Assembly: GCF_030219325.1 (NCBI RefSeq)
Contig: NZ_CP126625.1
Location: 856,857 to 920,856 of the forward strand
Reading direction: 5' to 3'
Length of the DNA: 64,000 nucleotides
From: Geothrix sp.
GTDB lineage: Bacteria > Acidobacteriota > Holophagae > Holophagales > Holophagaceae
Part shown: piece by piece, positions 1-64,000 of the stretch
Layout: every line of letters begins with the position of its first letter
Position numbering within the stretch: position 1 is the stretch's first letter
Position numbers and translations under genes: made by a program
Notes under the pieces: model-generated
What the model saw: the letters and a program-made list of their open reading frames with translations, nothing else
What the model was told of the DNA's origin: nothing
Database searches by the model: none

Positions 1-422
1 AGGCGCTCCTGGCCCTCGGGGAACAACACCGAGTTCTCGGCGTCGATGTGCCGCCAGAGGGAATGGCTGTAGTCCACGGCGAGGGCCTGCAGGCGGGTTC
101 GATCCGGCCCGGACAGGGGGGAGCCGAAGAGGCCTTCCATGGCATCGAGCAGCCCGCCCATGCGCCGGTGCTCGCCAGTCAGGGCGGCGATGGGGCCGCG
201 CTCCAGGGGAAGTTCCGCCTTCTCCGACAGGGCCCGGAAGAGGACGACCTCCTCCTTGTCGTGGTGGAAGTCCCCGGCGTAGCGCCGGAAGAAGGCCAGG
301 AACCGGACGCCATCCTCGGGATCGCCCTGGTCCGCCAGACGGGCCGCGACGAAGGTGCGGAGGGAGCCCACCACCTGCTCGATGAGTTCGTGTTCCTGTC
401 GGAGGTCCTCGATGAGCTGCAT
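1..422 (-). CDS. hemerythrin-like HHE metal-binding protein (partial, C-terminus beyond window edge)
   Basis: The reverse strand from 422 reads an open frame beginning MQLIEDLRQEHELIEQ and running off the left edge after about 140 residues. It carries the ligand pattern of hemerythrin HHE domains: His11, His53/His54 followed by Asp-Lys-Glu-Glu, His85 in GEHRRM, His120, and His125 with Glu129 in HIDAEN. Such four-helix bundles bind a di-iron centre and react with O2, NO or peroxide. The start lies only 4 nt after the bioB stop on the same strand, so the two are almost certainly cotranscribed. The true length is unknown. Family is seen directly; the role (oxygen or NO handling, iron storage or sensing) is inference. 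Confidence 0.85.
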   Translation of the reverse strand, partial: MQLIEDLRQEHELIEQVVGSLRTFVAARLADQGDPEDGVRFLAFFRRYAGDFHHDKEEVVLFRALSEKAELPLERGPIAALTGEHRRMGGLLDAMEGLFGSPLSGPDRTRLQALAVDYSHSLWRHIDAENSVLFPEGQER

Positions 423-426
423 GGGA

Positions 427-1374
427 TCAGACCCTCGCCGGGGCGCCTTCCACCCGCATGCCCAGCGCGTTCAGCAGCCAGTGGTCGTGGTTGCCGCCGG
501 GGTTGGGCGTGGTGAGGAGCTTCTCGCCGGTGAAGATGCTGTTGGCGCCCGCGAAGAAGCACAGCGCCTGCAGCTCGTCGCTCATCTGGGTGCGGCCGGC
601 GCTGAGGCGGATGCGGCTCTTGGGGAAGAGGATGCGGGCCGTGGCGATCATGCGCACCAGCTCCAGCGGGGGCAGGGGATCCACGTTCGCCAGCGGCGTG
701 CCGTCCACGGCCACGAACTGGTTGATGGGGATGCTCTCCGGCGCGGGATCCAGCTCCGTCAGCTCCTGCAGGAAGTGGATGCGCTGGTCGATGGTCTCGC
801 CCATGCCCACGATGCCGCCGGAGCAGACTTCCAGGCCCGCGGCGCGCACGGCGGCGATGGTCTCCAGGCGTTCGTCGAACTTGCGGGTGTGGATGATCGT
901 TTCGTAGAAGTCGCGGCTGGAGTCGATGTTGTGGTTGTAGACCTGGCAGCCGGCGGCCTTCAGGCGCTTGGCTTGCGGCTCATTCAGCATGCCGAGGGTG
1001 ACGCAGACCTCCATGCCCAGGCTGGAAACGCCCTGCACCATCTCCAGCACGGCGTCGAAGTTGGCGTCGTCCTTCACCTCGCGCCAGGCGGCGCCCATGC
1101 AGTAGCGGGTGGAGCCGTTGGCCTTCGCCTCGGCGGCCCCTGCCAGCACCTTTTCCACGTCCTTGAGGGGCTCGACCTTCAAGGACGTGTTGTAGCGGGC
1201 GCTCTGGGGGCAGTAGGCGCAGTCCTCGGGGCAGGCGCCGGTCTTGATGGAATCCAGGGTGCAGAACTGGATCTCCTCCGCGTTCCAGTGCTGCCGGTGG
1301 GCCGTGGCCGCCCGATAGAGCAGCTCGGGCACGGGCAGATCGTGGATGGCGCGGATGTCGGAGGCAGAGGACAT
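427..1374 (-). CDS. bioB: biotin synthase BioB
   Basis: A 315-aa radical-SAM enzyme that inserts sulfur into dethiobiotin in the last step of biotin synthesis. The radical-SAM cluster motif is Cys48-x3-Cys52-x2-Cys55 (ACPEDCAYCPQS). Downstream the typical BioB segments YNHNIDSS, CSGGIVGMGE and RLSAGR are all visible, the last containing an arginine of the [2Fe-2S] site. Length matches bacterial BioB. No other bio gene is in the window; the next gene on the strand is a hemerythrin 4 nt downstream. The gene diverges from the MarR-GNAT gene across about 215 bp. No clear BirA operator was recognised upstream. Confidence 0.97.
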   Translation of the reverse strand: MSSASDIRAIHDLPVPELLYRAATAHRQHWNAEEIQFCTLDSIKTGACPEDCAYCPQSARYNTSLKVEPLKDVEKVLAGAAEAKANGSTRYCMGAAWREVKDDANFDAVLEMVQGVSSLGMEVCVTLGMLNEPQAKRLKAAGCQVYNHNIDSSRDFYETIIHTRKFDERLETIAAVRAAGLEVCSGGIVGMGETIDQRIHFLQELTELDPAPESIPINQFVAVDGTPLANVDPLPPLELVRMIATARILFPKSRIRLSAGRTQMSDELQALCFFAGANSIFTGEKLLTTPNPGGNHDHWLLNALGMRVEGAPARV

Positions 1375-1541
1375 GAGGACCTTGTCGGAACGTGAACCTA
1401 CAGACTAGTGCACCCGGATGGTGGGGTGGAACCGCGGATCGTGGCGGACGGGCATGCTGCCCAGCGTCCTTGTTTCGTTCTCCGGGGATTATGGAACGGA
1501 TCCTCGCGCATCTGTTTTCCGGCATGAGGGTTAGGTTTTGC

Positions 1542-1569
1542 TTGAAATGCGTAAGTAGTTACATAAATA
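1542..1569 (+). promoter_or_regulatory. probable sigma-70 promoter of the MarR-GNAT gene
   Basis: TTGAAA at 1542-1547 and TAAATA at 1564-1569 are separated by 16 bp, in an AT-rich patch unlike the surrounding GC-rich DNA. A good Shine-Dalgarno (AAGGAGG, 1579-1585) follows before the ATG at 1590. The -10 region lies in a TA-rich stretch (GTAGTTACATAAATATTTATA) where a MarR dimer could bind for autoregulation; that part is inference. Confidence 0.5.
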
Positions 1570-1589
1570 TTTATAGGCAAGGAGGAACC

Positions 1590-2546
1590 ATGACGGACCT
1601 CAAGGACTATGGCGGACTGCTGATGGGTTCCCGGCTCCGGCGATTGAGCGAGGCCTTGTATGCCGGGGTGGACGAGATCTACCGCGAACACGGGGTGCAG
1701 CTGTCGTCCCGCTGCTTCCCGATCCTCTTCCTCCTCCGGGACAACGGGGCCCTTGCCATCACGGACCTGGCCGCGCGCCTGGGCCAGAGCCATCCGGCGC
1801 TCAGCCAGATGAGCCGCAAGCTGCTCTCCGAAGGCGTCGTGACGGAGCGGGCGGATCCCGCCGATGATCGCCGCCGGCTGCTGGACCTTTCCCGGAAGGG
1901 CCAGGCCCTGATGGCCCGTCTGGGCCCGGTCTGGAAGGCGGTGGAGGGCGCCATGGAGGATCTCGCCGGTGCCGAGTTGAGCCCTGTCCTCCTGCGCATG
2001 GACGAGGCCCTGGGGGAGCGGTCCTTCGCCAAGCGGATCCGGGACCGGTTCCAGCTGAACACCGCCGCGGCCGTGGAGGTGATCCCCTTCGAGCCCCGCT
2101 ACCGCGACGACTTCAAGCGCCTCAATGTCGAGTGGCTGGAGAAGCATTTCTACGTGGAGGCCATCGACCACGAGGTGCTCTCCCAGCCCGAGCGGACGAT
2201 CCTGAAGCCGGGCGGTTTCATCTTCCTGGCGCGGCTGGGCGACGAGATCGTGGGCACCAGCGCCCTGATCAAGGCCAAGGGCGGGTTCGAGCTGTCGAAG
2301 ATGGCGGTCACCGAGCGCTACCAGGGCCTGAGGATCGGCCACCGCCTGCTGGAGGCGGCCATCGCCACATTCCAGAAGACCGGTGCGAAGACCCTCTTCC
2401 TCGAATCCAACAGCAAACTGAAGACAGCGATCCGGCTCTACGAGCGCAACGGGTTCGAGCACGTGCCGCGACCCGAGGCCTCCCACTACCAGCGGGCGGA
2501 TGTCTACATGGTGTACCGGCCCTCCGGAAAGGTCCGCCGGGCCTAG
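1590..2546 (+). CDS. MarR-family regulator fused to a GNAT acetyltransferase domain
   Basis: A 318-aa two-domain protein. Residues about 10-145 form a MarR winged helix (LAARLGQSHPALSQMSRKL recognition helix, then the DPADDRRRLLDLS wing). Residues about 165-310 form a GNAT fold with the acetyl-CoA loop around VTERYQGLRIGHRLL and the C-terminal AIRLYERNGF typical of the family. The frame is open further upstream, but ATG 1590 is chosen because AAGGAGG precedes it by a few bases. MarR-GNAT fusions are known in bacteria. Substrate and target genes cannot be read from sequence. It diverges from bioB; a functional link is not shown. Confidence 0.9.
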   Translation: MTDLKDYGGLLMGSRLRRLSEALYAGVDEIYREHGVQLSSRCFPILFLLRDNGALAITDLAARLGQSHPALSQMSRKLLSEGVVTERADPADDRRRLLDLSRKGQALMARLGPVWKAVEGAMEDLAGAELSPVLLRMDEALGERSFAKRIRDRFQLNTAAAVEVIPFEPRYRDDFKRLNVEWLEKHFYVEAIDHEVLSQPERTILKPGGFIFLARLGDEIVGTSALIKAKGGFELSKMAVTERYQGLRIGHRLLEAAIATFQKTGAKTLFLESNSKLKTAIRLYERNGFEHVPRPEASHYQRADVYMVYRPSGKVRRA

Positions 2547-2555
2547 ATCTGGTCG

Positions 2556-3257
2556 TCAAGGCTCCGTCGAGACATCCAGATTCAGGCGGTAGCCCACGTT
2601 CGGCTCCGTGATGAAGTGCCTGGGCCGGGTGGGATCCGCCTCCAGCTTCTTGCGGAGCATGGCCATGTAGATGCGGAGGTAGTGGGTGTTGCCTTCGCCG
2701 CCGGGGCCCCAGACCTCGGCCAGCAGCTGGCCGTGGGTGGCCACCTTCCCCTGGCGCCGCACCAGCGCTTCGAGCAGTCGGTACTCGAGAGCCGTCATTT
2801 TGACCGGGTGACCCTCGAGACTGACTTCCCGATGCTCGAGGTCGACCTTGAGGGCCCCGCTGGAGACCACCGGTTCGGTCACGTCGGGCTGCAGGGTGTG
2901 GCGGAGGGCCACGCGGATCCTCGCCAGCAGCTCCCCGGCGCCGAAGGGCTTGGCGAGGTAATCATCGGCGCCGTGGTCGAGGGCCAGCACCTTGTCGCGC
3001 TCCTGGTTCCGCGCGCTGAGGATCACCACCGGCTTGCGGCTCCAGCTCCGGATCTCCTTCAGCACCGCCATGCCGTCCAGGTCGGGCAGGCCGAGGTCCA
3101 GCAGCACCAGGTCCGGGTTGTGGCTGCGCGCCATGGCCAGGCCCTCGGTGGCGGTGGACGCGCTCAGCACCTGGTAATGCTGGCCAGTGAGCGTGGGGAT
3201 GAGGAAACGGCGGAGGGCCTCCTCGTCCTCGATGATGAGGATCAGCGGCTGGTTCAC
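2556..3257 (-). CDS. KdpE-like OmpR-family response regulator
   Basis: 233 aa. The N-terminal receiver domain has the acidic pair in IIEDEE, phospho-acceptor Asp54 (VLLDLGLPDLDG) and the KPF lysine. A C-terminal winged helix (residues about 140-225, LTALEYRLLEALVRR then HYLRIYMAMLRKKLE) places it in the OmpR/PhoB class, and the whole reads most like KdpE. The start overlaps the end of the kinase gene by 4 nt, so the pair is translationally coupled. Classical KdpE activates kdpFABC for K+ uptake, but no kdp transport gene is in the window. The regulon is unknown; amtB, divergent beyond the kinase, is one candidate by position only. Confidence 0.9.
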   Translation of the reverse strand: MNQPLILIIEDEEALRRFLIPTLTGQHYQVLSASTATEGLAMARSHNPDLVLLDLGLPDLDGMAVLKEIRSWSRKPVVILSARNQERDKVLALDHGADDYLAKPFGAGELLARIRVALRHTLQPDVTEPVVSSGALKVDLEHREVSLEGHPVKMTALEYRLLEALVRRQGKVATHGQLLAEVWGPGGEGNTHYLRIYMAMLRKKLEADPTRPRHFITEPNVGYRLNLDVSTEP

Positions 3258-5161
3258 GGGGCGTCCTCGGGCGGTTCCGGGGGGACGCCATCCAGGGGCA
3301 GGGCCAGCCGGAAGCTGGAGCCGCCGCCGGGTCGGTCCTCCACGTGGATCCGTCCGCCATGGGCCTGGACGATGGCCCGGCAGATGGCGAGGCCCAGGCC
3401 CACCCCGCCTTCACCCGCCTCGGGGAGGCGGAAGAACTTCTCGAAGATCCGGTCCTGGTAACCCGCCGGGATGCCCGGCCCCCGGTCGGCCACTTCCAGG
3501 TGGACCCAGCCCGGCTCGTCCCAGGCGCGCAGGTCCATGTCCCGCCCGGGGGCATGTCGCTGGGCGTTGGTCAGGAGGTTGACCAGCACCTGCTCGATGA
3601 GCACCGCGTCCAGTGGCGCCAGGGGCAGCGCCTCCGGCAGGTCCACCCGTACCGGCAGGATGCCCTGGCGCTTCTCCAGCTGTCCCAGGGCCGAGCCGAC
3701 GACCTCCTCCAGGGGCTGCCACTCCTTCTGCACCTTGAGCGCGCCGCTCTCCAGGCGCGTGAGGTCGAGGATGTTCCCCAGCAGGTGGGCCAATCGTTCG
3801 CTCTCCTCCTGGATCATGGTGAGCAGGTCGCGACGGGTGGAGTCCGTGAGGTGGCCGGGCAGCAGCAGGCTGCCGGCCGCGCCGTGGATGGCCGCCAGCG
3901 GGGTTCGCAGGTCATGGCCGATGGCGCCCAGCAGGGTGCTGCGCATGCGCTCGGTCTCGCTTTCGACCTGGGCCCTGCGGGCCTCCTCGAGCCAGCGGAG
4001 GCGCTCCAGGGCCAGGGCGATCTGGACGGCGAAGGCCTTCAGCAGCTCCCAGGTGTCCGGCGGCAGGCCGATGGCTTCCCGGGGCAGCACCTGGAGGACG
4101 CCTTCGCTGCGATCGGTTCCCGTCAGGGCGAGGCAGCAGGCCTGCCCGGAGATCAGCGGTTCCAGTGGATCCTCGGGCCGTTCCAGGACTTCGAGCCGGG
4201 CCAGCAGGTCCGCGGGTGGGGGCAGCTCGACCCCCTGGGTGGTCGGGGGGAGGATCAGCCAGCCTTCGGGCTGGGGCAGCAGCAGGCAGGCCTCGGCCTT
4301 GAAGACCCGGCGGATGTGCTCAGCGGCGGTGTCGGCCACTTCCGCGGAGCTGCGGCTGCGGGCCAGGGCACGGCCCAGCAGGTAGAGTGAGGCCGTGTGC
4401 ACCTCGCGGCGATGCACCTCGCGGGACTGCCGGCGCAACCGGTGGAGGAGGCCCACCACGGCCTGGGCGGCGAGCAGCATGGCCAGGAAGAAGAGCAGGT
4501 TGGGCCAGTGGCCGGCCGCGCCGCTGAACCGGGGCGTCTCCTGCAGGAAGCTGTAGAGAAGGGAGCTCAGGACCGAGGCCAGCACGGCGAGCCCCTGGCC
4601 CCAGCGGTGCGCGATGAACGCCACGGCGGCCAGGTAGAGGGGAAGCACGAGGGCGATGTTGCCTTCCCGGGGCACCACCCAGGCCAGTCCCGAACAGGCG
4701 GCGAGCACGCTGAGGGCGCCGACCATGGCGGCGAACCCCGTCCTGTGCAGGTCGGGTTCCGTGATGGGCTTCCGGTCGTCCAGCACCTCGATGCGGGTGT
4801 CGAGGCCCCGGCGCTGCAACTCATCCGCGGTGGAGTGGCCGACCCGGGCCCAGGGCCAGCGGTCCCGGGAGCGGCCGAGCAGGAGGGCCTGGGCGCGGGA
4901 TGCGCGGACGACCTCCGACAAGCCCTGGGCCAGGGTCGGCGCCGCCAGGATCCGGATCTCGGCGCCCAGGCGCTGGGCCTCCTGCAGCCAGACATGCACC
5001 TGGTCGTCATCCTCGGTGTGCGGGCTTCCCGTGGTTTCCACGTGGACGGCGATCCAGGGGACCGCCTTCTCCCTGGCCATGCGGAATCCCGCCTGGATCA
5101 GGCGGAGCGCGCGCGCCTCGGAACCGAGGGCCACGAGGATGGGCCGGAGCGGAGCTTCCAT
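3254..5161 (-). CDS. KdpD-like sensor histidine kinase lacking the N-terminal KdpD domain
   Basis: 635 aa. Residues 1-130 are a UspA-like domain (PILVALGSE at the start; ALLLGRSR). About 140-245 hold four hydrophobic segments of the DUF4118 type. About 255-390 form a GAF-like region. The HisKA domain has phospho-acceptor His416 (GAIGHDLRTPL), followed by a HATPase_c with NLLTNAQRHAP, DRGPGIP and GVGLGLAI. Canonical KdpD is near 900 aa and begins with a Walker-containing KdpD sensor domain, which is absent: this protein starts directly at the Usp part. Start at 5161 has no strong competitor. It is coupled to the KdpE-like gene and divergent from amtB (127-bp gap). Confidence 0.88.
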   Translation of the reverse strand: MEAPLRPILVALGSEARALRLIQAGFRMAREKAVPWIAVHVETTGSPHTEDDDQVHVWLQEAQRLGAEIRILAAPTLAQGLSEVVRASRAQALLLGRSRDRWPWARVGHSTADELQRRGLDTRIEVLDDRKPITEPDLHRTGFAAMVGALSVLAACSGLAWVVPREGNIALVLPLYLAAVAFIAHRWGQGLAVLASVLSSLLYSFLQETPRFSGAAGHWPNLLFFLAMLLAAQAVVGLLHRLRRQSREVHRREVHTASLYLLGRALARSRSSAEVADTAAEHIRRVFKAEACLLLPQPEGWLILPPTTQGVELPPPADLLARLEVLERPEDPLEPLISGQACCLALTGTDRSEGVLQVLPREAIGLPPDTWELLKAFAVQIALALERLRWLEEARRAQVESETERMRSTLLGAIGHDLRTPLAAIHGAAGSLLLPGHLTDSTRRDLLTMIQEESERLAHLLGNILDLTRLESGALKVQKEWQPLEEVVGSALGQLEKRQGILPVRVDLPEALPLAPLDAVLIEQVLVNLLTNAQRHAPGRDMDLRAWDEPGWVHLEVADRGPGIPAGYQDRIFEKFFRLPEAGEGGVGLGLAICRAIVQAHGGRIHVEDRPGGGSSFRLALPLDGVPPEPPEDAP

Positions 5162-5288
5162 GGGGGTTCAGGGTAAACGGCCGGGGCATATAAAAAGCGC
5201 GTAAAAAGTGGGATCCGCGAACCCGCGTCACAGGGCGGCCTCTGCATACTTCCGGCATCCGCAGTCGCCGGAACAGGAGGTCGTCGTC

Positions 5289-6527
5289 ATGGCACCCATG
5301 CCACTGAATGTCGGGAATACAGCGTTCATGCTGCTTTGCGCAAGCCTTGTCATGCTCATGACGCCGGGCCTCGCCTTCTTCTACGGCGGCCTCGTCGGGC
5401 GCAAGAACGTGCTCACGATCATGACCCAGAGCTTCGTCAGCCTCGTCTGGACCACGGTGCTCTGGTTCGCCTTCGGCTATTCCATGTGCTTCGGCCCGAC
5501 CTGGCACGGCATCGTCGGCGATCCCACCTACTACGCCTTCCTGAAGGGCATCACGCTGCACACCATGTACACGGGCAACGACGCAGGCATCCCGCTCATC
5601 GTCCACGTGTCGTACCAGATGATGTTCGCCATCATCACGCCGGCCCTCATCACCGGCGCCTTCGCCAACCGCGTGACCTTCAAGGCCTACTTCATGTTCC
5701 TCACGGGCTGGCTGGTCTTCGTGTACTTCCCCTTCGTCCACATGGTGTGGAGCCCCGAGGGCATCCTGGCCAAGTGGGGCGTCCTGGACTTCGCGGGCGG
5801 CATCGTGGTGCACAACACCGCGGGCTTCGCGGCCCTGGCCTCCATCCTCTATGTGGGCCGCCGCAAGATCGTCGAGAACATTCCCCACAATGTGCCCCTC
5901 ATCGCCCTGGGCACCGGCCTGCTCTGGTTCGGCTGGTACGGCTTCAACGCCGGCTCCGAACTGAAGGTGGATGAGATCACGGCCAGCGCCTACCTGAACA
6001 CGGACATCGCGGCCTCCTTCGCGGGCGCCACCTGGCTGCTGGTCGAGTGGATGAATGCCAAGCAGCCCAAGTTCGTGGGTCTGCTCACCGGCGCCGTGGC
6101 GGGCCTGGCCACCATCACGCCGGCCGCGGGCTACGTGTCCCTCAGCACGGCGGCCCTCATCGGCATCATGGCCGGCGTGATCTGCTACTACGCCGTGGCC
6201 CTGAAGAACAAGCTGGGCTGGGACGACGCGCTGGACGTCTGGGGCGTGCATGGCGTGGGCGGCCTCATCGGCGTGATCTTCCTGGGCATCTTCGCTTCCA
6301 AGGCCTGGAACGCCGCCGGCTCGGACGGTCTGCTGCTCGGCAACGTGGGCTTCTTCGGCAAGCAGCTGGCGGCCGTGGCCATCTCCTCCGTGTGGGCCTT
6401 CGCCTTCACCTACGGCATGCTCTGGATCATTGACCGCATCACTCCGGTGCGCGTGGGAATCACGGCCGAAGAGAAGGGGCTCGACACCGAGCTGCATGGC
6501 GAAGAGGCCTATCCCCAGGGGCTCTGA
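5289..6527 (+). CDS. amt: ammonium transporter Amt/AmtB family
   Basis: 412-aa integral membrane protein with about eleven hydrophobic spans. The start MPLNVGNTAFMLLCASLVML and MTPGLAFFYGGLV are diagnostic of Amt proteins. The conserved pore histidines are visible in FPFVHMVW (near residue 151) and WGVHGVGG (near 321). The frame is open from 5208, but ATG 5289 follows AGGAGG at 5275-5280 with ideal spacing. It conducts ammonium/ammonia into the cell for nitrogen assimilation. No glnK (PII) gene is adjacent, which is unusual since amtB and glnK are often paired. No sigma-54 promoter was recognised in the 127 bp shared with the divergent kinase gene. Confidence 0.96.
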   Translation: MAPMPLNVGNTAFMLLCASLVMLMTPGLAFFYGGLVGRKNVLTIMTQSFVSLVWTTVLWFAFGYSMCFGPTWHGIVGDPTYYAFLKGITLHTMYTGNDAGIPLIVHVSYQMMFAIITPALITGAFANRVTFKAYFMFLTGWLVFVYFPFVHMVWSPEGILAKWGVLDFAGGIVVHNTAGFAALASILYVGRRKIVENIPHNVPLIALGTGLLWFGWYGFNAGSELKVDEITASAYLNTDIAASFAGATWLLVEWMNAKQPKFVGLLTGAVAGLATITPAAGYVSLSTAALIGIMAGVICYYAVALKNKLGWDDALDVWGVHGVGGLIGVIFLGIFASKAWNAAGSDGLLLGNVGFFGKQLAAVAISSVWAFAFTYGMLWIIDRITPVRVGITAEEKGLDTELHGEEAYPQGL

Positions 6528-6541
6528 GCTTCTGGATGAAC

Positions 6542-6582
6542 CACGGCGCGCCCCGGCCCTGGGAGGCTCTGGGCGCGCCGTG
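6542..6582. terminator. strong GC-rich hairpin downstream of amt
   Basis: CACGGCGCGCCC (6542-6553) is perfectly complementary to GGGCGCGCCGTG (6571-6582), giving a 12-bp stem with a 17-nt loop starting 15 nt after the amt stop. No T-run follows, so it is a terminator-like or mRNA-stabilising hairpin rather than a textbook intrinsic terminator. Confidence 0.5.
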
Positions 6583-6638
6583 CTGCATGGCCAGGATCTC
6601 TGTGCGGTTCATTTTCTGCTGATGAAGGAATCGGAATC

Positions 6639-7802
6639 ATGCGAACTCTGTCGCCTCTCCTCCCGTTGGTCGCCACCACCCTCCTGGCCCAGGCGCCTTC
6701 CCCGGGCACCACTCCCACGCTGAAATGGCGGGGTTCCCTCTGGGCATCGGCCGTGACGCAGAACCGCGACACGACCGATGGTTCGCTGGCGTTCCGGCCC
6801 CTGGAGGCCGGGCAGGGCCAGTTCACGCTGGATGGCCTCATGCTCGGCGTGGATGCGACCCTCACCAGCGGCTGGTCCGCCAAGGCCACGCTGCTGACGG
6901 GTCAGGCGGGCAAGGTCGTCCAGAGCACCACCGGCGACAGCGGCACCATCGCGCCGGTGGAGGCCATGCTGGTCTGGACGGGGGAGCGTGACACCTTCCG
7001 CATCGGCCGGATGATCACCTTCATCGGCATGGAATTCCTGGATGGCGTGCAGGACGTGACGGCCAGCCGGGGTCTGCTGTTCAGCTTCGTGGATCCCTTC
7101 GGCCAGGTCGGCATCAACTGGCACCACGCCTTCAGCCCGGTCTGGAGCACGGATGTCTGGGCCTTCAATGGCGAGGACCGGACCCGCGACAACAACCACG
7201 GCAAAACCGTGGGCCTGGGGCTCACCTACAACCATGCGGGTTCCCAGGACAACTTCCTGTCGCTGCACGCCTATTCGGGATCCGAGCAGGATGGGTTCGG
7301 CGCTGCGGCCAACACCGGCGCCGAAGGGCGCAAGCGCGAGCGGCTCTGCCTCATGGGCCAGTGGATCGCCGGGGCCTCCACCTTCCAGTGGGAGGCCTCC
7401 CTGGGCCGCGAGTCCTTCGCGACGGGCAGCATCCTGGGCGCCACCGCGCCGGCAACGGCCACCTGGCGCGGGTACGGATTCATCTGCAAGCGGGAACTCA
7501 TGCCCTCGGTGAGCCTCTTCGCCCGGGCGGAGTGGCTGTCGGATGACCTGGGCGTGCGCCTGTCCGCGGATCCCACGATCCGGGAAGGGCTGGGGCTCGC
7601 CGGCCCCATCGCCTATGCCGGCCGGATGGGGGCGAACCTCCAGGCCCAGGGGATCTCGCTTGGGGTGGAGAAGAAGCACGGGCCCGCCTTCGCGCGCCTG
7701 GAGCTGCGCCAGGACCGGCTCAACCGGGATCTGACGGATGCGCAGGGCCGCACCTTCCGGGAGAGCGCGTCGGGGACCCTGAGCCTGGGCGCCAGTTTCT
7801 AG
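6639..7802 (+). CDS. outer-membrane beta-barrel porin (BBP2/OmpL-like family)
   Basis: 387 aa. An N-terminal signal peptide (MRTLSPLLPLVATTLLAQ) is followed by alternating polar/hydrophobic strands and a C-terminus ending in SLGASF with terminal Phe, as in outer-membrane barrels. The segments FRIGRMITFIGMEFLDG, SRGLLFSFVDPFGQVG and FNGEDRTRDNNHGKTVG match the putative beta-barrel porin-2 style known from Acidobacteriota. It probably lets small solutes cross the outer membrane. It follows amt by about 110 bp containing a hairpin, so cotranscription is uncertain. Substrate is not deducible. Confidence 0.8.
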   Translation: MRTLSPLLPLVATTLLAQAPSPGTTPTLKWRGSLWASAVTQNRDTTDGSLAFRPLEAGQGQFTLDGLMLGVDATLTSGWSAKATLLTGQAGKVVQSTTGDSGTIAPVEAMLVWTGERDTFRIGRMITFIGMEFLDGVQDVTASRGLLFSFVDPFGQVGINWHHAFSPVWSTDVWAFNGEDRTRDNNHGKTVGLGLTYNHAGSQDNFLSLHAYSGSEQDGFGAAANTGAEGRKRERLCLMGQWIAGASTFQWEASLGRESFATGSILGATAPATATWRGYGFICKRELMPSVSLFARAEWLSDDLGVRLSADPTIREGLGLAGPIAYAGRMGANLQAQGISLGVEKKHGPAFARLELRQDRLNRDLTDAQGRTFRESASGTLSLGASF

Positions 7803-7959
7803 ACCTTTTCGTCATGAATTGATCTGCGGCGGTCTGTGCCATAGCCCTGGTTTCGGCGATCGGAGACGATGGTCTGTGGAAAACCCAGGGGGGAATTCCA
7901 CCTTGCGGTCTGCGTGCTAGATTTGGGCCACCGACTGCCCCCTGGCGAGAGGAGTTCCT

Positions 7960-10086
7960 GTGCCCGACAGCTCCGTCCAGACTGCGCTAGCCACCACCCT
8001 GACCCGGGAGCAGCGCGTCCGGCTCTATCGCACGATCTACGCCGCCCGCCGCATCGACGACAAGGAGATCACGGGCAAACGGCAGAACAAGGTCTTCTTC
8101 CAGATCAACGGCGTGGGCCACGAGGCGGTCCAGGCCGCAGCCTCCCTGGTGTTCCGCCCGGGCCATGACTGGTTCTTCTTCTACTATCGCGACCGGGCCC
8201 TGGCCTATGGTCTGGGCTATACGGCCAGGGAGATGTTCCTGGGCTCCGTGGGCGCCGTGGATGATCCCGCCAGCGGTGGCCGCCAGATGCCCAGCCACTG
8301 GGGCCACAAGGGCCTCAACATCTTCACCACCTCCAGCCCCACCGGCAGCCAGTTCCTGCAGGCCGTGGGCGCGGTCGAGGCGGTGGTGCGCGCCGAGCAG
8401 GGCGGCGTCTCGGAGCAGCTGGGCATCAAGGCCGACGAGGTGGCCCTGGTCACCACCGGCGACGGCACCTGCAGCCAGGGCGAGTTCTGGGAGGCCATCA
8501 GCAATGCCGTGAACCTGAAGGCGCCCGTGGTGTTCCTGGTGGAGGACAACGGCTATGCCATCAGCACCCCCAGCGAGGTGCAGTATCCCGGCGGCAATGT
8601 GGCGGCCCTGCTGCAGGGCTACGCGGAGCACGGCCTGTTGATCCTGGACGAGGTGGACGGCTGCGACCCCGTCGCCAGCTTTGAAGCCCTGAAGATCGCC
8701 GCCGAGCATGCCCGCACCCGCAAGGGGCCGGCCCTGGTGCGCGCCAAGGTGATCCGCCCCTACAGCCACTCGCTGTCCGATGACGAGCAGCTCTACAAGT
8801 CCAAGGCCCAGCGCGAGGCTGAGGCCCAGCGGGATCCTGTCCTCACCTACGCGAAGCAGCTGGTGACCTGGGGCGATCTCTCCGAGGCTCAGCTGCAGAT
8901 GCTGAAGGATGAGGTCCAGGCGGAGATCGACGCGGCCTGGGAGGATGCGGACGCCGCCCCCCGGCCCGAGCCCGGCAGCTACTACCGGCACCTCTACAGC
9001 GAGGAGGTCGATCCCACCTCCGCCGCCTTCGATACCGAGCACGCCCCGGGCGACCAGGAGGTCGGCAAGAAGACGATGCTCGACCTCATCAATGCCACGC
9101 TGAAACATGAGATGGCGCGGGATCCCCGCATCCTGGTCTTCGGCGAGGACGTGGCCGATGCCAGCCGCGAGGAGATCCTCGACGAGGTGAAGGGGAAGGG
9201 CGGCGTCTTCAAGACCACCCATGGCCTGCAGAAGCAGTTCGGCGCCCACCGCGTGTTCAACACGCCCCTGGCCGAGGCCACCATCGTGGGTCGCGGCATC
9301 GGCTTGGCTGCGCGGGGCTTCAAGCCCGTGGCGGAGATCCAGTTCTTCGACTACATCTGGCCGGCCATGCAGCAGCTGCGGGACGAGCTGGCCAACATCC
9401 GCTGGCGCTCCCACGGGGCCTTCAAGGCGCCCATGGTGATCCGCGTGCCCATCGCCGGCTACCTCATGGGCGGCGCCACCTACCACAGCCAGTGCGGCGA
9501 GAGCACCTTCACCCACATCCCGGGCCTGCGCGTGATCTGCCCCAGCAACGCCCTGGACGCGGCGGGCCTCCTGCGCACCGCCATCCGCTGCGACGATCCG
9601 GTGCTGTTCCTGGAGCCCAAGCACCTCTACCGGCAGACCCACAACAAGGGGAACGACCCCGGCCCCGACTTCATGATCCCCTTCGGCAAGGCGCGCACCG
9701 TGCGCGAGGGCGCCGACCTGTCCGTCATCACCTACGGCTGCACCGTACACCGGGCCGTGCAGGCCGCCCGCGAGGCCGAGAAGGAGGGGATCTCGGTCGA
9801 GATCATCGACCTGCGCTCCCTGAATCCCTACGACTGGGCGGCCATCGAACGCACCGTGAAGAAGACCCATCGCGTGATCGTGGCCCACGAGGACACCCTC
9901 AGCTGGGGCTATGGCAGCGAGATCGCGGCGCGCATCGCCGATGAGCTGTTCTTCCACCTCGACGCCCCCGTGCGCCGGGTGGCGGCCAAGGACACCTGGG
10001 TGGCCTACTACCCCGCCCTGGAGGACGAGATCCTGCCCCAGCCCAAGGACTTCCTCGAGGCCTACCGGAAGCTCATGGCGGTCTGA
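7960..10086 (+). CDS. 2-oxoacid dehydrogenase E1, alpha and beta subunits fused (branched-chain/pyruvate type)
   Basis: 708 aa. Residues about 15-345 are the thiamine-diphosphate-binding E1-alpha half, with the ThDP motif [17 protein letters not shown] ending VEDNGYA. Residues about 375-705 are the transketolase-like E1-beta half ([38 protein letters not shown]). The fused layout is known for some 2-oxoisovalerate-type E1 enzymes; the exact 2-oxoacid cannot be fixed from sequence. It uses ThDP to decarboxylate a 2-oxoacid and acylate the E2 lipoyl domain. E2 and E3 genes are not in the window. The start is GTG 7960, preceded by GAGAGGAG; a region of about 160 bp upstream is free of genes. Confidence 0.92.
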
Positions 10087-10127
10087 ACGGGGAAGCGGGC
10101 TAGGATGGCCCTATGTCCGGAGGGTTC

Positions 10128-10919
10128 ATGCGCAAGGTTCTGGTCCTGCTCTGCCTCGGAGGGGTGACCGCCTTCGCCCAGGTCATCGGCACGCCGCAGT
10201 ACGACACGGGCCCGCGGCTGGACTGGACCTTCGGCATCCACCGGAGCCAGCCCACCTTCTCCGCCACGGCGGTCGGCACCAAGGATGGCAAGGCCTCGTT
10301 GGTGGATACGGATGCGGACCTCGGGCTGGGCCGCTCGGGCAGCCCCACCGGCGCCTTTCTGGAGTATTCGGGGCAGGCGCATGGGTTCCGGCTGGGCTAC
10401 GACGCGCTCCGGTTCGAAGGGGAACGGACCCTGACCCGGGACATCATGCTGGATGGCCAGCCCTATTCGGCCGGGACGGGACTCCGCTCGAAGGCCAAGC
10501 TCACGGTGCTCGAGGGCCTCTACACCTACAAGTTCCTCCGCCAGGCCGATGCCTGGGTCGGGCTCGACCTGGGGGTGCAGGTCCTGAAGTCCGAACTCTC
10601 GGCGCTCACCCTCTCCGGGCCCCCGGTCTCGCAGGCCCTCAGTCCGACCCTGGCCCTCCCCCAGGTGGGCATCTCGGGGTGGTCCTCCGGGGCCGGCGGA
10701 CTCCTGGAATCCCGGGTCTTCTACCGCTACTTCCGGCTGCATGGGGCCACCAGCACCCGCTATGGCCTGGATGCCCGGGCCTACCTGTACCCCCGGTTCG
10801 GCCTGAGGGCCTTCTACGAGGCGGCCACGGTCAAGGCGCCGGCCGGCTCCACCCAGGGGGATCTGGACCTCCGCGCGGATTCCAGGCTGACCGGCCTGGG
10901 CCTGGTGATCCGCTTCTGA
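10128..10919 (+). CDS. secreted beta-barrel outer-membrane protein, function unknown
   Basis: 263 aa from ATG 10128. An ATG 15 nt upstream is possible, but 10128 follows GGAGGG and gives a clean signal peptide (MRKVLVLLCLGGVTAFA then QV). The mature part is rich in alternating aromatic/hydrophobic and polar residues and ends GLGLVIRF with terminal Phe, the signature of an outer-membrane barrel of about ten strands. It lies 41 nt after the E1 gene on the same strand and may be cotranscribed. No specific family was recognised. A hairpin begins 1 nt after the stop. Confidence 0.7.
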   Translation: MRKVLVLLCLGGVTAFAQVIGTPQYDTGPRLDWTFGIHRSQPTFSATAVGTKDGKASLVDTDADLGLGRSGSPTGAFLEYSGQAHGFRLGYDALRFEGERTLTRDIMLDGQPYSAGTGLRSKAKLTVLEGLYTYKFLRQADAWVGLDLGVQVLKSELSALTLSGPPVSQALSPTLALPQVGISGWSSGAGGLLESRVFYRYFRLHGATSTRYGLDARAYLYPRFGLRAFYEAATVKAPAGSTQGDLDLRADSRLTGLGLVIRF

Positions 10920-10920
10920 A

Positions 10921-10942
10921 GGCGCATCGACCCCGATGCGCC
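10921..10942. terminator. hairpin at the stop codon of the beta-barrel gene
   Basis: GGCGCATCG (10921-10929) pairs perfectly with CGATGCGCC (10934-10942) around a 4-nt loop. A T-run is missing on the + strand, so termination would be imperfect or Rho-assisted. A run of nine A residues follows at 10961-10969. Confidence 0.5.
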
Positions 10943-11100
10943 CAGGCGGGAATAAGTTGCAAAAAAAAAGAATGGACCCGGGCAATCCTGTCATGCTGTT
11001 CGCGTGACCCGCCAGGGGCGGACCTCACGCCATGCTATGACGGCCTTGTCTGGGGAAAGTCATCGCTACAACATCACCAGACATACTGCAGGAAACAGTC

Positions 11101-11304
11101 ATGGCTCAAGGCACCGTCAAGTGGTTCAACGCTGAGAAGGGCTTCGGCTTCATCACCCCCGACGAGGGCGGCGCTGACCTCTTCGTCCACCACACCGCCA
11201 TCCAGGGCGGCGGATTCCGCACGCTGGACGAGAACCAGCGCGTCAGCTTCGAAGTCGCCCAGGGCCAGAAGGGCCCCCAGGCCACCAACGTCCAGAAGCT
11301 CTAG
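11101..11304 (+). CDS. cspA: cold-shock protein (CspA family)
   Basis: 67 aa, a single OB-fold cold-shock domain of normal length. RNP1 is KGFGFI (residues 13-18) and RNP2 is LFVHH (27-31); the N-terminus reads [15 protein letters not shown] as in CspA. It binds single-stranded RNA/DNA and acts as an RNA chaperone. AGGAAAC precedes the ATG. About 180 bp upstream is gene-free, consistent with the long 5' leader these genes often have, though no leader structure was resolved. A strong intrinsic terminator follows at 11323. Confidence 0.96.
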
Positions 11305-11322
11305 TCACCCTCGCTTCACCCG

Positions 11323-11353
11323 ACAGGCGGTCCTCCGGGACCGCCTGTTCGTT
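11323..11353 (+). terminator. intrinsic terminator of the cold-shock gene
   Basis: ACAGGCGGTCC (11323-11333) and GGACCGCCTGT (11338-11348) form a perfect 11-bp stem with a 4-nt loop, followed by a short T-containing tail (TCGTT). It lies 19 nt after the stop. Confidence 0.85.
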
Positions 11354-11411
11354 ATGGGGTGCTAACCGCCATCGGGGGCGGGCCGTAAGGCATCCATCAC
11401 CCGGAGCGCCC

Positions 11412-12344
11412 ATGTCCGCCGCCAGCCGGAGCCTCCTCCGCGCGGGGCTCACCCTGTCCATCCTCTATTGGACGATCTCCCTCCTGGCGGGCTGGTGGCT
11501 GCCCAGCCTGCTGCTGAACGCACCGCTTCCCCCGCGGCCGGCAGGCGAAGTCGAGGCCAGCCTCGCCGCCCTGACCGGAGAGGCCGGACATTGGACGGTC
11601 CACGCCGTTCCCGGCGGCATGGGTGTCACCCTGCGGGTCCACTGGCTCCATCGGCCCCATCCGAAGGGCGCAGCGATCCTGCTTCATGGCTTTGGGGACG
11701 ATGCCCTGGGCACGGCGCCGCGGCTGCGCGATCTCCCGGACCTGGATGTCCTCTGCTTCACCTTCCGAGGGCGGGATCTGGTACCTGAGACCCCCAGCAC
11801 GCTGGGCGGCCATGAGCGCACGGATGTGGCCGTGGTCGTTCGCTTCCTGGAGGGGGCGGGCTGGCCAAGGGACCGCCAGGTCCTGGTGGGATGCAGCCAG
11901 GGTGCGGGTGTGGCCATCCTGGCCTTGGCGGACCTTGAGGGTCAGGGCGCGCCCCTGGCGGGCGCCCTGCTGGAGAGCCCGTTCATGGATCTCCGGGACG
12001 CCGCGCGCAATCACCTCCGGGGGACCCTGGGCCGTTTCGAGGTTCTGGCCCGGCCCGCGGAATGGATCGGGATCTGGCGCGCGGGCCGGATCGCCGGTTT
12101 CGATCCGGCGACGGTTTCTCCGGTCCGGGCCAGCCGAGGCATTCGTACCCCATTGGCCCTGCTGGCCGGCGATGCCGACCAGACCACACCCCTTCCCGGG
12201 GTCCAGGCCATCGCCCGGAACCACCCGGATCTCACCATCGTGCCGGGCGCTGACCACCTGGAAGCAGGCAGCAAGGTACCTGGCGGCTGGAAGGCCTGGG
12301 CCGACCTGCGCCTGCGGAGCTGGGGCCTGGCGTCGAAACCCTAG
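11412..12344 (+). CDS. alpha/beta hydrolase with N-terminal membrane anchor
   Basis: 310 aa. A hydrophobic segment at about residues 9-30 (LTLSILYWTISLLAGWWLPS) looks like a signal anchor. The hydrolase core shows the oxyanion strand ILLHGFGDDA, a nucleophile elbow GCSQG near residue 160, an acid in LLAGDADQT and a His in PGADHLEAGS, a plausible Ser-Asp-His triad. Family resembles YqkD/FrsA-like extended serine hydrolases; substrate unknown. The last 4 nt overlap the end of the convergent small membrane protein gene. Confidence 0.82.
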   Translation: MSAASRSLLRAGLTLSILYWTISLLAGWWLPSLLLNAPLPPRPAGEVEASLAALTGEAGHWTVHAVPGGMGVTLRVHWLHRPHPKGAAILLHGFGDDALGTAPRLRDLPDLDVLCFTFRGRDLVPETPSTLGGHERTDVAVVVRFLEGAGWPRDRQVLVGCSQGAGVAILALADLEGQGAPLAGALLESPFMDLRDAARNHLRGTLGRFEVLARPAEWIGIWRAGRIAGFDPATVSPVRASRGIRTPLALLAGDADQTTPLPGVQAIARNHPDLTIVPGADHLEAGSKVPGGWKAWADLRLRSWGLASKP

Positions 12345-12691
12345 TGGTGGCCGTGCCCGTGGTCGTCGGCCACGGCGGGCTTGCCGATGAACTCGGGCTT
12401 GCGACCCAGGAAGATCACCCACAGGCCGTACAGGGCCAGGATGCCGAGACCCACCGCCATGAAGGTGGGACGAAGGGCGGCCAGACCGGCGGTGCGGAAG
12501 CCCAGGAGGCCCAGGATGGCGCCGAAGAAACCGACGCTGATGAGCAGAATTCCCCAGCGTGCCGCGGCCGCGGGATTCTGGCCCACTTCCTCAGGCAGGG
12601 TGCCGAGCGGGGTCTTGATCTCGCCGGCCACATGCGTGCCCTGGAAGATGAGGACGACGAAGAGGATGAAATAGAAGACCAGGAAGAGCAT
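12341..12691 (-). CDS. small three-helix membrane protein with His-rich tail, unknown
   Basis: 116 aa. Hydrophobic segments at about residues 1-18, 46-66 and 75-95, then a cytoplasmic-looking tail ending DDHGHGHH, which could bind a metal ion. No family was recognised. Its start (12691) faces the tetR start across the operator region at 12766-12822, so the TetR protein could also control it; this is inference from position. Its stop overlaps the convergent hydrolase stop by 4 nt. Confidence 0.6.
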   Translation of the reverse strand: MLFLVFYFILFVVLIFQGTHVAGEIKTPLGTLPEEVGQNPAAAARWGILLISVGFFGAILGLLGFRTAGLAALRPTFMAVGLGILALYGLWVIFLGRKPEFIGKPAVADDHGHGHH

Positions 12692-12765
12692 GGGCTGACT
12701 CCGAAGGGATCCAGCATCGCATGAAGGGCCGGGAGGGGGCGACGACGGGGATCAAAATTCGAGGG

Positions 12766-12822
12766 TTGACAGAATCAAACGGTTGATTAAACTCAAAAAA
12801 TGGTTTAATCATTCGATTGATT
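12766..12822 (+). promoter_or_regulatory. tetR promoter with two palindromic operators
   Basis: TTGACA (12766-12771) and TAAACT (12788-12793), 16 bp apart, form a promoter. Palindrome AATCAAACGGTTGATT (12773-12788) fills the spacer. A second, similar palindrome AATCATTCGATTGATT (12807-12822) lies 34 bp downstream, centre to centre. The two share AATCA...TGATT half-sites. ATTAAAC/GTTTAAT form a further inverted repeat between them. The arrangement is what an autorepressing TetR dimer would bind; occupancy is inference. Confidence 0.75.
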
Positions 12823-12838
12823 TATACCCGAGGCCCTC

Positions 12839-13513
12839 ATGATCCTTCCCGCCCTGCAAGCCGATACCCGCACCCGCCTCATCGAATCGGCCATCCTCCA
12901 CTTCGCTGCCAAGGGCTTCGACGGGGCCGGCATCCGGGAGATCGCCAAGAGCGCCAATGCCAACTCGGCCCTGGTGGCCTACCACTTCTGCGGCAAGGAG
13001 GGGCTTTACACGGAGACTCTGCGGGCGATCTTCTCCCGGAAGGTCTCGCCGGTCTCCCTGCTGGCGCACCTGCCGCCGGCCGGGTCCCCCGGCGCCCGGA
13101 AGGCCGCTCTGCAGGGCTTCCAGGACTACATCCGGGCCTTCACCACCGAGATCATGTCCTGTCATGGGGCCGATCCCATCGACGAGGCGGCCATGGTCCT
13201 CATGACCCGGGAGATGCAGTCCCCCCGGCCCGCCTCCTCGGCCCTGCTCCTGGAGCACATCCAGCCCTATGTCACCTACCTGACGAACTGCCTCCAGGTC
13301 CTCCGGCCCGACCTGGACGAGGACGCGCTCTTCGCCATGGGCGTGAGCATCCAGGGGCTGATGATCCACTTCCGCAACTCCCTGGGGATCATCCGTCTCA
13401 TCCGGGGCAATCCGGCCTATCCCGAGGACGCGGAGAAGCTCATCCAACACTTCATCGATTTCAGCCTGCGGGGGCTTGGCGTCCCCGAGGCCTTCCCGCA
13501 GCCGAGGAACTGA
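12839..13513 (+). CDS. TetR/AcrR-family repressor (CecR-like)
   Basis: 224 aa. Residues about 8-60 are the TetR DNA-binding helix-turn-helix (TRLIESAILHFAAKGFDGAGIREIAKSANANSALVAYHF, seen as the usual pattern). The larger C-terminal part resembles the DUF1956/CecR ligand domain. The gene leads a run of TolC, adaptor, RND permease and nitroreductase genes, so it most likely represses that pump until an effector binds. The operator pair upstream suggests autoregulation. The tolC-like gene begins 2 nt after its stop. Confidence 0.88.
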   Translation: MILPALQADTRTRLIESAILHFAAKGFDGAGIREIAKSANANSALVAYHFCGKEGLYTETLRAIFSRKVSPVSLLAHLPPAGSPGARKAALQGFQDYIRAFTTEIMSCHGADPIDEAAMVLMTREMQSPRPASSALLLEHIQPYVTYLTNCLQVLRPDLDEDALFAMGVSIQGLMIHFRNSLGIIRLIRGNPAYPEDAEKLIQHFIDFSLRGLGVPEAFPQPRN

Positions 13514-13515
13514 CC

Positions 13516-14829
13516 ATGCTCCTGATCCCACCCCCTGCGCTCCAGGCTCCGCTCCTGACGCCACCCCCTGCAGAGAGGCCCCAGGCCCCGCTCTCACTGG
13601 ATCTCCCGGGGGCCCTGTCCCGGGCCCGGTCGGAGAACGCCATGCTCCGCGCCGCCAAGGCCCGCATCGACGAGCGCCGTGGCCTCATCACCAGCACAAG
13701 GGCGGACGCACTGCCCCAGCTGACTTTGGTGGGCGACTTCACCCGGATGCGGGATGTCTCCATGCTCAACAGCAGCTTCGCGGACCTGGCGCCTGCCATT
13801 GGCCTTCCGGTGAGCAGCCTGGTGAGCACCCGCAGCCTCTACACCACCCAGGCCAACCTCACCCAGCCCCTCTTCTACTGGGGCAAGCTGGGCACGGCCG
13901 TGGACATCGCCATGATGGGCGAGCAGGAGGCCGCCTTCGGCTACACCACGTCGGAGCTGGACGTGCTCCACGGCGTCGCGAAGGCCTTCCTGGGTGTCCT
14001 GGCGGCCCAGGCGGAGCAGGAGGTCATCGAAAGCCGGCGCAAGACCGCCGAGCAGTTCGTGTCCGACGTGAAGGCGCGGCTGGAGGCGCAGACGGCCACT
14101 GAGCTGGACCGCCTCCGGGCCGAGAGCGAGTTCCTGGCCGTGGTTCCCGAAGCCCTCCAGGCCGAGGCCCAGGTCAAGCGGGCCCTTGAGGTCCTGAATG
14201 GCCAGCTGGGGCTGGATCCCAAGACGCCGCTCGCGCTTGCGGGCCTCGGATTGCCGGAGGCCACCGCCAAGCCCGCCGGCGCCGAGCGCAGCGAGCTGGC
14301 CCAGCTGAAGCAGCAGGAGGCGATGTACCGCGCCAACGACAAGATCATCAAGTCCGACCTGCGTCCCAAATTCGACCTCAGCGCCAGCTACGGGTACCAG
14401 GCCGGCAAATCGGACAACCTCTTCAAGGATCCCTACGACACCTGGAAGGTGAGCCTCACCATGAAGTTCCCGGTCTTCGACGGGCTGCGCAGCTCGGGCA
14501 AGCGGGCCCAGAACAACGCCCAGCTGGAGCAGGTGAAGCAGATGCGCGTGGACCGCGAGCGGTCCGTGGCCATCGAGCAGAGCACTGCCGACCGCGAACT
14601 GGAGAAGGCCATCGCCCTGAACGAGGCCGCGCGCCGCGCCCATGACGCCGCCCTCGAGGCGCTGCGCATGAGCCGCGAATCCTTCGACCAGGGCCTCATC
14701 ACGTCCCTCGACCTGCTCCAGGCGGAGCGCGCAGAACGGCAGGCCGAAAGCCAGCGCCGCCGGGCGGAGCTGGGCCTCTGGTCCGCCCGCTTCGATCAGC
14801 GCCGCTCTCTGGGCCTGCCCCCTCTCTGA
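13516..14829 (+). CDS. TolC-family outer-membrane efflux channel
   Basis: 437 aa from ATG 13516, preceded by GAGGAA inside the end of tetR. Two long repeats of the outer-membrane efflux protein fold are visible: heptad-like helices (LEAQTATELDRLRAESEFLAV region; ERSVAIEQSTADRELEKAI region) and strand motifs LPQLTLVGDFTR and KFDLSASYGYQAG. It forms the exit duct of the tripartite pump with the next two genes. The N-terminus is proline-rich and short of a typical signal peptide, which is odd; the frame is open upstream inside tetR, but no better start with a ribosome site was found. Confidence 0.9.
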   Translation: MLLIPPPALQAPLLTPPPAERPQAPLSLDLPGALSRARSENAMLRAAKARIDERRGLITSTRADALPQLTLVGDFTRMRDVSMLNSSFADLAPAIGLPVSSLVSTRSLYTTQANLTQPLFYWGKLGTAVDIAMMGEQEAAFGYTTSELDVLHGVAKAFLGVLAAQAEQEVIESRRKTAEQFVSDVKARLEAQTATELDRLRAESEFLAVVPEALQAEAQVKRALEVLNGQLGLDPKTPLALAGLGLPEATAKPAGAERSELAQLKQQEAMYRANDKIIKSDLRPKFDLSASYGYQAGKSDNLFKDPYDTWKVSLTMKFPVFDGLRSSGKRAQNNAQLEQVKQMRVDRERSVAIEQSTADRELEKAIALNEAARRAHDAALEALRMSRESFDQGLITSLDLLQAERAERQAESQRRRAELGLWSARFDQRRSLGLPPL

Positions 14830-14855
14830 TCTCGACGAATTCTTTGGAGCTGACC

Positions 14856-15968
14856 ATGAACCGCAAAACCGTCTTCTACATCGCCCTGCCCATCGCGGTG
14901 ATCGCCGGGGCCGCCACCTTCCACCGCAGCCAGCGCAACGATGAGCTGAGCCACCAGGCCACCGTGAAAGGCGAGGGCACGGTGGCCGTCACCCTGGTCA
15001 ACGTCCAGGAGCGCAGCTTCCGTCCCGCCGTGGCCTTCACCGGCACGATGCTGGCCGTGAACCGCGCTGAGCTCAAGGCCGAGGTCACTGGCCGCGTCAC
15101 CCGCGTGGCGGTGCAGGAGGGCGACACCGTTGCCGCGGGCGCCCTGCTCGGGGCCCAGGACGAGGACGACTACGTGCTGGGGCTGCAGGCCGCCGAGGCC
15201 CAGGTGGCTCAGGCCAAGGCCCAGGCCCTGCAGGCCCAGCGGGACAATGACCGTTCCGTGGCGCTGCTGGAGAAACGCAGCATCACCCGCCAGGCGGCCC
15301 AGCAGGCCGAGACCGCCTACAACGCCACCAAGGCCGCGGCTCAGGCCGCGGAGAGCAACCTGGGCCTGGCCCGCCTGCGTCTGAAGAAGGCCCGCCTGGT
15401 GGCGCCCTTCGCGGGCCAGGTGGCCCGCCGCATGGTGCAGCCCGGCGAGATGCTGAACCCCGGCCAGACCGCCTTCGAAGTGGTGGACAACCGCAAGCTG
15501 GAGATCCGCGCCGACCTGCCCACCGAGGCCATGGCCCAGGTGAAGGTGGGCCAGCGGGCCACCTTCCGCGCCATCGGCCTGGACCGCCTCGTGGAGGGCC
15601 GGGTCGCCCAGGTGAGCCCCAGCCTCTCCCAGGATGGCCGCACCCTGCGCGTCCGGGTCGAGGTCCCCAATCCCGACGGCCAGCTCAAGGGCGGGCTCTT
15701 CGTGGAAGGCGTGATCCTGGGTGAGGGCGAGACCAGGAGCGCGGCCCTGCCGGCCACCCTGCTGAAGCCCCAGGACCGCGACGCCGAGCTCTTCATCTCC
15801 GAACAGGGCGTGGCCGCCCGCCGCAAGGTGGTGCTGGGCGCGGAGCAGGACGGCTACCGACCGATCAGCGGCCTGGCCGTGGGCACCCAGGTCATCGACA
15901 GTGGCAAGGATCTCGTGGGCGTGGGCAGCCGCCTGCGCGTCTCCACGCCCGCCGCCGGGGGGAAGTGA
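14856..15968 (+). CDS. RND efflux periplasmic adaptor (membrane fusion protein)
   Basis: 370 aa from ATG 14856, with GGAG just upstream. An N-terminal membrane anchor (VFYIALPIAVIAGAATF) is followed by the biotinyl-lipoyl halves (AELKAEVTGRVTRVAVQEGDTV ... ARLVAPFAGQVARRMVQPGEML), an alpha-helical hairpin rich in Ala/Gln between them, and the beta-barrel and proximal domains (LEIRADLPTEAMAQVKVG). It bridges the inner-membrane pump and the TolC channel. It sits 26 nt after tolC and 3 nt before the permease gene. Confidence 0.93.
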   Translation: MNRKTVFYIALPIAVIAGAATFHRSQRNDELSHQATVKGEGTVAVTLVNVQERSFRPAVAFTGTMLAVNRAELKAEVTGRVTRVAVQEGDTVAAGALLGAQDEDDYVLGLQAAEAQVAQAKAQALQAQRDNDRSVALLEKRSITRQAAQQAETAYNATKAAAQAAESNLGLARLRLKKARLVAPFAGQVARRMVQPGEMLNPGQTAFEVVDNRKLEIRADLPTEAMAQVKVGQRATFRAIGLDRLVEGRVAQVSPSLSQDGRTLRVRVEVPNPDGQLKGGLFVEGVILGEGETRSAALPATLLKPQDRDAELFISEQGVAARRKVVLGAEQDGYRPISGLAVGTQVIDSGKDLVGVGSRLRVSTPAAGGK

Positions 15969-15971
15969 GCC

Positions 15972-18900
15972 ATGTTCCTGTCTGACCTCTCCATCCGCCG
16001 ACCCGTATTCACCGTCTGCATCATGCTGGCCCTGGTGGTGCTGGGCCTCTTCTCCGTGAAGAGCCTGGGCATCGACCAGTACCCCAACACGGACATCCCC
16101 ACCGTCACCGTCTCCGTCATCTACCCCGGCGCCAGCCCCGAGTCCGTCAAGCAGGACGTGGTGCGCAAGATCGAGGAGGCCGTCAACCCCATCGAGAAGA
16201 TCAAGGAGATCAGCTCCACCAGCCAGGAGGGCCTCGGCACCCTGGTGATCCAGTTCCAGCTGGGCCGCAACGTGGACAACGCGCTCAACGACGTGCGCAC
16301 CAAGATCGGCCAGATCCGGCGCGACCTCCCGAACAACATCGAGGAGCCCGTCATCTCCAAGTTCGACCCGGCCTCGCTGCCGGTGCTCTCCCTGGTGGTG
16401 CAGCCTGACGCGAAGCACCAGGGCATGAACGACCGCGAGCTCACCCGTGTCGCCGAGGACTTCCTCAAGCGCCGCATCGAGAACATCCCCGGCGTGGGCA
16501 AGGTGGAACCGGCGGGTGTCAGCACCCGCGAGATCCTCGTCCAGATCGATCCCCAGAAGCTCGAAGCCCAGGGCCTGGCCCTGGGGGCCGTGAAGAGCGC
16601 CCTGGCCAATGACACGCTGGCCATCCCCAGCGGCAACCTGCTCCAGGGCAGCCGCGAGGTCTCGGTCAAGGTGGACGCCAAGGCCCGGACCGTGGACGAC
16701 TTCAACCATGTGATCGTGGGCAACAAGGAAGGCCGGCCCATCGAGCTGCAGGAAGTGGCGAAGATCGTCGACGGCATCAAGGAGAAGCGCAGCCTGGCCC
16801 GCCTGGGCGGCAAGGACGTGGTCGCCCTGGAGATCCAGCGCCAGGTCGGCGGCAACACCGTGGCCATGGTCACCGCCGTGGAGAAGGCCCTCCACGAGCT
16901 GAAGCCCGAGCTGCAGCAGCAGGGCGTCGAGGTGGTCACCGCCAAGGACAACGCCCGCTTCATCATCAACAACGTGGAGGACGTGAACATCTCCATCTAC
17001 GTGGGCGGCCTGCTCACGGTGATCATCGTCTTCTACTTCCTGAAGAGCTGGCGCTCCACGCTCATCACCAGCCTCACCCTGCCCGTGTCCGTGATCTCCA
17101 CCTTCATCGTCATGCGGGCCCTGGACTTCACGCTGAACACCATGACCCTCATGGGCCTCAGCCTGGCCATCGGCATCCTCATCGACGACGCCATCGTGGT
17201 CCGCGAGAACATCACGCGGCACGCGGAGATGGGCAAAGACCACGTCACGGCGGCCCGGGAGGGCACGGCCGAGATCGGTCCCGCGGTCATCGCCACCACC
17301 CTGTCCATCCTGGCGGTGTTCGTGCCCGTGGCCTTCATGGGCGGCATCGTGGGCAAGTTCTTCTTCCCCTTCGGCATCGTCGTGGCCTTCGCCGTGGCGG
17401 TCTCGCTGTTCGTGAGCTTCACGCTGGACCCCATGCTCAGCGCCGTGTGGCCCGATCCCGAGCACGAGAAGAGCGCCGACGGCCACGTCCACTACCAGGG
17501 CCGCAACTGGATCATGCGCAGCGTGGAGGCCTTCGGCCGCGTGCTCGACCGCTGGGAGGCCCTATACAAGACGGCCATCGAATGGGCCTTGAATCACCGC
17601 TGGATCGTGATGCTTTCGGGCGCCGGGAGTTTTGTCCTCGCCATTATTCTCATCGGCCTGCTCGGCAACAACTTCATGCCCGACTTCGACCGGGGCGATT
17701 TGCAGGTGACCTTCAAGACGGAACCCGGTGCCAGCCTGAGCACCACCCGCGACAAGGCCCTGGCCCTGGAGACCACCATCAAGAACGTGCCCGGCGTGGA
17801 ACTCACCTACACCACCATCGGCACGGGCCTCAACGGCACCGTCAACTCCGGCGGCATCTACGTGAAGCTGAAGGAGGGGCGCCGCCCCAACCACGTGAAG
17901 ATCCGCCGCCAGATCCGCGAGGGCTTCCGCGCCGTGCCCGGCGTGGATGCCGCCGTGGGCCCCGTGAACGACTGGGGCATGGCCTTCCCCATCATGGTGG
18001 CCGTGCAGGCGCCGGAGCGGGATGCGGTCATCCAGGCGGTTCCCCTGGTGAAGGAGGCGCTGAAGAGCGTCCCCGGCGCCGTGGATGTCACCACCAGCCT
18101 GGACAGCGGCAAGCCGGAATTGCGGCTGGTCATCGATCGCAAGGCCGCCTCCGACCTGGGCGTGAGCCCGGCCCTGGTGGCCCAGATGGTGCGGCCCCTC
18201 GTGGATGGCGAGAAGGTGGCCAAGTACGAGGACGAGAAGGGCGAGCAGCGCGATGTGCGCGTCCGCCTCGAGGACCAGCAGCGGCGCTTCACCACCCAGC
18301 TGGCCAACATGACCGTGCAGAGTACCAAGGACCTGGGCGGCGGCAAGCATCCCCTGGTGCGCCTCAACCAGGTGGTGCGCTTCGAGGAGGGCCTCGCGCC
18401 CGCCAAGCTCCAGCGCCACGATCTGATGGAGGAAGTGGAGGTGAACGCCAACTTCGACGGCTCCACCCTGGGTGAAGTGAGCGCCGGCGCCGCCCAGAAG
18501 GTGGCGGAGCTGAAGGCCAGCGGCCAGCTGCCCGAAGGCGTCCGCGTGGAGTTCCTGGGCCAGACCCGGGACAGCAAGGAGACCGCCGGCTACATGGGCA
18601 CCTCGCTGCTGCTCGCGGTGTTCTTCATCTACTTCGTGCTGGCCAGCCAGTTCGAGAGCTTCAAGCTGCCCGTGGCCATCATGGCCAGCCTGCCGCTCTC
18701 CATGGTGGGCATGGTGCTCATGCTCCTCGTCACGGGCGACTCCATGTCCATGATGACGAGCATCGGCATGATCCTGCTCATGGGCCTGGTCACCAAGAAC
18801 GCCATCCTGCTGGTGGATCACGCCCTGCATCTGGAACGCGAGGAGGGCATCACCCGCCGCCAGGCCATCATCCGCGCGGGCACCGTGCGGCTGCGGCCCA

Positions 18901-19172
18901 TCCTCATGACCAGCTTCGCCATGATCGGCGGCATGCTCCCGCTCTTCCTGGCCCTGGGCGCCGGCGCCGAGATGCGCGCCCCCATGGCCCGCGCCGTGGT
19001 GGGCGGGCTCATCACCTCGACCATGCTCACGCTCATCGTGGTGCCCGTGTTCTTCGAGATCCTCGAGGACTTCACCCTGGCCAAGGCCTGGGCGTGGACG
19101 CGCCGCCGCCTCGGCATGACCGTGGTCGAGCCGGAGCCTGACCAGCCTCTCGCGGAGGCGCCGGATGCCTGA
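15972..19172 (+). CDS. RND multidrug efflux permease (AcrB/HAE1-like)
   Basis: 1066 aa, full RND length. N-terminal transmembrane start FLSDLSIRRPVFTVCIMLAL, porter segment YPNTDIPTVTVSVIYPGASPE, and the TM4 proton-relay pair in GILIDDAIVVRENITRH are diagnostic. The second half repeats the topology and ends with GLVTKNAILLVDHA and LRPILMTSFAMIGGMLPL. Proton-driven export of hydrophobic or toxic compounds across the inner membrane is known for the family; the substrate is unknown. Its end overlaps the nitroreductase start by 8 nt, so both are translated from one message. Confidence 0.96.
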   Translation: MFLSDLSIRRPVFTVCIMLALVVLGLFSVKSLGIDQYPNTDIPTVTVSVIYPGASPESVKQDVVRKIEEAVNPIEKIKEISSTSQEGLGTLVIQFQLGRNVDNALNDVRTKIGQIRRDLPNNIEEPVISKFDPASLPVLSLVVQPDAKHQGMNDRELTRVAEDFLKRRIENIPGVGKVEPAGVSTREILVQIDPQKLEAQGLALGAVKSALANDTLAIPSGNLLQGSREVSVKVDAKARTVDDFNHVIVGNKEGRPIELQEVAKIVDGIKEKRSLARLGGKDVVALEIQRQVGGNTVAMVTAVEKALHELKPELQQQGVEVVTAKDNARFIINNVEDVNISIYVGGLLTVIIVFYFLKSWRSTLITSLTLPVSVISTFIVMRALDFTLNTMTLMGLSLAIGILIDDAIVVRENITRHAEMGKDHVTAAREGTAEIGPAVIATTLSILAVFVPVAFMGGIVGKFFFPFGIVVAFAVAVSLFVSFTLDPMLSAVWPDPEHEKSADGHVHYQGRNWIMRSVEAFGRVLDRWEALYKTAIEWALNHRWIVMLSGAGSFVLAIILIGLLGNNFMPDFDRGDLQVTFKTEPGASLSTTRDKALALETTIKNVPGVELTYTTIGTGLNGTVNSGGIYVKLKEGRRPNHVKIRRQIREGFRAVPGVDAAVGPVNDWGMAFPIMVAVQAPERDAVIQAVPLVKEALKSVPGAVDVTTSLDSGKPELRLVIDRKAASDLGVSPALVAQMVRPLVDGEKVAKYEDEKGEQRDVRVRLEDQQRRFTTQLANMTVQSTKDLGGGKHPLVRLNQVVRFEEGLAPAKLQRHDLMEEVEVNANFDGSTLGEVSAGAAQKVAELKASGQLPEGVRVEFLGQTRDSKETAGYMGTSLLLAVFFIYFVLASQFESFKLPVAIMASLPLSMVGMVLMLLVTGDSMSMMTSIGMILLMGLVTKNAILLVDHALHLEREEGITRRQAIIRAGTVRLRPILMTSFAMIGGMLPLFLALGAGAEMRAPMARAVVGGLITSTMLTLIVVPVFFEILEDFTLAKAWAWTRRRLGMTVVEPEPDQPLAEAPDA

Positions 19173-19869
19173 TCCCGCCTTCTACACCGCCGTGGAGACC
19201 CGGCGCACCGTGCGGGATTTCCTCCCGGAGACCGTCCCACAGGAGGTGCTGGACCGCGCCGTGGATGCCGCGCGGCTCGCGCCCAGCTCCAGCAACCTGC
19301 AGCCCTGGGAGTTCGTGGTCATCCGCGATCCCAAGATACGCCAGGCGGCCAATGCCGCCTGCCTGGACCAGCTGCCGGCCAAGACCGCCCCGGTCCTCAT
19401 CGCCCTGGTGACCCACCGGGACACCTGGCGTCGGAACCGGGACGAGATCCTGCGGATCTTCGAGGGCCGCGGCCCCCTGCGACCCAGCCAGGCCGCCTAC
19501 TACCGGAAGATCATCCCCCTGATCTACACCACGGGGCCCTTCGGCCTCCTCGGGCCGCTGAAGCGGGCCTTCAGCCGCGTGGCCTCGCTCTTCAAGCCCA
19601 CGCCGAACCTCATGTCCCGTGCGGACATCCGCGTCATGGCCCACAAGAGCACGGCCCTGGCCGCCGCCACCTTCATGCTCGCCCTGCGGGCCGAGGGTTA
19701 CGACACCTGCCCCATGGAGGGCTTCGACCCCTGGCGGGCCAAGGCGCTGCTCGGCCTGCCCCGGAACGCCGAGGTCAACATGTTCCTGGCCGTGGGCCGG
19801 CGCAGCGAGACGGGCGTCTGGTGGGACCGGGTGCTCATGCCTCGGGACTGGGTGGTCCGGGAGATCTGA
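19165..19869 (+). CDS. nitroreductase-family FMN oxidoreductase
   Basis: 234 aa. The N-terminal ETRRTVRDFLPE and APSSSNLQPWEFVVI are the FMN-contact motifs of the nitroreductase fold, and DTCPMEGFDP is the usual C-terminal segment. It reduces nitroaromatic, quinone or similar compounds with NAD(P)H. Overlap with the RND permease stop makes it the last gene of the TetR-controlled efflux operon, suggesting joint detoxification by reduction and export. Its final 35 nt overlap the convergent hybrid kinase gene. Confidence 0.92.
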   Translation: MPDPAFYTAVETRRTVRDFLPETVPQEVLDRAVDAARLAPSSSNLQPWEFVVIRDPKIRQAANAACLDQLPAKTAPVLIALVTHRDTWRRNRDEILRIFEGRGPLRPSQAAYYRKIIPLIYTTGPFGLLGPLKRAFSRVASLFKPTPNLMSRADIRVMAHKSTALAAATFMLALRAEGYDTCPMEGFDPWRAKALLGLPRNAEVNMFLAVGRRSETGVWWDRVLMPRDWVVREI

Positions 19870-22147
19870 GCGGATTCCCGCCTGGGTCCAGGACTTCGCC
19901 CACCAGCTTTCGAAGTTCCCGCACCGGGTAGGGTTTCGGCAGGAACTGGACCTGTCCCTGGGCCACCAGGTCCCGGGCGGCGGCGTCCGTGTCGTAGCCA
20001 CTGCTGAGGATGATGGGGAGCCCAGGCTGGAGCCGCCGCAGCTCGGTGAAGGTCTCGATGCCATCCATGCGGGGCATGGTGAGGTCGAGCAGGACGAGGC
20101 GGATCCGGTCCCGGTGGTCCAGGAACCGGACCACGGCTTCGGCGCCGTCGCGGGCGCGGATGACGTCAAAGCCCATGGACTCCAGGGCCGAGGCCGCGAA
20201 GTCCAGGACCATGGGTTCGTCGTCGGCCACCAGGACCAGGCCCTGGAAGACCTGCCTGGGGCCGGAGTCCTCCAGCTGGGGGGGCTGCAGCGGTTCCTCG
20301 GTGGCGGGGAAGAGGATGCGGAAGGTCGTGCCCGCGCCCGGCACGCTGCGGATGACCATCCCGGCCTGGTGGGCCTTGAGGATCCCGTGCATGGCCGAGA
20401 GCCCCAGCCCGTGGCCCATGGACTTGGTGGTGAAGAAGGGGTCGAAGATACGCTCCACCAGCTCGGGGCCCATGCCGCAGCCCGTGTCCGTCACTTCCAG
20501 AACCGCGTAGCGCCCCGCTGCCAGGCCCTGGGTCGGGCAGAGGGCTTCGAGCTGCGGCCGGTCGAAGTCCTCCCCCAGGGTGCGGACGGTGATGGAACCC
20601 TCCTCCTGGCCGATGGCTTCCGCGGCATTCGTCACCAGGTTCAGCACCACCTGCTGGATCTGCGCCGCATCCGCCAGGACGGGGGGCAGCGCCGGGGCCA
20701 GGTCGAGGTCCAGGTCCGTCTTCTTCGACAGGGTGACCTGCAGGAGGTGGGTCATCTCCGACACGACATGGTTCAGGTCCAGGGGCTTCACGACGAAGTG
20801 GCCGCGGCCGGAGTAGGCCAGCATCTGCCGGGTGAGATCCGTAGCCTTCTGGACGGCCTTCTCGGCCTGGTCCAGCGAGCGGCGGGCCGGATCCTCCGGG
20901 GCGAGGCGCATCTGCGCCAGGTTGAGGTTCCCCAGCACGGCCGCCAGCAGGTTGTTGAAGTCGTGGGCGATGCCCCCCGCGAGCACGCCGAGGCTCTCGA
21001 GCCGCTGGGCATTCCGCAGGGCCTCCTGGCTGCGGAGCCGTTCCTCCTCGCGCTGGGCCAGGGCCAGGCCCGTGCGGCCCAGCTCCTCCCCCAGCTGGGC
21101 GACCTCGCGGGAGGCGCCGCGCAGCTCGGGGCGGTGGTAGAGGTTGCCCCGGCCGATGTGGCGGGAGGCGTGGACGAGCCGGCGGATGGGGTCGGCGATC
21201 ATGCGGTTGCCCATGGTCCGGGCGGCCACCAGCGCAAGCAGGCCCGTGACCGCCAGCAGCAGCATGTTCCGGCGGTGGTCCCGCTGGCTCTCGCCCAGCA
21301 CCCGGTACTCCGACCGCCCCACCTGGAGGAAGAGGTAGGGGCGGGACTGGTCGGAGGTGCGGATCTGGTGGAAGGCGAAGAGGGTCGACTGGCCGTCCCG
21401 CCGGGGCGCCCAGTAGGTCCCCTCCCGCTCGGCGCCCATGACCCTCCGTGCCTGATCCGGTGGCAGGGGTTTCCCCACCAGGGTTCCGTAGCGGTCGGCG
21501 ATGTGGGAGAGGTGGAACAGCACGGTGCCCGCGTGATCCAGCACGGCCAGTGAGGTCTCTGTGGGCAGACCCGACCGGTTGAACAGCTCCGCGTAGCCCT
21601 CCAGGTCATAGGCGGCGGCCAGGACGGCGAGGAGCTCGCCCCGTTCGTTCATGACGGGGAGGGAGAAATGGAGCACCGGCGTGCCGGTGTCCTGGTTGAG
21701 GACGTATTCGCCCACGGTGAAGCGGCGGGTCTCCGCCGCCTCCCAGAAGTACTTGCGGTCCTTCCGCGGGATGGCGGGGCCGGGGATGGCCGCCGCGAAA
21801 TCCACGCCCGCCGGATCCAGGGCGAAGATGTTCACGAAGCGGGGATCCTCCTTCTGGATGGCCCGCAGGGTCCGGCTGAAGGCTCGGCCGTCCCCGCGCC
21901 GCAGCTCCGGCAGGAAGGAGAGGGTGGTGAGCATCTGCCGGACCGAACTGGTCACCTGTTCCTGCTGGCTGGCCAGGTCGCTCACCACCTGCAGGAGGTG
22001 CTCCTGGGCCCGGACCTTCGCGTCATCCCGGCGTTCGAGATTGGCGGCGTACTGGATGGCCAGGGCCGGGAGCAGGGCGAGCAGCACCACCCAGGTCAGG
22101 TGGGTGCCAAGGCTCCATCTGCGTTTCACCGACCCTGCGAGGGACAT
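19835..22147 (-). CDS. hybrid sensor histidine kinase with Cache sensor and receiver domain
   Basis: 770 aa. A transmembrane helix at about 16-36, a periplasmic double-Cache-like region at about 40-285, a second helix at about 295-311 and a HAMP linker precede a HisKA domain with His395 (AGGIAHDFNNLLAAVLGNL, NtrB/PAS-kinase style). HATPase_c follows (NLVTNAAEAIG, DTGCGMG, GHGLGLSA), then a C-terminal receiver domain (VLVADDEP; VLLDLTMPRMDG; KPYP). The receiver could be a phosphorelay intermediate. No output regulator is adjacent. Its 3' end overlaps the convergent nitroreductase gene by 35 nt; its start faces mfd. Confidence 0.92.
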   Translation of the reverse strand: MSLAGSVKRRWSLGTHLTWVVLLALLPALAIQYAANLERRDDAKVRAQEHLLQVVSDLASQQEQVTSSVRQMLTTLSFLPELRRGDGRAFSRTLRAIQKEDPRFVNIFALDPAGVDFAAAIPGPAIPRKDRKYFWEAAETRRFTVGEYVLNQDTGTPVLHFSLPVMNERGELLAVLAAAYDLEGYAELFNRSGLPTETSLAVLDHAGTVLFHLSHIADRYGTLVGKPLPPDQARRVMGAEREGTYWAPRRDGQSTLFAFHQIRTSDQSRPYLFLQVGRSEYRVLGESQRDHRRNMLLLAVTGLLALVAARTMGNRMIADPIRRLVHASRHIGRGNLYHRPELRGASREVAQLGEELGRTGLALAQREEERLRSQEALRNAQRLESLGVLAGGIAHDFNNLLAAVLGNLNLAQMRLAPEDPARRSLDQAEKAVQKATDLTRQMLAYSGRGHFVVKPLDLNHVVSEMTHLLQVTLSKKTDLDLDLAPALPPVLADAAQIQQVVLNLVTNAAEAIGQEEGSITVRTLGEDFDRPQLEALCPTQGLAAGRYAVLEVTDTGCGMGPELVERIFDPFFTTKSMGHGLGLSAMHGILKAHQAGMVIRSVPGAGTTFRILFPATEEPLQPPQLEDSGPRQVFQGLVLVADDEPMVLDFAASALESMGFDVIRARDGAEAVVRFLDHRDRIRLVLLDLTMPRMDGIETFTELRRLQPGLPIILSSGYDTDAAARDLVAQGQVQFLPKPYPVRELRKLVGEVLDPGGNPLRSPGPPSPEA

Positions 22148-22204
22148 GCCTCCCGACCTTTCTGACAGACACTTACGGGTTCATCGGGCACTCTGGAAGG
22201 ATCT

Positions 22205-25200
22205 ATGAATGATACGGGTCACGAGCTGCGGGATCTACTGAGGTCGACCGGACCCGCCGGGGACCTCGGGGCCCCGGGAGCGCGGCTCCGCTGGATGTCC
22301 CCTGGGGCCCTGGCCCTGGTGCTGGCGCGGTGGGTGGGCCGCGAGGGCAGGCCCCAGACCCTGTGGGTGGATGCCCCCAGCGAGGCCGAGGCCCGCATCC
22401 TGGCGCAGGATCTGCAGGCCCTCCTGCCCGGGGCGGGCGTGGCGCATTTCCCGGGCTTCGCGGGCTACGCGGGCGGGGAGAGCAGCCCGCCCGGCATGGT
22501 GTTGCGGGAGCGCCTGTCCACCCTGGTGGGCCTGCTGGAGCGCCGCGTGCAGGTACTGGTCACGGGACCGCTCACCGCCTGCGAGAAGCTGCCCCATCCC
22601 ACCTGGTTCCAGAAGCAGAAGCTGGAGCTGCGCAAGGGGGCCGAGGTGCCCCGCGAGCTGCTGCTGGAGACGCTGATCGCCTTGGGCTACCGCCGCACGG
22701 AGATGGCCTCGGCCCCGGGCGAATTCAGCTCCCGCGGCATGGTGGTGGACCTCTGGCCCGACCACCTCGACCAGCCCCTGCGCCTGGAGACCTTCGGCGA
22801 CGAGCTGGAGCGGCTCAGCCCCTTCGACCCGGACAGCCAGCGCCGCACCGGCGAGGCACTGGAGACCCTGACGCTCTACCCCCGCTTCGAGGGCGATCGG
22901 GGCGATGGCGAGGCCCTGCTGGCCGCCGTGGCCTCCCGCGCCAGCCTCACGCAGGAACCCGGAGACGACCTGGCCTTCCGCCGCGCGCGCCTGGCCACCC
23001 ACGGCCACTTCCCGGGCGAGGAGCTGTTCCATCCCCTGCTGGCGCAGGCGAAGGGCCAGCTGGTCCACTGGGTGCCGCCCTGCCTGCGGGTCCGTCTTGA
23101 CCCAGCCTGGGAGGAGGCCCTGCGGGAGGCGGAGCGCACCCGCATCGAAGATGGCCTGGCCATGCTGCGCCGGGGCGGTGTGGTGTGTCCCGACTTCGAG
23201 GATCGTTTCCTGCCCACGGATCCCAGCCGGTCCACCCTGCTGCTCACCGAGTGGCAGAGCGAGGCCACGGTGCCCCTGGCCGCCCAGCCCGTGCGCGAGT
23301 TCCAGGGCCGCCTCTCCGACCTGGCGGACCACCTGCAGGATCTCGCCCTCACGGGGCATCGCGTGTTCCTGGCAGGCTCCACGCCGGGCATGCGGGACCG
23401 CTTCCAGGAGTTCATCCGCGAGCACGAGCTGCCCCAGGCCTACGGCACCGAGGTGGGCTGCCGCGCCCTGCACCTGTCCCTGAGCGCGGGCTTCCACCTG
23501 AAAGAACCCGGCCTGGTGATCTTCACCGAGCGCGAGGTCTTCGGGCGCAAGGCCGTCCAGGCGGCGCCGAAGAAATCGCGGAGCTCGGCCTTCCTGTCGG
23601 ACCTGCGGGACCTCAAGCCCGGTGACCGCGTGGTGCACCTGGACCACGGCATCGGCGAGTTCGTGGGCTTTGCCACCCTCACCGTGGGCGGCGAGGAGCA
23701 GGAGGTGCTGCAGCTGCGCTACGCCGATGGCGGCCAGCTCAACGTGAGCCTGGAGCGGGCCGACCTCATGCAGCGCTACACCGGCGCCGAGGGCCACCTG
23801 CCGCCCCTGGACAAGCTGGGTGGGGCCTCCTGGGCCAAGGTCAAGCGCCGGGCCAAGAAGGCCATCCGCGACATGGCCGACGAGCTGCTGAAGCTCTACG
23901 CCCAGCGCAAGCTGGAGAAGGGCCATGCCTACCCGGCGGACGGGCCCGACATGGCGGCCTTCGACACGAGCTTTCCCTTCACCCTCACGCCGGACCAGGT
24001 CGAGGCCATCGAGGCGGTGAAGGCGGACCTGGAATCGCCGCGCCCCATGGACCGCCTGCTGGTGGGTGACGTGGGCTTCGGCAAGACCGAGGTGGCCATG
24101 CGCGCCGCCGCCAAGGTGGCCCTGGAGGGCAAGCAGGTGGCCGTGCTGTGTCCCACCACCGTGCTCTGCTTCCAGCACTTCCGCACCTTCCGGGAGCGCT
24201 TCGCGGGCTTCCCCATCCGCATCGAGATGCTCAACCGCTTCGTGGATGCCACCGACCAGAAGCGCATCCTGCAGGAGCTGGGCGACGGCAAGATCGAGAT
24301 CGTGGTGGGCACCCACCAGATGCTGGGCGCCAAGGTGAAGTTCGCGGACCTGGGCCTGGTGGTCATCGACGAGGAGCAACGCTTCGGCGTGGGCCACAAG
24401 GAGAAGCTGAAGAAGCTGCGCCTCAACGTGGACCAGCTGGCCCTCAGCGCCACGCCCATCCCCCGCACGCTCCACATGAGCCTCACGGGCCTGCGCGAGA
24501 TCAGCCTCATCGAGACGCCGCCCAAAGACAGGCTGGCCATCGAGACCGTGGTGGCGCCCTGGAGCGACGAGCTGGTGCAGACCGCCATCCAGTTCGAGCT
24601 GCGGCGCGGAGGGCAGGTGTACCTGGTGCACAACCGCGTGGAGTCCATCGTCAGCATCGCCGCGCGGGTGCGCGAGCTGGTGCCCGATGCCCGAGTGGGC
24701 GTGGGCCACGGCCAGCTCACGGACGAGGGCCTGGAGCAGGTGATGCTTGGCTTCATGGAGGGGCGCATCGACGTGCTGGTGGCCACCACCATCGTGGAGA
24801 ACGGCCTGGACGTGCCCAACGCCAACACGCTCATCGTCCACCGCGCCGATGCCTTCGGCCTCAGCCAGCTCTACCAGCTGCGGGGCCGCGTGGGCCGCAG
24901 CGACGTGCCCGCCTACGCCTACCTGATGATCCCGCCCAAGCATGAGATCAGCGAGGACGCCCGCAAGCGCCTGCAGGCCCTCGAAGATTTTTCCGAGCTG
25001 GGCTCGGGCTTCCGCGTGGCGGCCATGGATCTCGAGTTGCGCGGCGCGGGCAACCTGCTGGGGGGCGAGCAGAGCGGCCACATCCACGACATCGGCTTCG
25101 AGCTCTACGTGAAGCTGCTGGAGGAGACGCTCTCGGAGCTGCAGGGCCAGCCCAGCGGCACCTTCGAGGTGAAGCTGGACAACCTGGCCCCCGGCGCCCA

Positions 25201-25609
25201 GCTGGGGCGGCGCTGGATCGACCAGGCCAGCGAGCGCCTGGTGGCCTACAAGCGCATCTCCCGGCTGCGCGAGGAGAAGGACCTGGAGCTCTACCGCATG
25301 GACCTGGAGGATCGCTTCGGCCGCATTTCCGAAGACGATCCCGAGACCCTGCGCTTCTTCGAGCTGCTCAAGGTCAAGCTGCGGGCCCAGGTCCTGGCCG
25401 TCTCCGAAGTGGCCCTGGACAAGGGCCAGCTCAAGTTCCGCCTCAGCCCCCAGACGCCCCTGGACCCCGCCAAGCTCATGGCCTGGGTGGGCCGCACCAA
25501 GGGCGCCAGCCTCAGCCCCGACGGTGCCGTGCGCCTGCCCGTGCAGGGCACCGCCGACGGCCCCATTCTCCAGGCCCAGCGGGTGCTGGTGGAGTGGGCG
25601 GGGCTGTAG
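22205..25609 (+). CDS. mfd: transcription-repair coupling factor Mfd (3' end supplied by the integrated element)
   Basis: 1134 aa, normal Mfd length. The UvrB-like N-terminal part is followed by the RNA-polymerase-interacting domain (LKPGDRVVHLDHGIGEFVGF), the RecG-like ATPase with Walker A GDVGFGKTEVAMRAA, DEEQ box (IDEEQRFGVGHKEK), helicase motif ALSATPIPRTLHMSL and QLRGRVGRSDVPAYAYL, and the TRCF C-terminal domain. It displaces stalled RNA polymerase and recruits UvrABC. The last 368 nt (25242-25609) have a near copy at 36536-36903, and element DNA begins right after this stop. The present 3' end therefore most likely came with the element, keeping the protein intact. Confidence 0.97.
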   Translation: MNDTGHELRDLLRSTGPAGDLGAPGARLRWMSPGALALVLARWVGREGRPQTLWVDAPSEAEARILAQDLQALLPGAGVAHFPGFAGYAGGESSPPGMVLRERLSTLVGLLERRVQVLVTGPLTACEKLPHPTWFQKQKLELRKGAEVPRELLLETLIALGYRRTEMASAPGEFSSRGMVVDLWPDHLDQPLRLETFGDELERLSPFDPDSQRRTGEALETLTLYPRFEGDRGDGEALLAAVASRASLTQEPGDDLAFRRARLATHGHFPGEELFHPLLAQAKGQLVHWVPPCLRVRLDPAWEEALREAERTRIEDGLAMLRRGGVVCPDFEDRFLPTDPSRSTLLLTEWQSEATVPLAAQPVREFQGRLSDLADHLQDLALTGHRVFLAGSTPGMRDRFQEFIREHELPQAYGTEVGCRALHLSLSAGFHLKEPGLVIFTEREVFGRKAVQAAPKKSRSSAFLSDLRDLKPGDRVVHLDHGIGEFVGFATLTVGGEEQEVLQLRYADGGQLNVSLERADLMQRYTGAEGHLPPLDKLGGASWAKVKRRAKKAIRDMADELLKLYAQRKLEKGHAYPADGPDMAAFDTSFPFTLTPDQVEAIEAVKADLESPRPMDRLLVGDVGFGKTEVAMRAAAKVALEGKQVAVLCPTTVLCFQHFRTFRERFAGFPIRIEMLNRFVDATDQKRILQELGDGKIEIVVGTHQMLGAKVKFADLGLVVIDEEQRFGVGHKEKLKKLRLNVDQLALSATPIPRTLHMSLTGLREISLIETPPKDRLAIETVVAPWSDELVQTAIQFELRRGGQVYLVHNRVESIVSIAARVRELVPDARVGVGHGQLTDEGLEQVMLGFMEGRIDVLVATTIVENGLDVPNANTLIVHRADAFGLSQLYQLRGRVGRSDVPAYAYLMIPPKHEISEDARKRLQALEDFSELGSGFRVAAMDLELRGAGNLLGGEQSGHIHDIGFELYVKLLEETLSELQGQPSGTFEVKLDNLAPGAQLGRRWIDQASERLVAYKRISRLREEKDLELYRMDLEDRFGRISEDDPETLRFFELLKVKLRAQVLAVSEVALDKGQLKFRLSPQTPLDPAKLMAWVGRTKGASLSPDGAVRLPVQGTADGPILQAQRVLVEWAGL
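25242..25260 (+). repeat. candidate attL core (19-bp direct repeat)
   Basis: TGGCCTACAAGCGCATCTC within mfd codons for VAYKRIS. It is identical to 36536-36554. Immediately 5' the two sites differ (GG here, TC on the right), so identity begins exactly here. After this block the copies diverge at synonymous positions. Confidence 0.75.
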
Positions 25610-25644
25610 GAGCCAGGCCCGGACCCGGATGTGTCAGCAGGTGA

Positions 25645-25663
25645 GCCTGTAACTGAATCTGTC
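25645..25663 (+). repeat. candidate left arm-type site of the element
   Basis: GCCTGTAACTGAATCTGTC matches GCCTGTAACCGAGACTGTC at 36454-36472 in 16 of 19 positions, same orientation. One lies about 385 bp inside the left core and the other about 64 bp inside the right core. It may be a recombinase arm site or an excisionase site; no binding evidence. Confidence 0.4.
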
Positions 25664-25747
25664 ATAGAGGTCTCGGGACCAGCCTCCGTTGACCTTCCCC
25701 GGGCGGGCGGCTCCCCCGCGGGATTCGGAACTCCCCTTGGACTGGCC

Positions 25748-26788
25748 CTAGCTCACGAGGTTGATGGCCTCGCGCATCTCTTCCTCACGGGTCTCGATGT
25801 AGATCATCGTGGTCTCCACCTTTGAGTGCCGCATGAGCTTCTGGATGGTCGGCAGGGGCACCCCCCGCTTGTTGAGGATGTTGGCGAAGCTCGCCCGGAG
25901 GCGGTGATCAGTTAGGTTTGGAGGCAATCCGAGCGTCTTGGCCGCCCGCTTGATGTAACGGGTCGCCAGATGCCCGCAGCGAGGTTTGCCGCCCTTCCCG
26001 GGGCAGATCAGGCCGATAGGGTTTGGGCCCGGCATGAGCCGCTTGAACCACGGAATCATTGCCTCGGGGATCGGGATGACCGGGGCGTCACCGTTCTTCG
26101 TCTTGTCCGGGATGAACACCTTCTGGTCGAGTCGAAGGCCGGACCACTTCATCAATCTCGCCTCGTGGTTCCGCATGCCCATCAGGAGCTGGGCCCGGAC
26201 GAGAAAACTCGCCTGGAGATGGCCGTAAGCATCCACGGCCTCTAGGAAGCGGTCTAGATCGTCCACGGGCAACACAGGCCGGGCTTTCTTCTGCACCGGC
26301 ACCATCTGGATGCGGGGCTTCCGGTCGATCCACCCCTTCTCCAGGCCGAATCCCATCAGGGCGCTGATGTTGAGGGCGAGCCCGTTTGTGCCGGTTGCGG
26401 CGTGTGTCTCCAGGTAGCGGTTCAGCACCGTGTTGATCGCCGTAGCGTCGATCTTGGTGAGCTGGAGGCCCCCGAGGTAGGGCAGGACATGCTTCGTGAC
26501 CATCAGTTCGAGGCTTCGGGTGTATTTCCGGGTCCGTTGAGGTGCCCGCTCCTGCATCCAGGCATCGAAGCACTGCCGGAATGTGATGACCTTGGGGCGT
26601 TTGATGCCGACGCTTTCCAGGGCGAGACGCCCCTTCATGGCGTTGACGTAATCCCGGGCTTCGTTGACGCGGTAGCAGCCAGTGGAGCCCGTGTGGATCC
26701 GGCCCTGGTAGGAGAATCGATAGAGGTAGACGCCGCTCTCCGGGTGCTTCGCCAGGTTCTGGACGAAGTGCAGCTTTCCGTCCTCCAC
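25748..26788 (-). CDS. int: tyrosine recombinase (phage-type integrase)
   Basis: 346 aa from GTG 26788, chosen because AAGGAGG (26795-26801) sits 6 nt upstream; the frame stays open to ATG 26944, but that extension reads as non-coding proline/arginine-rich sequence. A core-binding region at about 70-165 (RKYTRSLELMVTKHVLPYLG) precedes the catalytic domain. Catalytic residues visible are Arg206, His295-x-x-Arg298 (DHRLRASFAN), His321 and nucleophile Tyr330 (HSKVETTMIYIET). It most likely catalyses integration at the mfd core repeat about 0.5 kb away. The gene ends toward the left junction, a common integrase placement. Confidence 0.93.
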   Translation of the reverse strand: MEDGKLHFVQNLAKHPESGVYLYRFSYQGRIHTGSTGCYRVNEARDYVNAMKGRLALESVGIKRPKVITFRQCFDAWMQERAPQRTRKYTRSLELMVTKHVLPYLGGLQLTKIDATAINTVLNRYLETHAATGTNGLALNISALMGFGLEKGWIDRKPRIQMVPVQKKARPVLPVDDLDRFLEAVDAYGHLQASFLVRAQLLMGMRNHEARLMKWSGLRLDQKVFIPDKTKNGDAPVIPIPEAMIPWFKRLMPGPNPIGLICPGKGGKPRCGHLATRYIKRAAKTLGLPPNLTDHRLRASFANILNKRGVPLPTIQKLMRHSKVETTMIYIETREEEMREAINLVS

Positions 26789-27312
26789 GCGACGCCTCCT
26801 TGGGCGCACCTTCCCCTGGTTTGCCGTTGAGGACACCGGAGGGTTCCACGGCCCCATGGTTGGACAATCATCCCCGAGCCCTGAAGGCTCGGAATCACCA
26901 TTCCTGTTGCCCAGGACGGCATTTTGGAGGAGGACGATTGGCATGGTGGGAAATTCAGCGGGGGTGTCCCGAGTAGGTTGCGAGGCGGGCTTTGGGATGC
27001 CCCGGTTTGGTCGGTCAAGCGGGTGACACCGCCGGGACCGAGAGAGGAAGTATCAATCTGGAAGTCGAAAAAGTTTTCCAGGATCCAGATTTTCCGAAAT
27101 TTGATGAATTTTAAATTCAGTCAGCCCGTGGAAAGGAGGCCGGCGCCAAGAGCCATCGGCACCGGCCTCCTCGCTTCGGTCTACCGTGGCTACCACTACA
27201 TGGATTGTGAGATCGTAAAAAATGGAGAAGTCGTTGCACTCGCAAGGCACATCGTAAATATCGGGTAGTTCTTCGGGCGTGAGAGTTTGAGGAATTGCCC
27301 AAAATAAGAAAG
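26789..27312. promoter_or_regulatory. AT-rich intergenic region between int and the DUF6602-type gene
   Basis: About 520 bp without a confident gene. It contains a perfect palindrome TGAATTTTAAATTCA (27105-27119) and a 7-bp inverted repeat ATCTGGA/TCCAGAT (27056-27062, 27084-27090), both plausible regulator sites. A possible 54-codon ORF lies at 27104-27268. The int side is GC-rich; AT content rises sharply from about 27050. Confidence 0.4.
27104..27268 (+). CDS. possible small protein, unknown
   Basis: A 54-codon frame beginning MNFKFSQPVERRPAPRAIG and ending with a stretch that reads like real protein (YRGYHYMDCEIVKNGEVVAL). No convincing ribosome site precedes the ATG and no homologue is recognised. 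It could be a genuine small cargo gene or the tail of a decayed one. Confidence 0.25.
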   Translation: MNFKFSQPVERRPAPRAIGTGLLASVYRGYHYMDCEIVKNGEVVALARHIVNIG

Positions 27313-28080
27313 ATGAGAGAAATGAACCAAGCAAAGGCTGCGTCGAAAATAGACGGGAAGAAATTCCTAAGGGAGGCGTTTGCCGCTGAACAGGCTGTAC
27401 TTGCTCTTCAGCTCGACTTATCAAGCAGATCCATCACACACAGTGGGGTGATGGGGGATGTCAACGAACAACATTTCATTGATGTGCTTCGCAAGTACTT
27501 GCCCATGCGCTATGAGGTTTCCCAGGGCATAGTGATTGACTCAAATGGATCCACAAGCGAGCAGATCGATATTGTTATTTTTGATAATCAGTACACACCC
27601 ACACTTCTTGACCAAAAGTCACACCGGTTCATCCCAGCTGAAGCGGTTTATTGTGTTCTTGAAGTAAAACCAACACTGAGCAAACCCTACCTTGATTATG
27701 CTGCCGCAAAGGCTCATTCGGTCAGGATTCTCGAACGAACAAGCGTTGCAATCCCGCATGCTGGTGGTGTGTACTCACCCAAGGAGCTATTCCCAATAAT
27801 CGCAGGCATAGTTTCTACCAAAGTAGATTGGACTGATGGCCTAATCGGAAGGCCCTTTACTGAGAACCTGGCAGCACTAGGCGATACACATACTCTTAAC
27901 TGCGGATTGGCCGTCTCGGATCGAGCTTTTGATACATTTACGGGAGATCTGACAATTAGCGAACCACAAGGATCGTTGGCATTTTTTATATTCCGCTTGA
28001 TTCAGCGATTGCAGGCACTCGGTACAGTACCTGCCGTCGATTGGAACAAATATGCCTCATTCTTGGGCAACGATTTCTGA
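27313..28080 (+). CDS. DUF6602-like protein with PD-(D/E)XK nuclease-like motifs
   Basis: About 255 aa. An early Glu in GDVNEQHFIDVLRKYLP, then EQIDIVIFDNQYTP and VLEVKPTLSK give the spaced E...D...E-x-K pattern of PD-(D/E)XK folds; the overall sequence resembles DUF6602. Such proteins occur in mobile and defence loci, but their activity is not established. The start is uncertain: ATG 27313, ATG 27322 and an upstream TTG 27295 are in frame, none with a strong ribosome site. GC is far below the host. It is convergent with the 240-aa gene. Confidence 0.65.
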   Translation: MREMNQAKAASKIDGKKFLREAFAAEQAVLALQLDLSSRSITHSGVMGDVNEQHFIDVLRKYLPMRYEVSQGIVIDSNGSTSEQIDIVIFDNQYTPTLLDQKSHRFIPAEAVYCVLEVKPTLSKPYLDYAAAKAHSVRILERTSVAIPHAGGVYSPKELFPIIAGIVSTKVDWTDGLIGRPFTENLAALGDTHTLNCGLAVSDRAFDTFTGDLTISEPQGSLAFFIFRLIQRLQALGTVPAVDWNKYASFLGNDF

Positions 28081-28104
28081 CGTTCTGCTGCTAGGTCATC
28101 TAAA

Positions 28105-28123
28105 ATCGAGAGAACGACTCGAT
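28105..28123. terminator. weak bidirectional hairpin between convergent genes
   Basis: ATCGAG (28105-28110) and CTCGAT (28118-28123) form a 6-bp stem with a 7-nt loop, 24 nt after the DUF6602-like stop and in the gap before the convergent gene. No long T-run; weak. Confidence 0.3.
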
Positions 28124-28197
28124 GTAGTTTCACATAATACATCACCCATTATCCGTAGCACCAGAATTTGAAGAATAAATTTAGAATCGAGTATAAA

Positions 28198-28920
28198 TCA
28201 ACGGTTCGGCCCCAATGCTGACTCTTCCCTTGCTGCTTCGATTTTCGGTGTGATCCGTTTGAAGAAGTCCTGCATTTCACGGGCAAAACGCTTGTTTGAG
28301 CACCAAATGAGCTTGTGTTTACCCCCAGGTGTCACGATCTTAAATCCGAAACCGATTGAAGTCGGGAGATGCTTTTGATAGCTGAATAATGAGAATCCAT
28401 GGCCATCGGGTAGGTCGAAAAGACCTTCAAGGTACTCAAGCTTCCCAAGTCGTTCGAAAATCTTCGCCTCATCTAGTTTGAGGCGCCCATTCTCTATCTT
28501 GGTGAGGTCAACGATGGCCGTCCTATCGAAAAAGAGCCCGGGCTCTGCACCAATGTGATTGCGGGCCATCCACCCAATTCGAAGGGGACGAAATAGAGAC
28601 CTTAGGAGAAGTGACATCTCACCAACGATGGATTCTGTAAGCGGGCCGAGCTTGCTGTGTGAGATGGCGAACAGGGTCTCATGTTCTTCATGCCCACCCT
28701 TGACTCTCCGAGTACGGTGTACATCCACTTGTTTCGTAACAGGGCCGAAGTGAAGAGAGATATGTTCTTGAGATCCCTTCTGGGCAAAGAAAATTTTGTC
28801 ATCAAGGAAAGTGACGATAGCTGACCCAAGATCGAGTTTTTTCACCCCCATGGAAAGAGCAGTTGTCTCATCCATTCCTGCCTCTGCCTCTGATTGGATC
28901 ACATGGATCTGTGTTCCCAT
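28198..28920 (-). CDS. hypothetical 240-aa element protein
   Basis: Not recognised. No signal peptide or membrane segment. The sequence is of mixed alpha/beta character with several Phe/Gly-rich strands (GHGFSLFSYQ; SIGFGFKIVTPGGKHKLIWCS) and a charged C-terminal helix (REMQDFFKRITPKIEAAREE). AGGAAA upstream supports ATG 28920. Low GC like its neighbours. It is convergent with the DUF6602-like gene and downstream of the XRE regulator on the same strand, separated from it by the repeat cluster at 28982-29052. A cargo or defence role is only a guess. Confidence 0.55.
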   Translation of the reverse strand: MGTQIHVIQSEAEAGMDETTALSMGVKKLDLGSAIVTFLDDKIFFAQKGSQEHISLHFGPVTKQVDVHRTRRVKGGHEEHETLFAISHSKLGPLTESIVGEMSLLLRSLFRPLRIGWMARNHIGAEPGLFFDRTAIVDLTKIENGRLKLDEAKIFERLGKLEYLEGLFDLPDGHGFSLFSYQKHLPTSIGFGFKIVTPGGKHKLIWCSNKRFAREMQDFFKRITPKIEAAREESALGPNR

Positions 28921-28981
28921 TACAAGGGTTTCCTGAGAACATTAGAAATCTAATTCCAATATTTTAAATAATATTTAATCC

Positions 28982-29052
28982 CTGGGTAATGACGGTAATG
29001 GGTAATGCCTTGCAGATTACCCGGCTTACTGACCGGACCCAGCATTACCCAG
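28982..29052. repeat. cluster of GGTAATG repeats with a 10-bp inverted repeat
   Basis: GGTAATG occurs three times in direct orientation (28985-28991, 28994-29000, 29001-29007). Inverted copies GATTACCC (29015-29022) and CATTACCC (29043-29050) follow. CTGGGTAATG (28982-28991) and CATTACCCAG (29043-29052) form a perfect 10-bp inverted repeat. The cluster lies between the 240-aa gene start and the XRE gene end. It could be the XRE operator, an excisionase site or an iteron-like origin. Confidence 0.7.
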
Positions 29053-29116
29053 TACCAACGACATCAGTCCTGGTCGGATCTCTCTGGACCATTCGTAGCT
29101 CTGGGTATCATGACCA

Positions 29117-29142
29117 ACTGGACCGGCGGACCCCGGTCCAGT
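29117..29142. terminator. 10-bp perfect hairpin downstream of the XRE gene
   Basis: ACTGGACCGG (29117-29126) pairs with CCGGTCCAGT (29133-29142) around a 6-nt loop. On the minus strand it lies 44 nt beyond the XRE stop, so termination is likely, although no T-run follows on either strand. Confidence 0.45.
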
Positions 29143-29185
29143 GAGACCTCCTCTGAGTGATTCTCCTACGAAGGGCGGGATCTAG

Positions 29186-29650
29186 TCAGGCCTCAGACGT
29201 GGTTTCCTGGATTCCGGCCTGCAACGCCTCAAGACGCGCCTTGATCTGACGCTTACCCATGCCCCGGACCTCGGCAATCGCCTTCAGTTGATTGGCTCGG
29301 GGGCGAGTCTTCTCAGCCTCCCAGTGGTAGATGGTCTGAGCAGCCACCCCGATTAGAAGTCCCAGGTCTGCGGCTGAGAGGCCAAGCTTCTTCCGCATGG
29401 AGGCGAACCGCTTTGGGCTGAAGCGAAGTTGCTTCCCCTCGGAGGGCTGGAACTCCTCGCCTTTGGCCCTCGCAGCGGCCTTGATGCTACGCATTGACTG
29501 GCGTTCAAGCTGCTCGACATGGCGCTTCAGAGCGGCGATCTCAGTGCGCTGCTTGGCGGAGGCATTCTTCAGCGACTCGATCTCGCTTTTGATTTCTTTG
29601 CGGGCGAGTCGCATGATTTCGGATTTAAGGATTGAAGCGATGTTGGGCAT
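29186..29650 (-). CDS. XRE-family HTH regulator with N-terminal coiled coil
   Basis: 154 aa. Residues about 10-60 form a charged heptad-like helix (KSEIESLKNASAKQRTEIAALKRHVEQLE pattern), a likely dimerisation coiled coil. Residues about 80-130 are a Cro/CI-type helix-turn-helix (MRKKLGLSAADLGLLIGVAAQTIYHWE). AAAGGC precedes ATG 29650. It is probably the element's own regulator, and the GGTAATG cluster about 130 bp beyond its end, next to the 240-aa gene, is a candidate target. Confidence 0.8.
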   Translation of the reverse strand: MPNIASILKSEIMRLARKEIKSEIESLKNASAKQRTEIAALKRHVEQLERQSMRSIKAAARAKGEEFQPSEGKQLRFSPKRFASMRKKLGLSAADLGLLIGVAAQTIYHWEAEKTRPRANQLKAIAEVRGMGKRQIKARLEALQAGIQETTSEA

Positions 29651-29939
29651 TTAGGCGCCTTTGCAAACATGGGAAATGAAAAATCCATCACTTCGTGTGG
29701 GTCTATCTCGTCAATTGCAAATTATGTGTGCCAGACCAATTTTGATTAGATCACTTTATTCAGCTCGGTGCCTCCAAGATCCGGTACGAGAAGAATCGTT
29801 AGACGAGGAGCCCCGAATTTGGCTCGATGGTTACGAATTCCAAGAGGGGGAAATTTTTGCAGCTTAATCTTGACAATAGAAAACACATAGGTCATTTATA
29901 TTTGGATTCCACCTTGACACCAATCTCTCTGGGGCTTCT
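29651..29939 (+). promoter_or_regulatory. rhs upstream region with candidate promoter
   Basis: An AT-rich gap between the divergent XRE and rhs genes. TTGACA at 29870-29875 is followed by CATTTA (29893, 17-bp spacer) and an overlapping TTTATATTT; transcription could start from there. A second TTGACA at 29914 is too close to the ATG to serve rhs. No strong ribosome site is seen (GGGG before ATG 29940). Confidence 0.4.
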
Positions 29940-32900
29940 ATGTCGCGCCAATTTCTTCTATCGATGCTAATCGCCCTGTCGTTGGGGGGAGGCAGCCTGA
30001 AAGCTCAGAGCTACCAGACTTCCTTCTCAGACGTGAAATTCGACCGAGCAAAAGGACCGGCCACGATTCACGCAGGTCTGGAGGTCGATGCCGCAACGGG
30101 TGCCGCAAGTATGAACATTCCGTTCGGCCCAGGGATCGGTGAGAGAGGCTTGAAATTTACGCCAACTCTATCAATGCGGATTGGACCCCAGATGGGCATC
30201 AGTTCTGCTGAGGAAAACATTATTGTCGTACCGGCGGCCTTCTCGAACGCCGCCATTTGGGGCCTCACAACAATCGAAACGTTGTACCAGCGTAGCTTTG
30301 GATCGGCATCGTTTTCTCCTGGAACGCTAACGCTAGGCACCATGGTGAGTACTTTTGACCGAAAGCCAACAACTTACAGCCTACCCAATGGTGGTGGTGG
30401 ACGAGTGCTGGGGCAAGTCCCAGCAGGTATTGACTCAACTAATATCAACACTTTGCTGAGAAAATTTGGATTTAGTGCTACAGACACCGTCGGTTTCCTT
30501 CCGGGAAGGACCGATCGTCCTAGCAAAGCAGCGTTCATCCAGATGGGATCGGACAGCAGTCTAATTGTTGGCCTTCGGGTGGACGGTCCATCAACTGCTC
30601 TCACCGATGAAGTCCGAGACGATATTCAGCAGTATCCAACCTCCAACCTGTATCAATGGGATTTCCCCCGGCGGGTGGCGGTCATTCATGGGGAAGTGGC
30701 CTACGAATTCCATTATGTGCGTCATACCTACATGACCAGGCATATTCCATACCTGACCATTTCTGAAAAGACACAACTCTACAGTGGCCACTACGTCATC
30801 ACGAAGATTCGCAACAAACTTGGGGAGTCGATTGACTTTAGCTACGATTCCGATGGAAGTGGCTACACTGCGACCTGGAGTGTAAATCCCTCTGTGAAGA
30901 TCCGTGTTCAAGCAGTGGGGTCGGTGGCGGTTTCGAGTCAGCCCAGCTTGAACAATAGCAACTTTCCATTGGCTAGTGCCACTCGTATTCGAGTGTCCTA
31001 TCAAGGGATTAGCCAACCGGTATCGACTTTCCTGCTGGACTTTTCTGATCCGACACTTGGGACTGCCCCGACGCTCTTTGGTCCCGGCGGACCGGATAGC
31101 GCAGCGGCGAATAGTCCGAATGGGATTATCGATTGGGATTGGCAGGGCTATGGTGCAGCACTCGAATCCATGCAGCCGCTTCGGATTTATAAGGAGGCAA
31201 CGCTTGAGGAAATCCGATTCACCTGGGGAGTGGGCCCCACCTTTTCCTGGGACAACTGGTTATCCCTTACGAGGGGCCCAACCGTCCTATCGAGTGTCGC
31301 GTTCCCAACTCGAGATGTCACTCTAACCTGGGAGCCCTATCGTTATCGAGCCAACTACAACCCAGAGGGGTGGGGTGGTGTTGCCTCAAGTTCTCTGCCT
31401 GGCCGCCCAGCGGTGGCCTATGGGGTCATTCAGACGCTTGATTCCGGTGGGCCTCTTTCCCGCCAAACCACGCATCATCGAGTTGTTCCTATGTCGAATT
31501 GGAACAATCTGCCAGTAGGACAGACTATTGCTGATCAATGGACTGATACCACTTTCTATGATGCCGTCACACAGCCTGATGGATCTGTGAGTGTCCACCG
31601 ATTCGTTTCACCACCCTCAATCAATGCCCTGACTGGTGCGGATGGGATGCAGAATCTAGCATTCATCAAGACCCTGGAGCGAGAAGTTCGTTACTACCAA
31701 CCGGGTGCTGATTGGCAGTCTGACCTCGCCGTGACCACTCCCGCGTCCAGTTCTGCCTACAAGTGGGTCGTGAAGGACCGATTTGATGTTCGGACGCCTG
31801 GGTCTACCAATGGCGGTCTCGGCAACCAGTCAGTTCCCTATCCCACCCGAACTCGCACCTGGGAAAAAGAGAATCAGATCCTCACCATTCAGGAGAGTTC
31901 TGGGTGGGATGAGGCTGCCTTTGGTTGGAAGGCCAGCCACACAACCACTTCAATCGTAGCCAACCCCAATTTGGCAATGGATTACCTCAGCCTAGCCCAG
32001 GCTGGTCAGGCTTACTCCCCCTATCCAGCACCACTGGGGGTCTATCGAAAAACCGAAAAGACCTTTGAACCAAACATCGCTGATTGGATTATCTCCCGGG
32101 AAAAATCAGAACAATCCACCACCGTCGAAGACAACACTGGGTTCCTGGCCAGCGGGGGGACCCTACCGGACGCCCAGCCATTGGTTACCAAAACCTTTAA
32201 CCCGAACGTCAATCGTGTGGATTCAGTAGCCGTGAGTAATTCGGGTGCTCCAACGGTTACAACAGATTTCACCTTCATCGGCACTACTGGGGTCGCGGCA
32301 ATCGAAATCCAGAGCGCCTTCCTCAACTCTACCGGGCTTGGCCTAAGTGGACAATTTGGTGTGAGTAGCTACAGCTACGATGCCAATGGCTATCTAAATG
32401 CTATTAGCCAGAAACCAGATGCCTCGAAAACCCTAACGGTGAGCCAGGAATCCGATGAATTGGGCCGACCCAAGACTCAGACAGATCTGAATGGCACCAT
32501 TAAGACCTATACCTGGGATCAGGGCGGGCGCCTTTCAGGGATTTCATCGTCCGATGGAGATGAACCGATCAGCATCGTCTATAACGATACGGACCATCTT
32601 GGGATAACCGTCACCCAGGGCCTCCGGATTTTAGAATACCGTTACAACGCTTTTGGACAGCTCATTCTCGAACGTCGAACGGCCCAGGATGGGACCAAAT
32701 CTCATCGTATTCATGGCTACGATTGCGTTGGCAGACCAACCGGCGAAACAGTCTGGCTTCTTGGGGATGGCGCTGCTCACGAGGGGGAATGGCTCAATGC
32801 GGCCCTCACGCGTTCCAACACCTCAACAACAGTCGTCCCAGAACGAACCACCTGCAAGAAATGGGGTCTTGACGATGCAGGGAACGCAGTTTGTCTCACA

Positions 32901-35609
32901 TGGCAGACCATACCCGCCAGCACCACCACAGTCACCACGGCGGCACTATACCTCGGCGCGGCGACCAAATACGACGGCCGGGGCCGCGCCATTTGGACCC
33001 AGGATGCCAATGGTATTCAGACCACCACCGACTATTTCGGCCCTGGAAACTTGCCACCGGGAGTCGCCTCCTATATTGGACCCATCACGAGGGTGACCGT
33101 TGGGACTACTCAGGTGAAGTGGTTTGAAAGCGACAGCGTTGGTCGATTTGTGCGGATGATCACTCCCGTAACACGGTACGTGGATCCGATGAACAGCCCC
33201 AGCAAGTCCGTCGTGAACCTTCGCACAGAGTACCGTTACGACACAGGAGGCCGGGTCAAAGATGTCCGGCAGTATGACGAGGCCAACCGAACCCAAACTC
33301 GAACCTGGGCCTACAATCGCCTCGGCTGGCTGGAGAGCTTGGAACAACCAGAAAGCGGAATCACCTCCTACAGTGGATTCACGGTTGCAGGTAAGCCTAC
33401 GGTAACAAGCTACGCCGGGCGCGTCGTCAGAATGTCACCTGACTGGATGGGTCGTCCTCTGAACGTAGCTGCTGACGATGGCAGTGTGACGCAGGCTTTC
33501 GTCTACGACACGGCTACAGGTGGGAAGGGTCGATTAGCAAGTAGCACAGACGGCGCCGTGACGACCGAATATAACTATAGTGGTCAGGGAAATAGGCTGA
33601 GTAGCCTATCCACCACAACTCTGGTTCAAGGCGCGAATCAAACATTTACCCAGACCTACATCCATGACACATCCGGAAATAGAACAGGAGGCAACACCAG
33701 TCATGGGGCATGGACACAGACCTACCATTCACTAACGGGTTTGCCCAATATTCTGACCTATGGGACAGGGAATGTGGCCAGCACGCCATGGGTTTACTAC
33801 GACTCGGTAAGTTGGGCCTTGAAGTCCATTGCTTATGGAAATGGAGCTGCAAGCAACTTTGACTACGATCCTGATCAGGCAAGATTGAAGGAGATGAAGC
33901 ACCTCGATGGTCAGGCCGTGCTTCAGGCGCACTGGGGATTCAAGTACGACGATGTCGGGAACATGGTGACAGAATTTGATAAGACACGCCCAGACGGGGC
34001 CGGATCATACGCTTTTGACCAGTTTGGGTATGACGAACTTAATCGCTTGATCTCGGCAGTGGTGCAGTCCTCCAGTTACGGGGAGCAGCTGCAGGAATTT
34101 GATTACGACGCGTTTGGCAATCGGATCTCCAGCAACATTCGCCGGGTCACTTCATGGCAGGGCGTAAAGGGAGCATCTACTGCATACGTGACAAGCTCTG
34201 GCCTATTGAGTGCCCAGGGGACTCAGGTGGTCAATGCGACATTTAGCCAGGGCAGTACAGCCTTGATGCAGAACCGCCTTCCCAATGTAACATCCACAGG
34301 TGTTCCAACCGGCGCAACCTACGATCTTCAGGGGAATTTGCTCACGCTCTATGAAAAGCCAACCAGTGTCAACCCAGTGCTGCTCACCATGACCTATGAC
34401 GCGCTCGGAAGGGTGCTAACTGTTTCCAGTAGCAAAACAGGGCTCACAGAGAAGTACAAATACACCGCTGAGGGCTTACGGACGGTGGTGGAGGAGTACA
34501 ACGCTTCCACCCTGCAGAAGACCCGAGTAAATATCTACAACGATTCTCGACAGCTCGTGGCGCAGTACGAGAAAGCACCTGCCGGGGTGCTCACTTGGAA
34601 GCGCGATATTCTCTACTTGGGCACTAGGGAGGCCGCCGAGATCGATGCCGCTGGCATGCATGTCACCCAAGTGGACCATCTCGGCAGCCCAAGGGTGATT
34701 ACTGGACCTACCGGGGCCGTTGAGACCAAACAGAAGTACCTGCCATTTGGAGAACTCCTCGAGCAGTCAGGGGCGTTCAGAACGGCTAAGGGGTACACAA
34801 ATCACGAACAAACTGACACAAGCGGGCTGGTTTACATGCAGGCTCGGTTCTACGTGCCTTGGTTTGGGCGCTTTGCCAGCCCCGATCCTGCACGAGATCA
34901 GCATTTTGATAACGGTCAGAGCTGGAACATATACAGCTATGTGAGGAACAACCCTGTTATGAGCACGGACCCCACTGGGATGGAGGAAGAGAAAAAGGAG
35001 AAAAATGTCAACAGTGGTGCGGTTGGTCCAAATGATCGACCGTATATTGCTGCAGGAGAACCACCTCCAGCAACTCCGGCGCAAACAAAATTGATTTCAG
35101 ATAAATTGACAGAATATACAAAAAAATCTTCAACATTATCCAACGCAAGAAATTACTTAGGAACGAAACCAGATGGGGATCTAAATCTCATTGTAATCAA
35201 TGATCCAAAATCAAATGTAATTGCTAATTATGACAATAATGCTTGGACGATGACAGTTAACATAGCAAATGTAATGACTGATGGACTGGTTAATGATGCA
35301 GTTCTGTCAAATGCACTCGGGCATGAATACCGCCATGCGGAGGCAGACGCCCTTGCGGTCTCTTCGGAGAGCCGCACAGTTGATTTACGTGATTCGGGAG
35401 GTGGGTTACGTAATTCAACCATGACCAGCAGCTCAGACTACAGTCGCTTTAGAAATGAAGCTGCCCGGGATGGTGCCGCAGCTTCGAATACGAATTTGTC
35501 TCCAAGATCTAGAAATCAAGCATTAAAGCGATATTGGGATAACCCTATAGAGATAGATGCTCGTTGCGCAGGTGCAAAGGTTGCTTCGGAGGTGGGTAAT
35601 GCTAAGTAG
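29940..35609 (+). CDS. exported Rhs-repeat protein with C-terminal HExxH metallopeptidase-like toxin domain
   Basis: 1889 aa. A Sec signal peptide (MSRQFLLSMLIALSLGGG) starts the protein. Tyr-Asp/Rhs repeats fill the middle (YSYDANGYLNAI, YDALGRVLTVSS, FDYDAFGNRISS). The Rhs-associated core runs at about 1571-1677 (DHLGSPRVITGPTGAVE, YLPFGE, MQARFYVPWFGRFASPDP, NPVMSTDPTGM). The variable C-terminal 212 residues contain His1795-Glu-Tyr-Arg-His1799 followed by Ala-Glu-Ala-Asp, and near the end NPIEIDARCAG, the zinc-metallopeptidase layout. Base composition drops to AT-rich just after DPTGM, as in polymorphic toxins whose tips are exchanged. Delivery route and target are unknown; no T6SS gene is near. 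Confidence 0.85.
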   Translation: MSRQFLLSMLIALSLGGGSLKAQSYQTSFSDVKFDRAKGPATIHAGLEVDAATGAASMNIPFGPGIGERGLKFTPTLSMRIGPQMGISSAEENIIVVPAAFSNAAIWGLTTIETLYQRSFGSASFSPGTLTLGTMVSTFDRKPTTYSLPNGGGGRVLGQVPAGIDSTNINTLLRKFGFSATDTVGFLPGRTDRPSKAAFIQMGSDSSLIVGLRVDGPSTALTDEVRDDIQQYPTSNLYQWDFPRRVAVIHGEVAYEFHYVRHTYMTRHIPYLTISEKTQLYSGHYVITKIRNKLGESIDFSYDSDGSGYTATWSVNPSVKIRVQAVGSVAVSSQPSLNNSNFPLASATRIRVSYQGISQPVSTFLLDFSDPTLGTAPTLFGPGGPDSAAANSPNGIIDWDWQGYGAALESMQPLRIYKEATLEEIRFTWGVGPTFSWDNWLSLTRGPTVLSSVAFPTRDVTLTWEPYRYRANYNPEGWGGVASSSLPGRPAVAYGVIQTLDSGGPLSRQTTHHRVVPMSNWNNLPVGQTIADQWTDTTFYDAVTQPDGSVSVHRFVSPPSINALTGADGMQNLAFIKTLEREVRYYQPGADWQSDLAVTTPASSSAYKWVVKDRFDVRTPGSTNGGLGNQSVPYPTRTRTWEKENQILTIQESSGWDEAAFGWKASHTTTSIVANPNLAMDYLSLAQAGQAYSPYPAPLGVYRKTEKTFEPNIADWIISREKSEQSTTVEDNTGFLASGGTLPDAQPLVTKTFNPNVNRVDSVAVSNSGAPTVTTDFTFIGTTGVAAIEIQSAFLNSTGLGLSGQFGVSSYSYDANGYLNAISQKPDASKTLTVSQESDELGRPKTQTDLNGTIKTYTWDQGGRLSGISSSDGDEPISIVYNDTDHLGITVTQGLRILEYRYNAFGQLILERRTAQDGTKSHRIHGYDCVGRPTGETVWLLGDGAAHEGEWLNAALTRSNTSTTVVPERTTCKKWGLDDAGNAVCLTWQTIPASTTTVTTAALYLGAATKYDGRGRAIWTQDANGIQTTTDYFGPGNLPPGVASYIGPITRVTVGTTQVKWFESDSVGRFVRMITPVTRYVDPMNSPSKSVVNLRTEYRYDTGGRVKDVRQYDEANRTQTRTWAYNRLGWLESLEQPESGITSYSGFTVAGKPTVTSYAGRVVRMSPDWMGRPLNVAADDGSVTQAFVYDTATGGKGRLASSTDGAVTTEYNYSGQGNRLSSLSTTTLVQGANQTFTQTYIHDTSGNRTGGNTSHGAWTQTYHSLTGLPNILTYGTGNVASTPWVYYDSVSWALKSIAYGNGAASNFDYDPDQARLKEMKHLDGQAVLQAHWGFKYDDVGNMVTEFDKTRPDGAGSYAFDQFGYDELNRLISAVVQSSSYGEQLQEFDYDAFGNRISSNIRRVTSWQGVKGASTAYVTSSGLLSAQGTQVVNATFSQGSTALMQNRLPNVTSTGVPTGATYDLQGNLLTLYEKPTSVNPVLLTMTYDALGRVLTVSSSKTGLTEKYKYTAEGLRTVVEEYNASTLQKTRVNIYNDSRQLVAQYEKAPAGVLTWKRDILYLGTREAAEIDAAGMHVTQVDHLGSPRVITGPTGAVETKQKYLPFGELLEQSGAFRTAKGYTNHEQTDTSGLVYMQARFYVPWFGRFASPDPARDQHFDNGQSWNIYSYVRNNPVMSTDPTGMEEEKKEKNVNSGAVGPNDRPYIAAGEPPPATPAQTKLISDKLTEYTKKSSTLSNARNYLGTKPDGDLNLIVINDPKSNVIANYDNNAWTMTVNIANVMTDGLVNDAVLSNALGHEYRHAEADALAVSSESRTVDLRDSGGGLRNSTMTSSSDYSRFRNEAARDGAAASNTNLSPRSRNQALKRYWDNPIEIDARCAGAKVASEVGNAK

Positions 35610-36000
35610 GGTCGCGATATCTGGGAGTATAATTGCAGGGTGTTATTTACATGGAGAGACTGTGGCGGAATCCAGTAAGGCATCGTTGAAAATATGGATG
35701 GCATCCTTTCGCGCCACACTAAATGAAATTTGCGATTGCGATAATGTGGGTGTCTCATTGTTTAAGGGGAGCGATAACACTTATATAATTAGAATAGTTA
35801 GCGCGAAATCTGAAATTGAATCTACAGCATATTGGCAGCATTCCAATTCGACCGGAGTTCGGAAGCTCGCAGCTACTGAAATCAGTTTTCATGAAATAGG
35901 GAAGCAGCAGATTTTGAGATACAGAGGCGTCGATTTTGTATATGAGAATGGCTTTTCATGGTACAAAAATGCTATTCCTAATCTGACAAAGCCCGATTAG
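35599..36000 (+). CDS. putative lipoprotein immunity protein for the Rhs toxin
   Basis: 133 aa from ATG 35599, 11 nt inside the rhs end, preceded by GGAGGTG. The N-terminus MLSRVAISGSIIAGC fits a lipoprotein signal with lipobox Ile-Ala-Gly-Cys15, so the mature protein would be membrane-anchored outside the cytoplasm, matching an exported toxin. The rest is a small mixed domain with two Cys (ICDC) and no known family. Immunity is inferred from the overlap, strict order and AT-rich composition shared with the toxin tip. It could instead be an accessory or chaperone protein. Confidence 0.6.
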   Translation: MLSRVAISGSIIAGCYLHGETVAESSKASLKIWMASFRATLNEICDCDNVGVSLFKGSDNTYIIRIVSAKSEIESTAYWQHSNSTGVRKLAATEISFHEIGKQQILRYRGVDFVYENGFSWYKNAIPNLTKPD

Positions 36001-36166
36001 TTCCAATTCTCCTAAGGCGCAAACAGATTCGATAGCTGCTGGCTCCACGTGTCCACCCGCAATGGGAGATCCGGATACGACAAAGACTTTCCCCGATGGC
36101 AAAAGGTGGAAGCATGAATCGGAAGTATGGACCTGATGGGATGCTTCCCAACATGCAATCACCACG

Positions 36167-36190
36167 AGCCCCGAACCTCCGGGGCTTTTT
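36167..36190 (+). terminator. intrinsic terminator of the rhs/immunity unit
   Basis: AGCCCCG (36167-36173) pairs with CGGGGCT (36180-36186) around a 6-nt loop and is followed by a T-run (36186-36190). It lies about 165 bp after the lipoprotein stop. Confidence 0.8.
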
Positions 36191-36453
36191 CGTGGTCACG
36201 CTCCTGCGTGCGTTCCCCCAGGAAAGGCTGCGGCTGGTGCATCAGCGTGTGCTTGCGTGCGCATGTGAGGCAGGACGAAGCGACTTCGGCGTGACCTTGC
36301 GCGTCGTTGCCCAAAGGCTCGGTTAGCCCGACTCTCCCCGGCGTATGTCTTTGCCTCCGAGTAGGAACCCTGATGAGTTCTCTGGAATTTGCTCAAGCTA
36401 GGAAATGCCGGTCATTGGTAGGGTTCCGAATCAAGGTTTGGCCTAGAGGTTGC

Positions 36454-36472
36454 GCCTGTAACCGAGACTGTC
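36454..36472 (+). repeat. candidate right arm-type site of the element
   Basis: GCCTGTAACCGAGACTGTC, 16 of 19 identical to 25645-25663 in the same orientation. See the left site for interpretation. Confidence 0.4.
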
Positions 36473-36535
36473 CCGGGCCAAAAGGAGGCATTGGAACTAT
36501 TTAATTCAAGGGCGGTTCGAAGCCGGTTTGGCTTC

Positions 36536-36554
36536 TGGCCTACAAGCGCATCTC
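36536..36554 (+). repeat. candidate attR core (19-bp direct repeat)
   Basis: TGGCCTACAAGCGCATCTC, identical to 25242-25260. Upstream lies element DNA, downstream the displaced mfd end. Confidence 0.75.
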
Positions 36555-36903
36555 GCGCCTCCGCGAGGAGAAGGACCTGGAGCTCTACCGCATGGACCTG
36601 GAGGACCGCTTCGGTCGCATTTCCGAGGACGATCCCGAGACCCTGCGCTTCTTCGAGCTGCTCAAGGTGAAGCTGCGGGCCCAGCACCTGGCCGTCTCCG
36701 AAGTGGCCCTGGACAAGGGCCAGCTGAAGTTTCGCCTCAGCCCCCAAACGCCCCTGGATCCGGCGAAGCTCATGGCCTGGGTGGGCCGCACCAAGGGCGC
36801 CAGCCTCAGCCCCGACGGCGCCGTGCGGCTGCCCGTGCAGGGCACCGCCGACGGCCCCATCCTCCAAGCCCAGCGGGTGCTGGTGGAGTGGGCGGGGCTG
36901 TAG
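36536..36903 (+). pseudogene. mfd: displaced 3' end of mfd (fragment)
   Basis: 368 nt matching 25242-25609 with 19 mismatches (about 95% identity) and no indel, both ending at the same TAG. Seventeen differences are silent; two fall in one codon and change Val to His (AQVLA versus AQHLA). It begins at the core repeat with no upstream promoter or helicase part, so it cannot make Mfd. The next host gene starts its 3' end 10 nt later, which suggests this is the native chromosomal end left behind by integration. A 103-aa internal frame from ATG 36592 is open but has no reason to be expressed. Confidence 0.9.
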
Positions 36904-36913
36904 AGATCAGCTT

Positions 36914-37519
36914 TCAATGCGTGGGCAGGCGGAAGGACACCATCACGGTGGCGAAGCCTGTGTTGGCATCCGGTACGGATTGGAAACCGGAGGTCGCCAT
37001 GCGGATGAGGTGGACATCGAGTTCCACGGCCCAGTGCCGGCTCCATTGGAAGCCGACTCCGACCTTCGCGCCGGGGCGCCAGCGCTGATCGACATACCGG
37101 TAGTCCCCCTGGCCATCAGGCGGTTCGTACCCACTGTGGAAGGTGTATGCCCCTGAGATGGTGTTCAGGGAGGGACCGGCCAGGACATAGAGTTCACGGT
37201 CCCCGCGGTGACGCAGCACCCATTGGTAGTCGGCGGCGACCTGCTGGTTGCTGATGGTCCCCGTGATGCTGCTGAGGAGGGCCCTGGCCCTTCGCTCCGG
37301 GCCGAGCTTGTAGGTCACGCCGATCTCCGCGTTGAGCAGAATGGGAAACCACTCGCGAAACTCATGTGGATGCCGCTTGGGCGTGTCCCAGCTGGAAGTG
37401 GCCTCCCCCCAGCCCAGGTTGAATTGGTACACGAGGCCCTGCGCACTGAGCTGTCGCGGCATCAGGCAGAGGAACAGGCCCATGCACAGGCTGCGGCTGA
37501 TCTTTCGGGGATCGGGCAT
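36914..37519 (-). CDS. outer-membrane beta-barrel protein (porin-like superfamily)
   Basis: 201 aa. A signal peptide is apparent (SLCMGLFLCLMPRQLSAQ), then alternating strands with aromatic girdles (YVLAGPSLNTISGAYTF; GAKVGVGFQWSRHWAVELDVHLIRM) and a C-terminal strand TVMVSFRLPTH. GAAAGGG precedes ATG 37519. Resembles small OmpW/opacity-type barrels, without a specific match. It is convergent with the native mfd end, 10 nt apart. Function unknown. Confidence 0.65.
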   Translation of the reverse strand: MPDPRKISRSLCMGLFLCLMPRQLSAQGLVYQFNLGWGEATSSWDTPKRHPHEFREWFPILLNAEIGVTYKLGPERRARALLSSITGTISNQQVAADYQWVLRHRGDRELYVLAGPSLNTISGAYTFHSGYEPPDGQGDYRYVDQRWRPGAKVGVGFQWSRHWAVELDVHLIRMATSGFQSVPDANTGFATVMVSFRLPTH

Positions 37520-37569
37520 GTTGAACCCTTTCGCTACGAGCAGCAGCTTTTATGGGAAGGCAGATCCAT

Positions 37570-38859
37570 CTACTTCTTCATCACCGCACGCTCAATCTTC
37601 CTGGCCGACCCGAATGCCGCGAGGCAGGGATCCACGACCTCGGGTGCCTTGGAGTTCGTCAGCACGGTGCCGACGCATTGGAGGTTCTTCGCGTCGAAGA
37701 GCACGGTGAGCAGGTGCCGGTACTCGCCCTTGGCGGGCTCCCTGTCCACGACTTTCTTGTCGGTGGAGAGGATCCACCAGCCCTGGACCGTGGTGGATGC
37801 CAGCGGCTGGGGCTTGAGGTCGGTCTCGGCGGAGCTGTCCTTGAGGCGCTTCACGGTCTGCTCGGCGCTGGACCACGCGCCCAGGGGATTGCCGATGCCC
37901 TTGATGGGGAAGAGGAAGGCCTTGAAACCCGCCTGGTCCACCACGCCATAGCGCGCGGCGAACAGGTGCTCGGGCCGGGCGCGGTCGAAGGCCTCGGTCC
38001 AGGTCTCGGGCAGGGACAGGGCGAGGACGCCGTCCTCGGGGAGGGTGTAGCGGTGCTCCACCACGGCGGGCAGGGGCAGGCGGCTGGCGTCCTCCGTGGG
38101 CAGGGTGCGCAGGGCCTCGGGGAGGAGCTGCCAGGCCTGGCCTGGATCCGCCGGAGGCCGGATGGATTCGCCCGCCTTCGCCTTGGTGTGGAGTTGCCGG
38201 GCGTAGTCCGCCCGCTGCACGTCCTTCTGCGACTCGGCGAGGGCATGTCCCTTGTCGAAGGCGGCGGCCATGTCCTTGGGATCGCCACCCGTGCAGGCCA
38301 GTGCCTGGCCCAGGTCGATCCAGGCCAATGAACTGCCCGGGTCCAGCCTGATGGCCCGGCGGCAATGATCCACGATGCCTGCGGATTCGCCCGCCACCAT
38401 CATGCGGAAGGCCAGGTTCAGCCAGGCCCTGGCCACGAAGGGCGCGTCCCCGCGGAGGGCCTCCACCTTTTCAAGACAATGCTCTGCGGCTTTCCACTCC
38501 CGGGCCTCGATGAAGGTGTTGGCCTGGGCGTTCCAGGGCTGCATGGTCTTGCCGCCATCCAGCTGGATGGCCCGCCAGCCGGCCCGGGCGGCCGCGGGAA
38601 GCCGCCGCAGATTCCGCAGGCAGATGGCGTACTCGTTCCAGACCTCGGCGCGGGCCGGCGCCAGGGCCAGGGCTTTCTCGTAGAGGGGCAGGGCCTCCGC
38701 GTAGGCCTTCTTCTGCAGCTCGGCATAGGCCGCATCGTAGGCCTTGGCCGCTTCGGGGACCGGGGCCTCGGCCTTCTTCTGGGGGGCTGTGGACGGTGGG
38801 GCGCCGGCGGAGAGGGGCGCGCTCAGCAGCACCAGCAGGGAAGGGACCAGGCGGTTCAT
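37570..38859 (-). CDS. secreted tetratricopeptide-repeat protein
   Basis: 429 aa from ATG 38859; the frame is open much further upstream but that part is antisense to the DUF2254 gene. A signal peptide (MNRLVPSLLVLLSAPLSAG) is followed by TPR-like helices at about 40-210 (YAELQKKAYAEALPLYEKALALAP, AWIDLGQALACTG). A C-terminal alpha/beta region of about 170 aa (YTLPEDGVLALSLPETWTEA; LLTVLFDAKNLQCVGTV) has no recognised family. Probably periplasmic. It diverges from the DUF2254 gene. Confidence 0.75.
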   Translation of the reverse strand: MNRLVPSLLVLLSAPLSAGAPPSTAPQKKAEAPVPEAAKAYDAAYAELQKKAYAEALPLYEKALALAPARAEVWNEYAICLRNLRRLPAAARAGWRAIQLDGGKTMQPWNAQANTFIEAREWKAAEHCLEKVEALRGDAPFVARAWLNLAFRMMVAGESAGIVDHCRRAIRLDPGSSLAWIDLGQALACTGGDPKDMAAAFDKGHALAESQKDVQRADYARQLHTKAKAGESIRPPADPGQAWQLLPEALRTLPTEDASRLPLPAVVEHRYTLPEDGVLALSLPETWTEAFDRARPEHLFAARYGVVDQAGFKAFLFPIKGIGNPLGAWSSAEQTVKRLKDSSAETDLKPQPLASTTVQGWWILSTDKKVVDREPAKGEYRHLLTVLFDAKNLQCVGTVLTNSKAPEVVDPCLAAFGSARKIERAVMKK

Positions 38860-39009
38860 GGGGGCTCCGGACGGGGCGGCCTCGTCGGCAGGGGCGGGGA
38901 GGTGGAAAAAGGCGCGGGGTCGTTGGGGTCCTCCAGCATCCCAGAGCCCGGAGGCAGGGGCAAGGAGGTGGGGATTCAGCCGTTTCCGGCTATCCGCCGA
39001 AAGGCTGGC

Positions 39010-40485
39010 ATGGCCCAGGTACGGAGCACCAGCCTCTGGAGTGGCCACCGTCCGACGATGGTGGCCGCCGGATGTTTTCTGGCGGCGGCGGTGCTGGGTC
39101 TGGTGACGACCCACTTCGGCAGCATCCGGGACTTCGAGCCCGCGGGGATCGCCACCGCGAGCCGGACCCTGAACGCCATCATGTCCGTGACCATGACGAG
39201 CATCGCGCTCATCCTGCCCCTCACGGCGAATCTCTACACGCCACGGCTGGTGAAGCTCTACGTGGCGCACCCGCTGATCGTGGGCGGGCTGTCGGTCCTC
39301 GTCTTCAGCAACCTGCTGCTGATGTCCCTGCATTTCTTCCCGCCGGGGCACCCCTTCGTCCGGTTCGGCATCTGGGTCATCGCCTTCGTCTACCTGGTGG
39401 TGCTCGCAGGCGTCCTCCCCTATCTCTTCGGCATCAGCCGCTTCCTCCGCCCCAGCTACTTCATGCCCATGCTCACCCGGAAGGGGCTGCGCAGCCTCCA
39501 GGAGCTGTCCCGGGGCCGCCGCCTCGAAGCCAACAAGGACGAGCTCTTCGAGACCATCGACGTGGTGACCAACGTGGCGCTCACGGGCATGGCCCGCGGA
39601 GACCGGCAGCTGGTGATGCTGGCCCTGAAGAGCCTGCACGCGCTGCTGACGGGCATCATCCAGTGCGCCGGGCCGGAGTTGTCCGCCTGGCGGGGCTCGC
39701 GGCCCTGGTTCGTGCCGGGCCTGGCCAAGGAGGGGCAGGACTACCTCACTCGCGAACGGGTCTGGCCCGAGGCCTATGTCCTGGCGCAGACGCTGAAGGT
39801 CGCGGAGGTGGCGACCCGCCGCCAGCACGAGCTGCTCTCGGAGCTGGCCGCGCAGCTGGTGGACACGGCCCGCCTGGCCTGCGCCGTCGGGGCCGAACCC
39901 GTCATCGAGCTGCACGTCATGACCTTCAACACCCTGCTGCGGGAGGCCCTGGAGGAGAAGGACCTGCGGCGCTTCCAGAACCTCTCCTACCACTACCGCC
40001 TGCTCATCGAGGCCTTCCACGCCAGCCCCGACCGGATGCATGACGCCGCCCGCCACCTCCTGCACTACGCCCGCCTCGCGGCCCGGCAGGGCATCGCCTT
40101 CGCGTTCGAGACGGTGGTCTACGACCTGGGCGAGCTGGTGCTCAGCCTCGCCCGCCAGGACGAGGAACGGGCGGTGGAACTGGTCCAGGCCTGGGCGGGC
40201 CCGGTCTGGCAGGAGGCCATCGCCCCGGACAGCGCCATGAAGAAGGTGGGGTGGCGCACCATCCTCCGCACCCACTGGGAGGCCCGGGCCGGGGGCCTGA
40301 AGGAGGTGGCCGAGGCCATCTTCTGGCGCTTCCTGGCGGACGAGGCCATCCACCGGGAGCAGCTGGAGCTGCTGCTGGAGGAGAACCGCGAGCTGCACTA
40401 TGAATTCAACGACCGGCTCATGCGGTTTGCCCACCTGTCGCCCCCGGCCTGGGCGGAAGCCCAGGCGTTCCTGGAGCAGTGGTAG
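39010..40485 (+). CDS. DUF2254 predicted membrane protein
   Basis: 491 aa from ATG 39010, with a weak GAAAGG upstream. Four hydrophobic segments occur in the first 150 residues (TMVAAGCFLAAAVLGLV; ALILPLTANLYTPRLVK; LSVLVFSNLLLMSLHF; VIAFVYLVVLAGVLPYLF), followed by a long soluble helical domain. The TANLYTPRLVKLY segment after the second span resembles DUF2254 proteins, whose function is unknown. An upstream GTG 38968 is in frame but overlaps an AGGAGG with no spacing, so it was not chosen. Confidence 0.75.
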   Translation: MAQVRSTSLWSGHRPTMVAAGCFLAAAVLGLVTTHFGSIRDFEPAGIATASRTLNAIMSVTMTSIALILPLTANLYTPRLVKLYVAHPLIVGGLSVLVFSNLLLMSLHFFPPGHPFVRFGIWVIAFVYLVVLAGVLPYLFGISRFLRPSYFMPMLTRKGLRSLQELSRGRRLEANKDELFETIDVVTNVALTGMARGDRQLVMLALKSLHALLTGIIQCAGPELSAWRGSRPWFVPGLAKEGQDYLTRERVWPEAYVLAQTLKVAEVATRRQHELLSELAAQLVDTARLACAVGAEPVIELHVMTFNTLLREALEEKDLRRFQNLSYHYRLLIEAFHASPDRMHDAARHLLHYARLAARQGIAFAFETVVYDLGELVLSLARQDEERAVELVQAWAGPVWQEAIAPDSAMKKVGWRTILRTHWEARAGGLKEVAEAIFWRFLADEAIHREQLELLLEENRELHYEFNDRLMRFAHLSPPAWAEAQAFLEQW

Positions 40486-40573
40486 CCGTTCGCCGGTGGG
40501 AGCCCTCCATTCGCCGATCCCCCTGCTTGGGGGCCCTCCGGAGGACTAATTTGGAGCCAGTCCTGGAGTGCCC

Positions 40574-41986
40574 ATGTTCTCCTTCCTGTTCTCCGAAGCC
40601 GCCGTCCTGATCCGCGTGATCCAGGCCGTGGCCCTGTTCGCGCTGATGACGGCCTTCGCGCCGGCCGCGCTGCACGGCGCCGAGTCCCGCCCCGAGCCGC
40701 GCATCGTGGCCCTGCACGGACTGGAGGCCGCCGAGGTGCGCTCGCAGGGCTTCACCCTGCCCCGGGCCATGAAGGTCCACGTCTATGCCAAGGGCGCGGG
40801 GCTGCGCTTCCCCACCCGCATCGCCCGGGAGCACCCCTTCTTCGCCCACGGCTGGATCCTGAACGCCGTCACCCGGGAAGTGGTGTGGCAGATGGACGGC
40901 GTGAACACCAAGCGCAACTGGGAGTACCGGGTCGCCGACCAGTATCTGGACCTGCCGGCGGGCAGCTACGAGGCCTACTTCAGCAACCACGGGTTCGGCC
41001 AGGGCCTCCTCTTCGCCCAGTGGTTCCGCAACATCGACCGCCGCTCCCTGGCCGTCCAGGAAGACAGTCACCACCACCGCTTCCTGCAGGCCATCGGGGC
41101 CGATGACGCCAGCCTGGTCCGGCACTGGCGGGAGCAGGTGGGGAACTACGGCATGGAGATCTACCTGCCCTCCGGCGACCCGAAGGAAGTGAACCTCTTC
41201 GAGGCCCCCCTGCGCTGGCGGAACATCGTGGTGTCCCTGGCGGCCACCACCGACGATGGCCACTGGACCCAGTCCTTCCACCTGGCCCGGCCCGTGAGCC
41301 TGCACGTCTACGCGCAGGGCGAGGGCAGCGGGCGGCTGATGCACGACTACGGCTGGATCACCGATGCCCGCACCCGCACCCGGGTCTGGGAGATGAGCAT
41401 GGACAAGTCCCGGTACGCCGGCGGCGCCATGAAGAACCGGCGCCAGGTGGAAACCATCCAGCTGCCGGCCGGTGACTACGAGGCCACCTTCATCACCGAT
41501 GATTCCCACTCGCCCGCGGATTGGAACGCCGCGCCTCCCGCTGATCCCGGCACCTATGGCCTGACCCTGGCCATCCCCGCGGACAAGGACCTGGCGGCCT
41601 TCACGGCCACCAAGCCCCTGGCCTGGACCGTGCTGGCCGAAGCCGTGCGCGTAGGCAACGACCAGGACCGATCCGTCGCCTTCAGCCTGGCTTCGGCCCA
41701 GTCCGTGCGCGTCTACGCCATCGGCGAGGGCAGCGGCGACGAAATGGCCGACTTCGCCTGGATCGAGGACGGCGCGGGCAAGCGCGTATGGGTCATGGAC
41801 CGGGGCCGGACCCAGCACGCCGGCGGGGCGGGCAAGAACCGGGTGAGCGACGAGTTCATCAACCTGCCGAAGGGCGCCTACACCCTGCGCTACCGCACCG
41901 ACGACAGCCACGCCTACGGCCGCTGGAACAGCACGGCGCCCTGGGACCAGGAGCACTACGGGGCGACGGTCTACGTGGCGAAGTGA
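40574..41986 (+). CDS. exported protein with three internal repeats, unknown function
   Basis: 470 aa from ATG 40574, with GGAG 5 nt upstream. An N-terminal hydrophobic signal (VIQAVALFALMTAFAPAALHG) is followed by three repeats of about 130 residues. Each has a Trp-Ile/Leu turn, VW-x-M, GG-x-x-KNR or similar, LPAG-Y, and two end in TDDSHS...WN-x-AP. The pattern suggests tandem beta-sandwich domains. No family was recognised. It stands alone between a DUF2254 gene and a convergent thioesterase gene 7 nt away. Confidence 0.65.
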   Translation: MFSFLFSEAAVLIRVIQAVALFALMTAFAPAALHGAESRPEPRIVALHGLEAAEVRSQGFTLPRAMKVHVYAKGAGLRFPTRIAREHPFFAHGWILNAVTREVVWQMDGVNTKRNWEYRVADQYLDLPAGSYEAYFSNHGFGQGLLFAQWFRNIDRRSLAVQEDSHHHRFLQAIGADDASLVRHWREQVGNYGMEIYLPSGDPKEVNLFEAPLRWRNIVVSLAATTDDGHWTQSFHLARPVSLHVYAQGEGSGRLMHDYGWITDARTRTRVWEMSMDKSRYAGGAMKNRRQVETIQLPAGDYEATFITDDSHSPADWNAAPPADPGTYGLTLAIPADKDLAAFTATKPLAWTVLAEAVRVGNDQDRSVAFSLASAQSVRVYAIGEGSGDEMADFAWIEDGAGKRVWVMDRGRTQHAGGAGKNRVSDEFINLPKGAYTLRYRTDDSHAYGRWNSTAPWDQEHYGATVYVAK

Positions 41987-41993
41987 GCGCGGA

Positions 41994-42452
41994 TCAGATT
42001 TCGCCCGTGCGCAGGGCCCGCAGGGCCTCCTGCTCGTCGGGCACCACCTCGAAGGCCTCGCGGAAGGCCTCCGGGATGCTCCGGGGCCTGCCCGCCTCCG
42101 TATCGATGAACACCCAGACGGTCCTGGCGCGGGCCAGCACCTTGCGGTCCCGCTCCCGCCAGAACAGGTAGTGGCGCGGGGACTCCTGGTCTTCGAAGCC
42201 GCCGATCCAGGTGAGCAGCTTGAGCCTCTCGCCTGCGAAGGCCGGCCGCAGGTAGTCGATGGCGTGGGAGCGGATCACCCAGGTGGTCCGGGTCGCCTGG
42301 TAGCGGTCCAGCGTCCAGCCGCAGGCATCCGAGTGGGCCGTGGCCACCTCCTGCATCCAGCGCAGGTACTCCAGGTTGTTGGCGTGCCCGTTCACGTCGA
42401 TGGCGGAATCGGGGACGGTGAAGGTGTGGGCGAAGAGGCCGCGGCTGCCCAT
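41994..42452 (-). CDS. acyl-CoA thioesterase (4HBT/YbgC hotdog family)
   Basis: 152 aa, normal for the family. The segment DSAIDVNGHANNLEYLRWMQE carries the catalytic Asp-x-x-x-His-x-N-N pattern of 4-hydroxybenzoyl-CoA thioesterase-like hotdog proteins. It hydrolyses acyl-CoA thioesters in the cytoplasm; the acyl group is unknown. The start lies 2 nt after the stop of the HAD nucleotidase gene on the same strand, so the two form an operon. Confidence 0.9.
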   Translation of the reverse strand: MGSRGLFAHTFTVPDSAIDVNGHANNLEYLRWMQEVATAHSDACGWTLDRYQATRTTWVIRSHAIDYLRPAFAGERLKLLTWIGGFEDQESPRHYLFWRERDRKVLARARTVWVFIDTEAGRPRSIPEAFREAFEVVPDEQEALRALRTGEI

Positions 42453-42454
42453 GG

Positions 42455-43903
42455 TCAGGCTCCCGCCGCCGGGCCCACGGGATCGTGCGGCAGGCTGCCC
42501 CGCGGCGAGCGGAAGTAGGCGTAGGGCGTGGCGTGGAGGAAGTTCGAGACGCGGCTGGTGTAGATGTCGGCGTAGCGCTCGATCTGGCGCGTGAGGTGGC
42601 TCTTGTCGTTGCCGGCTCGGGTGAGCAGGCCCCAGCGGGCGTTGGTCAGCTCGCCGCCGGCCTTGGCCAGGGGGCCGATCTCGGCGTCGAGGGCCAGGAG
42701 CTGGCCGCGGAGGTCATGGACGCGGGCCTCTGCGGTGGCCGCATCGCCCTGGGCGGCGGGGCCGTAGCCCGCATGCAGGCGTTGCAGGGCCAGACGGGCC
42801 TGGGAGAGCCGGGCCTCCAGGGTTTCCTTCCCCCGCATCAGGGCCATGAGGCGCAGCTCGGTGGGGCGGTAGCCCTCCAGGGCCGCCACCTCGGCCTCCA
42901 GCTCGCGCAGCACCAGCGCCGTGCGCCAGCTCAGGGTGCGCTTGCTCACGTGGACATCGCCGAACATGTGGTCGCCCACGTAGAGGATCTCGTCCCCGGC
43001 GATGCCCAGGTCCCGCTCCACCTGCGGCGCCGAGCCACCCAGGTAGATGCCGCCGACCTTCAGAGGCCCCACCAGGGGCCGCAGCAGGCCGGCTTCGTCG
43101 ACCACCTCGAAGAAGGGGCCCTGCTCCACGAAGAAGGCCGGCTTGCGGGCGGCGACGATGACCACGTCGAACAGCTGCCGCCAGGTCATGCCCTCCGGCA
43201 GGTGGCGGTCGTAGGCGTGGCTCATCATCTTGGAAGTGAAGCTCCACTCGGAGTTGGTGATGAGCAGCAGCTTCTTGCCCGCGGCCTTCTGGTCCAGCAG
43301 GGCCAGGGCTGCCTCGGGATCCTGGACCACGTAGCGCTCCGGGGCCGCGGCGATCTCGGCCTTCAGGTGGCCCTCCATGTGCTGGGCATCCACGCCGGAG
43401 CGCACATGGCGGTAGAGGCTGGCGTATTCGAAGGGGCGGGGCAGGGCGCCCCGGTCCAGCAGGTCCACGGCCTGGGCGTAGAGGCAGCCCTCGGACAGCG
43501 AGAAGAGGGTGTTGAGGAAGACCCAGCGGGGCTCGGAGAGGTCCACCAGGGTCTGGGCATAGGCATCGCGCTGCTCGGCGAACTCCAGCATGCGGGTGCC
43601 GTGCATGGCCCGCTTCACGAAGCCGAAGCGGTTCGCCTTCACCAGGTTGCCCAGCTCCGTATCGATCACGAGGCCGCGGGTCACCATGGACCCATCGAAA
43701 TCGAGGCCCTCCATGGGCCAGCCCTCGGAGGCCAGCCGGGCTCTGGCCTGGGCGTAGACCATGCGCTCGAAGGCCTCCACCCGGTAGTCCACCAGCGTGT
43801 AGTCCATGTCGTAGCCGATGGCCCGCACCGAGCGCAGGTTCAGCGTCCGGTTGCAGAAGATGCCGCGGCCGGGAGGGACTTCGGGGAGCGGGGGATTGGG
43901 CAT
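42455..43903 (-). CDS. HAD-IG family 5'-nucleotidase
   Basis: 482 aa from ATG 43903 (a 5-codon longer start at 43918 is possible). The HAD nucleophile motif is IGYDMDYTLVDY near residue 35, with the Ser/Thr motif LLITNSEWSF and the acidic motif ILYVGDHMFGDVHVSK, which together fit the HAD-IG 5'-nucleotidase (purine 5'-nucleotidase, NT5C2-like) family. It dephosphorylates nucleoside monophosphates. A helical insert at about 345-420 is typical. Operon with the thioesterase, divergent from the S9 peptidase. Confidence 0.9.
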   Translation of the reverse strand: MPNPPLPEVPPGRGIFCNRTLNLRSVRAIGYDMDYTLVDYRVEAFERMVYAQARARLASEGWPMEGLDFDGSMVTRGLVIDTELGNLVKANRFGFVKRAMHGTRMLEFAEQRDAYAQTLVDLSEPRWVFLNTLFSLSEGCLYAQAVDLLDRGALPRPFEYASLYRHVRSGVDAQHMEGHLKAEIAAAPERYVVQDPEAALALLDQKAAGKKLLLITNSEWSFTSKMMSHAYDRHLPEGMTWRQLFDVVIVAARKPAFFVEQGPFFEVVDEAGLLRPLVGPLKVGGIYLGGSAPQVERDLGIAGDEILYVGDHMFGDVHVSKRTLSWRTALVLRELEAEVAALEGYRPTELRLMALMRGKETLEARLSQARLALQRLHAGYGPAAQGDAATAEARVHDLRGQLLALDAEIGPLAKAGGELTNARWGLLTRAGNDKSHLTRQIERYADIYTSRVSNFLHATPYAYFRSPRGSLPHDPVGPAAGA

Positions 43904-43995
43904 GGCCCAGGATAGCAAGCCGCCACCCGGGATCCCGAGGGTGGCAGGGCTCCCCGCCCCCGTGCGATTCTGGAGGGTCGCGTCCGGAGGTTCTC

Positions 43996-46074
43996 TTGTT
44001 CCCGTTGCATCGATTCCTGGTTCCCGCCCTGATCATCGCCCTGCCCGCCGCGGCGGCGGAGAAGCGGGCCTTCCACATCGAGGACCTGTACCGGCTCAAG
44101 GGGGTGCAGCACCTGGCGCTGAGCCCGGACGGCTCGAAGCTGGCCTTCGAGGTGTCCAGCCAGGACCTGAAGGCGTCCACGCGGAACACCCAGCTCTGGC
44201 TGCTGGAGGTTGCCTCGGGGCAGGCGAAGCAGCTCACCTTCTCGGGCAAGTCGGATACGGCGCCCCAGTGGTCGAAGGACGGGAAGACCCTCTACTTCCT
44301 GTCGAGCCGCAGCGGGGGCAGCCAGCTCTGGGCCCTGGACGCCAGCGGCGGCGAAGCCCGCAAGGTGACCTCCTTCGAGGCGGGCGTGGGCGCGCCGAAG
44401 CTGATGCCCGGCGGGGACAAGGTGGTGTTCGAGGCCTCCGTGTTCCCCGAGGCCCTGACGGACGGCGCCCGGCACAAGGAACTCAGCGACAAGCTGGACA
44501 GCGGCCCGGTGCAGGCCCACCTGGCCGATGAGCTGCTCTACCGCCACTGGACCGGCTGGCGCGATTTCCAGTACAGCCACCTGTTCACGGCCACCTTCGA
44601 GGGCAAGGTGGAGGCGCTCACCGCCGGGAAACAGGACTACCCGGCCTTCTGGCAGAGCTGGGACCTGAGCCCCGACGGCAAGGAGGTCTGCGTCACCACG
44701 AACACCGACGCGGTCCAGGCCCGCAGCACCAACCAGGACCTCTTCCTCATCTCCCTGGAGGGCGTCCGCACGCCCCGGCGCATCACCGGCGACAATCCGG
44801 CCGCAGACCAGGACCCCAAGTATTCGCCCGATGGCCGCTTCATCGCCTACAAGTTCCAGACCAAGCCGGGCCACGAGTCCGACCGCTTCCGCCTGGCCAT
44901 CTACGACCGGCAGGCGAAGATCCGCAAGGTGCTGACGGAAGGCATCGACAACTGGGTGGACGGCTTCCAGTGGTCGGCGGACGGCAAGGCCCTCTGGTTC
45001 ACCGTGCAGGAGAAGGGCCGCTGGCCCCTGTTCCGCGTCGAGGTGGCCACCGGAAAGACCACCCGCATGCTGGAGGGGCAGAGCATCCGCGAGTTCGTGG
45101 TGAGCCCCGACCAGAAACGCGTGCTGCTCACCAAGACCCGGGTGGGCGAGCCCGTCGAGGTGTGGAGCTACGCCTTCGAGACCAGGGAGCTGAAGCGGCT
45201 CACCGCCTTCAACCAGGCCGTGGCCGACGAGGTGGACATCCGCCCGGCGGAGGAATTCACCGTGAAGGGCGCCGACGGCAAGGACATCCACGTCTTCCTG
45301 GTAAAGCCCCACGGCTTCGATCCCGCGAAGAAGTATCCGCTCATCCTCAACGTGCACGGCGGTCCGCAGATGATGTGGTCCGACACCCTGCGCGGCGACT
45401 GGCAGGTCTATCCCGGCGCGGGCTACATCGTGGCCTTCCCCAATCCCCACGGCTCCACGGGCTACGGCCAGGCCTTCACGGACGCCATCAGCGGCGACTG
45501 GGACGGCAAGGTGCAGACCGACATCCTGAAGGTGGCCGACCATCTCGCGGCCCTGCCCTACGTGGACAAGGACCGCATGGGCGCCATGGGCTGGAGCTGG
45601 GGCGGCTACGCCATGATGTGGCTGGAGGGCCACACCACCCGCTTCAAGGCGCTGGCCGCCATGATGGGCGTGTACGATCTGCGCTCCATGCACGGCGCCA
45701 CCGAGGAGCTCTGGTTCGCGGAGCACGACCTCACGGGCACGCCCTGGGACAAGGCCGCCGCCTACGACCGCATGAACCCCAGCAGCCACGTGAAGGCCTT
45801 CAAGACTCCCTGCCTGGTCATCACCGGCGAGCGCGACTACCGCGTGCCCTACACCCAGAGCCTGCAGTTCTTCACGGGTCTGCAGGAGATGGGCGTGCCC
45901 AGCCGGCTCATCGTCTTCAAGAACGATGGCCACTGGCCCGACAACCTGAAGTCCATGCCCGTCTACTACAACGCCCACCTCGAGTGGTTCCAGAAGTACC
46001 TGGGCGGCAATGCCGCCCCCTGGAAGACCGAGGACATGGTGCGAAACCTGGCCTTCGACAAGGCCGGGAAGTAG
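43996..46074 (+). CDS. exported S9-family prolyl oligopeptidase/dipeptidyl aminopeptidase
   Basis: 692 aa. Start is TTG 43996, supported by GGAGG 5 nt upstream. A signal peptide (FLVPALIIALPAAAA) is followed by a beta-propeller with WD40-like PD40 motifs (LSPDGSKLAFEV, YSPDGRFIAYKF, WSADGKALWF), then the peptidase S9 catalytic domain. The nucleophile motif is MGWSWGGYAMM, with downstream acidic GERDYRVPY and His in NDGHWPDN. It removes dipeptides or cleaves after proline in the periplasm. It leads a series of exported hydrolases. Confidence 0.93.
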   Translation: MFPLHRFLVPALIIALPAAAAEKRAFHIEDLYRLKGVQHLALSPDGSKLAFEVSSQDLKASTRNTQLWLLEVASGQAKQLTFSGKSDTAPQWSKDGKTLYFLSSRSGGSQLWALDASGGEARKVTSFEAGVGAPKLMPGGDKVVFEASVFPEALTDGARHKELSDKLDSGPVQAHLADELLYRHWTGWRDFQYSHLFTATFEGKVEALTAGKQDYPAFWQSWDLSPDGKEVCVTTNTDAVQARSTNQDLFLISLEGVRTPRRITGDNPAADQDPKYSPDGRFIAYKFQTKPGHESDRFRLAIYDRQAKIRKVLTEGIDNWVDGFQWSADGKALWFTVQEKGRWPLFRVEVATGKTTRMLEGQSIREFVVSPDQKRVLLTKTRVGEPVEVWSYAFETRELKRLTAFNQAVADEVDIRPAEEFTVKGADGKDIHVFLVKPHGFDPAKKYPLILNVHGGPQMMWSDTLRGDWQVYPGAGYIVAFPNPHGSTGYGQAFTDAISGDWDGKVQTDILKVADHLAALPYVDKDRMGAMGWSWGGYAMMWLEGHTTRFKALAAMMGVYDLRSMHGATEELWFAEHDLTGTPWDKAAAYDRMNPSSHVKAFKTPCLVITGERDYRVPYTQSLQFFTGLQEMGVPSRLIVFKNDGHWPDNLKSMPVYYNAHLEWFQKYLGGNAAPWKTEDMVRNLAFDKAGK

Positions 46075-46143
46075 GCTCGCATGGGGGCGTGGCCGACTGG
46101 CTGCGCCCCGCATCACCTGACCGTTCAGCGAAAGGGCATCGAC

Positions 46144-47898
46144 ATGAACAGCACCCTCATGGTGGTTCCGGCGCTCCTGGCCATGGTGGCCGTCCCCCCT
46201 GTCCATGCGGCGGCTTCCGGCGGCGCCGTGAAGGCGGCCTTCTCGCGCTTCAAGGCCGACTTCATCGAGGCCTACTGGAAGCAGAACCCGGAAAGCGCCG
46301 TGGCGGCCGGCTACTACAAGTACGCGGACCGGCTGCCGATTCCCGACGACGCCGAGCGCCGCCGGGGGCTTGCCTTCGCGGCGACCTGGCTGCGGAAGCT
46401 GAAGGCGTTTGATGAGTCCTCCCTGGATGCCCAGGACCGGATCGATCTGCGCCTGATCCGCAACCAGCTGGCGTCTGAGCGCTGGGAGACCACGGTCTTC
46501 AAGGCCCACCAGTGGGATCCTTCCAGCCACAACGTGGCCCGCACCTTCGGCCTCCTCCTGGGGACGGAGTACGCCCCTCTGGAAGTCCGGCTCCGGACGG
46601 TGGCGAAGCGCCTGCCCCTGGTGGCCCCCTATTACGCTGCCGCGCAAACCTCGATCAAGAGCCCCACGCGCGAGCACACCCAGCTGGCCATCCTCCAGAA
46701 CAAGGGCGCCCTGGGCGTGCTGGGCGACGGCTTCCTCAAGCAGGTGGAGGGTTCCAGGCTCACGGAAGCCGAGAAGGCCCAGCTGAAGGCTGGGGCGGCC
46801 AAGGCCAGGACCGCCATCCAGGGCTACATCACGCATCTGGAAAACCTCGACAGGCAGCTGCAGGCCACGGGCGGCCGCTCCTTCCGCATCGGGAAGGAGC
46901 TCTTCGAGCAGTCCTTCACCTACTCGATCCAGGCGGACTGCACGGCGGAAGAGCTGTACCAGCGGGCCCTGGTGGAGAAGGAGAAGCTCCATGCCCGCAT
47001 GGCCGACCTGGCCGTCCAGCTCTGGCCCAAGTATTTCGGCTCGGAACCCATGCCTTCGGCGCGGCTGGACCTGATCGGCCGCATGGTGGAGCGGCTTTCG
47101 CAGAAGCACGTGGCCGCGGAGGGCTTCGTGGCCGAGGTGAAGCGGCAGATCCCCCTGCTGGAAAGCTGGGTCCGGGAGCACGACCTCCTGGAACTGGATC
47201 CCACCAAGCCGCTGGTGGTGCGCGAAACGCCGGAATACATGCGCGGGGTGGCCGGGGCCAGCATCAGCGCGCCCGGACCCTACGATCCCGGGGCCAACAC
47301 CTACTACAACGTGACACCGCTGGACGGCACCGCGGCCGAGAAGGAGAGCTACCTGCGGGAGTACAACGAGTACACCCTCCAGGTCCTCAACATCCACGAG
47401 GCCGTTCCCGGCCACTACGTCCAGCTCCTCCACGCCAACAAGTCGCCCAGCCTCGTGAAGGCCCTGTTCGGCAATGGGGCCATGGTCGAAGGCTGGGCGG
47501 TCTACGCCGAGCGGATGATGCTGGAATCCGGCTACGGCGGCAACACGCCGGAGATGTGGCTGATGTACTCCAAGTGGAACCTGCGGGTGGTGTGCAACGC
47601 CATCCTCGACTACAGCATCCACGTCCTGGGCATGAGCGAGGAGAAGGCCATGGACCTGCTGCTCCACGAAGCCTTCCAACAGGATTCCGAGGCCCGGGAG
47701 AAGTGGCACCGGGCGCAGGTCACCGCGGTCCAGCTCTCCAGCTATTTCGCCGGCTATGCGGCCATCTACGATCTGCGGGAGCAGCTCAAGGCAAAGCAGG
47801 GAGACCGCTTCGACCTCAAGCGCTTCCACGAGCAGTTCCTGGGTTATGGCAGCGCGCCGGTGAAGTCCATCCGGGAGCTCATGCTGCCGAAACGCTGA
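46144..47898 (+). CDS. exported DUF885 family (M32-like metallopeptidase-related) protein
   Basis: 584 aa from ATG 46144, with AAAGGG upstream. Signal peptide MNSTLMVVPALLAMVAVPP. The C-terminal half has NIHEAVPGHYVQLLHANK (His-Glu-x-x-x-x-x-His) and MVEGWAVYAERMMLESGY, the hallmark blocks of DUF885, thought to be zinc peptidases. It probably digests peptides in the periplasm. It follows the S9 gene by 69 nt on the same strand and may be cotranscribed. Confidence 0.88.
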   Translation: MNSTLMVVPALLAMVAVPPVHAAASGGAVKAAFSRFKADFIEAYWKQNPESAVAAGYYKYADRLPIPDDAERRRGLAFAATWLRKLKAFDESSLDAQDRIDLRLIRNQLASERWETTVFKAHQWDPSSHNVARTFGLLLGTEYAPLEVRLRTVAKRLPLVAPYYAAAQTSIKSPTREHTQLAILQNKGALGVLGDGFLKQVEGSRLTEAEKAQLKAGAAKARTAIQGYITHLENLDRQLQATGGRSFRIGKELFEQSFTYSIQADCTAEELYQRALVEKEKLHARMADLAVQLWPKYFGSEPMPSARLDLIGRMVERLSQKHVAAEGFVAEVKRQIPLLESWVREHDLLELDPTKPLVVRETPEYMRGVAGASISAPGPYDPGANTYYNVTPLDGTAAEKESYLREYNEYTLQVLNIHEAVPGHYVQLLHANKSPSLVKALFGNGAMVEGWAVYAERMMLESGYGGNTPEMWLMYSKWNLRVVCNAILDYSIHVLGMSEEKAMDLLLHEAFQQDSEAREKWHRAQVTAVQLSSYFAGYAAIYDLREQLKAKQGDRFDLKRFHEQFLGYGSAPVKSIRELMLPKR

Positions 47899-47901
47899 GC
47901 C

Positions 47902-48039
47902 CTATTTCTTCTTCTTGGCCGGAGACAGCGGGAAGGGCTTCGCGACTTCGGCCAGGGTGCCGCTCAGGCCCGCTCCCTTGTGGGTGGCGCCGTGGATCAC
48001 GGCCGGCTTGGCCTTCTTGGGTTTCTTGTCGTTGGACAT
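47902..48039 (-). CDS. small lysine-rich protein, unknown
   Basis: A 45-aa frame, MSNDKKPKKAKPAVIHGATH... ending AKKKK, read on the minus strand and convergent with the DUF885 gene. GAGGAC sits just before the ATG. The very basic ends and central hydrophobic stretch fit a small nucleic-acid-binding or ribosome-associated protein. Codon use matches the host. No homologue recognised. About 135 bp upstream is AT-richer and may hold its promoter. Confidence 0.6.
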   Translation of the reverse strand: MSNDKKPKKAKPAVIHGATHKGAGLSGTLAEVAKPFPLSPAKKKK

Positions 48040-48173
48040 GAGTCCTCTGTGTGCGGGTCCCCGGTTCTTTGGGATTCGGACCCTGGCTCAGCATGGACCC
48101 ATTACCTGTGATGACCGTTTTTATTAGTCGATCATTTTGAATGCCTATCGATCCCCCGGGGTGCCCCGGTGGC

Positions 48174-49382
48174 TCAGGGCGCAGCCTGGAACAGCCACCG
48201 GAGCGCCGCCGGGAGCCGTGCGGCCCAGGCACTCTCCGTGTGGCGGGCGCCTCCGGCCACCTGCACCATCAGGCGATCGGCTCGGACGCCCCGGAGCCTC
48301 AGCGCCTCTGCGACGTCGAGCGTGTCCTGCACCGCCTGGTGGCTGTCGGCGGGTGCCCCGGCTTCCCGGTCGCCGATGTCGAGGTAGAGGCGCAGGGCCG
48401 GGTCCGGGTTCGCGGCGGCGGCCTCCTTCAGCATCCGCCGTCCGCCCACCCAGAAGGAGCTGGAGAAGCAGGCGGCCTTGCCGAAGACGCCGGGATGCCG
48501 CAGCACCGTGTGGAGGGAGATGAGACCGCCCAGGGAGCTTCCAGCCAGCGCGGTGTGGGCGGCTTCGGGCTGCGTGCGGTAGGTGCGATCCACCCAGGGC
48601 TTCAGGGTCTTCACGAGGAAATCCGCGTAGGCATCGCCCTTCGGGGTGGGGATGCGCTCGTCGCGGTAGGGCGAGTACTCGGCCAGGCGCTCCTTCCCGC
48701 CGTGGTCGATGCCCACGACGATCATGGGTGGCAGTTCGCCGCTGGCGCACAGCTTCGCCAGCGTCTCGTCCACTTCCCACTCGCCCGCGAAGGAGGTGGC
48801 CGCATCGAACAGGTTCTGGGCGTCGTGCATGTAGAGCACGGGATAGCGCCGGCCGGAGGTCTCGTAGCCCGGTGGCAGGAGGATGCGCAGCGTGCGGGTC
48901 GTGCCCAGCTGCGGCATGGCAAAGCCTTCAACCAGCCGCAGGTCGCCACTGACCGTGTGGGTGACCTCGGGCGCGGGGGCCTGGTCCCGCCAGCACTCCA
49001 CCTGCACCCGCACGGCCGTGGCCGGGCCCGCCTCCACGGTGCGGTTGGGGAGCTCACCCCCCTTGGCGTCCTTCTCCACGGTCTCCCAGCTGCCCCGGGT
49101 GAGCTTGAACTGCAGGGCATAGCCGGACTCGAGGGGGAACTGGCCGGACCAGGTGCCATCGGCCTGCCGCCGGAGCTTCCACTGCGGATCGCCGGGGTTC
49201 CAGCCGTTCATGTTGCCCGCCACGTGGAGGGTGGCGTCGGCAGGTGTGGTGGCCGGCACGGTCACCTGGAAGCTCACGGCCACCTTCGCCGCCGGCTGGG
49301 CCCTCGCGCCCGGGGACAGGGACAGCAGGAGCAGTAGGGGGAGGAGCCGGCGCGGGAGCGTGAAGGGGAGGATGGCGGACAT
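48174..49382 (-). CDS. exported esterase (enterochelin-esterase-like) with N-terminal CBM48-type domain
   Basis: 402 aa from ATG 49382. Signal peptide (LPRRLLPLLLLLSLSPGARA). An N-terminal glycogen-binding-like beta-sandwich at about 30-130 (DATLHVAGNMNGWNPGD; WSGQFPLESGYALQFKL) is followed by an esterase domain: YPVLYMHDAQNLFD, nucleophile GSSLGG, an acid in LDIGDREAG and a His in GGARHTESAW. The Fes/esterase-D family hydrolyses siderophore, acyl or feruloyl esters; substrate unknown. Divergent from the M3 peptidase gene. Confidence 0.88.
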   Translation of the reverse strand: MSAILPFTLPRRLLPLLLLLSLSPGARAQPAAKVAVSFQVTVPATTPADATLHVAGNMNGWNPGDPQWKLRRQADGTWSGQFPLESGYALQFKLTRGSWETVEKDAKGGELPNRTVEAGPATAVRVQVECWRDQAPAPEVTHTVSGDLRLVEGFAMPQLGTTRTLRILLPPGYETSGRRYPVLYMHDAQNLFDAATSFAGEWEVDETLAKLCASGELPPMIVVGIDHGGKERLAEYSPYRDERIPTPKGDAYADFLVKTLKPWVDRTYRTQPEAAHTALAGSSLGGLISLHTVLRHPGVFGKAACFSSSFWVGGRRMLKEAAAANPDPALRLYLDIGDREAGAPADSHQAVQDTLDVAEALRLRGVRADRLMVQVAGGARHTESAWAARLPAALRWLFQAAP

Positions 49383-49482
49383 GCGGACTCCTGGCGGGGA
49401 GGGGGAGTGTCCCATGGGGCGGGGCGTCTGGCTTCCCTCGTAAGATGATGCTACGGTACGGAATGCACCTTCCGGAGCCCCC

Positions 49483-51576
49483 ATGCGCACCGCTTCTGCT
49501 TTGGCCGCCCTCATGACGCTACCCGCCCTGGCCGCGGACCCGGCCCCCGCCACGAACCCCTTCTTCGCGGAATGGAAGACCCCCTTCGGCGTCCCGCCCT
49601 TCGCCGAGATCCGGGAGGAGCACTACCTGCCCGCCTTCCGCGAAGGCATCGCCCGGCACAAGGCCGAGGTGGCCGCCATCGCCGAGGCCCCGGGGGCCCC
49701 GACCTTCGAGAACACCATCCTGGCCCTGGAACTTGCCGGCCAGTTCACGGACCGGGTGGGATCGGTGTTCTTCAACCTCACGGGGGCCGAGACGAACCCG
49801 AAGCTCCAGGCGGTGAACCGCGAGGTGATGCCTCTGATGTCCGCCCACCGGGACGACGTGCAGCTGAACCCGAAGCTCTTCCATCGCGTGAAGGCGGTCT
49901 GGGATGCGCGGGCCACCCTGAAGCTCGCGCCGGATCAGGCCCGGCTGCTGGAGCGCACCTACAAGGGCTTCGTCCGGGCCGGAGCGGCCCTGACGCCCGA
50001 CCAGCAGGTCCGGATGCGCGCCATCAACACCGAGCAGTCCAAGCTGGGCGTGGAGTTCGGCGACCGCCTGCTCAAGGCCACCAAGGCCTTCCAGATGGTG
50101 GTCTCGAGTCCCGCGGACCTCGCGGGCCTGCCCGAGGGCACCTGCGCCGCCGCGGCCGCCGCGGCCAAGAAGGCTGGGCAGGAGGGCAAGTGGCTCTTCA
50201 CGCTGGACGGCCCCAGCATCTGGCCCTTCCTGGAATACGCGCAGAACCGCGAGCTGCGGAAGCGCATCCTCACGGGCTACCTGGAGCGCTGCAACCAGGG
50301 CGGCGACACCGACACCAATGCCATCGTGGCCCAGGTGGCGGCCCTGCGGGTGGAGAAGGCCCAGCTGCTGGGCTACAGGACCTGGGCTGACTACGTGCTC
50401 GAAGAGAACATGGCCAAGGATCCCAAGGGCGTCTACGGGCTGCTGGACCAGATCTGGAAGCCTGCCCTGGAGGTGGCCAAGAAGGAGCGCGCCGAGCTGC
50501 AGGCCATGATGGTCAAGGACCTGCCGGGCCAGAAGCTGGAACCCTGGGACTGGCGCTATTACGCCGAAAAGGTGAAGCAGGCCAAGTACGACTTCGACGA
50601 GGAATCGGTGAAGCCCTACTTCGCCATCGACGCCGTGCGCCAGGGCGCCTTCACCCTGGCCGGAAGGCTCTACGGCATCACCTTCACCGAGGTGAAGGGC
50701 CTGCCCGTCTACCAAAAGGACGTGCGCTGCTTCGAGGTGAAGGAGCAGGATGGCCGCCACCTGGGCCTCATCTATGTGGACTACCACCCCCGGCCCGGCA
50801 AGCGTGGTGGGGCCTGGATGAGCAACTACCGCTCGGCCTGGGTCAAGGACGGGCAGCAGGTGGATCCGGTGGTGGTGAACGTCTGCAACTTCACCGCGCC
50901 CGCCGGGGACCGGCCCGCGCTGCTGACCTCGGACGAGGTGCGCACGCTCTTCCACGAGTTTGGCCACGGCCTGCACGGCCTCTTCTACAAGGGGCGCTAC
51001 CGTGGCACCGCCGGCACGCCCCGGGACTTCGTGGAGCTGCCCAGCCAGGTCATGGAGAACTGGTCCATGGAGCCGGAGATGCTGAGGCTCTACGCGAAGC
51101 ACCACAAGACCGGTGAGGTGATCCCCGATGCCCTGGTGGCCAAGATGAAGAAGGCCGCCACCTTCGGCCAGGGCTTCGCCACCGTGGAGTACATGGCCGC
51201 CTCGCTGCTGGACATGGACTGGCACACGCTGACCACCATCAAGCCCCAGGACACCGCAGCCTTTGAAAAGGCCTCGCTGGCCAAGTGGGGGCTCATCGCC
51301 GAGATCCCGCCCCGCTACCGCAGTCCCTACTTCAACCACATCATGGGCGGCTACGCGGCGGGCTACTACAGCTACATCTGGAGCGCCGTGCTCGACAGCG
51401 ACGCCTTCCAGGCCTTCAAGGAGAAAGGCAACCTCTTCGACCCCGCCACGGCGGCGAAGTTCCGGGCCGAGGTGCTCTCCAGGGGCGGCACCGAGGATCC
51501 CGCGCTGCTCTACCAGCGCTTCCGCGGCCGCGATCCGAAGGTGGAGCCGCTGCTCGAGAAGCGCGGGCTGAAGTAG
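49483..51576 (+). CDS. exported M3-family peptidyl-dipeptidase (Dcp-like)
   Basis: 697 aa. A signal peptide (MRTASALAALMTLPALA) and an N-terminal helical neurolysin domain (NPFFAEWKTPFGVPPF as in Dcp) precede the metal site His491-Glu-Phe-Gly-His495, with the third ligand Glu in the following helix (FVELPSQVMENW). It cleaves dipeptides from peptide C-termini. The export signal places it in the periplasm. It precedes the M24 gene by 59 nt on the same strand. Confidence 0.94.
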   Translation: MRTASALAALMTLPALAADPAPATNPFFAEWKTPFGVPPFAEIREEHYLPAFREGIARHKAEVAAIAEAPGAPTFENTILALELAGQFTDRVGSVFFNLTGAETNPKLQAVNREVMPLMSAHRDDVQLNPKLFHRVKAVWDARATLKLAPDQARLLERTYKGFVRAGAALTPDQQVRMRAINTEQSKLGVEFGDRLLKATKAFQMVVSSPADLAGLPEGTCAAAAAAAKKAGQEGKWLFTLDGPSIWPFLEYAQNRELRKRILTGYLERCNQGGDTDTNAIVAQVAALRVEKAQLLGYRTWADYVLEENMAKDPKGVYGLLDQIWKPALEVAKKERAELQAMMVKDLPGQKLEPWDWRYYAEKVKQAKYDFDEESVKPYFAIDAVRQGAFTLAGRLYGITFTEVKGLPVYQKDVRCFEVKEQDGRHLGLIYVDYHPRPGKRGGAWMSNYRSAWVKDGQQVDPVVVNVCNFTAPAGDRPALLTSDEVRTLFHEFGHGLHGLFYKGRYRGTAGTPRDFVELPSQVMENWSMEPEMLRLYAKHHKTGEVIPDALVAKMKKAATFGQGFATVEYMAASLLDMDWHTLTTIKPQDTAAFEKASLAKWGLIAEIPPRYRSPYFNHIMGGYAAGYYSYIWSAVLDSDAFQAFKEKGNLFDPATAAKFRAEVLSRGGTEDPALLYQRFRGRDPKVEPLLEKRGLK

Positions 51577-51635
51577 CCGCCGCCGATCTATCCGGCAGGG
51601 CCTTGTGGCAAAGTGGTTCCACCCCAGGAGCCCCC

Positions 51636-53064
51636 ATGCGCTGTGTCCTTGCCGTGCTCTGCCTCGCGCCGATTCTTGCGGCCCAGACGTCCGAGGCCCC
51701 GCAGGCCCACCATGGCGTCCGCCTGCCCGAGGCCTTCTTCGGGGGGAACCGGGCCCGGCTCCTGGCCAAGGCCAAGGCCATGGGGCCCGGCACGCTTGTC
51801 GTCGCGAAGTCCATGCCCACTCAGCCCAGCTCCGGCGGGGAGGACCGTCCCTACCGCCAGGACTCGGACTTCTACTACCTCACAGGCGTGGAGGAGGAAC
51901 GCGCAGTGGCCCTGCTGGATGGGGACAAGGGCACCTACACCCTGCTCGTCCAGGCGCGGGACCCGAAGCGCGAGGCCTACACCGGCCCGCGTCTCGGGGT
52001 GGAGGGGGCGAAGCGCAAGGGGGCCGATGAGGCCGTGGCCTTCCCCGAGGCGGAGAAGACCCTCGATGCCGCCCTCAAGCAGGCCAAGCGCATCGTGCTC
52101 ATCGACAGCTACGACGAGCCCTTCCGGGTGAAGGTCCTCGATGCGGCCTATCCCAAGGGCTATACGGGCTGGATGGGCGCCTACGAGAAGAGCCTGGTGG
52201 ACGGCCGGCCCATCGTCGCGGAGATGCGGGTCATCAAGCAGCCCGCCGAGGTCGAGATGATCCAGCGCGCGGTGGACGCGAGCATCGAGGGCCATCTGGC
52301 CGCGCTGCGTGGCAGCGCGGGCTTCACCAACGAGGGGCAGGTGGCCGCCCGCCCTGGAGGGGACGGTGCGGGCCCTGGGGGCGCGTTTCCTGGCCTATGA
52401 ATCCATTGCGGGCGCGGGGAGCGATGGCTGCCTTCTGCACTACGCGAACAACGACCAGCCCATCCCGCCGGGGTCGCTCATCCTCATGGATGCCAGCGGC
52501 GAGGTGGGCTACTACACCTCCGACATCACCCGCACCTGGCCCGCCAACGGCCGCTTCAGCCCTGAGCAGCGGGCGCTCTACGACCTGGTGCTCAGGGCCC
52601 AGGAGGCGGGCATCCAGGAGCTGCGGCCGGGCAACATCCACATCGCCAGCTTCATGAAGGCGGCCCGCATCATCAGTGATGGCCTCGTGGAGCTGGGCCT
52701 CATCAAGGGTGAGAAGGAAGAGGCCTTCAAGCGGGGTGACTGGGGCAAGTTCCTGCCCCACGGCGTGAGCCACTACCTGGGCCTGGACGTGCATGACGCG
52801 GGAAGCTACGGCGCGCCGCATCCCTTCCACAAGCACGGCGGCAGTCGGCCCCTGGAGGCGGGCATGGTGCTCACCATGGAGCCCGGCATCTACATCCCCC
52901 GGGGCATGGAGGGCGTGGAGGCGAAGTGGCAGGGCATCGGCATCCGCATCGAGGACGTGATCCTGGTGACGCCGGAGGGACCGCGCAACCTCAGCGCCCG
53001 CCTGCCCCGCAAGGCGGAGGAGCTGGAGAGGATCGTCCGCGGCGGGGCCGGGGCCCGGCGGTAG
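51636..53064 (+). pseudogene. exported M24 aminopeptidase P-like gene interrupted by a +1 frameshift
   Basis: ATG 51636 starts a signal peptide (MRCVLAVLCLAPILAAQ) and an aminopeptidase P N-terminal domain (YRQDSDFYYLTGVEEERAVALL). The frame continues to about 52347 (SAGFTNEGQVAA) and then loses the family sequence. The +1 frame picks it up as ALEGTVRALGARFLAYESI and runs to 53064 with all metal ligands: Asp in LMDASG and SDITRTW, His in GVSHYLGLDVH, Glu in TMEPGIYIP and RIEDVIL. Removing one C from the CCGCCCGCC run (52344-52352) would rejoin the two. It is a sequencing error or a recent inactivation; without repair no catalytic product forms. Confidence 0.85.
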
Positions 53065-53073
53065 GCCGCCGGC

Positions 53074-53607
53074 TCAGAACCGCCAGGCGGCGCCCACGGT
53101 GAGCCCCGTCGCCGTGAGGTCCTTTTCGATGGGGCTCCAGAAGCCCTTGGCCTCCACGCCGAGGTGGGCTGAGACCTGATAGCCGATGCCGCCCGCCACG
53201 CCCAGGCGGGTGGCGGAGGTGGCTGAAGGGTTGGTGCCGGTGGCGCTCACGCGCCACTGCTGGCCGCCGATGCTGCCCACCAGATAGGGCCCCTTCTTGG
53301 CGTCTTCGCCGGGGAACCACAGCGCGTCGAGCATCAGGTCCACCGAGGTGACGCTGGTCTTGGTACCGGCCAGGCCGAGGGTGTCACCCTTGGGAATCTG
53401 CTGGGCGCCGATGGTGGGCCGGAACACGAAGGCATCGCTGACGGGGATCTCCACGAACACGGAGAGCCCCAGGCCCATCTGGCCGTTGGTGAGGTTCCGC
53501 AGGTCGCTCATGGGCACCAGGGCGTGGGCGTTGAGGCCGATGGCGGCGTCCTGGGCGGCGAGGGGCAGGGCGGCCAGCAGCAGGAAGGGCAGGGGGCGGA
53601 GCTTCAT
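53074..53607 (-). CDS. outer-membrane beta-barrel protein, unknown
   Basis: 177 aa from ATG 53607. Signal peptide MKLRPLPFLLLAALPLAAQ. The mature part alternates strands (GLGLSVFVEIPVSDAFVFRPTIG; GPYLVGSIGGQQWRVSATG) and ends TVGAAWRF with terminal Phe, the outer-membrane barrel signature. Its start overlaps the end of the KdsC-like gene by 4 nt, so they are coupled, although a functional link is not obvious. Convergent with the M24 gene. Confidence 0.7.
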   Translation of the reverse strand: MKLRPLPFLLLAALPLAAQDAAIGLNAHALVPMSDLRNLTNGQMGLGLSVFVEIPVSDAFVFRPTIGAQQIPKGDTLGLAGTKTSVTSVDLMLDALWFPGEDAKKGPYLVGSIGGQQWRVSATGTNPSATSATRLGVAGGIGYQVSAHLGVEAKGFWSPIEKDLTATGLTVGAAWRF

Positions 53608-54179
53608 GGGCGGACCTCGTAAGTGGAAAGGATGGCGTTCCAGCGATTCTGCGCCTTGAGGATGCGCTCGGCCACGAGGCGCAGGACGCCCCGTCCGCCT
53701 TCGACGGGCGTCACCCAGTGGCAGGCGGCCCGCACCTCGGCCACGGCATCCGCAGGACAGCAGGCCAGGCCCACGCGCCGCAGCAGAGGCAGGTCGGGCA
53801 GGTCGTCGCCCAGGTGGGCGATCTGATCCAGGGCCAGGCCGTACTTGGCGCAGAGCTGGTCCAGCACGGGCCCCTTGTCCAGGTGGCCCGCGAAACAGTC
53901 CTCCACGCCCAGGTCCCGGGCGCGGTTCACGGTCGCATCGGAGGCCAGTCCCGAGATGAAGGCCACGGGGATGCCGGAGCGCTGCAGCCACTTGATGGCC
54001 GCGCCGTCGCGCACGTGGAAGGCCTTGGTGTGGCCGGGCTCCTTCCCGTAGAGGAGGGCGCCGGTGGTGAGCACACCGTCGATGTCGGTGCAGAGCAGGC
54101 GGATCTTGGCGGCGCGCAGGTCCAGGTCGTCCACGGCATCTCCCGACAGCCAGCCTAGCAAATCCGCAGGGTCGGGCAT
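53604..54179 (-). CDS. KdsC-like HAD phosphatase (KDO 8-phosphate phosphatase family)
   Basis: 191 aa from ATG 54179 (GAGGG upstream); an upstream in-frame ATG 54191 is also possible. The HAD nucleophile motif is LLCTDIDGVLTTGALLYG, with FISGLASDAT and IAHLGDDLPDLPLLRRVG as the other motifs. This is the short tetrameric KdsC type that removes phosphate from KDO 8-phosphate in lipopolysaccharide synthesis; related phosphatases act on other sugar phosphates. No kdsA, kdsB or kdsD is in the window. Coupled to the downstream beta-barrel gene. Confidence 0.85.
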   Translation of the reverse strand: MPDPADLLGWLSGDAVDDLDLRAAKIRLLCTDIDGVLTTGALLYGKEPGHTKAFHVRDGAAIKWLQRSGIPVAFISGLASDATVNRARDLGVEDCFAGHLDKGPVLDQLCAKYGLALDQIAHLGDDLPDLPLLRRVGLACCPADAVAEVRAACHWVTPVEGGRGVLRLVAERILKAQNRWNAILSTYEVRP

Positions 54180-54283
54180 GACCCTCGTCACGATTCAGGC
54201 CAAAATCGGCACTGGAGTGGAACCTTCGGTTGCTGAATGATCCGATGGGTATACAGTTTTTATGGAGACTGCGCGTTTTGGGC

Positions 54284-54314
54284 TTGACAAAGATCAAAAC
54301 CAAATGAATATAGT
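54284..54314 (+). promoter_or_regulatory. candidate promoter of the ArsR-led efflux operon
   Basis: TTGACA (54284-54289) is followed by AATATA at 54307 (17-bp spacer) or TATAGT at 54309 (19 bp). GGAG (54320) then precedes the GTG start at 54332. The AT-rich stretch 54249-54312 is unlike surrounding DNA and probably includes an ArsR operator, but no clear palindrome was resolved. Confidence 0.5.
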
Positions 54315-54331
54315 CGCATGGAGTTGATTTC

Positions 54332-54661
54332 GTGAACCACCAGCTCAGCAATCCCATGATCGACGAGGTGAGCGGCCTCTTCAGCGCCCTGGGGGATGCC
54401 TCCCGCCTGAAGATCCTGCGCTCGCTCCTGGATTCCAAGGGCCCCCTCAGCCAGGGGGCGGTCGCGGAGGCTTCCGGCCTCTCCCAGGCCAATGCCTCGA
54501 AGCACCTGGCCTGCCTGGTGCGCGTGGGTCTGGTGAGCCGCGAGCCCGAAGGCAACGCGGTGTTTTTCGCCCCAGTCATGCCGCTGGTGGGCGAGCTCTG
54601 CGATCTGGTGTGCGGCCATGTCAGCGACCGGGCCCGCGTGACCTACAAGGCTCTGAAGTGA
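54332..54661 (+). CDS. ArsR/SmtB-family regulator
   Basis: 109 aa with GTG start 54332 preceded by GGAG. A winged helix is evident (LFSALGDASRLKILRSLL; LSQANASKHLACLVRVGLVSRE). Cysteines at 61 (in the recognition-helix segment KHLACL), 90 and 94 (ELCDLVCGH) could ligate a metal or form a thiol/persulfide switch, as known for CmtR-like and BigR-like members. Its operon holds a pump and sulfur-related small proteins, so sensing of a metal or reactive sulfur species is plausible. Ligand not proven. Confidence 0.88.
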   Translation: MNHQLSNPMIDEVSGLFSALGDASRLKILRSLLDSKGPLSQGAVAEASGLSQANASKHLACLVRVGLVSREPEGNAVFFAPVMPLVGELCDLVCGHVSDRARVTYKALK

Positions 54662-54700
54662 AGGGGCGAGAGCCCTTTTTTTGGTCCGGAGTATTCCTTT

Positions 54701-56020
54701 ATGAGTATTAAAACCATGCAATGCCTGACCTTGTGGCTGGTGGCCGGCGCCGCCGCCCTGGCGCAGGAACCCTTCACGGTGGCCACGGCCATCCGCAAGG
54801 CCTGGCGCGACCAGTCCGGGCTGAAGGCCGGCCGGGCCATGGCCGAGGGCAAGCGGGAGGAGGCCGCGGGCTTCGATGCGCTGAAGCTGCCCACGCTGAC
54901 CCTGCAGGCTCAGGGCGTGCGCACGGACGAGCCCATGCAGGCCTTCGGCATGAAGCTCAACCAGAGCCGCATCGCGGCCCTGGACTTCAATCCTTCCAGC
55001 CTGAACAGGCCCGACGCGATCATGGGCTTCGGCGGCTCGGCGGTGGTGCAGCAGCCGCTCTATGCCGGCGGCCGCATCTCCGCGGCCAGGTGGGCCGGCG
55101 AATACACGGCCCAGGCCGAATCCGCCAGCCAGACGCGCCGCGAGCAGGAGACGGCGATGGCCATCGTGGAGGCCTACTTCGGCGCCCAGGTGGCCGAGCA
55201 GGCCCTGCTCTGGGTAGAGGACACCCGCACCTGGATCCTGGGCCTGGAGGCCTTCGCGGGGGCTCGCGTCCAGCAGGGGCTCATGCTCGAATCCGAGCTC
55301 CAGCGCCTGAAGGCGGTCCACGCCCAGGTCGAGGCCCAGAAGGCGGATGTGATACGCCAGGTGCGGGCCGCCCGCTCTGGCCTGGGCCTCCTCACCGGCA
55401 GCGCGCCGGTGGAAGCTCCCCTCGCGACGCCGCTGCAGGCGGAGGGTGCCGCGTTGAGTGCATCGACTCTGGTGCCCATCCGCGCGGACCTGCAAGCGGC
55501 CGAGCTGCAGGCGAAGGCGGCGGGTCAGGCCGCGAAGGCCGCTGCCGGCAGCCTGAAGCCCGAGGTCGGTCTCGAGCTGGGCGCGGGCACCCTGCGCCAG
55601 TCCTGGCACCAGGGCGGTACCTGGACCTGGGCCGCCGTGGGCGTGAAGTGGAAGGTGTTCTCCGGGCCGGACCGGGCCAGGTCCAACGCGGCCCAGGCCC
55701 AGGCTCGCGCCGCCGAGGACATGCGGACCTTCAAGCAGCAGCAGGCCGAGCATGAGGTACGCGTCGCCCGGGAAGCCCTGCGGGCCGCCGAGGCGAAGCA
55801 TGCCGCCGCCAGGGAGGCGCTGGCTGCGTCCGAGGAATCCAAGCGGCTGCGGGAGGCCCGCCACCGCGAAGGCCTGACGCCCCTCACGGACGTGCTGGAT
55901 GCAGAGGCCGCCCTGCAGGGCGCCCGCACCCTGCTGCTCCAGAGCCTCTATGACCTGCGCATCAGCCGCGCGGCCCTGGATCTGGCCACCGGCGCCCCCA
56001 TCGAAGGAGTGACCCTGTGA
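54701..56020 (+). CDS. TolC-family outer-membrane efflux protein
   Basis: 439 aa. Signal peptide (MQCLTLWLVAGAAALAQ; ATG 54701 or 54716). Long helical, alanine-rich pairs of outer-membrane efflux repeats (LPTLTLQAQGVRTDEP; QQPLYAGGRISAARWAGE; LTDVLDAEAALQGARTLLLQS) match TolC/CusC-type channels. GGAG lies about 10 nt upstream. Second gene of the ArsR-led operon; its stop overlaps the adaptor start by 4 nt. Confidence 0.9.
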   Translation: MSIKTMQCLTLWLVAGAAALAQEPFTVATAIRKAWRDQSGLKAGRAMAEGKREEAAGFDALKLPTLTLQAQGVRTDEPMQAFGMKLNQSRIAALDFNPSSLNRPDAIMGFGGSAVVQQPLYAGGRISAARWAGEYTAQAESASQTRREQETAMAIVEAYFGAQVAEQALLWVEDTRTWILGLEAFAGARVQQGLMLESELQRLKAVHAQVEAQKADVIRQVRAARSGLGLLTGSAPVEAPLATPLQAEGAALSASTLVPIRADLQAAELQAKAAGQAAKAAAGSLKPEVGLELGAGTLRQSWHQGGTWTWAAVGVKWKVFSGPDRARSNAAQAQARAAEDMRTFKQQQAEHEVRVAREALRAAEAKHAAAREALAASEESKRLREARHREGLTPLTDVLDAEAALQGARTLLLQSLYDLRISRAALDLATGAPIEGVTL

Positions 56021-57042
56021 AGCTTCACCTGTCCCTGGCCCTTGCGGGCCTCATGCTCGGAACGCTGGCCTGTGGCCACAAGGAGGCCTCCCCCGAGGGG
56101 AAGGCCCTGCCGAAGGTGGCCGTGACCCTGGTGGCCAGTTCCCAGGCGGAGGGCGGCACCTGGGTGGCCGCGACGCTGCAGTCCACCCGCACCGCCACCA
56201 TGGCCACCCGCATGGCCGCCCAGGTCAAGCGGGTGCTGGTCCAGGAGGGCCAGCGCGTGGCCTCCGGCACCCTGCTCATGGCCCTCGGCGATGAGGATCT
56301 CCAGGCCCAGCTGAAGGCCGCCGAGACGGGGCTGGCCGCGGCGGAGGCCCACCAGCGCCGCATCCAGGCGCTCTTCGCTCAGAAGGCCGCCACCCCTTCC
56401 GAACTGGAGCAGTCCCAGGCCCAGCTCGCCCAGGCCCAGGCCGGGGTGTCCTCCCTGAAAGCCAACCTCGCCTACACCCAGATCCGCGCACCGTTCTCGG
56501 GCGTCGTGCAGTCCCGCAAGGTGAACGAAGGCGACTTCGTGGGCCCCGGCATGCCCCTGCTGGAGCTGGTGGGTGAAGGCGAGCAGGAGCTCGTGGCCAC
56601 GCTGTCCGATTCTGAAGGCCGGGGCCTGAAGCAGGGCGCGAAGGTGCGCTTCGAGGCCGAGGGCGCCACGGGCGAGGCCCAGGTCACCGCGCTCGCCCCC
56701 GGTGGCGACGCCTTCAGCCACAAGGGCACGCTGCGGGCCCGGGTGCTCTCCCCCAGGGGCCTGCGCCAGGGGACCTTCGCGCGCATCCTCCTGCCGGGCG
56801 TCAAGGCCGAAGGGCTGATGTTATCGCGGAGCGCCCTGGTGACCCGGGGCGAGCTGACCGGCGTCTTCGTGGCGAAGGAGGGCCACGCGGAGCTGCGCTG
56901 GATCACCGTCGGCGATGGGGCCGGGGACAGCCTGCCCGTGCGCTCCGGCCTGAAGGCCGAGGACCGTGTCATCGACCGGCCCGGCAGCCTCCAGGATGGC
57001 CAGCCCATCGAGATCGCCGGCGGGGTGGACCGTGCCAAGTAG
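56017..57042 (+). CDS. RND periplasmic adaptor, lipoprotein
   Basis: 341 aa. The N-terminus MKLHLSLALAGLMLGTLAC ends in a lipobox (Leu-Gly-Thr-Leu-Ala-Cys), so the adaptor is probably lipid-anchored. Lipoyl halves MAAQVKRVLVQEGQRVASG and IRAPFSGVVQSRKVNEGDFVGPG flank a short helical hairpin, followed by barrel and proximal domains. It links the RND permease to the TolC-like channel. Overlaps both neighbours (4 nt and 11 nt). Confidence 0.92.
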   Translation: MKLHLSLALAGLMLGTLACGHKEASPEGKALPKVAVTLVASSQAEGGTWVAATLQSTRTATMATRMAAQVKRVLVQEGQRVASGTLLMALGDEDLQAQLKAAETGLAAAEAHQRRIQALFAQKAATPSELEQSQAQLAQAQAGVSSLKANLAYTQIRAPFSGVVQSRKVNEGDFVGPGMPLLELVGEGEQELVATLSDSEGRGLKQGAKVRFEAEGATGEAQVTALAPGGDAFSHKGTLRARVLSPRGLRQGTFARILLPGVKAEGLMLSRSALVTRGELTGVFVAKEGHAELRWITVGDGAGDSLPVRSGLKAEDRVIDRPGSLQDGQPIEIAGGVDRAK

Positions 57043-60000
57043 GGAGACGGGTGACCCGAAGCTCGGACTGGCGGGACGCCTCGCCAAGGGATTCCTCCGC
57101 AGCAAGCTCACGCCACTGCTGGTCTTCGCCTCGCTGTTGCTGGGCCTGCTCGCCGTGTGGCTCACGCCACGAGAGGAGGAACCCCAGATCGTCGTGCCCA
57201 TGGTGGACCTCTACGTGCCCTACCCGGGCGCCAGTCCCAGGGAGGTGGAAAGCCAGGTGGCCACGCCCCTGGAGAAGCGGCTGTGGGGCATCCCCGGCGT
57301 GGAGTACCTCTACAGCGTGAGCCGGCCCGGCATGGCGCTCATCACCGTGCGCTTCAAGGTGAACGAGCCCCAGGAACCCAGCCTCGTGAAGGTCCACCAG
57401 GAGCTGGCGGCCAACCCGCAGCTGCTGCCGCCCGGCGCCATGAAGCCCATCGTCAAACTGCAGACCATCGATGACGTGCCCTTCCTGGTGCTGACGCTCC
57501 ACGGCCAGGACCAGACCCCCGGCGGCCTCCGCCAGGTGGCCGAGGTGCTGGGTCGGGAACTGTCCACGGTGCCCAACACGGCCCAGGTGAAGGTGGTCGG
57601 CGGGGCTCGCCGCATGGTGCGCGTGGAGCCTGATCCCGACCGCCTGCGCTCACTGGGTTTCTCCCTGGCCGAGCTGCAGCCCGCCCTCCAGTCCGCGGAG
57701 GCCCAGCTGCCCGCCGGGGTGCTGGTGGATCGTGGCCGGCGCACCGAGGTGGAAGCCACAGGTTTCGTCCTGCAGGCCGCCGAGCTGAACCGCCTGGTGG
57801 TGGGCGTGCGCAACCAGAAGCCCATCTACCTGGGCGACGTGGCCCGCATCGTGGACGCGCCGGATCCGGAGCCGCCGATGGTCCTCTTCGCCGGGAGAGG
57901 CGCCCAGGGCTTCGAGCCCGCCGTGAGCGTCACGCTTGCCAAGCGTGCCGGCAGCAATGCCACGGCCCTGGCCGAGCAGGTGCTGGCCAAGGTGGAGGCG
58001 CTGCGCGGCGGCCTCCTCCCCCGCGACCTGAAGCTCACCGTCACCCGCAACTACGGCGAGACCGCCGGGGACAAGTCCAACGAGCTCATCGAGCACCTGA
58101 TGATCGCCACGCTCAGCGTCATCGCGCTGATCCTGCTGGCCATGGGCTGGCGCAGCGCCGTGGTGGTGGGCATCGCCGTGCCCGTGACCCTGGCCCTCAC
58201 CCTGCTCATCACCTACCTGTTCGGCTACACGCTGAACCGCGTCACGCTGTTTGCGCTGATCTTCTCCATCGGCATCCTGGTGGACGACGCCATCGTGGTG
58301 GTGGAGAACATCCACCGGCACATGCACCTGCCGGGCCAGCGCAAGAGCTTTGCCCGCATGGTGGTGGAGGCTGTGGACGAGGTGGGCAACCCCACCATCC
58401 TGGCCACCTTCGCGGTCATCGCCGCCATCCTGCCCATGGCCTTCGTGCGCGGCCTCATGGGCCCCTACATGCGGCCCATCCCCGTGGGTGCCAGCCTGGC
58501 CATGCTGTTCAGCCTCATCATCGCCTTCGTCATCAGCCCCTGGGCCAGCCTCATCGTGTTCCGAAAAGAGGCCAACCTGCCGACGACGGATCCCTCCGGC
58601 CTGCACCCGGCCACGCCCGACACGGCGGCGCCCGAGCCCGTCCACGACTGGCCCCACAAGAATCCCGAAGTGGCGCCGGACAGCCGCATGACGGCCCTCT
58701 ACCGCAAGGTCATGCATGCGCTGCTCACGCGTCCGCCTGTGCGCTGGGCCTTCTTCGGCGGCGTGGTGGCCCTGCTCCTGGGGGCCATGTCCCTGGTGGG
58801 CTTCGGCGTGGTGAAGGTGAAGATGCTGCCCTTCGACAACAAGTCGGAGTTCATGGTGCAGCTGGACCTGCCGGCCGGAACGCCCAGGGAGGATGCCCTC
58901 GCCGTGGGCCAGGACATCGCCCGCCGCCTGTTGAAGGAACCCACGGTCAAGGATGTGCAGGTCTATGCGGGCGAAGCCGCGCCCTACACGTTCGTCGGCA
59001 TGGTGCGCCACAGCTTCCTCCGCCAGGAGGCGGAGATGGTGGACCTCCAGGTGAACCTGGTGCCCAAGGAAAGCCGCAAGGAGCAGAGCCACGGGATCGT
59101 GGTGCGCCTGCGGCCTGAGCTGGAGAAGCTTTCGAAGCCTGCGGGTGCTCGAATGAAGCTGGTGGAAATTCCGCCGGGACCGCCCGTCATGGACACCATC
59201 GTGGCGGAGATCTACGGACCCAGCGAGGCCGAGCGCACGCGCCTTTCCCGCGAAGTCCTCACGGCCTTCAGGAGCGTCGAAGGCATCGTGGACGTGGATT
59301 CCACCCTCAACGCCACGAACCCCAAGCTCAACCTGGTGCTGGATCGCGAAAAGGCGGCGCTCCACGGCGTGGCGCCCGCCCATGTGATCCAGACGCTCGC
59401 CATGGCGGGGTACGGCTACCAGGCCGGTGCCTTCCACGTGCTGCGGGGCTCCAGCCAGGTGCCCGTGGTGGTCCAGCTGGCCCCCGGCAAGCGCCAGCAC
59501 CTGGACCAGCTCCTGCAGCTCACCGTGCCCGGGGCCCGCGGGATGATCCCCGTGCGCGAGCTGGTGACCGTGACGGAGGGCGTCGAGGATGCCGCCATCC
59601 ACCACAAGAACCTCATGCCCGTGGCCTACGTGTTCTCGGACCTGGCGGGCACCATCGAAAGCCCGGTCTACGCCCTGTCGGCCCTGAACAAGAAAATCGA
59701 TGCGCTCAAGGGAACGGCCGGTGGCGCCGTCCCCCGCCTGGGCCTGGCACATCCCGAGAACACCGAGTCCCTGTCGCTGAAGTGGGACGGCGAGTGGCAC
59801 ATCACCCTCGAAGTCTTCCGCGACCTGGGCATGGCCTTCGCGGCCGTGCTGGTGCTGATCTTCGTGCTGGTGGTGGGCTGGTTCGAAAGCTTCGAGATCC
59901 CCTGGGTGATCCTGGTGCCGGTGCCCCTGTCCCTGATCGGCATCATCCCTGCGCATGGCATCCTGGGCGCCTTCTTCACGGCCACGAGCATGATCGGCTT

Positions 60001-60334
60001 CATCGCCGGGGCGGGCATCATCGTCCGCAACAGCATCATCCTGGTGGATTTCATCGAGCTGAAGCTGAAGGAGGGCATGGCCCTGGAAGCCGCCGTGGAG
60101 GAAGCCGGCGTGGTGCGCTTCCGGCCCATGCTGCTCACCGCCGCCGCCGTGCTGGTGGGCAGCGCCGTCATGCTGGCGGACCCCATCTTCCAGGGCCTCG
60201 CCATCAGCCTCATGGCCGGCGAAGTCGCGGCCACCGTGCTCTCCCGCATCGCCGTCCCCGTGCTCTATTACCTCGTGGCCCGCCGGGGCCACGCGGCCAA
60301 CCTGCAACGCCAGGCGGCCATGGCCGCTGAATGA
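57032..60334 (+). CDS. RND efflux permease of the ArsR-led operon
   Basis: 1100 aa from GTG 57032, 11 nt inside the adaptor gene. RND hallmarks: PQIVVPMVDLYVPYPGASPREVE, TM4 pair in GILVDDAIVVVENIHRH, a central linker of low complexity at about 510-550, and the second-half TM motif IVRNSIILVDFIELK. It belongs to the HAE1/CusA-like superfamily without the methionine motifs that mark copper/silver CusA clearly. Neighbouring DUF2892, DUF6132 and rhodanese genes suggest the substrate relates to sulfur or metal stress. Proton-driven. Confidence 0.94.
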   Translation: MPSRETGDPKLGLAGRLAKGFLRSKLTPLLVFASLLLGLLAVWLTPREEEPQIVVPMVDLYVPYPGASPREVESQVATPLEKRLWGIPGVEYLYSVSRPGMALITVRFKVNEPQEPSLVKVHQELAANPQLLPPGAMKPIVKLQTIDDVPFLVLTLHGQDQTPGGLRQVAEVLGRELSTVPNTAQVKVVGGARRMVRVEPDPDRLRSLGFSLAELQPALQSAEAQLPAGVLVDRGRRTEVEATGFVLQAAELNRLVVGVRNQKPIYLGDVARIVDAPDPEPPMVLFAGRGAQGFEPAVSVTLAKRAGSNATALAEQVLAKVEALRGGLLPRDLKLTVTRNYGETAGDKSNELIEHLMIATLSVIALILLAMGWRSAVVVGIAVPVTLALTLLITYLFGYTLNRVTLFALIFSIGILVDDAIVVVENIHRHMHLPGQRKSFARMVVEAVDEVGNPTILATFAVIAAILPMAFVRGLMGPYMRPIPVGASLAMLFSLIIAFVISPWASLIVFRKEANLPTTDPSGLHPATPDTAAPEPVHDWPHKNPEVAPDSRMTALYRKVMHALLTRPPVRWAFFGGVVALLLGAMSLVGFGVVKVKMLPFDNKSEFMVQLDLPAGTPREDALAVGQDIARRLLKEPTVKDVQVYAGEAAPYTFVGMVRHSFLRQEAEMVDLQVNLVPKESRKEQSHGIVVRLRPELEKLSKPAGARMKLVEIPPGPPVMDTIVAEIYGPSEAERTRLSREVLTAFRSVEGIVDVDSTLNATNPKLNLVLDREKAALHGVAPAHVIQTLAMAGYGYQAGAFHVLRGSSQVPVVVQLAPGKRQHLDQLLQLTVPGARGMIPVRELVTVTEGVEDAAIHHKNLMPVAYVFSDLAGTIESPVYALSALNKKIDALKGTAGGAVPRLGLAHPENTESLSLKWDGEWHITLEVFRDLGMAFAAVLVLIFVLVVGWFESFEIPWVILVPVPLSLIGIIPAHGILGAFFTATSMIGFIAGAGIIVRNSIILVDFIELKLKEGMALEAAVEEAGVVRFRPMLLTAAAVLVGSAVMLADPIFQGLAISLMAGEVAATVLSRIAVPVLYYLVARRGHAANLQRQAAMAAE

Positions 60335-60344
60335 GGAGTGACAC

Positions 60345-60557
60345 ATGACCATCGACCGCATCGTCCACATCGTCGCAGGCACCTTCATTCTGGGCAGCCT
60401 CGCCTTGGCCCACCTCCACAGCCCGAACTGGCTCTGGTTCACCGCGTTCGTGGGCGCGAACCTGCTGCAGAGCGGGATCACCAACTGGTGCCTGATGACC
60501 TCCATCCTGCGCAAGCTGGGCGTGCCGGAAGGCCCTGCCGTCGGCTGCTCGCGGTGA
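60345..60557 (+). CDS. DUF2892 (YgaP-like) small membrane protein
   Basis: 70 aa with two hydrophobic segments (IVHIVAGTFILGSLALAHL; WLWFTAFVGANLLQSG). It ends in LRKLGVPEG and a lone Cys, as is common in DUF2892 proteins, which are the membrane part of YgaP-type rhodaneses. It lies 10 nt after the RND gene, and its stop overlaps the next start (GTGA). Confidence 0.88.
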   Translation: MTIDRIVHIVAGTFILGSLALAHLHSPNWLWFTAFVGANLLQSGITNWCLMTSILRKLGVPEGPAVGCSR

Positions 60558-60727
60558 AGGCCACGGCGATCCGCCTGGCGCTGGGTCTGCTCGTGGGGGG
60601 TGCCCTCGGCTACGGCTGGCACCGCCTGGTGGGCTGCAGCACGGGCGGCTGTCCGCTCACCGCCACGCCCCTGCGGGGCATCAGCTACGGCGCCGTCATG
60701 GGCCTGCTCTGGGCCTTGTCCCGGTAG
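60554..60727 (+). CDS. DUF6132-like small membrane protein
   Basis: 57 aa from GTG 60554, which overlaps the DUF2892 stop. One or two hydrophobic spans (IRLALGLLVGGALGYGWHRL; GISYGAVMGLLWALSR) flank a Cys-Ser-Thr-Gly-Gly-Cys-Pro motif, typical of the DUF6132 family found beside YgaP-like genes. The two cysteines may be thiol-active; role unknown. Confidence 0.75.
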   Translation: MKATAIRLALGLLVGGALGYGWHRLVGCSTGGCPLTATPLRGISYGAVMGLLWALSR

Positions 60728-60763
60728 GTCGCCTGGAACCATTCCACCTGATTCGGAGGGCGC

Positions 60764-61123
60764 ATGTCCCCACTGCTGGACCACTGGTACTACCTGCTCC
60801 CCCTGGCGGCCATCGGCTACCTGTGGTGGAGCCGCCGGTCCGCCTCGGCCACGGACATCCAGGCGCTGCTGGGCCGGGGCGCCCAGGTGCTGGACGTGCG
60901 CACCCGGTCCGAGTTCAAGGCCGGCGCGCACCCCAAGGCCATCAACATCCCCCTGGATGAGTTGGAGGGCCGGACCCGGGAACTGGACAAGGCCCGGCCG
61001 GTGCTCGTCTGCTGCGAGACGGGCAGCCGCAGCGGCTTCGCGGTCTCCCTGCTCAAGCGCGCGGGGTTCGCCGAGGTCGCCAACCTGGGCTCTTGGCGCC
61101 GGCTCTCCACCCTGCTTTCCTGA
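60764..61123 (+). CDS. membrane-anchored rhodanese-domain sulfurtransferase
   Basis: 119 aa. An N-terminal membrane segment (YYLLPLAAIGYLWW) precedes a single rhodanese domain (VLDVRTRSEFKAGAHPKAINIPLDEL). The active-site loop is Cys84-Glu-Thr-Gly-Ser-Arg89, with an extra Cys83 next to it. It transfers sulfane sulfur or senses persulfides. Last gene of the ArsR-led operon (36 nt after DUF6132), which supports a sulfur-stress role for the whole unit. Confidence 0.9.
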   Translation: MSPLLDHWYYLLPLAAIGYLWWSRRSASATDIQALLGRGAQVLDVRTRSEFKAGAHPKAINIPLDELEGRTRELDKARPVLVCCETGSRSGFAVSLLKRAGFAEVANLGSWRRLSTLLS

Positions 61124-61272
61124 GGCCCTCCGCGGCAGCGGCTGACCTGCCACCGGCCTGGCAGCATAGAACCCGTTGTGGACGACAATGAACCCGGGCG
61201 GCTCCGGGCGTGGGATACTGAGCCGACGCGCGCCGGGACAGGCGGGCGCTTTCTTTGGACAGGAAGGGCACC

Positions 61273-62595
61273 ATGGGCGATCCGCTGTTCTGGCACCGGC
61301 TTCAGTTCGGCTTCACGGCGACCTACCACTACCTCTTCCCCCAGCTCACCATGGGCCTGGCCTTCCTCATCGTGGTGTTCAAGGCGATGGGCCTGCGCTC
61401 CGGCGAGGCCCGGTACGCCGACGCCGCGCGGTTCTGGATCAAGATCTTCGGCATCAACTTCGCCGTGGGCGTGGTGACGGGCATCCCCCTGGAGTTCCAG
61501 TTCGGCACGAACTGGGCGCGGTTCTCGCAGCTGTCCGGCGGCATCATCGGGCAGACGCTGGGGATGGAGGGCATGTTCGCCTTCTTCCTGGAGAGCAGCT
61601 TCCTCGGGCTGCTGATCTGGGGCGAGAAGAAGCTGTCGCCGAAGGGGCACTTCCGCGCGGCGGTGGCGTTGTGGCTGGGCAGCTGGCTCTCCGGCTACTT
61701 CATCGTGGCCACCAACGCCTTCATGCAGCACCCGGTGGGCTATGCTGTGGCGCCGGATGGCACCCTGCAGCTCACCAGCTTCTGGGCCTTCCTCCTGAAC
61801 CCATGGGCCCTGGGCCAGTACGCCCACACCATGATCGCCTCGGTGGTGACGGGCTCCTTCGTGGTGGCCGCCGTGGGGGCCTTCTGGACCCTCAAGGGCC
61901 TGCATGCCGAGCAGGCGCGCCTGAACCTGCGGATGGGCACGGTCATGGGGCTGATCTTCAGCGTCCTGGTGGCCTTCCCCACGGGTGACCTCCAGGGCAA
62001 GCTCGTGGCGCGGCACCAGCCCATCACCCTGGCCGCCATGGAGGGGCGCTTCGAGAGCGGTCCCCGGGCCGGGCTCACCCTCATCGGCCAGCCCAACGTG
62101 GCCCAGCGGAAGATCGACAACCCGGTGCAGCTGCCCGCCGTGCTCAGCTTCATCGCCTACGGCACCTTCAGCAGCGACGTGAAGGGCCTGTCGTCCTTCC
62201 CCGAGGACCAGTGGCCGCAGAACATCGAGCTGCTCTACTACAGCTTCCACATCATGGCGGGCCTGGGCACGCTCATGATCGCCGTGATGGGCCTGGCGGC
62301 GCTCCTGCTCTGGCGGGGGCGCCTGGACGCGAACCGACCCATGCTCTGGGCGCTGATGCTGGCCTTCCCCTTCCCCTACATCGCCACCACGGCCGGCTGG
62401 GCCGTGGCGGAGTTCGGCCGCCAGCCCTGGCTGATCCACGGGGTGCTCCGTACCAACCAGGGCGCCTCCCCCACGGTGCATGCGGGTCAGACGGCCTTCA
62501 CGACGCTGGGCTTCGCCGGCATCTTCGTGGTGCTGAGCATCCTCTTCCTCTATCTCATCGGCCGGGAGCTCGCCCACGGCCCCGTGAAGCACTAG
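61273..62595 (+). CDS. cydA: cytochrome bd oxidase subunit I
   Basis: 440 aa from ATG 61273, with AGGAAGG upstream. The N-terminal HRLQFGFTATYHYLFPQ carries the conserved His ligand of heme b595/d, and TTAGWAVAEFGRQPW is the strictly conserved GRQPW block. Length is that of the short-Q-loop (CioA-like) form, not the longer E. coli type. It reduces O2 with quinol at high affinity in the inner membrane. cydB follows 9 nt later. About 150 bp without a gene precede it and hold the probable promoter. Confidence 0.96.
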   Translation: MGDPLFWHRLQFGFTATYHYLFPQLTMGLAFLIVVFKAMGLRSGEARYADAARFWIKIFGINFAVGVVTGIPLEFQFGTNWARFSQLSGGIIGQTLGMEGMFAFFLESSFLGLLIWGEKKLSPKGHFRAAVALWLGSWLSGYFIVATNAFMQHPVGYAVAPDGTLQLTSFWAFLLNPWALGQYAHTMIASVVTGSFVVAAVGAFWTLKGLHAEQARLNLRMGTVMGLIFSVLVAFPTGDLQGKLVARHQPITLAAMEGRFESGPRAGLTLIGQPNVAQRKIDNPVQLPAVLSFIAYGTFSSDVKGLSSFPEDQWPQNIELLYYSFHIMAGLGTLMIAVMGLAALLLWRGRLDANRPMLWALMLAFPFPYIATTAGWAVAEFGRQPWLIHGVLRTNQGASPTVHAGQTAFTTLGFAGIFVVLSILFLYLIGRELAHGPVKH

Positions 62596-62604
62596 GAGGC
62601 CGCC

Positions 62605-63651
62605 ATGGAGCTGCTCTGGTTCTGGATGGTCGCCGTGATGTTCTCGATCTACGTGGTGATGGATGGCTTCGATTTCGGCGCGGGGGTCCTCCACCTGGCC
62701 GTGGCGAAGACCAACGAGGAGCGCCGGGAGGTGCTGGGCGCCATCGGGCCCTTCTGGGATGGCAACGAGGTCTGGCTGCTGGCGGGCGGCGGCTCGCTCT
62801 TCCTGGCCTTCCCCAAGGTGCTGGCCTCGGGCTTCTCCGGCTTCTACCTGGCCATGTGGGTGGTGGTCTGGTGCCTGATGCTGCGCGGCATCTCCATCGA
62901 GTTCCGCTCCCATGTGCAGGATGGTCTCTGGCGCCACTTCTGGGACGGCACCTTCGCCCTCGCCAGCCTGCTGCTGCCCGTGCTCTTCGGCGCGGCCCTG
63001 GGCAACGTGCTGAGGGGCGTGCCGCTGGATGCCAGCGGCTACTTCTCCGTGCCCCTGTGGACCACCTTCCGGCTGGGCCCCCAGCCCGGCGTGCTGGACT
63101 GGTACACCGTGCTGATCGGCGTGTTCACCCTGGTGACCGTGACCGCCCACGGCGCGCTGTTCCTGGCCTGGAAGACCGAAGGGCCCGTGCATGAGCGGTC
63201 GCGCGCCCTGGCCGGGCCGCTTTGGGGACTCGTGCTGCTCCTGTGGGTGGTGGCCACCGGCGCCACCTCCGTGGTGAATCCGGGCATCTTCCGGGGGTTG
63301 GCCGGGTCCCCCCTGGCCTGGGGCTTCACGGCCCTCTTCGTCGGGGGGCTGGGCCTGGTCTCCCTGGGCCTGCGGCGGCAGAAGTTCCTGCTGGCCTTCC
63401 TGGGCTCGGGCGCCTTCATCCTGGGCATCCTCGCGGCCAGCGCCGCCAGCCTCTATCCCGTGATGCTCAAGTCCACCCTGGACCCGGCCTTCGACCTCAC
63501 GGCCCTGAACGCCAGCGTGGGCCATCACGGGCTCCGCACCGGCCTGGTCTGGTGGCTCCTCGGGTTCCCCCTGGCCATCGGCTATGCCGGGTTCCTGTTC
63601 CGCTTCCACCGAGGCAAGGTCAAGGCCGCGGCGGAAGGCGAGGGTTACTGA
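62605..63651 (+). CDS. cydB: cytochrome bd oxidase subunit II
   Basis: 348 aa. LLWFWMVAVMFSIYVVMDGFDFGAG and GPFWDGNEVWLLAGGGSLFLAFP are the diagnostic CydB segments. About eight transmembrane helices. It pairs with CydA in one operon. No cydX-like small ORF was seen immediately downstream, and cydDC is not in the window. Confidence 0.96.
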   Translation: MELLWFWMVAVMFSIYVVMDGFDFGAGVLHLAVAKTNEERREVLGAIGPFWDGNEVWLLAGGGSLFLAFPKVLASGFSGFYLAMWVVVWCLMLRGISIEFRSHVQDGLWRHFWDGTFALASLLLPVLFGAALGNVLRGVPLDASGYFSVPLWTTFRLGPQPGVLDWYTVLIGVFTLVTVTAHGALFLAWKTEGPVHERSRALAGPLWGLVLLLWVVATGATSVVNPGIFRGLAGSPLAWGFTALFVGGLGLVSLGLRRQKFLLAFLGSGAFILGILAASAASLYPVMLKSTLDPAFDLTALNASVGHHGLRTGLVWWLLGFPLAIGYAGFLFRFHRGKVKAAAEGEGY

Positions 63652-63864
63652 GCCGAGGCAGCGAGCAGCCTGATCAAGCCAGGGCACGCCCCGGTCCGGG
63701 GAGTTCCGCCACGGCTCCGGGAAAAGGTTGCCCTCAGGGTCATCCTTCTGTGATTTCGGTATCATCCAGGCCCGGTGGGGGGAACAGGGACGGCAGTCTC
63801 TGCCACCATGCCCAGGGCTGGCAGCGGCCACCCACCCCCCTCCCGACCCCATCCCCCAGGCGTC
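63652..63864. promoter_or_regulatory. gap downstream of cydB
   Basis: 213 bp without a gene. A short inverted repeat (CCCCGGTCCGGGG) lies at about 63691 and may form a weak terminator. TATCAT near 63760 could be a -10 for the next gene but lacks a matching -35. Confidence 0.3.
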
Positions 63865-64000
63865 ATGGCCCTCCTCACTGAAACCGATGCGGCCTACGGC
63901 GCTTTCCTGAAGGCACGCTGGGCCTCCCGCTCCCTGCGGCTCGGGAAGTACGCCGTCGCCGGGAATGGGGTCCTCCTCCTCTTCGACTGGGTGCTCACCC
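63865..64000 (+). CDS. N-terminal part of an unidentified protein (cut by right edge)
   Basis: ATG 63865 starts a frame open to the window end, 45 codons, beginning MALLTETDAAYGAFLKARWA and reaching a hydrophobic stretch (YAVAGNGVLLLFDWVLT) that looks like the start of a transmembrane helix. Host-like codon use supports a real gene. Too short to assign. Confidence 0.5.
   Translation, partial: MALLTETDAAYGAFLKARWASRSLRLGKYAVAGNGVLLLFDWVLT

Follow-up and report, generated by a model that had tools for sequence, protein, structure and literature searches.

What is a dense cluster of short direct and inverted repeats doing between two genes of an integrative island in Geothrix sp.? All coordinates given here are positions in the window, the whole 64-kb stretch of DNA that was analysed, which belongs to a genome of 3.73 Mb on a single contig. 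The island, of the integrase type and ~10.9 kb long, adjoins the 3′ end of mfd; within it, the cluster occupies an intergenic gap (28921–29185) of exactly 265 bp, reaching from the start of a 240-aa gene (28920) to the stop codon of an XRE-type regulator gene (29186). Because both flanking genes are encoded on the minus strand, the gap is situated 3′ of xre instead of in the xre promoter, and it is upstream of the 240-aa gene. The start of the latter is 62 bp from the triplet boxes, and the cluster could thus be its upstream control region. The features of the island are listed in Table 1.

Table 1. Features of the island and of the repeat cluster (window coordinates)
Feature	Position	Strand	Remarks
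mfd 3′ end, left copy (end of intact mfd)	25242–25609	+	
att-like core GCCTGTAACTGAATCTGTC, integrase end	25645–25663	+	
Tyrosine integrase, defines island family	25748–26944	-	
240-aa gene, no function recognised	28198–28920	-	
AT-rich tract adjoining triplet	28937–28981		82% A+T across 45 bp
a-site, core triplet CTG-GGTAATG-AC-GGTAATG-GGTAATG	28982–29007	+	phasing 9 and 7 bp; recurs in G. fermentans (two copies) and G. limicola (one copy)
Inverted partner half: GATTACCC (29015), GCATTACCCAGTACC (29042–29056)	29015–29056	-	
Perfect 10-bp hairpin ACTGGACCGG/CCGGTCCAGT	29117–29142		arms 29117–29126 and 29133–29142, 6-nt loop
XRE-type regulator, 154 aa	29186–29650	-	C-terminal HTH_3 (PF01381)
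d-site CTAGGAAATGCCGGTCATTGGTAGGG	36398–36423	+	19/26 to a-site, best match in island outside cluster
att-like core GCCTGTAACCGAGACTGTC, far end	36454–36472	+	direct repeat of GCCTGTAACTGAATCTGTC, 17/19
mfd 3′ end, partial right copy	36536–36903	+	94.8% identity to left copy over 368 bp

Repeat content of the intergenic gap

The three direct GGTAATG units described in the original prediction were recovered with starts at 28985, 28994 and 29001. Its two inverted copies held in part: CATTACC at 29043 is exact, but GATTACC at 29015 agrees at only 6 of 7 positions. The 10-bp perfect inverted repeat that it named (CTGGGTAATG at 28982–28991 and CATTACCCAG at 29043–29052) is present in the 265-bp gap, as is the 10-bp perfect hairpin, which begins 65 bp past 29052, and a longer inverted pair of 15 nt matches at 93% (28994–29008 and 29042–29056). 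The cluster can be described as three head-to-tail boxes with the consensus GGTMATG, phased by 9 and 7 bp, with an AT tract on one side and inverted boxes on the other.

GGTAATG occurs seven times on the two strands of the window, four of these copies falling inside 65 bp, and some 7-mer with four non-overlapping copies per 80 bp arose in 5 of 40 windows simulated with an order-2 Markov model. By itself, the cluster is only modestly unusual against chance, and its significance comes from recurrence in sister islands, not from repeat density alone. While the simulated clusters would speak for a chance origin of the repeats in the gap, the sister copies contradict it, and we regard it as extremely improbable.

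Several simple identities of the site were rejected. An intrinsic terminator at the hairpin was discarded, since no T run follows it and a terminator scan found none there. A conserved structured RNA was likewise dropped: the site gave folding z-scores of -2.8 in the xre sense and -1.7 on the other strand, but folding was not conserved at the sister sites. Rfam yielded no match at E ≤ 1 in 12.5 kb around the site. The cluster is not the attachment site proper, as the att-like cores lie at 25645 and 36454. A promoter search was uninformative, with one sigma-70 promoter found beside the boxes against 0.8 expected.

The island and its relatives in Geothrix

Besides the integrase, the window island has genes for a NucC-like nuclease and an Rhs-repeat protein, together with the 240-aa and XRE genes. 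Among the island proteins scanned, no HTH regulator was recognised apart from the XRE protein, whose N-terminal part is coiled-coil-like and has weak Pfam matches only; the window island has no other recognisable DNA-binding protein except the integrase. The excisionase family had no match among the five window-island proteins scanned with PHROGs. The NucC-like protein (27295–28080) matches DUF6602 in Pfam and has a PADLOC NucC-type score of 2.8e-88; its gene is convergent with the 240-aa gene, and no partner gene was recognised nearby. The very large Rhs-repeat gene (29940–35609) is divergent to the XRE gene, and so is the Rhs-repeat gene of the G. limicola island (locus L058, 1727–6976), with one ORF in between.

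Same-genus relatives of the window genome include Geothrix fermentans (G007) and G. limicola (G009). Integrase relatives with 65–83% identity over most of the protein were found in these two genomes and in G025, G044 and G067, with partial ones elsewhere, and the far end of the island is conserved at seven places in 5 of the 77 family genomes, the window included. Four sister islands (G007, G009, G025 and G067) have a VapE-like replication protein, and those of G007, G009 and G025 share a divergent HTH gene and a conserved 180-aa gene. The window island has none of these three genes; the 180-aa gene has no relative in the window genome and VapE none there at E ≤ 1e-30. No relative of the 240-aa gene was found in plasmids, and none of the XRE protein, the 180-aa gene or the integrase in viral contigs. 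The literature searched on Geothrix islands and Acidobacteriota satellites, screened by title, contained no description of this island family.

The G. limicola island (L058, contig C8) encodes a DRT8-like reverse transcriptase and an ApeA-like protein (8348–9907 and 14978–16498), and the island family therefore looks like a defence-gene carrier. Sister islands (L126, L138 and L137) are inserted at mfd or at a second gene, presumably SprT-like. In the window and in G. limicola, partial copies of the target gene border the island outside the att-like cores.

Strong copies of the array in sister islands

We searched the 77 genomes for the pattern TTACCCATTACCGNCATTACCCAG with up to three mismatches and obtained five places in four genomes: the window and G. 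fermentans contig C29 without mismatch, and G. fermentans contig C27, G001 and G057 with three, the G057 match falling in apparent coding sequence. The 23-bp triplet with its 9/7-bp phasing and the AT tract recurs twice in G. fermentans and once in G. limicola. When a degenerate 24-bp pattern admitting the G. limicola copy was run on genomes of 84,980 species, only three stretches were found, all in Geothrix, and none was found in viral contigs, both being collections that may omit records of the window genome. A profile built from the four sites gave strong matches (E ≤ 3.5e-9) in 3 of 77 genomes, and all of them were its own four training sites; the best match after these had an E-value of 0.0185. 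Leave-one-out scores were 23.8–30.8, whereas 40 random 20-kb sequences scored no higher than 19.0.

The AT-rich tract lies on the same side of the boxes at every strong site (4/4), and inverted halves are also found in G. fermentans C29 and, weakly, in G. limicola. In three of the four strong copies (the window, G. fermentans C29 and G. limicola) the stop codon of an XRE homologue directly precedes the site, while the fourth, in G. fermentans C27, lies between two other genes. The sites in G. fermentans C29 and G. limicola are located between convergent genes. No 10-bp counterpart of the hairpin was seen in the stretches examined beside three sister sites, so the hairpin is probably not part of the conserved element. 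The cluster is a real, conserved, element-specific and intergenic feature of Geothrix integrative islands. Lack of conservation in sister elements, which was to count against the original prediction, was not seen, as the cluster recurs in related islands.

Weaker copies and the attachment arm

Weaker boxes with the same 9/7 phasing (b-sites) were found upstream of the 180-aa gene in G. limicola, G. fermentans and G025, while two of the five homologues of this gene (G042 and G044) have lost them. The four-site profile, whose training set did not include them, weakly picked two b-sites, with per-genome E-values of 0.064 in G025 and 0.126 in G. limicola; matches of a later profile to b- and c-sites are partly circular, those sites having been in that profile. 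In G. limicola and G025, the interval that separates gene o137 from vapE contains boxes of a GGAAAC variant.

Outside the cluster, the window island matches the 26-bp box string best at the d-site; this lies in the conserved arm of the far attachment end, with ~30 bp between it and the att-like core there, and the GGTCAT around 36398 is invariant in all seven far ends. Shuffled strings reached at least 19/26 anywhere in 1 of 60 cases, and in 0 of 40 in a second set. The sister islands ranked their second matches differently. In G. limicola, a site near vapE scored highest (19), followed by the one upstream of the 180-aa gene (18), and the far-arm copy was outside the six best; the leading one in G. 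fermentans C27 was an internal site; and in C29 the arm copy (16/26) came behind two 17/26 matches, one of which was the site's own inverted half. For three of the four sets, the second-match scores did not exceed those of shuffled strings, and individually scores of this size are close to the shuffled range. The arm copy suggests that a protein binding the array may also take part in integration or excision. To this extent the excisionase binding offered in the original prediction gains indirect support, since the best second match to the cluster in the window island falls in the conserved attachment arm at 36398.

Putative function of the array

The most likely function of the cluster, as inferred from the patterns described above, is that of an operator-like array, possibly linked to recombination. 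More fully stated, it would be an element-specific array of putative protein-binding boxes of Geothrix integrative islands, bound by an oligomer and regulating neighbouring genes and possibly recombination, a reading that we hold to be evenly balanced between right and wrong. An island-borne DNA-binding protein would occupy the boxes as an oligomer and, once bound, would control transcription of the genes alongside; the same protein may also, like Apl and Cox, have a part in integrating or excising the element. The candidates for this protein in the window island are the adjacent XRE protein and the integrase. Single-strand folding with DNA parameters gave z-scores of -3.5, -5.1, -0.5 and +2.0 at the four strong sites and is not conserved, and the site is therefore read as protein-bound duplex DNA. 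Several points tell against this reading: the spacing of 9 and 7 bp is not one helical turn, the sites between convergent genes (G. fermentans C29 and G. limicola) give an operator no obvious promoter, 27 of 30 XRE loci are without the site despite a conserved recognition helix, and both the modest second-match scores and the loss of boxes at two of five homologues of the 180-aa gene count on the same side.

Arm-type sites of tyrosine integrases, such as those of the lambda P′ arm, offer one comparison. The far-end copy resembles P′-type sites in being a head-to-tail triplet ~30 bp from an att-like core, whereas the distance from the cluster itself to the att-like cores is 3.3 kb at the integrase end and 7.4 kb at the far end. 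The 7-bp head-to-tail boxes beside an AT tract are similar to the direct-repeat operators of recombination directionality factors that regulate transcription as well. Among these factors, Apl of coliphage 186 binds both att and pR-pL, and Apl, P2 Cox and P4 Vis use short direct-repeat boxes at the attachment site and in internal control regions (PMC7498355), an arrangement that the island may share. The boxes of Apl are 6 bp long at 10–11-bp spacing, whereas those of the island are 7 bp long at 9 and 7 bp, with inverted copies; the array thus departs from a spacing of one helical turn (10–11 bp), and we do not claim that it belongs to the Apl/Cox type. For boxes at both the attachment site and an internal region, the window has its 19/26 match in the far arm, a modest score, and the arm was not leading in the sister sets. 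No Apl-, Cox- or Vis-like protein was identified in the islands. A directionality factor of an ICE is the subject of PMC11963761.

Alternative explanations

The main rival, possible but less probable than the reading above, is that the cluster is a plain operator through which the neighbouring XRE regulator would control the 240-aa gene, with no role in recombination. The position of the XRE protein as the only recognised HTH regulator, the boxes starting 62 bp upstream of the 240-aa gene and the joint retention of XRE gene and site in three islands with otherwise differing cargo are all in its favour. Cro/CI proteins usually have a dyad as operator, however, which head-to-tail 7-bp boxes do not resemble. 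XRE homologues are present in 48 of the 77 family genomes, yet a strong site was found at only 3 of the 30 XRE loci scanned, although the recognition helix and the HTH are conserved at the site-less loci; the three site-bearing genes are not a single clade. For 29 of 30 homologues, the upstream 500 bp contained no exact GGTAATG on either strand, the remaining one having a single inverted copy, and by-eye comparison showed no shared box motif upstream of 31 homologues. The position of the site between convergent genes in two sister islands also counts against a plain operator, as does G. fermentans C27, which has the site but no XRE gene on the fetched part of the contig. The XRE operator proposed in the original prediction is favoured by the XRE gene beside three of four strong sites but weakened by the location of these sites 3′ of xre and by an HTH kept at site-less loci (27 of 30 fetched). 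A further reading, in which the boxes of this satellite-like island family, with their unusual 9/7 phasing, would be sites of a dual-role directionality factor and regulator, namely the coiled-coil XRE protein, jointly controlling excision and expression of anti-phage cargo (NucC-like, DRT8-like and ApeA-like), appears quite unlikely to us.

Also improbable is an iteron-type site at which the excised island would start replication, as its main or an accessory origin, and to which the VapE-type replication protein of full-length sisters would bind, with the window copy a leftover or served in trans. The boxes abut an AT-rich tract at all four strong sites, four sister islands have the VapE-like protein, the GGAAAC variant clusters lie between o137 and vapE, and the word GGGTAATGCC occurs upstream of vapE in G. 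fermentans and G067. PICI and SaPI origins, like the island, have iteron-like words beside an AT-rich tract, and some sister islands combine a VapE-like protein with a tyrosine integrase. According to PMC6092414, however, the origins of PICIs lie directly 3′ of the initiator gene and have one iteron set on either side of their AT-rich region. No replication initiator was recognised on the window island, its iterons lie mainly on one side, with only an 8-nt CCCATTAC match at 28916 on the other, and in four islands the DNA 3′ of vapE showed no box array. There are also several clusters per island, and a DnaA-box word with one mismatch is present singly at two strong sites and absent from the other two. 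The iteron-like origin of the original prediction is disfavoured because a replication gene is missing from the island and a VapE-type relative, at the threshold given above, from its genome. We consider it very unlikely that the cluster is a functionless relic of a small inserted sequence, MITE-like or a transposon end. Some copies do have CTGGG...CCGAG-like inverted-repeat ends, copies occupy varied intergenic places, and an ORF of transposase-like appearance neighbours the variant copy in G025; but the copies share no interior, the one-sided AT tract and the 9/7 phasing are conserved, and only four strong copies are known, all in one island family.

The array provides a concrete cis-element for a defence-gene-carrying island family in Acidobacteriota and would allow one to ask whether a single small regulator ties island excision to defence-gene expression. 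As a plain operator, it would be an ordinary regulatory site.

Other repeats in the sister islands

A second dispersed repeat of ~37 bp lies beside the site in G. fermentans C29 (L056, near 3370–3470) and occurs twice after vapE in G. limicola (L126, 6548–6703). A pattern for it matched 0 places in the 77 genomes, the pattern being ill-set since the two known copies differ in length. In G. fermentans (L057, near 11900) and G. limicola (L058, near 12090), a palindrome like TATCGGATWCCGATA was seen close to where the second HTH gene starts; it is located between this gene and the 180-aa gene and may be the second HTH regulator's own operator.

Follow-up and report, generated by a model that had tools for sequence, protein, structure and literature searches.

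The window, the whole stretch of 64,000 nucleotides of Geothrix sp. DNA that was analysed, contains an island inserted at the 3' end of mfd. The island encodes an integrase, a few other proteins, a large Rhs protein with a predicted export signal and, in a frame that overlaps the end of the Rhs gene, a small putative immunity protein (Table 1).

Table 1. Features of the mfd island and of the integron arrays discussed in the text. Positions are those of the window unless a contig is given.
Feature	Position	Strand	Basis or remark
Intact mfd (transcription-repair coupling factor), with the island integrated at its 3' end	22205..25609	+	Pfam DEAD, CarD_TRCF_RID, TRCF
Left copy of 368-bp direct repeat (mfd 3' end)	25242..25609	+	95% identical to 36536-36903
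Tyrosine recombinase (island integrase)	25748..26944	-	PF00589, E=2.8e-21
DUF6602 protein (island cargo)	27295..28080	+	PF20247, E=2e-31
Hypothetical island protein	28198..28920	-	ORF only; no family above cut-off
HTH regulator (island)	29186..29650	-	PF01381, E=2.5e-9
Exported Rhs polymorphic toxin	29940..35609	+	1889 aa; 1889 codons open
Predicted Sec/SPI signal peptide, residues 1-22	29940..30005	+	Read from sequence
Rhs-associated core, residues 1600-1681, ending in DPTGM	34737..34982	+	TIGR03696
Toxin tip, residues 1682-1889 (208 aa), unrelated to sibling tips	34983..35606	+	Comparison with sibling Rhs tips
H1795-E-Y-R-H1799, putative zinc-binding/catalytic motif	35322..35336	+	Motif reading
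NPIEIDAR, with candidate third zinc ligand E1871	35541..35564	+	Motif at residue 1868
Shine-Dalgarno GGAGGT of the immunity gene	35588..35593	+	Five bases before ATG at 35599
Putative immunity protein, 133 aa, exported, lipobox IAGC/Cys15	35599..36000	+	Frame, homologues, lipobox by eye
Right copy of direct repeat: displaced mfd 3' fragment, TRCF piece, longest ORF 36592-36903	36536..36903	+	95% identity
Integron array L017	G000:C1:696000-714500		~20 attC-like repeats, 120-134 nt, 400-1260 nt apart
Integron array L018	G000:C1:2161000-2180000		~20 attC-like repeats, 120-134 nt, 400-1260 nt apart

Results

The Rhs gene and the putative immunity gene lie on an integrative island at the 3' end of mfd. 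This is concluded because the segment encodes an integrase, is bounded by the mfd repeat, has a GC content of 0.42-0.54 versus 0.68 in the flanks, and is absent from the related genome G013, in which the gene found beyond the island in the window sits ~1.2 kb after mfd. Carriage on a mobile element, which an earlier note on this DNA had suggested, is thus supported. Another species also has, apart from its main mfd and at a contig end, part of an mfd 3' end (79% identical; G021:C220:4331-4551, L200), and mfd may serve repeatedly as a site of integration.

The Rhs protein starts with MSRQFLLSMLIALSLGGGSLKA, followed by QSYQT after the predicted cleavage site; read by eye, this is a clear Sec/SPI-type signal, in agreement with the earlier note. 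RHS repeats (PF05593) were found by Pfam search, and the NCBIfam profile Rhs_assc_core (TIGR03696) matches residues 1600-1681 (E=9e-20), with DPTG at residue 1677; the core ends in DPTGM, as the earlier note states. Among solved structures, those nearest to the core are YenC2/TccC2 and the T6SS Rhs protein Tse5 (E=3.6e-9 to 7.5e-7). The shells of YenC2, TccC2 and Tse5 enclose the C-terminus and cleave it off. The repeats and the core are the only parts of the protein matched by Pfam and NCBIfam profiles; PAAR, NHL and FN-plug gave no match, and a TcB part was not detected. Delivery by a T6SS was considered and rejected as unlikely, because the gene for the sheath protein VipB/TssC was not found in this genome. 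A scan for sigma-70 promoters gave no clear match, the score being below chance.

The tip carries the HExxH motif (residues 1795-1799) and the distal NPIEIDAR segment (residue 1868) exactly as previously described. Shuffling the tip sequence gives an HExxH in 0.064% of cases, and the layout of HExxHA, ~70 residues and then NPxExDA is also seen in other, unrelated HExxH proteins. The single-sequence AlphaFold2 model, made without an alignment as the zincin-fold check that the earlier note had proposed, has a pLDDT of 35, which makes it unusable; its placing of HExxH on a helix that follows three strands is too weak to count. No Pfam family matches the tip at E<=1, and neither Pfam nor NCBIfam yielded a tip family; among the recognised metallopeptidase profiles, including Tox-MPTase1-5/M91, none matches. 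A weak NCBIfam match to CseC was far below the cut-off and was rejected. A scan of the genome and viral contigs with the degenerate pattern HExxHA...NPxEx[DE]A returned no more than chance frames and HExxH proteins of a generic kind, with weak DUF6782 or LPD23-linked matches. DUF6782 was tested as the tip family and dropped, since it matches HExxH proteins too generically. From its motif, an HExxH zinc peptidase is the most probable reading of the tip.

Homologues of the tip were not found in plasmids, phages, viral contigs, the PDB or 60 relatives, and none was accepted from 396 genomes of the phylum, where five weak matches were rejected on inspection and included no HExxH protein. The proposed search for tip homologues beside similar lipoproteins therefore came back empty. 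The downstream protein has no Pfam family at E<=1 and matches neither Imm65 nor any other immunity profile; a weak NCBIfam match to NlpE, far below the cut-off, was rejected. Judged by these searches, the tip and the putative immunity protein of this member are new in sequence.

The Rhs and immunity frames share exactly 11 nt (35599-35609), which upholds the reported overlap with a gene bearing a lipoprotein signal. The ATG at 35599 is favoured over an upstream in-frame ATG at 35557 because GGAGGT lies five bases before it. Read by eye, the lipobox I-A-G-C with Cys15, together with Arg4, fits the usual consensus, but the signal is short. AlphaFold2 without an alignment gave an unusable model of this protein (pLDDT 42). 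The searches found just two homologues of it, both 132-aa proteins of the same genome and 31-33% identical to it. Both have a Sec-like signal and a cysteine that aligns with Cys15, and both lack a lipobox, which makes lipid anchoring doubtful. Anchoring of the window protein is possible but not secure, and is perhaps incidental; judged from these three sequences, lipid anchoring is not conserved within the small family. The notion of a membrane-anchored partner outside the cytoplasm thus stands for export, to which the short signal and the family pattern described below point, and is in doubt for the anchor.

Each of the two homologues occupies one cassette in an array of ~20 attC-like sites (R'' GCCTAAC, R' GTTAGGC); as ORFs flanked by such sites, both are integron gene cassettes. 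An IntI integrase gene (C1:714363-715301; 463 bits vs a cut-off of 265) adjoins the first array (L017); none was seen beside the second (L018). Another cassette of the second array (L018:11012-11461) encodes an exported protein that shares 28-32% identity with the partner that accompanies JAB-like Rhs tips elsewhere in the family, a likeness that possibly reflects just a shared TonB-C-like domain.

A second Rhs protein of the same genome is 65% identical to that of the window over residues 5-1694 and unrelated beyond, so that a kept backbone bears swapped tips after a boundary motif, as in polymorphic toxins. The tip of this sibling is an M23 peptidase (PF01551, E=1.1e-10), and the next gene encodes an exported protein. 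Behind the sibling, at L020:3915-5450 on the minus strand, this exported gene is followed by a displaced M23-like fragment (PF01551, E=0.004, below cut-off) and then by one more exported gene, as is typical of arrays of displaced tips. At L208, L209, L212, L213 and L219 in related genomes, several copies of core plus tip stand in series as orphan tip cassettes; these loci are suited to a study of tip displacement.

The family was surveyed in 77 genomes, with core ends read from the fetched loci. The exported Rhs backbone core is present in 34 of them. The tips after the 75 core ends read are highly diverse, and many are unknowns. Besides M23, they include the cell-wall enzymes NlpC/P60, Amidase_3 and SLT. 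Other tips have an HExxH motif and are M91-like (E=0.0013, below cut-off), and by eye some show M15-like motifs (SxH...AxD...HxH) or JAB-like motifs.

Tips and downstream proteins are inherited together. Homologous but non-identical tips keep homologous downstream proteins in six of nine pairs, compared to a maximum of two in 100,000 permuted re-assignments; in the other three pairs the partners are non-homologous. An orphan copy of the M23 tip (66% identity) was found in another species, accompanied by a homologue of the exported partner (48%). By a crude hydropathy rule and against a small control, 36/66 downstream partners are signal-like and 11/66 have TM segments, versus 8/32 and 4/32 control genes. 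Some partners look cytosolic, for example DUF4926, which is paired with a DUF6883 tip and is not exported. These patterns suggest that the gene after the tip encodes, as a rule, the cognate immunity protein, the location of which varies with the tip.

Discussion

The integrase-borne island of the window probably carries an exported Rhs toxin with an HExxH tip and an exported immunity partner. The Rhs protein would be exported by Sec, as its signal indicates, and by analogy with YenC2, TccC2 and Tse5 the Rhs/YD shell would enclose the C-terminal tip and free it at DPTGM. The tip would then most likely work as an HExxH zinc peptidase in the envelope of nearby cells that are probably kin. Based on the family rule and the operon layout, the exported product of the overlapping gene would stay in the envelope of the producer and block the tip there. 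The family rule predicts an envelope-acting tip and an exported immunity protein in the window, a prediction that, as the tip has no detectable homologue, is well supported by kinship and not directly for this pair. The proposal of a toxin-immunity pair thus gains from the swapped tips and co-inherited partners across the family, and extends to this particular pair by kinship only.

It is conceivable, though unlikely, that the pair acts as proposed but the tip is no peptidase, the HExxH being incidental or structural and the target another component of the envelope, such as peptidoglycan or lipids. The recognised metallopeptidase profiles are without a match, the structure model is unusable, and in many siblings the shared backbone bears a cell-wall hydrolase with another fold. 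However, shuffled tips have the motif in only 0.064% of cases, the order of HExxHA, ~70 residues and NPxExDA recurs in unrelated HExxH proteins, and the family has other HExxH, M91-like tips; these points favour a zinc peptidase.

A less probable alternative is that the tip acts in the cytoplasm of the target and that the downstream exported protein, rather than conferring immunity, helps to process, anchor or deliver the toxin or is a hitchhiker unrelated to it. The window pair has no homologous pair elsewhere, and a MafA-type surface lipoprotein is known beside polymorphic toxins, but upstream of them (PMC3482391). The position of the downstream gene, its 11-nt overlap and its strong Shine-Dalgarno sequence instead point to an immunity gene. 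Moreover, the tip and the gene that follows it vary together across the family, whereas conservation alongside the backbone would be expected of an anchoring partner and is not seen for the downstream protein.

These loci often contain displaced tips and orphan fragments, and a clear promoter match was not obtained; both would fit decayed cargo, a large Rhs relic that no longer serves as a weapon. Decay is nevertheless quite improbable for a gene with 1889 open codons in which signal, core and motif are intact, as is the immunity gene with its Shine-Dalgarno sequence, and whose immunity homologues are kept at two further sites. The least probable reading is a secreted weapon aimed at eukaryotic predators rather than bacteria: some members of HExxH effector families, M91 and Tox-ALF among them, have eukaryotic proteins as targets (PMC3482391), but a dedicated exported immunity gene would then be needless, and several sibling tips are peptidoglycan enzymes.

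The proposed toxin-immunity pair is concrete and open to test, and its tip has no known sequence relative. As the exported Rhs proteins of the family repeatedly bear cell-wall hydrolase tips with exported immunity, the site of action and the site of protection can be compared across many natural swaps. The immunity homologues in cassettes tie integrons to interbacterial competition. It is tempting, if rather speculative, to regard the chromosomal integron as a reserve of spare immunity genes, the two cassettes guarding against tip variants of related strains. An integron link for immunity homologues was not found in the literature searched; a paper on immunity arrays of V. cholerae only draws an analogy to integrons (PMC5361080).

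Comparison with known systems

The system is of a known kind. The earlier note regarded export by a classical signal peptide as unusual, a view that is not supported: signal peptide plus RHS is listed as a standard T2SS/Sec-dependent export route (Table 1 of Zhang et al. 2012, PMC3482391), and YD-shell/Rhs toxins, many of them Sec-targeted, have been demonstrated experimentally together with downstream immunity (PMC13018210). Nor is there support for calling an exported or lipobox-bearing immunity protein unusual. The L,D-peptidase toxins have secreted or TM immunity proteins and Imm65, the sole lipobox immunity in that collection, is a precedent (PMC3482391), and most partners of the sibling tips are exported or TM proteins.

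Like other Sec-exported RHS polymorphic toxins (PMC3482391), the window protein has a signal peptide, an RHS array with core, a variable tip and a putative immunity gene directly downstream; unlike them, its tip matches no toxin family in the libraries searched. An HExxH tip on an RHS backbone is shared with Tox-MPTase1-5, the five HExxH Tox-MPTase families known on such backbones (PMC3482391), and with Tox-HopH1/M91. The window tip differs from these in having no profile match, and a distal NPIEIDAR replaces the M91-like motifs of sibling tips. Imm65, paired with Tox-JAB-1 in Bacteroidetes, resembles the putative immunity protein of the window in having a signal peptide and a lipobox and in its place beside an RHS tip, whereas the window protein does not match Imm65, its homologues have no lipobox and its partner tip is of the HExxH rather than the JAB type. 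YenC2/TccC2 and Tse5 are alike in the Rhs core, but the window protein has an N-terminal Sec signal, no TcB or PAAR part was detected in it, and the genome has no detected T6SS sheath. Finally, although neither NHL nor FN-plug was detected in the window protein, it shares with the bacterial teneurin-like proteins (PMC13018210) a Sec-targeted YD shell, polymorphic C-termini and, downstream, a putative immunity gene.
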